From: an uncultured Methanobrevibacter sp.
GTDB lineage: Archaea; Methanobacteriota; Methanobacteria; Methanobacteriales; Methanobacteriaceae
NCBI GenBank assembly: GCA_902764015.1
Contig: CACWUH010000011.1
Span: forward strand, 1 to 35,711
DNA length: 35,711 nt
Direction of reading: 5' to 3'
The notes under the pieces are model-generated. The model was not told where the DNA came from. It ran no database searches and saw only the letters and a list, made by a program, of their open reading frames with translations. Shown here piece after piece: positions 1 through 35,711 of the stretch. A program made the position numbers and the translations under genes. Positions within the stretch are counted from its first letter, which is position 1. Every line of letters starts with the position of its first letter.

Positions 1-98
1 TCAAGGAAAATCCACATATTATTATGAATGGAAATGCTTTGACGAAAAAATAGGCATGGCCTAAGAATCTCCGGCTTCTACAAGCCGGAGAGGTTCAA
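1..98 (+). mobile_element. 3' end of an IS200/IS605 (TnpB-type) element, truncated by the window edge
   Basis: An open frame from base 2 ends at TAA 62-64 and encodes about 20 residues ending YEWKCFDEKIGMA. This is too short to identify by itself. Directly after the stop lies a perfect 9-bp stem (69-77 with 82-90, loop CTAC). It is followed by GAGGT-TCAA-ACCTC (90-103), in which TCAA sits at 95-98. A short GC-rich hairpin just past the tnpB stop, ending in TCAA, is the usual right end of IS200/IS605 elements. In TnpB systems the same stretch forms the 3' scaffold of the omega (reRNA) guide RNA. The element would then end at about 98, with flanking target DNA beginning at about 99. The assignment rests on this right-end architecture, not on a recognised TnpB domain. 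A terminator hairpin of an unrelated upstream gene is the main alternative, although no T-run follows it. Confidence 0.45.
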
Positions 99-378
99 AC
101 CTCAGAAATCATATAAACTTCTGAAAACCCTAAAAATAATTAGAAACATAAGGATTTCCATTGAAAAATGGAAAAAAATACATTGCATTAATTAAATTAA
201 ATTAAAATTAAAGAAATTAAATTAATCAAAATATTTTAATTCCGATTATATGGTTTGTATTTTCTAATATATAAAGTTTTAACGAGATAAAATCAATTTA
301 ACGAACTAAAAACAATTTTAATATGAGCATGTAAAAAAATAATAGAATAATTAATAAATTAAAAAAAATATTTTAAAT
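99..378. other. AT-rich intergenic stretch, no gene seen
   Basis: No supported coding frame is present. It contains low-complexity AT runs (repeats of ATTAAATTA at about 184-225). At its right edge, an A8 run at 361-368 reads as T8 on the minus strand just past the stop of the leftward transporter gene and could terminate it. Confidence 0.5.
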
Positions 379-1011
379 TCAGCCATCAGGCAGCGCCTTG
401 ATGTGCCCAATGACATATTTCGTGAACGGATAGACGATTATTTCATAGACCGTCTTGACCAATGCCTGCATCAACACCATCCACATCAGGGCATCGTTAG
501 GCATGGTTCCGAAAAATGCGAGAGTGATATAGATCAGCGCATCCAGGCTTTCACCGAAAAAGGTTGAGGTAATGCACCTTACAAATAGCTTATCCTCATC
601 GACCTTTTTGAGATAGACCATCAGTTTGGCATTGACCAGGCTTCCCACGATGTAGGCGATGAATCCAGCTATAAGAAGTCTACCTGTCGAGCCGAGAACT
701 ATGCTGAATGCCTCGGAATTCTTGAAGAATGCAGGGGAGGGAAGCCAGATTGTGATGGTGAAGCATATCACCGCAATAAGATTCATGATGAATCCCAGAA
801 ATATCACCCTTTTGGCCTTCTCATAGCCGTAGACCTCAGCCAGCACGTCATTGATGATATAGATTACAGGAAAGATTATCACCGCAGAGGGCAGGGAAAA
901 CGAGAAGAATGCAAAGGTCTTTCCCGCAATGATGTTGGATACGATAAGGCACGCCGTGAACACCCCGGTTATGATTGCGTACAAATCGGTTTTCGTCAGA
1001 TTTTCAAACAT
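379..1011 (-). CDS. Queuosine precursor transporter family protein (YhhQ/QPTR, COG1738)
   Basis: A 210-residue integral membrane protein, close to the usual family length, with about six hydrophobic segments. Family features are visible: TGVFTACLIVSNIIAGK near the N-terminus, the conserved NDVLAEVYGYEKAK loop at about residues 54-67, and GESLDALIYITLAF at about 153-166. Bacterial members import deazapurine precursors of queuosine. In archaea the plausible cargo is a precursor of archaeosine in tRNA, but that substrate is inferred. It is divergent from the OB-fold gene at 1098 and has no clear ribosome binding site. A weak TATA-like element at about 1034-1045 lies only about 25-30 bases from the ATG, so the transcript may be nearly leaderless. 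A T8 run after the stop may terminate it. Confidence 0.85.
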   Translation of the reverse strand: MFENLTKTDLYAIITGVFTACLIVSNIIAGKTFAFFSFSLPSAVIIFPVIYIINDVLAEVYGYEKAKRVIFLGFIMNLIAVICFTITIWLPSPAFFKNSEAFSIVLGSTGRLLIAGFIAYIVGSLVNAKLMVYLKKVDEDKLFVRCITSTFFGESLDALIYITLAFFGTMPNDALMWMVLMQALVKTVYEIIVYPFTKYVIGHIKALPDG

Positions 1012-1097
1012 GATTATACTATATTTACGAACCTACATAAATTTAACAACTTGAAATCCTATCGGCTATATTAACCTCAAAAACCAACCTTGAAACC
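1012..1097. promoter_or_regulatory. Divergent promoter region, possibly giving leaderless transcripts both ways
   Basis: The 86-base gap holds CTATATTA at about 1066-1073, reading right and centred about 29 bases before the ATG at 1098. AT-rich ATAAATTTAA at about 1036-1045 reads left and lies about 29 bases from the ATG at 1011. Archaeal transcription normally starts 22-27 bases after the TATA box, which would place both starts within a few bases of the start codons. No Shine-Dalgarno match is visible before either ATG. The boxes are imperfect. Confidence 0.4.
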
Positions 1098-1496
1098 ATG
1101 GAGATTACAGACGACAAACTATTGAAGATTGCACTCATAACTTCCCTCATCGGATTAATCGGCCTGATTGCATTCACGCCGACAATCGAAGTCAAGGAAG
1201 TTGACATAAAGGACATAAACCGTGGAATGATTGATGAAGAGGTAAAACTTGACGGAGTGATAACCGACATTGCCCAATCAAAGTCGAAGACCAGCTACTT
1301 TCTGACAATCAACGACGGAGAATCACAGATACAATTGATTATTTTTGAAAGCCAGGTTGCTGAGATACAGTCCAGAAACCTTGACATCGAGGATTTCAAG
1401 GACCATAAGGTTGAAGTTGTCGGAACGGTCACGCAGTACAATTCCGAAATGGAGCTGATACTGTCGAGCGGCGACAGCCTGAGGATGGTCGGCTAA
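1098..1496 (+). CDS. Membrane-anchored OB-fold (tRNA_anti-like) protein
   Basis: 132 residues. Residues about 9-27 form one hydrophobic segment (LKIALITSLIGLIGLIAF), which could be an uncleaved anchor. The rest, from about residue 45, resembles an OB-fold of the nucleic-acid-binding tRNA_anti group: KLDGVITDI, a middle strand with SYFLTINDGESQIQLIIF, and VEVVGTVTQYNSEMELIL. Small anchored OB-fold proteins of this type are common in methanogens and their ligand is not established. It is followed by a T-rich stretch at 1501-1508 and then by the phosphohexomutase gene 62 bases downstream, which has its own AT-rich promoter-like sequence. The fold call is fairly secure, but the function is unknown. 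Confidence 0.65.
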   Translation: MEITDDKLLKIALITSLIGLIGLIAFTPTIEVKEVDIKDINRGMIDEEVKLDGVITDIAQSKSKTSYFLTINDGESQIQLIIFESQVAEIQSRNLDIEDFKDHKVEVVGTVTQYNSEMELILSSGDSLRMVG

Positions 1497-1558
1497 CAAT
1501 ATCTTTTTATTGATTGAAAGTCAAAAATATTATAAATAAACTTAAAGGAATTTAGAAT

Positions 1559-2923
1559 ATGTCTGATAAGAAAAGATTATTTGGAACCTTCGGAGTCAGA
1601 AGAACCGCAAACGATGTTCTGACTCCCGAATTCGCATCAAGGCTAGCGGCCTGTTATGGTACACTGATTAAAGGAACTGTGGCAGTTGGCGGAGATACAA
1701 GAACTTCCACACTGATGCTGAAACAGGCAGTGACCGCCGGGCTTCTGTCAAGCGGATGCGACGTGGTGGATTTGGGAATCCTTCCAACTCCAGGCGTACA
1801 GTATGCAGTCCGCAAGTACTATGACGGCGGAGTGATGATTACAGCTTCACATAACCCTCCTCAATACAACGGGCTTAAGTTTTTGGATGCCGACGGCATC
1901 GGAATACCTGACGAGATGGACCTTGAAATCGAAAGGATGTACTTCGACGACGAGCCGGACCGCGTGGAATTCCATGAAATCGGCGAGCTCTACTGCAACG
2001 ACAAGGTGATTGATGAATATGTCGACGAGGCAGTTTCAAAAGTGGATGTTGAAGCCATCAAAGAGGCCAACCTGAAAGTGGTCGTCGACTGCGGTTCAGG
2101 CGCAGGATGCTTCACCGCACCTTATTTAATCAGAAAATTGGGATGCGATGTGACTACGCTCAACTCACAGCCTGACGGATTTTTCCCAGGAAGAAACCCT
2201 GAACCTATCGAGGAAAACCTACAGGAACTGATTCATGTTGTAAAGGAGTTAAATGCAGACATCGGCCTTGCGCATGACGGCGATGCCGACAGGACAATCT
2301 GCATCGACGAGAAGGGCAACTTCGTTCTGGGCGACAAGACATTCACCCTTGTCGAAAAGCAGATGCTTAAGGAAAACGACGGCGGAATAATCGTCACGAC
2401 AGTTGCAACCTCCCAGGCAATCTATGACGTTGCCGATGAGTACAACGGAGAGGTAATAGCCACAGCGGTGGGTGACCTCCTTGTTGCACGTAAGCTCAAG
2501 GACGAGAATGGTCTGTTTGGCGGAGAGGAAAACGGCGGTTTGATTTTCCCTGATTTCGTTTACGGAAGGGATGCTGTCATGACCGTTGCCAAGATTCTCG
2601 AAACCGTTGCAAAGGAGAAAAAGCCGCTTTCAGAATTGGTTGGGGAGCTTCCGGTATACTATGCAAGCAAGACAAAAATCGAATGTCCTGACGATGAAAA
2701 GGAATTCGTCATGGCAAGCATTGCAGACGAGATTCAAAAGACCACCGATTTCGAGCTTGACCTGACCGACGGTGTCAAGATCCTGAAGGGAGACGGATGG
2801 GTAATCATAAGGCCTTCCGGAACAGAACCGATTTTCAGATGCTTTGCAGAGTCCGACTCACAAAAAAAGGCTGACGAAATGACCGAATGGGGACTTGGCC
2901 TTATCAAAAAATATAAAAAATAA
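1559..2923 (+). CDS. Phosphohexomutase of the GlmM/phosphomannomutase family (paralogue 1)
   Basis: 454 residues, full length for the alpha-D-phosphohexomutase superfamily. Visible motifs are the active-site loop TASHNP with phosphoserine Ser97, the metal site DGDADR with Asp240, Asp242 and Asp244, the sugar-binding loop GEENG at 322-326 and the phosphate-binding RPSGTEP near 417-423. The enzyme moves phosphate between C6 and C1 of a sugar. In archaea this gives glucosamine-1-P for UDP-GlcNAc, or mannose-1-P or glucose-1-P. The N-terminus reads GTFGVRR rather than the GTSGIRG of paralogue 2 at 8942, so the two belong to different subgroups. The sequence does not show which one is the true GlmM. 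The AAAGGAA ribosome binding site lies about 9 bases before the ATG. Confidence 0.88.
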   Translation: MSDKKRLFGTFGVRRTANDVLTPEFASRLAACYGTLIKGTVAVGGDTRTSTLMLKQAVTAGLLSSGCDVVDLGILPTPGVQYAVRKYYDGGVMITASHNPPQYNGLKFLDADGIGIPDEMDLEIERMYFDDEPDRVEFHEIGELYCNDKVIDEYVDEAVSKVDVEAIKEANLKVVVDCGSGAGCFTAPYLIRKLGCDVTTLNSQPDGFFPGRNPEPIEENLQELIHVVKELNADIGLAHDGDADRTICIDEKGNFVLGDKTFTLVEKQMLKENDGGIIVTTVATSQAIYDVADEYNGEVIATAVGDLLVARKLKDENGLFGGEENGGLIFPDFVYGRDAVMTVAKILETVAKEKKPLSELVGELPVYYASKTKIECPDDEKEFVMASIADEIQKTTDFELDLTDGVKILKGDGWVIIRPSGTEPIFRCFAESDSQKKADEMTEWGLGLIKKYKK

Positions 2924-2926
2924 CCA

Positions 2927-2959
2927 GGGCACTTCACGCCCACTTTTTCTTTTTATTTT
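2927..2959 (+). terminator. Hairpin plus T-rich tract after the phosphohexomutase
   Basis: GGGC (2927-2930) can pair with GCCC (2938-2941) across a 7-base loop. It is followed by T-rich sequence at 2944-2959 directly after the stop at 2923. The stem is short, but position and T-tract fit an archaeal terminator. The remaining bases up to 3088 show no gene. Confidence 0.5.
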
Positions 2960-3088
2960 AATTGAAATTCTGATTAATTAAATGCTAGTTTTTGATAATA
3001 TTTTCAATTTAGCGATAGCTGTCTTCAATATAATGAGGTTGTCTGTAAAAAGATAGAAACTTGAAAATGATAATCTACATGTAAGTGC

Positions 3089-4225
3089 CTAAAAGTATTC
3101 CAAACATTCCTCTTTGAGGAAAAACGCATCCTCATTGTCGGGACTTCTGAGCAGAACCCTGTTGAAGCTATCAACCGCCTCCTCGAATTTGCCCAGTTCC
3201 ATCAGAACCACACCCTTATTCAAAAGGAAGTCGATATTATAGGGCTCCAGTGAAATTGCCCTGTTGAAGCATTCAAGCGCCTCATCGAACTTGCCAAGAT
3301 CAATATAGGCATTTCCCATACGGTTGATTGCCGATGCATCAACCTCGGAATCGTCCAGACACACCTCAACGGCCCTGTCGAAGGACTCGATGGCCTCCTC
3401 CAGCATTCCCATGTCGGTTAAAAGGTTGCCCCGTGAATTCCACACCTCAGGGTTTTCGCCGTCAATGACTATCAGCTTGTCATAGACCTTCAGCGCATCG
3501 TCATACCTTCCAAGCATCTCAAGAATGAATCCCCTCCAATATAAAACGATTGGACTGCTCGGACGGTAGTTATAGGCGATGTTGCTTACCTTAAGCGCCT
3601 CGTTGATGTTTCCCGAGTTCAGAAGTGCGATGGCCTTGTTGTTCAGGATGTAGATGTTGTCTGGCTCGATTTCCAGGGCCTTGTCATAGCATTCGATGGC
3701 CCCGATGAATTTGCCCAGCCTTGAAAGGTTGTCGCCCTGCTTGTTGAGGAGATATACATCATGAGGGTCCAGCCTGAGTGCCGCCTCATAGCACATTGTC
3801 GACTTGTCGAACTTCCCGCTGTCAAAGAGGATGTCTGCCCTTTTGGTAATCATGGCCTTCTCATCTATCTTGTCGCCCCTCCACTCATCGATGTGGATTT
3901 TCTCAAAATAGATTATCTGGAACTCATCATTGGGATCGATTCGTCCGCCATACATCTTCTTGAATTCCCGAAGCATGTCTTTGGAGTCCTTAAAGCCCTC
4001 CTCGACGGCAAGCTCATCGTTGTCCTTGATTTCAGAAAATGGAATGGTTTCAACGCCGGTGACAAAGGCTTCAAAAATCTTCATCTTTTCCTTTGACACC
4101 AGATTCCAATAGCAGTACAACCTGTCTCCAACCTTAAGCGGCGTTTTCCATGCCTTGCGTATGGTCCGGGTCTTTTTGCCCGTAATCACATCGATATCAT
4201 TGCTTGAAAATGACAGAATCGGCAT
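3089..4225 (-). CDS. ASCH-domain protein fused to a TPR array
   Basis: 378 residues. Residues about 1-112 resemble an ASCH (PUA-like) domain: ILSF start, GKKTRTIRK, the PLKVGDRLYCYW strand, then EGFKDSKDMLREF and FQIIYFEKI. ASCH domains are predicted to bind RNA. From about residue 125 to the end there are about seven tetratricopeptide repeats with the usual G-Y/F-A-P spacing (for example GKFDEALECFNRAISLEPYN). TPRs mediate protein-protein contacts. It is the last gene of the leftward operon, 11 bases after the NrdG-type gene, with GGGAGTG placed 6 bases before its ATG. The domain combination suggests an RNA-linked scaffold, but no partner or reaction can be named. Confidence 0.75.
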   Translation of the reverse strand: MPILSFSSNDIDVITGKKTRTIRKAWKTPLKVGDRLYCYWNLVSKEKMKIFEAFVTGVETIPFSEIKDNDELAVEEGFKDSKDMLREFKKMYGGRIDPNDEFQIIYFEKIHIDEWRGDKIDEKAMITKRADILFDSGKFDKSTMCYEAALRLDPHDVYLLNKQGDNLSRLGKFIGAIECYDKALEIEPDNIYILNNKAIALLNSGNINEALKVSNIAYNYRPSSPIVLYWRGFILEMLGRYDDALKVYDKLIVIDGENPEVWNSRGNLLTDMGMLEEAIESFDRAVEVCLDDSEVDASAINRMGNAYIDLGKFDEALECFNRAISLEPYNIDFLLNKGVVLMELGKFEEAVDSFNRVLLRSPDNEDAFFLKEECLEYF

Positions 4226-4236
4226 ACAAACACTCC

Positions 4237-4941
4237 CTAAATCACCTGCTCTCCGAATTCGCCTGATTTGACCTTGACGACTCCATCGAAATACGGCTTG
4301 ATTTCGCGGGCCAAATCTGCCAGGTCATGAGGGTTTGGAACCTCAACCTTTTCAAGAGCAGGGTCCAACACATTCTTGTTTCTGAACTGCTGTATGGTAT
4401 AGACATCGGCCTCTATCTCATCGACGAGATTCATGATGTCCTTTTTGGTGTGCAGAGTCGGAACGTAGGTTGTCCTAATCTCCAGGTGAACGCCTGCATC
4501 GTTTATCAAATCCATCGACTTTTTGACCTGAAATCCGATGTTTGCTCCGGTAATCTTTCTGTATTTTGAAAATGTTGTCTTGACGTCAAGCGAGACATAA
4601 TCCAATAAATCCAAATCCAGAATCTCCTTAAGTTTGTCCGGATAGATTCCACTTGTGTCCAGCTTTGTCTTGAGGCCCAATTGGCGAACATACTTCAATA
4701 TCTCAATTACCGCATCCGTTTGAACCAGAGGTTCACCGCCGGAAATTACAATAGCATCTAAAAAATCAGCTGACGAATCGATTTCATGGGTTATTTCCTC
4801 AAATGATTTTTCAGTATTATCATCCAGCAATTCCACATTATGACAGTATCTGCATGCCAATGGACATTTTGACATGAAAAGAACCAGACTCATGTTTCCA
4901 TGGAATTCAACGGAAGATATTACGCTACCGCCTACGTACAT
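4237..4941 (-). CDS. nrdG: Radical SAM activating enzyme, NrdG-like (anaerobic ribonucleotide reductase activase)
   Basis: 234 residues. The radical SAM cluster motif Cx3Cx2C appears as KCPLACRYCHN near residues 29-39. It is followed by VISGGEPL (about 64-71), the family's SAM-binding GGE motif, and by DTSG and LDVKTTF typical of the pyruvate formate-lyase-activase/NrdG group. The family uses a [4Fe-4S] cluster and S-adenosylmethionine to place a glycyl radical on a partner enzyme. For the anaerobic reductase this enables dNTP synthesis without oxygen. No reductase gene is in the window, so the partner is inferred from family. The ATG overlaps the hisC stop (TAATG), showing translational coupling within the operon. 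Confidence 0.78.
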   Translation of the reverse strand: MYVGGSVISSVEFHGNMSLVLFMSKCPLACRYCHNVELLDDNTEKSFEEITHEIDSSADFLDAIVISGGEPLVQTDAVIEILKYVRQLGLKTKLDTSGIYPDKLKEILDLDLLDYVSLDVKTTFSKYRKITGANIGFQVKKSMDLINDAGVHLEIRTTYVPTLHTKKDIMNLVDEIEADVYTIQQFRNKNVLDPALEKVEVPNPHDLADLAREIKPYFDGVVKVKSGEFGEQVI

Positions 4942-6041
4942 TAGCTTAAAACCTCTTTTAAAATTTCAATAAATCTCTTATCCTCTTCAAGGGTGCATAT
5001 GCTTATCCTAATCCAGTATTCGTCCAGACCCTTGAATGAAGTGCAGTCTCTTACAATTATTCCTTTTTTCATAAGTTCCAGCGCCAGTTCGCTGGCAGTG
5101 AATCCCGTGTCCTCAACACGTATAAGCATGAAGTTTGATTTGGAAGGGAAAACGTTGAGCCCTTCAATCTTTGACACCTCCTCATAGAGGTACTGCCTTG
5201 ACTCGATACCCTTTCTTATTGAATCCCTGATATATTCCTTGTCCCTGAAGGTGTTGAGAGCAGCTACGAAAGATAATCTTGTAAGGGAAAATACGGGTTT
5301 GATTCTGTGCATGTATTCGATGATCTGCTCACATGCAAGCCCATAGCCTATTCTCATGCCTGCAAGGCCCAATACCTTGGACATGGTTCGTATGATGAAT
5401 ATGTTGTCGAACTCGTTTATCAAATCCTTGTTTGTGACTTCAGAGTATTCGAAGTATGCCTCATCGATGACAACTAAAATATCGGGATTTTTTGATGCAA
5501 TGTCCCTTAACACATCCTTGTCAATAAGGGTTCCTGTAGGATTGTTGGGACTGCATAGGAAAATCATTTTTGTCCTTGGAGTGATTGCCTCAAAAATCGA
5601 TTCAGCGTCAAGCTCATTGGCGTCAAGATCCCATCTTGCATATGCCGGTTTTGCACCATACTGCTTCAGCAGGTACTCATAATACATATAGGAAGGCAAT
5701 GGAACAATGAATTCATCGCCCGGCTCTATGAAGGTCTTTGCAAGCACATCAATCACCTCATCAGCACCGTCACCTCCGATGATGACCTGGGAGTCCTTCA
5801 CATCAGCATATTCTGCCATCTCTGATACAAGTTCGTGCAGCTGTGATTCGGGATACCTGTTGATTGATTTGATTTCGTCCTGAATGGCCTTCATTGCCTT
5901 TGGGGACGGACCCCACGGGTTTTCGTTTGAGCCCAATTTGATGATGTCCTCCTTTTTCAGGTTAAAATCAGCTGCAATCTCATCCTGGGACCTTCCAGGA
6001 ACATAGGAGTCCATTTCCTCTACGATACGTCTTGCCTTCAT
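4941..6041 (-). CDS. hisC: Histidinol-phosphate aminotransferase
   Basis: 366 residues, full length for HisC, a PLP-dependent fold-type I aminotransferase acting late in histidine synthesis (imidazole acetol-phosphate and glutamate to histidinol-phosphate). Visible landmarks are [10 protein letters not shown] at 38-47, SPNNPTG at 164-170, DEAYFEY at 193-199, and [16 protein letters not shown] with the PLP-binding Lys222 and a conserved Arg at 230. The ATG lies 2 bases after the stop of the carbonic-anhydrase-like gene, and its stop overlaps the nrdG ATG, so it is central in a five-gene operon. No other his genes are present. HisC-type enzymes can also accept aromatic amino acids, so a broader role is possible. 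Confidence 0.9.
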
Positions 6042-6043
6042 GT

Positions 6044-6526
6044 TCAGTCTTCCTTGTATTGTTTGGAAAGTTTCACGTAACGGTCAGCATTGCTTTGAAT
6101 CATCTCGATTTGTTTTGGGGACACTTCCTTGACCGCCTTTGCTGGAACGCCCAGAATAAGGCTTCCTTCAGGGAATTCCTTTCCCTCGCTCACCACAGCC
6201 CCCGCACCGACAATCGAGTTTTTAGAGATGTGTGCGCCGTTCAATACTGTGGCATTCATTCCAATCAGAACGTTATCGTCCAATCTGCAGCCATGAACCA
6301 CAGCACCGTGGCCCACTGAGACGTTGTCACCAATTACAACCGGGAATCCCTTTGTGCAGTGGACTACGCAGTTGTCCTGAACGTTGGAATTGTTTCCGAT
6401 GGTTATTGAATCCGTGTCACCTCTCAGAACGGCTCCATGCCAAATTGACACGTCTTCGCCTAATTCAACATTACCTATTACCTGTGCGCCTGGGCATATT
6501 ACAATAGAGTCTTTCTTATTTTCCAT
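6044..6526 (-). CDS. Gamma-class carbonic anhydrase-like hexapeptide-repeat protein
   Basis: 160 residues made of left-handed beta-helix hexapeptide repeats, followed by a C-terminal alpha-helix (about 135-160), as in the gamma-carbonic anhydrase/CamH/YrdA group. The three likely zinc ligands are present: His56 (VVHC), His73 and His78 (GHGAVVHGC). Arg35-Gly36-Asp37 and Gln50-Asp51, which match conserved residues of the gamma class, are present too. The acidic loop of archetypal Cam is not visible, as in CamH-type members. The role would be CO2/bicarbonate interconversion, plausible in a CO2-consuming methanogen, but many homologues lack measured activity. It lies 11 bases after glmU in the operon. 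Confidence 0.8.
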
Positions 6527-6537
6527 AATATCGCCGA

Positions 6538-7821
6538 TTATTTATGTTTTTTATTCTTATCTTGAATGATATGATTCTGTTTTACCAATACCCTTGTATC
6601 TGAGGGTACATCATCATACAACAAAACCCCTGAACCGATGGTGGAGTTGTGGCCCACCTTCACGCCCGGTGAAAAGCTTGAGTTGATTCCTGTCTTTACG
6701 GCATCGCCGATGATGGATCCGAACTTTCTCCTTCCGCTGTTAATCATCTTGTCCTTGATTTTGGTTTTCACCGGCTGGTTGTCGAAACGCAGGTTTGCGA
6801 TGTTGGTTCCCGCAGCTATATTGCAGTTTGAACCGATGACAGAATCCCCGACGTAGCTCAGGTGGCTCACGTTGGTGTTTTCCATGATGATTGAGTTCTT
6901 GATTTCAACGGCGTTTCCTACATGGACGTGGTCTCCAAGGTAGGAATTGCCTCTGATATAAGAATTAGGGCCTATGTCGCAGTTCTTTCCGATGTATACG
7001 TTTCCTTCGATGTATACTCCGGCCCTTATGATGCTGCCCTCATCCAAAAATATTTCCCCGTGGATATGGGCTCCGTCCTCGATTTTGCCTCTGATTTCTG
7101 TTTTAATCTGGCCGATCAATTCCTCGTTTACCTCAATCAGCTCCCAAGGCCTTCCCACATCGATCCAATCCTTGTTGGTCTTGTGTCCGATTACCTTTTT
7201 GCCGTCGGAAATCTGCAAGGATACTGAGTCGGTGATTTCATATTCGCCACGCTCGGAAATCTCTGTCTTTTCTATCTTGTCGAAGATGTCCTTGTTGAAG
7301 ATGTAGATTCCTGCATTCACGAGGTTGCTTGGAGCCTCCTCTATTTTAGGCTTTTCAACTATGCTTTTGATGTTTCCGTCTTCGATTTCAACGACCCCGA
7401 ATGCGGAAGGATTTTCCACTTCGGTGAGAAGCATCAGGGTATCCGGATTTGATCTCTCATATTCATGGATGAATTCATTGATGATTTCATTGTCCAGGAT
7501 GATGTCCCCGTTAAGGACAATCAGGCTGTCCTCAATGAAATCCCTGCCGTAGCTGATTGCATTGGCGGTTCCCAGAAAGTCTTCCTGAGACTTGTAGGAT
7601 ATGTTGACTCCGAAATCACTGCCGTCGCCAAAATACTCCCGAACCATCTCTTCTTTGTACCTGACGATTAACAAAATATCCGTAATTCCGTTATCTCTCA
7701 ATGATTCAATGTTATATTGAATGATAGGTTTTCCAGCGACCGGCAACATGGTTTTAGGCTTCGTAAGTGTTAACGGCCTCATCCTTGAACCTTCACCGGC
7801 ACTTAAAATAATTGCTTTCAC
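6538..7821 (-). CDS. glmU: Archaeal bifunctional GlmU: sugar-1-phosphate nucleotidylyltransferase/acetyltransferase
   Basis: 427 residues. Residues 1 to about 230 form the nucleotidyltransferase domain, with LSAGEGSRMRPLT and KPKTMLPVAGKP near the N-terminus, LNGDIILDNE near 97, VEKP near 150 and DVGRPWEL near 220. From about 240 on, hexapeptide repeats form a left-handed beta-helix (NVYIGKNCDIGPNSYIRG) as in the acetyltransferase half. The predicted product is UDP-GlcNAc (or UDP-GalNAc), a precursor of pseudomurein and surface glycans. It begins with GTG, supported by AGGGGAT 9 bases upstream. It is the first gene of the leftward operon. Archaeal proteins of this type can act on glucose- as well as glucosamine-1-phosphate, so substrate range is not certain. 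Confidence 0.87.
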   Translation of the reverse strand: MKAIILSAGEGSRMRPLTLTKPKTMLPVAGKPIIQYNIESLRDNGITDILLIVRYKEEMVREYFGDGSDFGVNISYKSQEDFLGTANAISYGRDFIEDSLIVLNGDIILDNEIINEFIHEYERSNPDTLMLLTEVENPSAFGVVEIEDGNIKSIVEKPKIEEAPSNLVNAGIYIFNKDIFDKIEKTEISERGEYEITDSVSLQISDGKKVIGHKTNKDWIDVGRPWELIEVNEELIGQIKTEIRGKIEDGAHIHGEIFLDEGSIIRAGVYIEGNVYIGKNCDIGPNSYIRGNSYLGDHVHVGNAVEIKNSIIMENTNVSHLSYVGDSVIGSNCNIAAGTNIANLRFDNQPVKTKIKDKMINSGRRKFGSIIGDAVKTGINSSFSPGVKVGHNSTIGSGVLLYDDVPSDTRVLVKQNHIIQDKNKKHK

Positions 7822-7982
7822 TTTTATAATCCCCTTAAAAATTATCTAATAATATTATATGTTTAGTCTTTTTACTTATAAAAAAATTTTGGATAGACAA
7901 ATGAAAATTATTAAATAATAGTTATAATAAACTAAAAATCATATTAGCTATGCTAATAGCAAAAATATTAGGAGATTAGAAA
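7822..7982. promoter_or_regulatory. Divergent promoter region between glmU and rubredoxin
   Basis: Leftward, TTTATAAG (complement of about 7877-7884) is a fair TATA box for glmU. Rightward, TTATAATA at about 7922-7929 could serve rubredoxin. A perfect inverted repeat, ATTAGC-TAT-GCTAAT at 7943-7957, lies just downstream of that box, near the expected transcription start. GGAG at 7971-7974 is 8 bases before the rubredoxin ATG. The inverted repeat is a candidate operator, an inference from position and symmetry alone. Confidence 0.5.
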
Positions 7983-8150
7983 ATGACTGTTTATGTTTGC
8001 TTACATTGTGAATACAGATTTGATACAGAAAAAGGCGACCCTGCTTACAACATTCCTGCTGGAAAAACTCCTGCAGACATGCCTGACGACTGGGTCTGCC
8101 CAGAATGCGCAGCTTTAGGTATCGAAGCATTTATCGCAGAAGAGGAATAA
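7983..8150 (+). CDS. Rubredoxin
   Basis: 55 residues, found by reading the frame directly because it is very short. Two metal-binding pairs are present: Cys6-x2-Cys9 (VCLHC) and Cys39-x2-Cys42 (DDWVCPEC). Between them lies the conserved GDPAYNIPAGKTPADMPDDW stretch, with Tyr4, Pro20, Pro25 and Trp37 at their usual places. Rubredoxins carry one Fe(SCys)4 centre and pass single electrons in the cytoplasm. In anaerobic archaea they commonly serve rubrerythrin or F420H2-dependent flavodiiron oxygen detoxification, but no such partner is in the window. It has its own ribosome binding site and a T-rich tract soon after the stop (8160-8176), so it is probably monocistronic. Confidence 0.93.
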   Translation: MTVYVCLHCEYRFDTEKGDPAYNIPAGKTPADMPDDWVCPECAALGIEAFIAEEE

Positions 8151-8271
8151 ACACTTCCTCTATCCTTTTATTTTTTTACACCTCCATTACCGAAAAAATC
8201 ATCATGACCCTTATTCAACTTTACATCTGTATGTAAATGGTTTTTATCTAATCAGATAGATAAATAAAATC

Positions 8272-8913
8272 ATGTCCACAAAAAGAAGTTTCGCAATTAC
8301 GGTTCTTGAATCCGGAAGGATTCCAGACATCAACACAATCCTTAGAAAACGCGCAGACATAACCCTGCAGTCATCATCACACACTTATTTTGACACCCAG
8401 CCAGTCAATCCCGCCGATATCGTGCAGGACATCACCTTTTTCACGCTCGAATCCGATGGTGAAAAAAGTGCAGATGAAAAGTTGGATGACCTTATCGATG
8501 AGCTGAACCGGATGGATACTGATTATGCCATAAGGGACGAGGATACCGGCAGGATGATTGTATACGTTGAGTTTGTCGGAGCCATCGACATCAAATTCGA
8601 CAATTTGAAGATTGTCAAAAAGGGCACTTATGAAAGAATCGATGAGCTGAAATCCCTTAAAACGGAATTCGGACTCTGCAAAGGATACAAGCCCAATTTC
8701 CGCCCAATGGAATCACAGTCCCTTGAAGACAAAGCAATCAAACCTGAAAGCATTTACCTGTTCTGCCATTCACAGGAGGATTTGGAGAATCTGAAGGACA
8801 TGTTATATGAAAAGATTTTAAAAATCGAGCCCGACTTTGAAGTGGAATTCAGGCAGTTTACAGGAGATAATCCTGAGTACAAGACAAAAAATCCCAATTC
8901 AGGACATGAATAA
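8272..8913 (+). CDS. Hypothetical protein, family not recognised
   Basis: 213 residues, soluble, acidic and charged, without signal peptide or membrane segment. I do not recognise a family. It looks like two alpha/beta halves: residues 1-95 end in a strand-rich MIVYVEFVGAIDIKFDN, and residues about 155-195 contain IYLFCHSQEDLENLKDMLYEKI, a helix pattern resembling a small ferredoxin-like unit. It contains two cysteines, no obvious metal motif and no catalytic signature. The upstream 121 bases contain an AT-rich TATA-like stretch and ATCT-AATC-AGAT (about 8248-8259), but no strong ribosome binding site. It converges on the second phosphohexomutase with a shared terminator region. Coding status is supported by the long open frame and codon use like its neighbours. 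Confidence 0.65.
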   Translation: MSTKRSFAITVLESGRIPDINTILRKRADITLQSSSHTYFDTQPVNPADIVQDITFFTLESDGEKSADEKLDDLIDELNRMDTDYAIRDEDTGRMIVYVEFVGAIDIKFDNLKIVKKGTYERIDELKSLKTEFGLCKGYKPNFRPMESQSLEDKAIKPESIYLFCHSQEDLENLKDMLYEKILKIEPDFEVEFRQFTGDNPEYKTKNPNSGHE

Positions 8914-8944
8914 AAAAAAGATAGTTAGATGAAATAATCATCTA
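8912..8944 (-). terminator. Hairpin and T8 tract between convergent genes
   Basis: A 7-bp stem, TAGATGA (8926-8932) with TCATCTA (8938-8944), loop AATAA, includes the stop codon of the leftward phosphohexomutase. On the minus strand it is followed by a T8 run (complement of 8912-8919). The symmetric stem may also work for the rightward gene, but the T-run favours the minus strand. Confidence 0.6.
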
Positions 8945-10279
8945 TAAGTTTTCATTAATTATTTTTGCGCAGATATCCCTAATCTCCTCTGCCCTCTGGC
9001 CATCACGAGATTCAAGGGTTATCCTGATATAGTCTTCGGTGCCTGATGGCCTTACCAGCACCCAACTGTCATCGGCAAACGTCAGCCTGACACCATCAAG
9101 AGAGTTGACGTCGACTATGTCATCAAATGCATCCTTTAAAAGATCTTCCATATTCTCCATGACTTTTATTTTCGCTTCCTTGGAGCAGGTTATCTTTTCA
9201 CGGATATTCGGATATGACGGGATTTTCGCCAAGAGTTCGGATAGCTTGCCGTCCCTTGAAACGATTTCGGCCATTCTCAAACCTGAAAGGATTCCGTCCG
9301 GACACATGCAGAAGTCAGGGTGCAGCCATGTTCCCGAAGGCTCCCCTCCGAATGAGGCATCCCTCTCGATTATGACCTCTGCAACATTGACGTCACCTAC
9401 TGCAGTCCTTATGACTTCGCCTTTTACGGATTCGTCCATGCACAGGCCCGCATCGACAGTGGTGACGATATCGCCGTCGAACTGCTTTGATATCAATGCC
9501 AGAAGTGAGTCGAATGGTGAGATATTACCGTTCTCATCGACCGTTATCATCCTGTCCGCATCGCCGTCGTGAGCTATTCCAAGATCTGCTCCGATGGCAA
9601 CGACTGTCTTCATCAGTGTCTGGAGGTTTTCTGCATTCGGCTCAGGGTTGCGTCCCGGGAAAAATCCGTCCGGCTGTGAGTTGAGTGTCGTCACTTCGCA
9701 TCCTGCCTTTCTGAACACTAAAGGTGATATTTCGCTTCCGGCTCCGGATGCGCAGTCAACCACAACCTTAAGGCCCTCTTTAATGTCAACCATGTCCACC
9801 AGATCGTCAATGTATTTGCCTTTGATTTCCTCATTAACAGTTAGCTTGCCGACATTTTCCCATTCTACTGAAATGTAATCCTTGTTGGCATAGATTTCCT
9901 CTATCCTTGCTTCCTGTGATGAGGTGTATGCCATCCCATTCTTGTTCCACAGCTTTATTCCGTTGTACTGTGAAGGGTTGTGGGATGCCGTGAGCATTAC
10001 TCCCGCATCTGCGTCGAGCTTTTCGGTGGCATATCCTACCAGAGGTGTCGGAACCATTCCAATCTTTATGACATCGACTCCGCTTTCTAAAAGCCCTGCG
10101 CATATCGCCTGGTCGAGCATCTGGTTTGTCGTACGGGTATCATATCCTATCACGACGCTGCCTTCATTTCCCAAGTAGTAGGCCAGGGACTTTCCGACAT
10201 TAAGTGCAAGCTCGCATGTCACTTCCGAGCCTATAAGGCCCCTGATTCCGGATGTTCCAAACAGCTTCTTTGCAGCCAT
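8942..10279 (-). CDS. glmM: Phosphohexomutase, probable phosphoglucosamine mutase (paralogue 2)
   Basis: 445 residues from the ATG at 10279. A TTG three bases earlier is possible, but AGGTGG at 10284-10289 is better spaced for the ATG. The sequence begins with the classic GTSGIRG, has TASHNP with phosphoserine Ser99, DGDADR with Asp238, Asp240 and Asp242, the sugar loop GGEPSG and the terminal RPSGTEDYIR. The reaction is interconversion of hexosamine (or hexose) 6- and 1-phosphates. It follows the phosphoglycerate mutase gene by 8 bases, and its ribosome binding site overlaps that gene's stop, so the two are cotranscribed. GTSGIRG and overall length fit GlmM better than paralogue 1, but a phosphomannomutase role cannot be excluded. 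Confidence 0.85.
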   Translation of the reverse strand: MAAKKLFGTSGIRGLIGSEVTCELALNVGKSLAYYLGNEGSVVIGYDTRTTNQMLDQAICAGLLESGVDVIKIGMVPTPLVGYATEKLDADAGVMLTASHNPSQYNGIKLWNKNGMAYTSSQEARIEEIYANKDYISVEWENVGKLTVNEEIKGKYIDDLVDMVDIKEGLKVVVDCASGAGSEISPLVFRKAGCEVTTLNSQPDGFFPGRNPEPNAENLQTLMKTVVAIGADLGIAHDGDADRMITVDENGNISPFDSLLALISKQFDGDIVTTVDAGLCMDESVKGEVIRTAVGDVNVAEVIIERDASFGGEPSGTWLHPDFCMCPDGILSGLRMAEIVSRDGKLSELLAKIPSYPNIREKITCSKEAKIKVMENMEDLLKDAFDDIVDVNSLDGVRLTFADDSWVLVRPSGTEDYIRITLESRDGQRAEEIRDICAKIINENL

Positions 10280-10287
10280 CAAACCAC

Positions 10288-11526
10288 CTATGCTCCGAAT
10301 TTATGAGCGTAGTTCATTAGGTCCATCATGATGTTCATCACGTCTGAGCCTCTGATTCTATTTAATCCTCCTTTGGCGCATGCCCTTTCAGAGAATTCCT
10401 CAACATCGTCGACCCTCACTTCAGGACCCCTTATAAGAACAGGCACAGGATCTCCTGAGTGGTTCATCACTGATATAGGGGTTGAGTGGTCGGCGGTCAG
10501 GTAGATGTAGACGTCCTCGAGCTTGATGATTTCGCTCATGACAACCTCATCGACCTTTTCTATGAATTCCGTTTTCTCCTTGGTCTGGCCGTCGTGGCCT
10601 GCCTCATCGGCTCCGTCGATGTTTATCAGGAAGAAGTCATGGTCTGAGTTCTTGACCTGGTCGATGATTGTGTCACGGATATTGTCGAGGTTAGTGTCGA
10701 TTCCGCCGGTGACATCCTCCATTTCGATGATGTCCATTCCGGCAAACCTTCCGATTCCCATAATCAGACCTGTTTCGGCTATGCATGCTGAGTTCACTTC
10801 ATACTTCTCGTTCAGTGACTCCACGACAGGCACCTCACCGGCTCCACGCGGAATTACTATATTTGCAGGAGGTTCGCCTTCCTCAATTCTTTTAAGGTTT
10901 ACCGGATGGTCCTTGACCATTTCATATGTCTTTACAACCAGTTTATTTAATATGTCTGCGGTTCTGGCCGCTTCCGGGGTGTCGTCCAATGCCTTGACCT
11001 CTTTCGGCTTGTTTCCTTCAACCTTAGGGTCGGCATCGCTTACCTTATCGGAAAGCCCTTCGCCCCTTAAGACCAGGACAGCCCTGTGGCCGGTCGATTC
11101 CTTGAATATTATCTTCACGTCCGGATAGTCCTCAAGAACCATGGTGTTGAGAACATCCACGATTTCCTTGGTTCCTTCCTTGATTCTTCCGGCACGCCTG
11201 TCGGTCACAATGAGATTTTCGTCGGCTGTCGAGAAGTTGCACCTGAATGCGATGTCGCCGGGAAGGACCTCAACGCCTACACCGTTGGCTTCAAACGGCC
11301 CCCTGCCGGTGTATACCTCATATGGGTCGTATCCCAATATTGACAGGTGTGCAGTGTCGCTTCCAGGGATGATTCCCGGAGCGATTGAATCCATGATTCC
11401 TGTAATTCCTTCAGCCGCCATCCTGTCCATGTTAGGAGTGTTTGCAGCTTCAAGAGGAGTTTTGTTTCCTAATTCCTTAATCGGACGGTCCCCCATCCCG
11501 TCCATAATCAATATGATTCCTTTCAA
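10288..11526 (-). CDS. apgM: 2,3-bisphosphoglycerate-independent phosphoglycerate mutase, archaeal type
   Basis: 412 residues, the usual length of the archaeal ApgM family of the alkaline phosphatase superfamily. The N-terminal metal site reads IILIMDGMGDRP. The nucleophile region is PGSDTAHLSILGYDP at about 54-68. C-terminal metal ligands are seen in NIDGADEAGHDGQ and LTADHSTP. The enzyme interconverts 3- and 2-phosphoglycerate in glycolysis/gluconeogenesis, which in a CO2-fixing methanogen supplies hexose phosphates. It starts with TTG: AGGTGAT (complement of 11530-11536) stands at ideal distance and no nearby ATG is better. It is the first gene of a two-gene operon with the downstream phosphohexomutase, linking triose-to-hexose flow with amino-sugar supply. 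Confidence 0.9.
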   Translation of the reverse strand: MKGIILIMDGMGDRPIKELGNKTPLEAANTPNMDRMAAEGITGIMDSIAPGIIPGSDTAHLSILGYDPYEVYTGRGPFEANGVGVEVLPGDIAFRCNFSTADENLIVTDRRAGRIKEGTKEIVDVLNTMVLEDYPDVKIIFKESTGHRAVLVLRGEGLSDKVSDADPKVEGNKPKEVKALDDTPEAARTADILNKLVVKTYEMVKDHPVNLKRIEEGEPPANIVIPRGAGEVPVVESLNEKYEVNSACIAETGLIMGIGRFAGMDIIEMEDVTGGIDTNLDNIRDTIIDQVKNSDHDFFLINIDGADEAGHDGQTKEKTEFIEKVDEVVMSEIIKLEDVYIYLTADHSTPISVMNHSGDPVPVLIRGPEVRVDDVEEFSERACAKGGLNRIRGSDVMNIMMDLMNYAHKFGA

Positions 11527-11731
11527 AATATCACCTAAATTATAATGATATAATCTTTATGCTTAATAGTTAAAATAATTTGTTTTTATGCCCACATTGC
11601 AAAATTGATTTAAACTCGTAAAATTGTATTTAGAGAACAATATTGACTTCAAATGTAAAATAACTTTATATACTTTAAGATACATACAATCATCTAGATT
11701 TCAAATCACTGATCAATGGATGGTGAAAATT
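11527..11731. promoter_or_regulatory. Divergent promoter region between apgM and the decayed nuclease gene
   Basis: Rightward, TTTATATA at about 11665-11672 is a near-consensus archaeal TATA box, and GGTGA at 11722-11726 precedes the ATG at 11732. Leftward, GATTATATC (complement of about 11549-11557) could act for apgM, giving a short leader that holds the GGTGAT site. No other gene is seen here. Confidence 0.55.
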
Positions 11732-12630
11732 ATGACAAGAAAAATTCACAAAATCTATGACGGCATATTGCGAATAATCATTTTTGCATATCTTCAGGAA
11801 TTCCTAAGGTTCATTGGGGAAAATCGGGAAATAGAGGAAGTGCTGAAAGGCGATATCACCAAACTGAATGGATCAACAAAATATTGGATTTTCACTGCAA
11901 ATTGAAGGACGGAACACACTGCCATATTGAATTTCAGTTTCCAACGGCATATCCTGATGATTTGGAAAGGTTTTTTGACTATAACATTACCGTGGAAGTG
12001 ACATTCGGCGAGCGAACGGAAACGATTATCTTCAATTTTTCAACAAGCTCAAAAGGAGCATGCGAAAATGATATCGGCGAGACAAAAAAGTTCTGTCCGA
12101 AAACATTCTATTTGGGCGATATCGATTTTGAAAAAGAATTGGAGCTTATTCACCTCAAACTCAATTTAACACGATTGGAAAGTATTATAAATAATGAGCC
12201 ATTAAATATACAATTAACTTACACTGAAGAATTGCATATCATGTTAATGAGCCTTCCTGAAAACTGCCACAACAAAAAGGAATTGTTAACAGAAGCAGTG
12301 AAACTATTGAAAAACGAACAAATATTTCATAAGGAAAAAATCGAGATAATACGCTCAGTTATAAAATTGGAGATCAATAACTTCCTAGATGAAGATGACA
12401 GGAAAGAATTTGAATGAGAGATAAAAGTGACCCACGAAACCGCAAAACTCATAAAAGAATCATTCGATTACGTGAATAAAAAATACGAAGCAGAAGCATT
12501 TGAAGATGGTATAAAAAAAGGTAGAAAAGAAGAAAAAAAAGAAATTGCAAAAAAACTGAAAGGACTACACACCACAGGAGAGATATCAAAAATCACCGGA
12601 CTGAGCATCAGTGCAATACTGCTGCTCTAA
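11732..12630 (+). pseudogene. PD-(D/E)XK nuclease/transposase-like gene (Rpn/PDDEXK_2 type), broken
   Basis: Three consecutive frames together give one protein of about 299 residues. Part 1 (11732 to about 11884) begins MTRKIHKIYDGIL. Part 2 (about 11884-12417) continues with FHCKLKDGTHCHIEFQFP, whose IEFQ fits the E-x-Q variant of the nuclease core in this family, and with a long helical C-terminal half. Part 3 (to 12630) is in the same frame after an in-frame TGA at 12415-12417. It ends in a lysine-rich coiled stretch and a helix-turn-helix-like GEISKITGLSI. The first break is a -1 shift at an A4 run (11878-11881). Promoter and ribosome binding site still look intact. Such genes are often mobile and decay easily. 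A programmed frameshift or a sequencing error at the A-run cannot be excluded. Confidence 0.65.
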
Positions 12631-12884
12631 AACTCCTATAATTAAACCAAAAGATGATAAAAATGGAACCTATTGACTTAAAAAACTTCTTATTGATGCA
12701 TTCGACCATGCCGAGAAAAAGCATAGGGCCAGAATAGGCGAGGAAGCCTATAAAAAAGAACTCAGGGAAAGATATCCTGAAGCATATGAAAAAGGACGTA
12801 CAGAAGAAAAAGAAGAAATTGCAAAAAAACTGAAAGGACTACGCATCACAGAAGAGATATCAAAAATCACCGGACTGAGCATCA
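12541..12884 (+). repeat. 70-bp direct repeat at the two nuclease gene ends (12541-12610 and 12815-12884)
   Basis: The two 70-base copies differ at three positions by my alignment. Both encode the same C-terminal motif, EIAKKLKGL followed by EISKITGLSI. They show that the downstream fragment derives from a second member of the same family rather than from chance similarity. Confidence 0.8.
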
Positions 12885-12904
12885 CCACAGTGGAATCCCT
12901 CTAG
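12664..12904 (+). pseudogene. C-terminal remnant of a second PDDEXK-type nuclease gene
   Basis: An ATG frame (MEPID...) from 12664 runs into a stop after 24 codons. The frame open at 12677-12904 encodes LLIDAFDHAEKKHRARIG, then a charged helix and the same EIAKKLKGL...ITGLSI tail as the preceding pseudogene. It has no N-terminal nuclease core, so only the last 75 or so codons remain, with a frameshift near 12680. The last stop, TAG at 12902-12904, sits in a CTAG palindrome that also supplies the stop of the convergent DUF92 gene. Confidence 0.65.
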
Positions 12905-13599
12905 ATGAGCAGAATCCCGACAATGGCACCAACGATTGTTGCCATCAGATTCACATGCTCGTTTGTTATCATTCCACGGTTTTCAAAAAGAGCACCCAGT
13001 ATGCTGTCCGTAAAGCATCCGACGAAACCTGAAACGATTGATACAAAAATCACTGAAAGCGGATTAGCCACAATGCCCAAAAGATATGCCGCTATTCCGA
13101 TTATCGCCGCACCGACAATGCCCGCTACAGTTCCCAGAACCGAAACCGCACCGTTGGTTCCCGGCTCCACGCTTTGAAAAGTGGTGATGAGCCTTGGATG
13201 AGAATCCAGCACACCAATTTCTGAAGCCAATGTATCGGCAGTTGCCGTTGCAATAGCTCCTATGAATCCTCCGACAAGAGGCAGGTAATATCCTCCGAAT
13301 GCCGCCATGAAGCATGCAACAACACCGTTTGAAATGACGTTTTTGGAAGTCCTTCTTCCTTCGAACTGGCCGAGAGACCTTTTGTACTTTTTCGAATACT
13401 TTGTGGCGAGAAGTGACATCACAAGGAACAGCACGATTAAAAGCAGCCAGTTGACTCCAGCTGAAAAGATAATTACGATTCCCATTATGATCATGACCGC
13501 CGAGCCGAACAGGTCAAGGGATTTCCTATAATAGGTGATGAATCCCAAAATGAAAAGAAGAATCACATATATCCAGTTAATCGTTACCGCTTCAACCAT
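12901..13599 (-). CDS. DUF92 family integral membrane protein (COG1836/TIGR00297)
   Basis: 232 residues from the ATG at 13599. A GTG at 13608 is also possible, but its GTGAT looks like the ribosome binding site. About six or seven hydrophobic segments are seen. The family core is clear: GRRTSKNVISNGVVACF, then AIATATADTLASEIGVL, PRLITTFQSVEPGTNGAVSVLGT and FTDSILGALFENRG near the C-terminus. Plant relatives (VTE6) phosphorylate phytyl phosphate, so an isoprenoid-phosphate kinase role in archaeal lipid metabolism is a reasonable inference, not shown. A leftward TATA-like TTTTTATATC (complement of about 13642-13651) lies upstream. It converges on the nuclease remnant with overlapping stops. Confidence 0.85.
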   Translation of the reverse strand: MVEAVTINWIYVILLFILGFITYYRKSLDLFGSAVMIIMGIVIIFSAGVNWLLLIVLFLVMSLLATKYSKKYKRSLGQFEGRRTSKNVISNGVVACFMAAFGGYYLPLVGGFIGAIATATADTLASEIGVLDSHPRLITTFQSVEPGTNGAVSVLGTVAGIVGAAIIGIAAYLLGIVANPLSVIFVSIVSGFVGCFTDSILGALFENRGMITNEHVNLMATIVGAIVGILLI

Positions 13600-13608
13600 A
13601 ATTATCAC

Positions 13609-13853
13609 AATTTAATTGTTTAATAATGTTTTGTTTAAAATGATATAAAAAGATTTATGAAAAAAATTTGGCCAAATTTCCTATCGAAAAATGCAAGAAA
13701 ATTTTCTATCGATTTTCTTTAAATTCCATGCAATTATTTTAATGTTATCCTTCAAAGCATTGAAAATATCAATCGTGTTTTTAATTAAATTGACTCTTAG
13801 AACAAAGATGAATATAATGCAATTGTGTAATCTATATGTCCAGATTAATTTTT
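13609..13853. other. AT-rich gap with the DUF92 promoter, no gene seen
   Basis: The right part of the DUF92 leader and its TATA-like box (about 13642-13651, minus strand) lie here. The rest is AT-rich with partly repeated ATTTTCTATCGA-like words at 13676-13720 and no supported reading frame. Confidence 0.45.
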
Positions 13854-13891
13854 TAAAAAAAAGATAAAAAAGTTAGGAAATTATTTCCTAA
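13854..13891 (-). terminator. Strong hairpin terminator of the giant adhesin gene
   Basis: A perfect 8-bp stem (13873-13880 with 13884-13891) has the TAA stop codon as its 3-base loop. On the minus strand it is followed by CTTTTTTATCTTTTTTTT. The stem and long T-tract at the 3' end fit intrinsic termination. Confidence 0.75.
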
Positions 13892-16800
13892 ACCTTCTAA
13901 TTTGAGTTGAAACGACCGCCAATATTACCAATAGCAATAACCATAGCGGATTACTTGTCTGATGGGCCTCAAGAGCAGTTACTGCCTTTGAGCTATGTGC
14001 GACATCACCATGATCATCACCTGGGCCGTTATCATGGACGAGGATTTCGGTTACAGTATCGATTGGGTCGTATTTCCTGTCTCCATGGAAGTGTGCCATG
14101 ACCTTATGGACTCCTTCAGATAATCCAGGAACGCTGAAGGTTGCCTTTCCGTTTCTGACCTTTGTGGCATATTTCTTACCTGCAACATTGATAGTCACCT
14201 TGCCTGTCGCATCCTTAGGAAGCTTGACGACCACATCGGCATCCTCACCCTGATTTATCTCATCGCCAGTGGCGCTTATTGAAGCTTTTGATTTGGATAC
14301 TGTAAATGAAACGCTTTTGCTGCTTGGCAGATACTTGTCATCACCTTCATATGTTACGGTAGCCTTGTATTTGCCTGCCGGAAGTTCAGGGATGATTATT
14401 TTGGCCTTGCCATTTACGATGTCACCATAATATCCGACACCGTTGATTTTGACGCATACCCTGCCGGTCGCATCGCTAGGAACAGTTACGGTGATTACCT
14501 CATCATTTCCGACCTTGATGTTTTTGGCATCGACAGTTATTGTTGAAGGGCGCTTTTTGACCTTGAACTGGCCGGTTGTGTAATTGCCTTCGTAATTATC
14601 GTCTCCTGAGTATGTTACCGCAACGGTCTTGTCGCCAAATGCCAGGCCTTTCACATTGAATACGGCTTTTCCATCGACGATCTTGTCGGTTGAGTATTTC
14701 TTGCCATTGATTTCAATTGTAACTGTACCTGTTGCATCTTTCGGAAGGGTTACGGTTACGACTGCAGTGTCTCCAACATAGATGTCGCTCACTTTCACAC
14801 TTATCGGCGTGGAATGTTTTGGAATCGTGACTGTTGAAGTGACTGTCTTGCCTCCGTGAGTATCATCACCGGAATATGTCACTTCGATTTCATGGGTTCC
14901 AGGGGTTGCATTGGTCAGCGGCACGATTGCGGTTCCGTTGACTACGGTTGCATTGTATGTCTGGTCTCCAATCTTGACCGTCACATTTCCAGATGCATTG
15001 TCTCCGACATTGACCATGACTGTGCCGTTGCCAAGGTCAATCACATCAACTGTTGTGGAGGATTTGCTGACCTTGAATGAGGTCTTGTTGTCGCTTGGCT
15101 TGTATTTGCCGTCACCGTTGTACCTTACAGTGACGTTGTAGTTTCCTTTAGGCAGTCCGTATATTCCGATCTTGCCCTTGCCTCCGCTCACTGCAGTGAT
15201 GAATACGCCATCCTGCAGACTGGTGCTTAAAACGCCGTCCGCCAGGTTGAAGTTGTACTCGTCACCGTCTATTATGATTGTTATGTTGCCTGTCGCATCT
15301 TCCGGAACGATGAACGTGATGATTTCGTTCTCGCCGACATTTATGTCCTCTGCAATTGGAATGACGAATGATGGGACTTTGGATACGTTGAATGAACTTG
15401 AATTGCTGCTTGGCAGGAACTGTCCGTCGCCTGTGTAAGTCAGGTTAACGTTATATGTTCCGTTAGGCATGCGAGGTATCTGGGTGGTTCCGACACCACC
15501 GGTCACATTGACATAGTATCCGACACCATCGATATCAATAAGCACCTGTCCGGTTGCATTTTCAGGCACATGGACAGTTATTGTGACATTCTCACCCACA
15601 TCTATATCCTCGATTGTGGCTGTTACCCATGAAGGGCGTTTTTCCATCGTGAGGTTTGCAACCGTATGGTTTGAGGCATAGTTGTCGTCACCAGGATATT
15701 CGACAGCTATCGTCTTTATTCCTTCAGTCAGGTTCTCTACATTGAATACTGCAACGCCGTCTTTGATTTCGACATTGTGTTTTACACCATCAATCTCAAT
15801 TGTTATGTTTCCTGTTGCGTTATTAGGCACTTCTACTGTAATCACTGCAATATCTCCAACTTCAGTGACGCCGGCGGTCACAGTGATTGGGGTTTCATAT
15901 TTAGGTGCCGTGACTGTTGCATTGACTGTTGCATTGGAGTATATGTCATCACCGGAATAGAATACTTCGACATCATGGGTGCCCGGAGTCACATTATCCA
16001 AATTGACAACGGCAGTTCCATTGACTACGGTGGCATTGAATAGCTCATCTCCAACCTTGATAGTCACATTGCCTGAGGCATTGCCCGGAACAACAACAAC
16101 GACTGTGCCGTTTGATAGGTCAACAACCTTGATGTCGGCAGGAGTTGTCTCCATCTTGGTCACATTGAATTCTGTCGAGTTTTCGCAAGGCTCGTACTTT
16201 CTGCATCCGTCGAATGTAACGTTTACAGTGTGGTTTCCGACCTTGAGTCCTGATACCGGCAGCACTCCGTGGCCTCCGGATACGAAGACTGTGTAAGGCT
16301 TGCCGTCGACTGTTACGGTCACGTTTCCGCAGAGGTCTTCAGGAGTTTCGACGTTGATTATTGCGGTTTCGCCATATTTGATGTTATCAACGGTTACGTT
16401 GATGTTTGAAGGCACTCTTGAAACGGTTACGCTTGAAGAGTTGCTTGAATTGAGGTATTGGTCATCGCCAAGGTATTCGAGCACTACAGGATGTGTTCCG
16501 CTGGCAAGTCCAGGAATTGTTGTGTTTCCTGTGCCCTTATCAACCTTGACTGCATAAGTGTGATTGCCTACGGTGACATGCACCCATCCGGTTGCATTTT
16601 CAGGGACGCTTACAACAACCAATGCATCCTCGCCGACCTTAATTGGGTCGATTGTGGCCGTTACAGTTGAATTGCGTTTGTCCACTGTGAAGTTGGCTGA
16701 GGTGGATGTGCCGGTGTAGTTTCCGTCTCCTGAGTATTTCACATAGGCTGTCTTGTTGCCGTAGGTCAGGTTGTCGATTTCGAATCTGACAACGTTGCCC

Positions 16801-19800
16801 GTTACGTTTTTCGGTTCGTATTTTACGCCGTTGATTTCGATTGTCACATCACCAGTTGCGTTTTCAGGAAGCTCGACAGTGATTATCTCAGTGTCTCCGA
16901 CCTTGATGTTTGTCACGTTTACGTGGAGATCGCTTTCGAGTCTTGGAATGGTTACTGTTCCGTTTGCAGTTGCGTTGGTGTAGTTTCCGTCACCTGAATA
17001 TACTGCAGTAATGTTATGGGTTCCAGGAGTAACGTTTTCCAAGTCTATTACGGCAATTCCGTCGGTCACGTTTGCCGTGAAGTTCTTGCCGTCGACATAA
17101 ACCGTCACATTGCCCTGCGCATCCTTCGGCAGTATGACTGTGACTGTTCCGTTTCCGTTGTCGACTATCTCCATGTCTGACAGGTTCATTCTGCCCACAT
17201 TGAATGTGGTTGAGTTGGAGCTTGGCAGGTACCTGTCGTTTCCGTTGTAGGTTACGTTCACGGTCTTGTCTCCGACTGTCAGGCCAGGTACGATTACGCT
17301 TATTACTCCATCGATTACGCCGACTGTCTTGTTGAACTCATCACCGATTGTGATTGTCACATTGCCTGTTGCGCCGGTGATTACGGTAATGTTTACTGCC
17401 GCAACGTCGCCAAGAGTAATGTTTGCAACCTTGACCTCGACGGTTGAGTTGACTTTGGATACCTTGAAGTCGGTTTCAGCGGTTGCCTCAGTATAGTTGT
17501 CATGCTCGTCGCCGACATAAGTCACGCGCACTGTGTAAGTGCCTTCCTTGAGGTCTTTTGGATATGCAACAGCCGTGCCTTCAATTACATCCCTGTAGTA
17601 GACGTCATCACCGATGACTTCGATTACCACATATCCTGTAGCATTTGCAGGGACGCTGACTGTGATGTTGCCGTCATCGCCGACAGTTATGTTCTGGGCA
17701 GTCACATTGATTGTCGGAGTTCTCTGGGTTACGCTGAATGATTTGGATGTCCAGTTTTCAGTGAAGTTCCTGTCTCCTTCATAGACCACCAGGATGCTGT
17801 GTCTGCCGACGCTCAAGCCGGTCAGGTTGGCCTGTGCAATGCCTTGAGTGATTGGTGCAACGATTGGGGTTTCACTGCCATCCACATATACAAGGGCATT
17901 GCCTGTTGCATTTTCATGGACAGTGATGTTTACCGCCTCTTTGTCCCAAACCTGAATGTCTGAGACTTCCACATCAATGGTCGTGTTGGTCTGATAGACC
18001 CTGAATGAGGCCTCGCCGCTCACCTGGTTGAAGTTTTCATTGCCGTTGTAGGTTACGCTGACAGAGTATTCTCCGACTGCAAGGTTTTCTATATGCCATT
18101 TGGCGTTTGCATCATAGTTGTCAAGTGAATCGACGGAGAACCTTAATACCCAAGTCTTTTCTTCAGTCAGGTTGATTTCGGTCGTGTTGCCGTTCACGGT
18201 AATGTTAACGCTTCCCTGTGCGTCGCCTTTTGCCCTTACGGTTACGATGATATGTTCAATATCACCGTATGGAATGTCCTGAACGCTGATTTCAAGTTCA
18301 GGGGTTGCCTTTGCAACTGTGAAGTTGACCCCTTCAAAGCTGGTTGTGTAGTTGACGTTTCCGTTGTAGTCCACTCTGACAGTGTAGTTGTTAGCATACA
18401 GATATCCTGGCACTGTGAATTCGGCTTTGCCATCGACAATAGGGATGTCAGCATAGGTTTCGCCGTCTACGGTAATGTTCACGCTGCCCGTCGCATCAAT
18501 GTAGACGGTTATTGTTTCCTTATCACCGAATGTGATGTTTTGAGGAACAATTGTGATGCCCGTAGTTGTCTGGTTAACTGTGAAGTTGGCCTTTGCTGTG
18601 GCCCTGTTATACTCTTCGTTGCCTTCGAAGTACAATGTGGCATTGTAGTTTCCTGCAGACAGGTTAGGCACAGTTAAATTACCTTTACCTTCTGATATGA
18701 ATGCTGTGTAGTTTTTGCCGTCGATTTCTACTTTAACCAAACTTGTAATGTTATCATCAGTTTCGATTGTCATGAATTCATCGGCTCCGACCGTGATGTT
18801 GGTTGGAGTTATTGTGAATTCAGTGTCTTTTTTGGATATTGTCACATTTGAAGTTGTGGAATTAGGCAGGTACTTGTAGTTTCCGAGGTATGTTGCGGTT
18901 ATGTTGTATTCCTTGCCCTTGAGACCTGTAATGTTGAATCTTGCAACGCCGCCTGTGATGTTTGCATATACATGCTGGTCGCCTATGTCAAGCAATATCT
19001 GACCGTCGGCTTCGTCAGGTACGGTCACATTGATTTGCACGATATCGCCAACGTTTGCGGCTTCCACATCAATGATAATTGGTGTTGGGTTTCTGTCGAC
19101 CCTGAATGCCCCGGTTGCATTGGATCCGTAGTAGTCCTTGTCTCCATAGTAGAATGCATGCACGATATATTCGTCCTCGCCAAGATTTGGAATTGTGATT
19201 GTGAGGTTTGAAGTTGTGGTATTGTGTTCAACTCCGTTTACGAATACTGTAATGTTTCCTGTAGCGCCTGGCGTGAGCTCAAGCTCGATTGTTACGTTTT
19301 CGCCGACTGTGACGTTTACGATAGGCTTGATTGAAATTTCTGATGGGAGCCTGTCAACCTTGAATGCTCCGAATCCTACATATTCAATGACTTTTGTGCC
19401 GTTGACTTCAAGATATATTGCTTCCACAGTATAATTTCCAGCATCCATATTTGGAACTGAGAGTTCTGCAGTGGATATGAGCTCTCCTGGAGTGATTGAA
19501 ACATTGGTGTCGTTTATCACATTTCCTTCGCTGTCTTTTACGATGATTCTCACTTCGCCAGTGTGGTTTCCATTGATTTCGACGAGGATGTTTTCAGTTC
19601 CGCCGGCACTGATTTCCTCGGTTTTAACTGTGAGGTTCTTGCCGTTGGAGTAGACTTCAAATTCTGTAGAGTTTCTGCTTTCAAGATACCTGTCGTTTTC
19701 GAGGTATCTGGCAGTCACGTTGTATATTCCGATTTCAGGAGTTTCAAGATGGAGGATGCCTTCGCCCTCATTTACAAATACTGTGTAGGTAGTGTTCTTG

Positions 19801-22800
19801 ACTCCGTCGTCGATTGTCACATTGACCTTTCCGGTTATGTCGTCAGGAGCGGTGATTATGATTGTCACATCACTTCCGTTGACGATTGCCTCACCTTCCC
19901 TTACTTCAACATTGATGAATGAATCCAGTTTGGATACTGTGACGCTTTCGGTGACATTGTTGCTTGGAAGGTATTTCTCATCACCGATATAGGTTACATA
20001 AACATCATAAGTGCCGCTTGGGAGGTCAAAGATAGTGACATTTCCTTTTCCGTCTGTCAGATTTACGGTGTAGTTTATGTTGTTGACTGACACAATCGCA
20101 TATCCTTCTGCATCATCAGGCACGGTGACGTTGATGAATGCTCCGCCTGCGACAGTGCAATTTGTAACGTCAACGTTTACGTATGACCCGCGTTTGGAAA
20201 CTGTGAAGTTTCCGGTTGTAGTGTTTTCAGTGTAATTGTCGTTTCCGGCATAAATAGCTACAACTGTCTTGTTGCCGTGTTCAAGACCGGACACTTCGAA
20301 GTATGCGATTCCATCTTCATATCTTTCTCTAGTATAAGTTTTGCCGTTGATTTCGATTGTCACATTATCGCTAGGTGCAGTCACATTGATGTATGCGACA
20401 TCTCCGACCAGTATGGAATCGACATCGATGACAATCGGTGATTCATGCTTGAATACCCAGAAGTCGGCGATTGCATATCTTGGACCATATTTGCCGTCTG
20501 TGAATGTGACGTTGACTGTGTGGTTGCCGTAAGGCCTGGTCACATTCAATTGTGCAATGCCTTGTGAGATTGTTGCATTTCCTGCGAATTTGCCGTCCAC
20601 ATATATGGATACATTGCCTACTGCATCTGCAGGAACTCTGACGACGATTGTGCTGTTCAGTCCGACTTCGGTATCGTTTGCGGTTACATTGATTTGATAG
20701 CAGCTTACCTTGTCCACTGTGAGTCCTTCTGTGAGTGTTACAGCAGCAGCTTCTGTGTAGTTGTTGTCTCCTGCATATTCTGCAGTGATGTTATATTTGC
20801 CTGAAAGCAGTTTGTCAATTGTGAAGATTGCAACTCCATTTTCAATAGTTGCATTGTATTTAGTGCCATTGACGGTAATTGTAATGTTTCCGGTAGCGGT
20901 ATCATTGATTCTCACAACTATTGTGGCGTTGGTGTTTGCATCAACCACCTGAGGCACATCAATAGCGATTACAGGAGTAGCCTTGGCAACATTGAAGTCT
21001 TTGGATGTTACATTTGTATCATATCCGTAGCTTCCGCCGTATTCGGCATGGACAGTGTAGTTTCCGGCAGGCAATCTTACGGTTATGTTGACCTTGCCGT
21101 CGACAATGCCGTAGGTGCCGATTAGAGTGTCGTTAATCTTGATTGTGATTGATCCTTCAACGCCATCATCGACGTAAACGACAATGTTTGAATCGTTGCC
21201 GTATACCGTATCATTCACGTCAATCATCAGGTTGGCTTTCGCCTTGGATACAGTGAAGTGTTCGATATGTGCAACGTGAGTGTAATTGTCATGGGCATCG
21301 CCGTGATATCTGACGGTTACCTTATAGTATCCTTCCTTCAGATTCTTAGGATAGACTGCAGCCTGGCCATGGCTTACATCACTATAATAAGTTCCAACGC
21401 CCTTAACCTCAATTTCAACATATCCGGTAGCGTTTGAAGGGAGATTTACAGTAATGTTTCCGTCCTGACCTACAATAATGTCATGGGCAATGATTTCCAT
21501 TGAAGGTGTTCTCTGCAGGACTTTATAGGTTTCCATTACCTTGCTTGATGAGAAGTTTCCATCACCTTCATAGAATACCCATACGACCCTTTCGCCTACG
21601 CTGTTTTCAGTGATGTTGAAACTGGCCGTACCGTTAATGATTCTGACATAATGGTTAATGCCGTCAATATTGATTGTCAAGGTGCCGTTCAGGTTTCTGG
21701 CCACATCGCCGGTTGAATTTCTGACTTCAATGTTTATGTATTCCTTATCCCAAACCCAAAGTTCATGAACATCGACAACCAATGATGTATCCATTGGAGA
21801 TACCCTGAATGTTGCAGTTGCCCTGGATTCGGTATAGTTCTCATTGCCGTTATAAATCACTTCAACATTGTAAGTGTTTGCAGCCAAATTGGCAAGTGTT
21901 ATTTGGGTGGAGTTATCCTCTAAAACCCTATAATCTTCAATGGTTTTGCCGTTTACCTTAATTGTCACATTGCCTGTGGCGTTTACATGGATATTGATAT
22001 TTTCAACATCGCCATAGACAATGTCATAAACATCAACTGTGACGGTTCTGCCTGCCTTATAAACAGTGAAGTCCTGTTCTGCGCTTGCGGCAGTGTGGTT
22101 GGCATCACCTGAGTAAATTGCTTTTAAGTTATAGTTTCCTGCAGCCAAATCGCTTATAACAAATTCTACCCTTCCGTTGTTTACAGGTTTAGGATCTCCG
22201 TATGGAGTTCCGTCAATTTCAATGGTCACATTACCTTCAGCGCAGTTGATGAGGGTTACAACGACAGGAACTGATTCGCCGTATGTTACGTTTTCAACGT
22301 CAATGACGATTTCCGGAGTTGCCGGAAGCACATTGAATTTGGTAGAGGTAGTGTTGTTGTTGTATTTGTCATCGCCTGGGAATACAACAGTGACGTTATA
22401 TTCGCCGACAGGCAATAGAGGAAGCTCAAGTATTGCAGTGCCGTTGCTGATTCTTGCGAAGTATTCCTCATCATTGACGAATATGGATACGACTCCTACA
22501 GTGTCGTTTAAAAGGGTAATGTTTATTACCTCATGCTGGATGTGGGTAATGTTTGTGGCATTGGCCTCAATTGTCGTGTTGTACTTGTGTACCCAGAATG
22601 TAGCGTCATTACTGGTTGGTATCAATTGTTCATTACCGTCATAACATACTGTAATGATTTTACGTCCTTCCGGCAATCCTGTTACGTTAAAGTAAGCTTT
22701 TGAATCATTTAAAAGCAGGATATATTTATCGTTGTCCAGATATAGGGTTACGTTACCCGTTGCGGTATATTCCGGAGGAGTGATGAGAGTAATATTGATA

Positions 22801-25800
22801 TAAACAGTTTCATCAACCATGATGTCATATGCGCTTACCTGAATGTCAACTATGGCATCGGCTTTTTCACGTACGACCACAGAAGTTGAATTGACTGAGG
22901 CATTGTAATTATGGTCGCCATTATAATACGCGATTGCAGTATAATTTGAAGGAAGCAGCTTTTCGATTTTTACAACGCCATTACCGTTAACAAGATGGAC
23001 GACTGCGGTTTTAATAGGAGTTGCAGAAACTTGGCTATAAATCTCAATGAGCACATCTCCCTCAGCATCCTTATAATAGATGCCGTCATAGTCATCGACA
23101 ATTGTGACATTTAGATATACATCATATCCCAGGTCATCATAGGTGATTGTGATGTTGGATTGTGCCTTAACCACATTGATTGGAATTGTTATATTGGCTG
23201 CATCATAGTATCGGTCACCCCAGTATCTCAAGGTGAGGTTATGTTTGCCAACTTCCAGGTATCTGTCACCGATTAAAGTGGAAATATTATTGAGCATTCC
23301 TCTACTGTCTTCGATAGTGATGTTTGCTAAGAATGTGTCATTGTAGTAGACTGAAACTATTCCTCTTGCAGCATTACCGGTTGCATTATGAGGAACAGAT
23401 ATAGTTACATCAACAGTTGCATTTCTGTGGTATATTACATCCAATGCTGAACCATCCATATTGACTTTTTCTCTTGAAGTATTCGTGATTTGAGTGTAGT
23501 AGTCCTCATTTGTAAGGCGTGCAGTTACATAAACATGTTCAAATGAGCTTAATTCGAAATCTGCAGTAGTCAAGTGGAGTCTGCCATTATCAATTGTTGC
23601 AAAAATGTCATTTCCGACATTCAATTTATTGTTATCATCATCAAATATCTCCACGATAATGCCTATACCGACTTCAGGGGTGGAAGCGGCTGCAGCATTC
23701 TTTAAGGTTCCGGTGAATGTCGATACCTTACCAGATGATGTGGTATTCTTGTCCCAATAATCCACATTGGTACAGGTTATAGTGCCTCCAGTAGCATATA
23801 TTGCATTTATGTAATTGTCCCATCCTTCAAATAGTATGTCGATAGTTCCGGCAACCCTATCCAAGTCCAAATTAAGCTTGGAACTATTTGCCCTATTTTC
23901 AATAAGTTCTGAATTTCTTAATGTGAATGATTGTGTTGCATAGATTGCTGAACCCTGATATGCCTTGTTTGATGTGAAATTGGTTCCGTCAATAACAAGT
24001 CCTGTTTTTTCAACATATATTGCACCACCTAAGTTGGCAGTGTTATTGATGAAATTGGCATCAGTTAGTTCAAGAGTCTTATAAGAATTATCAGGGGAGT
24101 AGTAAATAGCACCACCCCTATTAGTTGCCTTATTATCTATGAAAGTACAGTTATCAGTTATTTTAATGGAATTTCTAGTTAAATAAACCGATATTGCTCC
24201 ACCCTGATTAGCGGTGTTGTTAATGAATGTATCATTTTCAAACCATACATAGTCACATTCTTTGACTTGAACGGCTCCTCCACCATAGATGTTTTCACCA
24301 ACGGCTTTAGCAACGTTGTTTCTGAATGTAGTATTGACAATTAAAATATTAGGTTCCGTGTAGTAATTCTTATTGGATTGTATATACAATGCTCCTGCTT
24401 CCTTAGCAGATGAACAGTTCTCAAACAGACAATTGCTTACGGTATAATTTTTTTCAGCTCTTAAATACATGGCTCCACCTTGAACCCAAACCTTATTTCC
24501 TTTAGTGGTAAGATAATTGCCGATGAAATCACAATGGTCAATCAGTATGTGATAACTTTTATCCCATAAAACAGCTCCACCATCAGCCTTATCATTATTG
24601 GCTTGAACTGAATTATAATAGAACTTGGAATTTTTGAGAGTACCGTACTGTCCATTTTCAGAGAAGTAAAGGGCTCCACCACCCTTAGTATTTAAACTGG
24701 TAATTCCATGAGCAGTATTGTTTGTAAATATACAACCGTCAATGGTATTATATTGAGAAGCAGATCCGCCGGCCCAAAAGATGGCTCCACCATTACCATC
24801 TGCCAGGTTATTGGTGAAATTAGAATTGTATACGCTAGCGTGTAAACCGGTGGCATACACTGCACCACCATGTTCACTAGCATAAGAATCATTGGCTGAA
24901 GAACCATTTATAAGTGCATTAGCACCATTAATGTAGATTGTACCGCCTGTTTTTGCATGTGAAGACTCAAATTGAGAATCCGTAATGTTAGCATACTGAC
25001 CTTCAATATAAATAGCTCCACCTTCACCAACAGTTGTTAACACAGTTGAATTCTTGAAAACAGATCCGACAATGGTGGCATTATCTTTATTAATATAAAT
25101 AGCTCCACCACAAGGGTTACCACCATCATATGTTCCGCCAGTAATGGAAGAATTAGTGAAGTTGGAATCTTTTACTTTAGCATTGGCCCCATCAATGTAA
25201 ATAGCTCCACCACGGAATTTAGCAGATGAATCAGCAAAATTGGAACCATCAATTAATGTATATTCACCATTCACATAGATAGCACCACCTTCAGCACCAG
25301 TTTTAATATTTGCCTCGTTTTTGGTGAAGTTGGAACCTTCAATGACTGCATTGTCACCATTTACATAGATTGCTCCACCTTCACCTTTTGCAGTGTTCTG
25401 GTCGAAAGCAGAACCTATAATAGCAGTGTATTCGCCGTTTACGTAAATGGCTCCTCCCTGAGAACCGTCACTGCTTACTGTACAGTCAGTGAATTCGGAT
25501 TCCCTAATTGTGGTATTCGTACCGTTGATGTATATGGAACCTCCATAACGGTTTGACCTTGAATGTTCGAAGCTTGAATCTGTAATGTTAGTACCCCTAC
25601 CCTTAATATAGATGGCTCCACCGCGAGCCTCATGGTTGTTGTCGGCATGAGTGTTTGTGAAGTTGGAATTCTCGATTGATGTGAAGTTTCCGTTTACCAT
25701 TATCGCTCCACCACCGTTATCCACAGAACCGAATGCATAGGTGGTGTCGAATGTTGAATTTACGATTCTTGCATTTTCCCCATGCACATAAATGGCTCCA

Positions 25801-28800
25801 CCGGATAATGTAGCGTTCGTATTCTCGAATCCTGCAGATATTGTAGCGTTTTCTCCTTCCACATAAATAGCTCCACCGCGTATTGCATTGGAATGGTCTA
25901 TGGTACAGTTGTCTATTACAGTCTCATTACCCAGAATGTAAATTGTACCACCATAGTGGGATGCATTGTTGTGGCTGAATTCAGTTTCAGAGATAATTAC
26001 ATCATTACCTGTGATGAAGAGTGCTCCACCATCTATTTTTTCTTGGTTGGAGCCTTCAGCATATGAAACATTGTTGTAATTGAATTCTGATTTGGAAATG
26101 GTTACATCATCACCTGTCAGACAGATTGCGCCTCCTCTGGAGCTGGACCCATTGAAGCTTAAACCGTGGTTATCAGAACAGATAATTCCATCGATGGTAC
26201 CGTGATCACCTGACCAGTAAATGGCTCCACCGTCATCACCTGCGAAGTTATGGGTGAAATTGGAGTTGTACAGCTTACCTCCATCACCTGAAATGAATAA
26301 TGCTCCACCGTCATTCGTTGCATTAACATCTTTAAAGTCTGAATTTTCAATTGCAGCATCATCACCGGAGATGTAGACTGCTCCACCGGAATATGCAGTG
26401 GTTTGAGTTACATGTGAATCCCTGATTACGTCCCTATCACCGGAGATGTAGACAGCACCACCCAATCCATATGCCTTAGGAATGACCACATTATCCATGA
26501 CAATGTTGGCGAGATTATCCAATTCGTCCCTGGTGTCTTCAATGCCCTTGAACAATTCATCTAAAGCATTGTTTGACAAAGTTGCATTTATTACAGTTAA
26601 GGTTTGGTTAAGTTCATCCAATAAGCCTGAAGTAAGATTGAGGGCAGCGAGATTGAACTTGTTTCCAAGGAATATGTTTTCCGCAGCATCTTTGATAGAT
26701 TGCAGGGCATTTTCCAAATCAAGAATTGTTTCTATTGGAACTCCTTGAGATTCAAGGGTATCCAGGTTGGCAATCATTGAATTGATTTTATCCAAAATGC
26801 TTTCAGGAATCTTCAAGCTTTCGTCAATGATTGCAAGGGATTTCAGCTCATTTTCAGTATCATTAACATAGTTGAATAGGGAGAGAGTGTTTTCCTTATA
26901 TTCCTCTGGAGATAGGGTTGCATTAATTTGAGCCAATGTTTGATTCAATTCATCCAGCAATCCTAATGCAATTGTGATATTGGTTGAGTTGATTCCGCCC
27001 TTGGCGGTTGATACGTTTTCGATTGCTTTTCTGATATTCTTCAATTGGGATTTAATCCTTTCAATGTCTTCCTGTGAGATATGTTCGCAGGTCATGTTGC
27101 TGATAAAGACAATCATTTCATCAGTCTTATTCAACAAGTCCGCAATATGTTCCTCATAATAATCGGAATCGATGTGAGGAACATAATTGTCCATACCTGA
27201 CACTGATGAGTCAGTGATGTTTACGGAAATGACCGCATCGTCACCTTCAACATGAATGGATCCACCGTATACTGAAGCGTTGACATTGCTGATTTGAGTG
27301 TTGTTGATTTTAGCCTCGTTACCTTCAATGTAGATGGCACCACCGTTTATTGCAGTGGAATTAGTGATTGTGGAATCGTCAAGAACGGACCTGTCACCCT
27401 GTACATAAATTGCTCCACCTTCACTTGGAGCGGTACAGTTGTCGAAGGTACAGTTCCTGATTAATGTATCGTCACCGAGGATGTATAGCGCACCTCCATC
27501 TGAAATACCTATGGTTGAGTTCTTGAATACTGAATTGGTAATGTTTACGTGGTCTCCTGTGACGAATATTGTACCTCCGAGCAATCCGCCGTAGCTGTTT
27601 GTGAATGTTGATTTGTCTACGGAAACATCTGAACCGGTAAGACAGATTACTCCTCCCTTGGTGGAGGAACCTCCGCCTGCACCAGTACCTAAACCGTGGT
27701 TCAGGTCACATGTGATGTTGTAGATTATACCATGGTCTCCTTGCCAGAAGATTGCTCCACCGTCGTCCTTTGCAGAGTTGTTGAGGAATGTGGAGTTGTG
27801 GATTTCACAGTAGGTACCGTTCAGGTAGATTGCACCACCGTCGTAGTTGATTGTATGGTTGATGAATGTGGAGTTTATCACTATACCTCTGGTTGCTCCT
27901 GATGCATAGTAGATTGCACCACCGTCACGATGAGCGTGGTTGTGGTTGAATAGGGAATCTATGACATATCCGTCTCTTGCACCCACATCAAATGCGATGG
28001 CTCCACCGTGTCCTGTGAGAGTGTAGTCCACTTTGGTATCAGGATTTGCATCGTTTCTTTCTTCCCTAAAGTTTTTCCATGTGTTGTTTGCAGTGCCTAA
28101 TGCAGAGTTTTCTTCAAAGACACATAATTCGAATGTCACGTTTTCGTTGTCCTGCAGGAAGACAGCTCCACCACGGCCCGCTGCAGTACAGTTGATGAAT
28201 GTTGCATTGTAGACATAGATGTGGTCTCCTGTGAACATGATTGCACCTGCATCTCCACCGGTTGTGTTTGTATCCCAGTGGCTTGCATCCCATCCTGCAT
28301 ATTGAACCTTGTGGTCCTCACTTTCTTTGAGGGCGCCTCCGAATGCAGTGGCATTGATGATTGTGATGTTGGTCATTTCACCGTAGTCACCGTCATAGTA
28401 GATTGCACCTGCTGAACGTGCAGCCCTGGTGTTGTTGAAGGTACAGTTTATAACCTTACCGTAGTTAGCACCAGCCAGCCAGTCAAGACCTCCTCCGTTG
28501 CCCTGCATGTATGCTCCTCCACCACGGCGGGCGGAATCTGAGTTTATGAATATACAATGGTCGATGATACCGTGGTCTCCTCCCCATATGATAGAACCAC
28601 CGTCACCGCCGAAGTATTCATCGGTTGCCCAGTCGGTAGGGGAAGAATCGGTTGAATCCGTTTCGGTATGCTTTAACCATGCGTATTCATTTACAGGGTC
28701 AGGAACAGTTACGTACAATTCATATTTGACGTTGGTTTTGCCATCTTTGGTTACAAGGACATATAATTGGTCGAGTGTGGATGAATCAGGTGTCGGCAAG

Positions 28801-29582
28801 TGAGTTACCTCATGAACTTTGCTTAAAGATGTGAAATTGACATGTTCTGTGTCGATAGCGGTACCCAATGCCTTGTTTCCGGTGAAGTTACAGTAGCTTA
28901 CATTACCTTCGCTGCCGTCCCATGAGAATGCTCCACCGGATCTTTTGGCTGTATTGTTTATAAATGCGGAATTGTAGATTGTGGCCTGTGATGATCCATA
29001 TGCGAAGCTTATTGCACCACCGTCACATGCAGCGGTGTTGTTTATGAATATGGAGTTTTTGATTGTACCATTTGAAGCACCCAGGTCGAAACCGACAGCT
29101 CCACCGAGACCTGTCTTCCATTCGTTGTGTCCGCTTTCATTATCTCTTGGATTATTATAGGTGTTGTTTGCAATGCCTAAAGCCCTGTTGTTTTCAAATC
29201 TACATGCATCAAAGGTCACATTGTCATTGTCCTGCAGGAACACGGCTCCTCCACGGCCGGCTGCAGTACAGTTTGTGAAAGTGATATCTTTGAGGGTTGT
29301 ATGGCTTCCGGTAATCATGATTGCTCCCGCATCACCACCAGTCGTATTTGTGTCCCAGTGACTTACGTCCCAGCCTGCAAAGTGAACCCTCTTATCGTCG
29401 CAGACCTTAAGAGCTCCGCCGTATGCGGTTGTATTGATTAATGTGATGTTTACCATTTCACCGTAGTCACCGTCATAGTATATTGCACCTGCTGAACGTG
29501 CAGCCCTGGTGTTGTTGAAGGTACAGTTTATAACCTTACCGTAGTTAGCACCAGCCAGCCAGTCAAGACCTCCTCCGTTGTG
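13881..29582 (-). CDS. Main open segment of the giant adhesin-like protein: beta-helix, helical insert, Ig-like array, C-terminal anchor
   Basis: 5,233 uninterrupted residues; the first in-frame ATG is at 29456. From the upstream end to about 23.75 kb there are many right-handed beta-helix coils (Chlam_PMP/pectate-lyase-like) marked by GGAIY and NSTFxNN. They are interrupted by a helical insert at about 26490-27165. From about 23.45 to 14.03 kb there are about 35 Ig-like domains (Big_3-type, ~85-95 residues; core ATGNVTI, then GDDNY near each end). The tail is a hydrophilic linker, then TSNP, a hydrophobic helix and RRFRK, so the protein is probably membrane-anchored and exported. No LPXTG or pseudomurein-binding repeat is seen. 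Such proteins are thought to mediate contact with host, plant fibre or microbial partners. With no start at its 5' end, it is translatable only if the upstream breaks are artefacts or a cryptic start is used. Confidence 0.85.
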   Translation of the reverse strand, partial: HNGGGLDWLAGANYGKVINCTFNNTRAARSAGAIYYDGDYGEMVNITLINTTAYGGALKVCDDKRVHFAGWDVSHWDTNTTGGDAGAIMITGSHTTLKDITFTNCTAAGRGGAVFLQDNDNVTFDACRFENNRALGIANNTYNNPRDNESGHNEWKTGLGGAVGFDLGASNGTIKNSIFINNTAACDGGAISFAYGSSQATIYNSAFINNTAKRSGGAFSWDGSEGNVSYCNFTGNKALGTAIDTEHVNFTSLSKVHEVTHLPTPDSSTLDQLYVLVTKDGKTNVKYELYVTVPDPVNEYAWLKHTETDSTDSSPTDWATDEYFGGDGGSIIWGGDHGIIDHCIFINSDSARRGGGAYMQGNGGGLDWLAGANYGKVINCTFNNTRAARSAGAIYYDGDYGEMTNITIINATAFGGALKESEDHKVQYAGWDASHWDTNTTGGDAGAIMFTGDHIYVYNATFINCTAAGRGGAVFLQDNENVTFELCVFEENSALGTANNTWKNFREERNDANPDTKVDYTLTGHGGAIAFDVGARDGYVIDSLFNHNHAHRDGGAIYYASGATRGIVINSTFINHTINYDGGAIYLNGTYCEIHNSTFLNNSAKDDGGAIFWQGDHGIIYNITCDLNHGLGTGAGGGSSTKGGVICLTGSDVSVDKSTFTNSYGGLLGGTIFVTGDHVNITNSVFKNSTIGISDGGALYILGDDTLIRNCTFDNCTAPSEGGAIYVQGDRSVLDDSTITNSTAINGGAIYIEGNEAKINNTQISNVNASVYGGSIHVEGDDAVISVNITDSSVSGMDNYVPHIDSDYYEEHIADLLNKTDEMIVFISNMTCEHISQEDIERIKSQLKNIRKAIENVSTAKGGINSTNITIALGLLDELNQTLAQINATLSPEEYKENTLSLFNYVNDTENELKSLAIIDESLKIPESILDKINSMIANLDTLESQGVPIETILDLENALQSIKDAAENIFLGNKFNLAALNLTSGLLDELNQTLTVINATLSNNALDELFKGIEDTRDELDNLANIVMDNVVIPKAYGLGGAVYISGDRDVIRDSHVTQTTAYSGGAVYISGDDAAIENSDFKDVNATNDGGALFISGDGGKLYNSNFTHNFAGDDGGAIYWSGDHGTIDGIICSDNHGLSFNGSSSRGGAICLTGDDVTISKSEFNYNNVSYAEGSNQEKIDGGALFITGNDVIISETEFSHNNASHYGGTIYILGNETVIDNCTIDHSNAIRGGAIYVEGENATISAGFENTNATLSGGAIYVHGENARIVNSTFDTTYAFGSVDNGGGAIMVNGNFTSIENSNFTNTHADNNHEARGGAIYIKGRGTNITDSSFEHSRSNRYGGSIYINGTNTTIRESEFTDCTVSSDGSQGGAIYVNGEYTAIIGSAFDQNTAKGEGGAIYVNGDNAVIEGSNFTKNEANIKTGAEGGAIYVNGEYTLIDGSNFADSSAKFRGGAIYIDGANAKVKDSNFTNSSITGGTYDGGNPCGGAIYINKDNATIVGSVFKNSTVLTTVGEGGAIYIEGQYANITDSQFESSHAKTGGTIYINGANALINGSSANDSYASEHGGAVYATGLHASVYNSNFTNNLADGNGGAIFWAGGSASQYNTIDGCIFTNNTAHGITSLNTKGGGALYFSENGQYGTLKNSKFYYNSVQANNDKADGGAVLWDKSYHILIDHCDFIGNYLTTKGNKVWVQGGAMYLRAEKNYTVSNCLFENCSSAKEAGALYIQSNKNYYTEPNILIVNTTFRNNVAKAVGENIYGGGAVQVKECDYVWFENDTFINNTANQGGAISVYLTRNSIKITDNCTFIDNKATNRGGAIYYSPDNSYKTLELTDANFINNTANLGGAIYVEKTGLVIDGTNFTSNKAYQGSAIYATQSFTLRNSELIENRANSSKLNLDLDRVAGTIDILFEGWDNYINAIYATGGTITCTNVDYWDKNTTSSGKVSTFTGTLKNAAAASTPEVGIGIIVEIFDDDNNKLNVGNDIFATIDNGRLHLTTADFELSSFEHVYVTARLTNEDYYTQITNTSREKVNMDGSALDVIYHRNATVDVTISVPHNATGNAARGIVSVYYNDTFLANITIEDSRGMLNNISTLIGDRYLEVGKHNLTLRYWGDRYYDAANITIPINVVKAQSNITITYDDLGYDVYLNVTIVDDYDGIYYKDAEGDVLIEIYSQVSATPIKTAVVHLVNGNGVVKIEKLLPSNYTAIAYYNGDHNYNASVNSTSVVVREKADAIVDIQVSAYDIMVDETVYINITLITPPEYTATGNVTLYLDNDKYILLLNDSKAYFNVTGLPEGRKIITVCYDGNEQLIPTSNDATFWVHKYNTTIEANATNITHIQHEVINITLLNDTVGVVSIFVNDEEYFARISNGTAILELPLLPVGEYNVTVVFPGDDKYNNNTTSTKFNVLPATPEIVIDVENVTYGESVPVVVTLINCAEGNVTIEIDGTPYGDPKPVNNGRVEFVISDLAAGNYNLKAIYSGDANHTAASAEQDFTVYKAGRTVTVDVYDIVYGDVENINIHVNATGNVTIKVNGKTIEDYRVLEDNSTQITLANLAANTYNVEVIYNGNENYTESRATATFRVSPMDTSLVVDVHELWVWDKEYINIEVRNSTGDVARNLNGTLTINIDGINHYVRIINGTASFNITENSVGERVVWVFYEGDGNFSSSKVMETYKVLQRTPSMEIIAHDIIVGQDGNITVNLPSNATGYVEIEVKGVGTYYSDVSHGQAAVYPKNLKEGYYKVTVRYHGDAHDNYTHVAHIEHFTVSKAKANLMIDVNDTVYGNDSNIVVYVDDGVEGSITIKINDTLIGTYGIVDGKVNITVRLPAGNYTVHAEYGGSYGYDTNVTSKDFNVAKATPVIAIDVPQVVDANTNATIVVRINDTATGNITITVNGTKYNATIENGVAIFTIDKLLSGKYNITAEYAGDNNYTEAAAVTLTEGLTVDKVSCYQINVTANDTEVGLNSTIVVRVPADAVGNVSIYVDGKFAGNATISQGIAQLNVTRPYGNHTVNVTFTDGKYGPRYAIADFWVFKHESPIVIDVDSILVGDVAYINVTAPSDNVTIEINGKTYTRERYEDGIAYFEVSGLEHGNKTVVAIYAGNDNYTENTTTGNFTVSKRGSYVNVDVTNCTVAGGAFINVTVPDDAEGYAIVSVNNINYTVNLTDGKGNVTIFDLPSGTYDVYVTYIGDEKYLPSNNVTESVTVSKLDSFINVEVREGEAIVNGSDVTIIITAPDDITGKVNVTIDDGVKNTTYTVFVNEGEGILHLETPEIGIYNVTARYLENDRYLESRNSTEFEVYSNGKNLTVKTEEISAGGTENILVEINGNHTGEVRIIVKDSEGNVINDTNVSITPGELISTAELSVPNMDAGNYTVEAIYLEVNGTKVIEYVGFGAFKVDRLPSEISIKPIVNVTVGENVTIELELTPGATGNITVFVNGVEHNTTTSNLTITIPNLGEDEYIVHAFYYGDKDYYGSNATGAFRVDRNPTPIIIDVEAANVGDIVQINVTVPDEADGQILLDIGDQHVYANITGGVARFNITGLKGKEYNITATYLGNYKYLPNSTTSNVTISKKDTEFTITPTNITVGADEFMTIETDDNITSLVKVEIDGKNYTAFISEGKGNLTVPNLSAGNYNATLYFEGNEEYNRATAKANFTVNQTTTGITIVPQNITFGDKETITVYIDATGSVNITVDGETYADIPIVDGKAEFTVPGYLYANNYTVRVDYNGNVNYTTSFEGVNFTVAKATPELEISVQDIPYGDIEHIIVTVRAKGDAQGSVNITVNGNTTEINLTEEKTWVLRFSVDSLDNYDANAKWHIENLAVGEYSVSVTYNGNENFNQVSGEASFRVYQTNTTIDVEVSDIQVWDKEAVNITVHENATGNALVYVDGSETPIVAPITQGIAQANLTGLSVGRHSILVVYEGDRNFTENWTSKSFSVTQRTPTINVTAQNITVGDDGNITVSVPANATGYVVIEVIGDDVYYRDVIEGTAVAYPKDLKEGTYTVRVTYVGDEHDNYTEATAETDFKVSKVNSTVEVKVANITLGDVAAVNITVITGATGNVTITIGDEFNKTVGVIDGVISVIVPGLTVGDKTVNVTYNGNDRYLPSSNSTTFNVGRMNLSDMEIVDNGNGTVTVILPKDAQGNVTVYVDGKNFTANVTDGIAVIDLENVTPGTHNITAVYSGDGNYTNATANGTVTIPRLESDLHVNVTNIKVGDTEIITVELPENATGDVTIEINGVKYEPKNVTGNVVRFEIDNLTYGNKTAYVKYSGDGNYTGTSTSANFTVDKRNSTVTATIDPIKVGEDALVVVSVPENATGWVHVTVGNHTYAVKVDKGTGNTTIPGLASGTHPVVLEYLGDDQYLNSSNSSSVTVSRVPSNINVTVDNIKYGETAIINVETPEDLCGNVTVTVDGKPYTVFVSGGHGVLPVSGLKVGNHTVNVTFDGCRKYEPCENSTEFNVTKMETTPADIKVVDLSNGTVVVVVPGNASGNVTIKVGDELFNATVVNGTAVVNLDNVTPGTHDVEVFYSGDDIYSNATVNATVTAPKYETPITVTAGVTEVGDIAVITVEVPNNATGNITIEIDGVKHNVEIKDGVAVFNVENLTEGIKTIAVEYPGDDNYASNHTVANLTMEKRPSWVTATIEDIDVGENVTITVHVPENATGQVLIDIDGVGYYVNVTGGVGTTQIPRMPNGTYNVNLTYTGDGQFLPSSNSSSFNVSKVPSFVIPIAEDINVGENEIITFIVPEDATGNITIIIDGDEYNFNLADGVLSTSLQDGVFITAVSGGKGKIGIYGLPKGNYNVTVRYNGDGKYKPSDNKTSFKVSKSSTTVDVIDLGNGTVMVNVGDNASGNVTVKIGDQTYNATVVNGTAIVPLTNATPGTHEIEVTYSGDDTHGGKTVTSTVTIPKHSTPISVKVSDIYVGDTAVVTVTLPKDATGTVTIEINGKKYSTDKIVDGKAVFNVKGLAFGDKTVAVTYSGDDNYEGNYTTGQFKVKKRPSTITVDAKNIKVGNDEVITVTVPSDATGRVCVKINGVGYYGDIVNGKAKIIIPELPAGKYKATVTYEGDDKYLPSSKSVSFTVSKSKASISATGDEINQGEDADVVVKLPKDATGKVTINVAGKKYATKVRNGKATFSVPGLSEGVHKVMAHFHGDRKYDPIDTVTEILVHDNGPGDDHGDVAHSSKAVTALEAHQTSNPLWLLLLVILAVVSTQIRRFRK
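14025..23450 (-). repeat. Tandem array of about 35 Ig-like domain repeats
   Basis: Reading the protein I count about 35 successive domains of roughly 255-320 bases each. Typical elements in order are IxVxVxDIxVGD, an ITVxVPxNATGNVTI strand pair, a variable DGxxY turn, GxAxFxVxGL, then VxYxGDDNY and FxVSK as linker. The last twelve fall into three four-domain super-repeats (about 17190-16160, 16160-15063 and 15063-14025). An older four-domain block at about 22325-21240 is matched by one at about 18573-17452. Confidence 0.85.
26490..27165 (-). other. Helical (coiled-coil-like) insert inside the beta-helix region
   Basis: About 225 residues without any GGAIY coil signature break the solenoid. 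They are Leu/Glu/Asn-rich and predicted helical. Two related halves are visible, each containing LLDELNQTL followed by INATLS and a D-x-x-ELxxLA segment. Coils resume on both sides (GGSIHVEGDD before, GGAVYISGDR after). It may project from the solenoid as a helical hairpin or bundle. The function is unknown. Confidence 0.7.
28374..29580 (-). repeat. Near-identical 127-bp repeat pair (28374-28500 and 29454-29580)
   Basis: The two copies lie exactly 1,080 bases apart and differ at one base (28401 against 29481); the last 99 bases (28402-28500, 29482-29580) are identical. The sequence on the low-coordinate side of both copies is only roughly three-quarters similar. The identical block of the second copy ends exactly at the frame break at 29580. 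Confidence 0.85.
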
Positions 29583-30408
29583 TCACATGGTCACTTCCAA
29601 GCATGTATGCTCCTCCACCACGACGTGCGGAATTGGAATATATGACGTTACAGTGGTCTATTACACCACGGTCTCCTTCCCAGAGGATGGAACCTCCGTC
29701 ACCACCGTAGTAATAATCGATTGCCCAATCGGTTGCGGAAGGTTCGGTTTCATTGGTTTCAGCATGGTTCAGCCATTCATATGTGCCGTTTTCGTTGCGG
29801 ATAGTGATGTATAATGTGTATTTGGCCCTTTCATCACCGTTGTAGTCAATGAGGACATATAACTTGTTGAATGTTTCTGCGCTTGCATTCGGCAAGTCTG
29901 TTACGTTGATTACCTGTGAAAGGGATGTGATGTTTGCATGGTGTGTATGGATAATTATGCCTAAAGCATGGTTTAGAGTGAAGTTACAGTAGCTTACGTT
30001 ACCTCCGATACCGTTCCATGAAATCGCTCCACCACTGTGCATTGCGGTGTTGTTTATGAAGTTGGAGTTTATTACTGTACCGTTACGTGCGCCTAGATAC
30101 CAGTTGATTGCACCGCCGTCAATACCTGCGGTGTTGTCGATGAATGTACAGTTGTCGAACTTGGTATCCGTACAGAGACCCATGTCACTGCCCTGAAGGT
30201 ATACTCCACCACCGTTGTTTTCGGCGAAGTTGGTTTCAAAGGTACAGTTTTTAACAGTACCATGGTATCCTGTCCACATGATAGCTCCACCATTACCTCC
30301 ATAGGTTTCATTTCCATAGGAGTCGTTGTACAATACCTGACCCAATGCCCTGTTGTTTGTGAAGTTGGAATCTTCTATTGTACCGTTTCTACCGAACCAG
30401 AAGATTGC
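29583..30408 (-). pseudogene. Adhesin segment 5 of 6 (beta-helix coils, out of frame with both neighbours)
   Basis: An open segment with coils such as GGAIMWTGYHG, GGGVYLQGSD, GGAINWYLGARNG and GGAISWNGIGG. It then has a non-coil stretch with YTLYITIRNENG and ends GGGAYMLGSDHVT before running out of frame. The equivalent site one unit later reads GGGAYMQGNGGG, so the break lies in the coil that follows. Its upstream edge begins abruptly with AIFWFGRNG, lacking the GG that should precede it. Confidence 0.75.
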
Positions 30409-30917
30409 TTGAGTGCGCCTCTGTACCAGTCGATTGCACCACCGTTTACGCCTGCAACGTTGTCCGTGAATCTAGAATCCGTGACCGTCACATTTTCACA
30501 GTTACCATATTTCAGACTTCCCTGCAGGAAGATGGCTCCACCGTTGACCTTAGCGTCGTTCTTGTCGAATGTGGAATTTTCGACCGTACCGTTTGCACCT
30601 GTCCACATGATTGCTCCACCGTGGCCACCGGTAGTGTTTTCACCGAATGAATTTATTGCACTTGCATTGCCCAGCGCATGGTTGTTGGTGAATTTGGAGT
30701 TGTTTACAATACCCTGAGTACCGAACCAGTATATTGCACCACCAGAACGTTTAGCGGTGTTGTCGACGAAAGTGGAATTGTCCACAAGACCGTTGAATGC
30801 ACCTTCGTTCCAGTCGATAGCACCACCGTTGGTTCCAGCAGTATTGTTCTTGAAGTAGGAATGCCTGAATTCCGTATCTGTAGCGTTTTCCTCTTCACTG
30901 GCCTGCAGGAATACAGC
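30409..30917 (-). pseudogene. Adhesin segment 4 of 6 (beta-helix coils)
   Basis: It opens with AVFLQASEEENATD, continues through GGAIDWNEGAFNG, RSGGAIYWFGTQG, GGAIMWTGANG and GGAIFLQGS, and stops being in frame after GGAIDWYRGAL. The next segment starts at AIFWFG, so about 19-20 residues of the module (the coil normally reading N-x-T-F-x-NNTAKRSGG) are missing at about 30409-30413. Confidence 0.75.
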
Positions 30918-31281
30918 TGTTATTTACAAAGTTACAGTATTCCACATCACCCAGTGCACCGGACCACATGATTGCACCACCGTCACCACCGGTAGTGTTA
31001 TCACCCAGAACACTGGTTGCATTGACTTCACCCAATGCGCGGTTGTCATAGAATTTGGAATATCTTACGGTACCGTTGTGACCGTTCCAGAATATTGCAC
31101 CACCGCTGCGCATAGCTGTGTTGGCGATGAATGTGACATTGTCAACAATACCGTTGTGGGCACCTTTGTTCCAGTCGATTGCACCACCGTTGGTTCCAGC
31201 AGTATTGTTCTTGAAGTAGGAATGCCTGAATTCCGTATCTGTAGCGTTTTCCTCTTCACTGGCCTGCAGGAATACAGCTGT
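30820..31281 (-). repeat. Exact 101-bp repeat pair (30820-30920 and 31181-31281)
   Basis: Both copies encode the same AVFLQASEEENATD...NGGA stretch and are identical over 101 bases. In coding direction both begin at the same base (AGCTGTATTC), preceded by unrelated sequence, and both starting points are frame breaks. At the other end the identity stops at a single mismatch (30819 against 31180). Confidence 0.9.
30918..31280 (-). pseudogene. Adhesin segment 3 of 6 (beta-helix coils)
   Basis: It starts with the second copy of AVFLQASEEENATD and runs through GGAIDWNKGAHNG, RSGGAIFWNGHNG and GGDGGAIMWSGALG, ending EYCNFVNN. The next segment starts again at AVFLQ, so only about 7 residues of the expected xAxxRGG link are absent. 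Confidence 0.75.
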
Positions 31282-31696
31282 GCACCGGACCACATGATTG
31301 CACCACCGTCACCGCCATCGGTTACAGGGCCTAAAACGCTGGTTGCATTGACTTCGCCCAAAGCATGGTTGTCATAGAATTTGGAATATCTTACGGTACC
31401 GTTGTGACCGTCCCAGAATATAGCACCACCTGAACGTTTGGCTGTGTTGTTTACGAAAACACCGTTTTCCACAAGACCGTCATGAGCTCCGGCATGCCAG
31501 TCAAGTGCACCACCGTTAGTGCCTGCAACATTATTTTCAAAGTAGACATTGGTGAATGTAGTGTTTTCACAGTTACCATGACTGCAGTTCTGAAGGTATA
31601 CTGCACCACCACGACCACCAAAGTCATAGGCACTATTCTTCATAGCTTCATTATCAATGAACCTACAGTTATCGACAGTACCAAGCAGTGTTGCTT
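31281..31696 (-). pseudogene. Adhesin segment 2 of 6 (beta-helix coils)
   Basis: It starts within LLGTVDNCRFIDNEAM, continues through RGGAVYLQNCSHG, GGALDWHAGAHDG, RSGGAIFWDGHNG and VNATSVLGPVTDGGDGG, and ends AIMWSGA. Its upstream edge lacks the linker and GDGGAIxWxG coil expected before GTVDNC. Its downstream edge lacks about 18-20 residues before AVFLQ. Confidence 0.75.
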
Positions 31697-33162
31697 GTGA
31701 AGTTGGAGTCAAGTATCCTACCATTATGACCAGACCAGAATATCGCACCACCATTGGAACCTGCAGTATTATGGGTAAAGGTAGAGTTATATACATTACC
31801 GTCATGAGCACCATCATGCCAGTCAAGTGCACCACCATTGACACCTGCAGTGTTGTTGATGAATGTACACCATTCAAATGTAGTATTGGTACAATTGTCA
31901 TGAGTACAGTTTTGCAGGTATACTGCACCACCACGATTATCAGCACTGTTATTGATAAACCTACAATGGGCAACAGTACCATTTACACCAGACCATATGA
32001 TGGCACCACCATCACCAATATTACCATGAGTATCAGTAATAGTACCCTTAGCAGTATTGTTGGTAAAGTTGGAATCATGTATCTCACCATGGTGACCTGC
32101 CCAGAATACTGCTCCACCATTACCACTAGCCCTATTGTTGGTGAAAGTGGTATTGTATATATTACCATCATGAGCACCTTCCTGCCAGTCAACTGCACCA
32201 CCATTAAGACCTGCAATATTATTATTAAAGATGGAATTTGATACAGTGGTATTTGTACAGTTTTCCGTAGAGTTACCATGCAGGAATATTGCTCCTCCAC
32301 GCTGTTTAGCTTCATTATGTATGAACCTACAGTTATCGACAGTACCATTACTACCTACCCATATCACAGCACCGCCGTCTCCACCGCCAAGTACGCCTCC
32401 GAACTCGGAAATCACATCTCCGATAGCAACATTGTCAGTGAAATTTGAATCTCTAATTGTTCCGTCATGACCGCTCCAATGTATAGCACCACCACTGCGT
32501 TTGGCAGTGTTGTTGGTGAATGTTGAGCTGATCACTTTTCCGTGTGTGGAACCATAACGCCAGTCAATAGCACCACCGTTTAAGCTGGCGACATTTCCAT
32601 TAAACTCACAGTTCTCAATTGTACTCTTGGTACTGTTGTCAAGGTATATCGCACCACCATGCTCTGCGGCAGTGTTATTGATGAACTTACAATCAATAAT
32701 GGTCAATACTCCATGTGAACATATAGACCCTCCATTACCTGAAGCATTACCATTGATGAATGTAATTCCTTTTAATGTAACGGCAACTCCGTTACTTATA
32801 TTAAATATTCTGGCCTGATTGCTACCATCAATTATCACTTTACCGTTACCGTCTATGGTAGTGTCCTTATCGATGAGTACTCCCTCTTTCAAGCCGGAAT
32901 CCGAGCTGCCGTAAGTATAATTCTTAGTTAAATTGACTTCTCCGCCATCTTTTACTGCATCCTGCAAGTTAGTAAATGAGTCTGCATCTTCACTTCCAGT
33001 CAGCAGCGAATCATCTGAGTCAGGAAGTGAATATGAAGAGACATCACTAACGGCTATACTATCATCATCTGTTGTATTAAGGTCACTTGTGGCCGCAACG
33101 GCATGAAGTGAGAAGATACAACACATGATTAAACATATAATAAATATCTCTTTTCTATTCAT
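31697..33162 (-). pseudogene. Adhesin N-terminal segment with signal peptide (segment 1 of 6)
   Basis: From the ATG at 33162 it encodes MNRKEIFIICLIMCCIFSLHAVAATSD, a clear signal peptide with likely cleavage near AVAA. An Asp/Ser-rich linker follows, then FTNLQDAV (a common entry strand of beta-helix proteins) and coils up to about residue 488 (ILDSNFTSNTA). The frame then runs out and meets a stop at 31669. An earlier in-frame start six codons upstream is less likely, because GGGAGGTG (complement of 33168-33175) is ideally placed for 33162. If made as read, the product would be a secreted beta-helix protein of just under 500 residues without an anchor. Confidence 0.8.
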
Positions 33163-33475
33163 AATACACCTCCCTCCCACATTTTTTTGACATAAATTTT
33201 TTACATCAATAGGGAGAGTCTACGGTGATATGTATATAAGTTGATGGAAATATATAAACTTTAATATTTGAATTTCAACGAAAAAATTGAAATGTTTATA
33301 TAAAATACCTAAAATAATAAAAAATCATCACATTTCATTTCAAAATTTGAATAAAATAACAATATTGAAAACAGTAAAATGCATAGATGATTTGGCATGA
33401 TTTCTCAAAGAAATATTACTTTTCATAAAAAAAACTTGCAACTGGTGCAGATGATCTTTCTTGATTAAATGACAA
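33163..33475. promoter_or_regulatory. Promoter and leader of the giant adhesin gene, plus AT-rich spacer
   Basis: On the minus strand, CTTATATAC (complement of 33232-33240) and TTTATATA (complement of 33251-33258) are two good TATA boxes. The nearer one predicts a start at about 33210 and a leader of about 45-50 bases. The strong GGGAGGTG site (33168-33175) lies 5 bases before the ATG. The remaining 33270-33475 is AT-rich with no supported gene. Confidence 0.6.
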
Positions 33476-33613
33476 GAATATACAATAGAAAATAAGTAAT
33501 GAAAATGGAAGCGAAAAACTTCAAAAATCTAAATTTGATTGGCAGCTCAGAATATACAATAGAAAAAAAGTAATAAAATGGAAGTCGTTAAACTTCCAAA
33601 TCTAATTTGATTG
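33476..33613 (-). repeat. Tandemly duplicated ~65-bp 3'-end module
   Basis: Copies at 33476-33541 and 33550-33613 share GAATATACAATAGAAAA, AATGGAAG, an AACTTC arm and ATTTGATTG, separated by GCAGCTCA. The copy nearest the gene (33550-33613) has an intact hairpin; the other has a shortened one. The module lies directly after the stop of the leftward gene at 33615. Confidence 0.7.
33560..33598 (-). terminator. Hairpin terminator after the second adhesin gene
   Basis: A 7-bp stem, TGGAAGT (33579-33585) with ACTTCCA (33592-33598), loop of 6, is followed on the minus strand by TTTTATTACTTTTTTT. It lies 17 bases past the stop codon. Confidence 0.65.
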
Positions 33614-33614
33614 A

Positions 33615-35711
33615 CTATTTCACTTTCACTTTACCTTTTACAGTATTTGTAACATAGGTTGCAGTGAATTTGTATTTTTTGCCTTTCTTGAGTTTTTTGG
33701 TAACTTTACCTTTGATTGTGACTTTGGCAATACCTTTTGAATTGGTTTTGGCAGTGTACTTCTTGCCGTTCAACTTAAAGACTATCTTTTTGCCCTTGAT
33801 TGCCTTTCCGTTGGACCATTTGAGTTTGGCCTGAAGGACAAGTTTTTTGCCTTTCTTGACTTTAACTGTGCTTTTAACCAATTTGAGAGTCTGTTTCACT
33901 ACAAGCTTGTTAGTGACTTTAGTCTTCTTGTATTCTGCAACAACCTTATAGGTGTTTGGATTCAATTCTATCTTGAGTTTTGCATAACCGTTCTTATCAG
34001 TCCTTACGGAGTAATGCCTGCTGTTTACGAATATGTCTACAAATTCTCCTTCACCTACTGGTTTGCCGTCATCACCGATTGCCCTTACAACGAAGTACTT
34101 GCCGCTGTAGAAGTCCATGGTAACGTCCTTGTTTTCAACCAGACGTTTTACGATTGTGACTTTTGCAGTGGTTTTCTCACCGGTTGCAGGGTTTACAGCA
34201 GTTACGTCATGGCTTCCTACGCCTAAACCGGCTTTCAGGTATCCGATACCCTGATCATCGGTCTTGACAGTGTAGGTCTTGCCGTCAACTATGAACTGCA
34301 CTTCAGTGTTCTTGAGCAGGTTTCCGTTCTTGTCAAGGAACTCAGCCTGATAGTCATATGGACTGTTCCATCCTCTTGACATTTGGTCCTTGGAGTTGAT
34401 TGACTTGAATACTGTTACAGTAGTGGTTACTGTTTTTGATTTATATTTGTCGTCTCCGCTGTAGATTACTTCAACATCATGTGTGCCTTCGCCTATGCCT
34501 GAGACATTAATGATGTTTTCTCCGCCGGTCACGTTCACAATCTTGGTGGTATTACCAATTTTGACTGTCACGTTACCTTCAGCGTCGTCAGGAACTGTTA
34601 CCTTGACGACCACGTCATTGCCGACAACGGTATTGTCCACATCAACTGTCACCTCACTTGACGCCTTTTCGGCCTCGAATGTGGTTGAGGATTCGTTGCC
34701 CAGGTACTTGTCATCACCAAGGTATGTTGCCTTGACTGTGTATTGGCCGGATTTCAGGACAGGAATTGTGATTGCATTTGTCTTTGTAATGTTGATTCCG
34801 TATTCTGTTCCGTTGACATCAACGATGACATATCCTGTAGCATCACCAGGCAGACCGGACACAGTGATTGTCACTTCGCCGGTTGACTTATTAACGACAG
34901 CTGAAACTGACATCGAAGCATCGTTCTTGTATACAGTGAACGGTGCAGTTGTGGAATTGAATTCATAGTTATCGTCACCTTCATATGTTGCAACAACAGT
35001 CTTGTTTCCTGCATTCAGGCCTTCAACATTGAATGTTGCCTTTCCGCCTTCGACTTTGGCGGTGTGGTTCACGCCGTTTATTTCAATAGTTACATTGTTT
35101 GTGACATTTCCGGATACATATACGATGACTTTGACAACATCTCCGACAGTTGTGTCCTTGACCTCAATGGATATTGGAGTTGAATACTTAGGAATGTGGA
35201 CCAGTTTGGTGGTTGTCACATTCATGCCGTTCTCATCAGTGAATGTCACTGTAGCATTGTAGGTTCCAGGAGTTTCATTTACCAGATCAACAGTTGCAGT
35301 GCCGTTCTTGACGGTAGCATTGTAGATATTGTCTCCAATCTTGACGGTTACATTGCCTGAGGCATTGTTTGGAACGGTTATAGCGACAGTTCCGTTTCCT
35401 AAATCATCGACAGTTACTCCGTCAGTAGGTGCTGCAGGAGATACTTTGACCTTGGCAGTGTCATCATTTGTTGGCATGTATTTATCATCACCGCTGTAGG
35501 TTACATTCACATCATATTCGCCCACTGGAACATCGTATATTACAATCTCGTTGACTCCGCCTGTGACGTTTACGACTTTAGTGATGTCACCTATCTTAAC
35601 TGTCACATTTCCACTGGCGTCATCCGGAACGGTTACGTTGACTATTACAGGCTGGCCTTCAGTGACATTTTGGACACTGACCTCAATGCTGGTTGTGTCG
35701 ACTTTGGTAAC
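33615..35711 (-). CDS. Adhesin-like protein with Ig-like repeats, C-terminal part (continues beyond the window)
   Basis: The frame is open to the window's right edge, giving 698 residues of the C-terminal part. The first in-frame GTG at 35606 is internal to a repeat (N-V-T-V-K), not a start. About five Big_3-type Ig-like domains (VGD, NVTVKIGD, GDDKY signatures) are followed by three different beta-sandwich repeats with VDGKTYTVKTDDQGIG, IFVNSRHYSVRTDKNGYAKL and KLNGKKYTAKTNSKGIAKV. The last is very rich in lysine. Unlike the giant protein it ends without a membrane helix; the basic terminal domain may bind cell-wall polymer, an inference. The domain order matches the C-D-A cassette of the giant gene. 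It is terminated by a hairpin at 33579-33598. Confidence 0.85.
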   Translation of the reverse strand, partial: VTKVDTTSIEVSVQNVTEGQPVIVNVTVPDDASGNVTVKIGDITKVVNVTGGVNEIVIYDVPVGEYDVNVTYSGDDKYMPTNDDTAKVKVSPAAPTDGVTVDDLGNGTVAITVPNNASGNVTVKIGDNIYNATVKNGTATVDLVNETPGTYNATVTFTDENGMNVTTTKLVHIPKYSTPISIEVKDTTVGDVVKVIVYVSGNVTNNVTIEINGVNHTAKVEGGKATFNVEGLNAGNKTVVATYEGDDNYEFNSTTAPFTVYKNDASMSVSAVVNKSTGEVTITVSGLPGDATGYVIVDVNGTEYGINITKTNAITIPVLKSGQYTVKATYLGDDKYLGNESSTTFEAEKASSEVTVDVDNTVVGNDVVVKVTVPDDAEGNVTVKIGNTTKIVNVTGGENIINVSGIGEGTHDVEVIYSGDDKYKSKTVTTTVTVFKSINSKDQMSRGWNSPYDYQAEFLDKNGNLLKNTEVQFIVDGKTYTVKTDDQGIGYLKAGLGVGSHDVTAVNPATGEKTTAKVTIVKRLVENKDVTMDFYSGKYFVVRAIGDDGKPVGEGEFVDIFVNSRHYSVRTDKNGYAKLKIELNPNTYKVVAEYKKTKVTNKLVVKQTLKLVKSTVKVKKGKKLVLQAKLKWSNGKAIKGKKIVFKLNGKKYTAKTNSKGIAKVTIKGKVTKKLKKGKKYKFTATYVTNTVKGKVKVK

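Follow-up and report, generated by a model that had tools for sequence, protein, structure and literature searches.

Frame breaks in a giant adhesin-like protein gene of an uncultured Methanobrevibacter sp. are very probably assembly seams

The window considered here is the whole of contig C11 (35,711 bp; CACWUH010000011.1) from assembly GCA_902764015.1, a draft genome of an uncultured Methanobrevibacter sp. that consists of 156 contigs and 1.98 Mb and has an estimated completeness of 84%. It carries a giant gene for an adhesin-like protein (ALP), read from the minus strand, that begins with an ATG at 33162 (N-terminus MNRKEIFIICLIMCC..) and ends with a stop at 13881, a span of about 19.3 kb (19282 bp) or about 6,427 codons as assembled. 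The encoded order is a signal peptide, right-handed beta-helix (Chlam_PMP) modules, Ig-like modules of the Big_3_5 type and a C-terminal hydrophobic anchor. Pfam matches to Chlam_PMP and Beta_helix were obtained for the N-terminal pieces of the gene, and the translation of the long downstream ORF, which has 5,191 codons, contains further beta-helix modules followed by Ig-like modules and the C-terminal hydrophobic segment; the Ig-like assignment is taken from this translation and from the Big_3_5 match in the neighbouring ALP. The C-terminus (..NPLWLLLLVILAVVSTQIRRFRK) agrees with that of the relatives. As all the components used to recognise a methanogen adhesin-like protein are found (N-terminal signal peptide or anchor, beta-helix and Ig-like Big modules), the gene product is assigned to the extracellular adhesin-like proteins of Methanobrevibacter, its surface location and role in adhesion being predicted from sequence.

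A second ALP gene (window 33615-35711), with Big_3_5 modules (E 3e-44), runs past the right end of the contig, so that contig C11 itself breaks within an ALP. Between the two ALP genes, at 33475-33613, a 74-bp AT-rich unit is present in two tandem copies. Just 5' of the start of the giant gene lies a conserved leader (window 33158-33224, minus strand) that consists, in order, of AUAGACUCUCC and a stem-loop with a sequence not shared by most relatives; an A-rich linker then leads to GGAGG(G) and the start codon. Fourteen such leaders precede ALP genes, counting the present one and those of relatives, and the seven that were folded gave z values from -1.3 to -4.2. The strict leader pattern occurs about once per genome having it, ahead of this ALP lineage, and a search for an Rfam family gave no match to the leader. 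Pairing of the CUCUCC with the ribosome-binding GGAGGG is possible, so that the ribosome site may be masked by the leader.

Three-frame translations of the giant gene confirmed the five frame breaks that the earlier note had placed at 29580-31697: on the minus strand, the frame changes at about 31683, 31280, 30919, 30410 and 29580 (B1 to B5; Table 1). All five fall inside 2.1 kb of the 19.3-kb gene and none was found elsewhere in it, which is not what an even distribution would give ((2118/19282)^5, about 2e-5, a post hoc figure). The borders of a codon-model segmentation (29577/29590, 30406 and 31684) agree with the breaks, and the relatives appear as single-frame segments; as this model routed frame shifts through short non-coding states, its count of 0 "direct shifts" for C11 is uninformative. 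A sixth junction (J6), beyond the five of the earlier note, keeps the reading frame, and there a truncated module (..RRGGGAYMQG) directly abuts NGGGLDWLAG... It stayed concealed in an open frame because the deletion is a multiple of three. When J6 is counted, the damaged region extends over 3.2 kb.

Table 1. Features of the giant ALP gene and of the contig edge (window coordinates)
Feature	Position	Strand	Basis
Contig tip; identity to the C31 tip over exactly 99 bp	1..99		tip comparison
Giant adhesin-like protein (ALP) gene	13881..33162	-	ORF list, Pfam, translation, relatives
Junction B1: frame change, about 23 residues absent relative to relatives	31682..31684	-	translation and alignment
Junction B2: change of frame with about 19 residues missing, at the entry edge of R1 copy A	31279..31281	-	repeats, translation, alignment
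Junction B3: change of frame with about 8 residues missing, at the entry edge of R1 copy B	30918..30920	-	repeats, translation, alignment
Junction B4: change of frame with about 18 residues missing, without long exact repeat	30409..30411	-	translation and alignment
Junction B5: change of frame with about 14 residues missing, at the entry edge of R2 copy 1	29580..29581	-	repeats, translation, alignment
Junction J6: in-frame loss of about 19 residues, entry edge of R2 copy 2	28500..28501	-	translation, alignment, control scan
Repeat R1 copy A, 99 bp (exact 101 bp at 31181-31281)	31181..31279	-	exact-repeat search
Repeat R1 copy B, 99 bp (exact 101 bp at 30820-30920)	30820..30918	-	exact-repeat search
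Repeat R2 copy 1, exactly 99 bp	29482..29580	-	exact-repeat search
Repeat R2 copy 2, exactly 99 bp	28402..28500	-	exact-repeat search

Four of the six junctions coincide with the edge of a long exact repeat. R1 and R2 are the only exact repeats of at least 90 bp in the window together with 14 further contigs or part-contigs of the draft, and in both of them the two copies are entered at the identical base, from truncated modules with differing left ends; J6 thus lies at the same base of the second R2 copy as B5 does in the first. The earlier note had observed that the breaks at about 31280 and 30918 start with the same base of an exact 101-bp repeat and that the break at 29580 lies at the edge of a 99-base identity to 28402-28500, and both observations hold, the latter identity being R2. 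The length of 101 bp is exact for the R1 copies (30820-30920 and 31181-31281), but the shared unit is better taken as 99 bp: the leading bases AC of R1 also suit the upstream module in each copy, base 31280 being inside a 34-bp match (31280-31313 = 30954-30987) and the AAC continuing the Asn-Asn of the other copy. By contrast, no long exact repeat was found at B1 or B4: B1 borders a 27-bp match (31657-31683 = 32321-32347) and B4 is without any match. A second near-identical copy of the sequences flanking B1 and B4 was not found in the readable genome, in which 13 of the 16 short contigs sampled are all N, so that partners located there could be missed.

We then considered the same modules in relatives of the gene, which are found in uncultured Methanobrevibacter drafts such as RUG14697 and several goat gut MAGs. 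Stop-to-stop ORFs run through these modules in G014 (7,819 codons), G028 (5,834), G001 (7,811) and G002 (7,821); the frame is therefore unbroken in independently assembled relatives, including G014 and G028, which are single-contig genomes, and no frame change was seen inside any of the relatives' ALP genes examined. Seventy-residue pieces from either side of each junction were compared with long unbroken ORFs of eight related genomes, and in the best pairs the gap was constant, with 23 residues at B1, 19 at B2, 8 at B3, 18 at B4, 14 at B5 and 19 at J6; these values are the lengths of the missing parts, the sequence of which was not reconstructed. Scanned as a control, 203 in-frame positions gave a modal gap of zero in 157 cases, and J6 is the only in-frame position of the well conserved part (33162-27900) without any gap-free relative. 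The spacing of the R1 copies provides an independent check: their distance of 361 bp is not divisible by three, but once the roughly 20 bp missing at B3 are added it becomes 381 bp or 127 codons, equal to the module spacing of G014 (positions 715, 842 and 969). A search for contigs of the same species that read across the junctions returned other species only.

If a graph assembler has left a seam, the repeat found there is expected to equal in length the overlap shared by contig ends of that assembly, and this overlap was used as a yardstick. Among the 49 readable contig tips of the draft (contigs that are all N being excluded), three independent tip pairs, C11/C31, C131/C59 and C80/C8, are identical over exactly the first 99 bp and diverge thereafter. 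The repeats at B2 and B3 (99+2 bp) and at B5 and J6 (99 bp) match this overlap of 99 bp, in a comparison that covered sampled contigs and tips of the draft. An overlap of 99 bp is compatible with k = 99, or with k = 100 and a k-1 overlap, and several programs fit. In addition, contig C150 of the draft contains a 10-N gap, and end joining therefore probably occurred in making the draft.

The first 99 bases of the window, which include a G+C-rich hairpin followed by GAGGTTCAA, are the edge of a multi-copy element with 90-100% identical copies on seven other contigs, at their ends or within a few bases of them; from its appearance, we guess that an IS200/IS605-type element may end here. In contig C74 (L046, about 238-374, minus strand), an ALP-like gene shifts frame close to the end of the contig, where FTNVTYWG is duplicated, possibly at another seam.

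Taken as given, the sequence with its five frame changes could be that of a real pseudogene, the beta-helix part of the ALP having been disrupted in this lineage by small deletions, and the loss of one ALP could be tolerated as ALP repertoires are large (PMC11532034, PMC2812497). This is nevertheless very unlikely, since all the damage is confined to the short region described above, the 5,191 codons downstream of it remain open and the segments between the breaks are free of stops and up to 86% identical to relatives; moreover, decay would require that, twice over, a pair of deletions had stopped at one and the same base in both copies of a repeat, and would leave the equality between repeat length and assembler overlap as an unexplained coincidence. 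For these reasons a pseudogene was rejected.

Recombination between repeats, which the earlier note had named beside an assembly misjoin as a source of such breaks, would make the junctions real variation of a phase-variable or mosaic ALP, of which the assembly caught one or more alleles or a strain mixture. Direct repeats of 74-100% identity are indeed abundant and the number of modules appears to vary between relatives, but unequal exchange shifts whole periods (about 127 codons), in frame and with homology across the joint, whereas the present joints show losses of 8-23 residues that are for the most part out of frame, and no extended homology. Like decay, recombination would need two pairs of deletions, each ending at the same base in both copies, it leaves the 99-bp coincidence unexplained, and no break of this kind was seen in those ALP genes of relatives that were examined. 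As the joints neither remove whole periods nor keep homology and are mostly out of frame, we rejected this part of the proposal and consider it extremely unlikely, while the misjoin stands, supported by contig tips that share exactly 99 bp. It is likewise extremely unlikely that the six junctions are real and mark a hot spot of small, mostly frame-shifting deletions in near-identical beta-helix modules, by which the strain would switch off or change the giant adhesin.

We therefore consider that the frame breaks are very probably (with a probability of roughly 0.93) assembly seams rather than mutations, and that the gene in the cell is most likely one open frame: seams would be expected to give two repeat families in which both copies are cut at the same base and whose length equals the assembler overlap, whereas mutation would be very unlikely to do so. 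At B1 and B4, which are without the 99-bp signature, it is the missing module parts that point to seams. The draft would have been built from short reads on a graph with 99-base contig overlaps, the short-read graph being deduced from the overlap of the tips. Where beta-helix modules hold near-identical stretches longer than 99 bases, the downstream contigs would all open with one shared 99-base word, while those upstream would end some tens of bases early; the assembler would then have joined the ends without Ns and without recovering the missing 20-70 bases. A loss that is not a multiple of three would produce a frame break, and a loss that is a multiple of three would stay hidden. Short read pairs are known to resolve repeats and strain differences poorly, and scaffolding can add misassemblies (PMC8021871). 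The product in the cell is most likely one protein of about 6,500 residues, as judged from the relatives and from the sum of the about 6,427 assembled codons and roughly 100 missing ones, so that the size of ~6,400 residues given by the earlier note was about right.

At face value, the public record describes a broken adhesin, although the gene is very probably intact. Surface targets under consideration for methane mitigation include the giant ALPs of rumen methanogens (PMC2812497). Many of these proteins are known from draft genomes alone, in which such seams could inflate the counts of pseudogenes and hide full-length proteins. The two tests used here, comparison of tip overlap with the length of the repeats at breaks and constancy of the length of module parts missing relative to relatives, need no reads and could be used to screen ALPs in other drafts, whereas in-frame seams such as J6 would slip past any screen for frameshifts. 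The artefact is an ordinary one in biological terms, and its value lies in the warning for annotation and in the read-free screening test.

The architecture of the present protein, with an N-terminal signal or anchor segment, right-handed beta-helix (RBH) modules, Ig-like Big-type modules and a C-terminal hydrophobic segment, resembles that of subgroup IA, in which Methanobrevibacter and Methanosphaera ALPs combine RBH and archaeal Big domains (PMC11532034). With about 6,500 codons it exceeds the largest ALP reported for M. smithii (4,691 aa; PMC11532034) and falls inside the range of its unbroken relatives (5,834-7,821 codons). The junctions resemble the misjoined repeats of short-read de Bruijn-graph assemblies (PMC8021871), in that the contig ends share one graph word, the repeats exceed the word length and the assembly is a fragmented draft. 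Unlike the usual short-read misjoins, they are joined without N and with small losses, so that these seams resemble frameshifts and not gaps.
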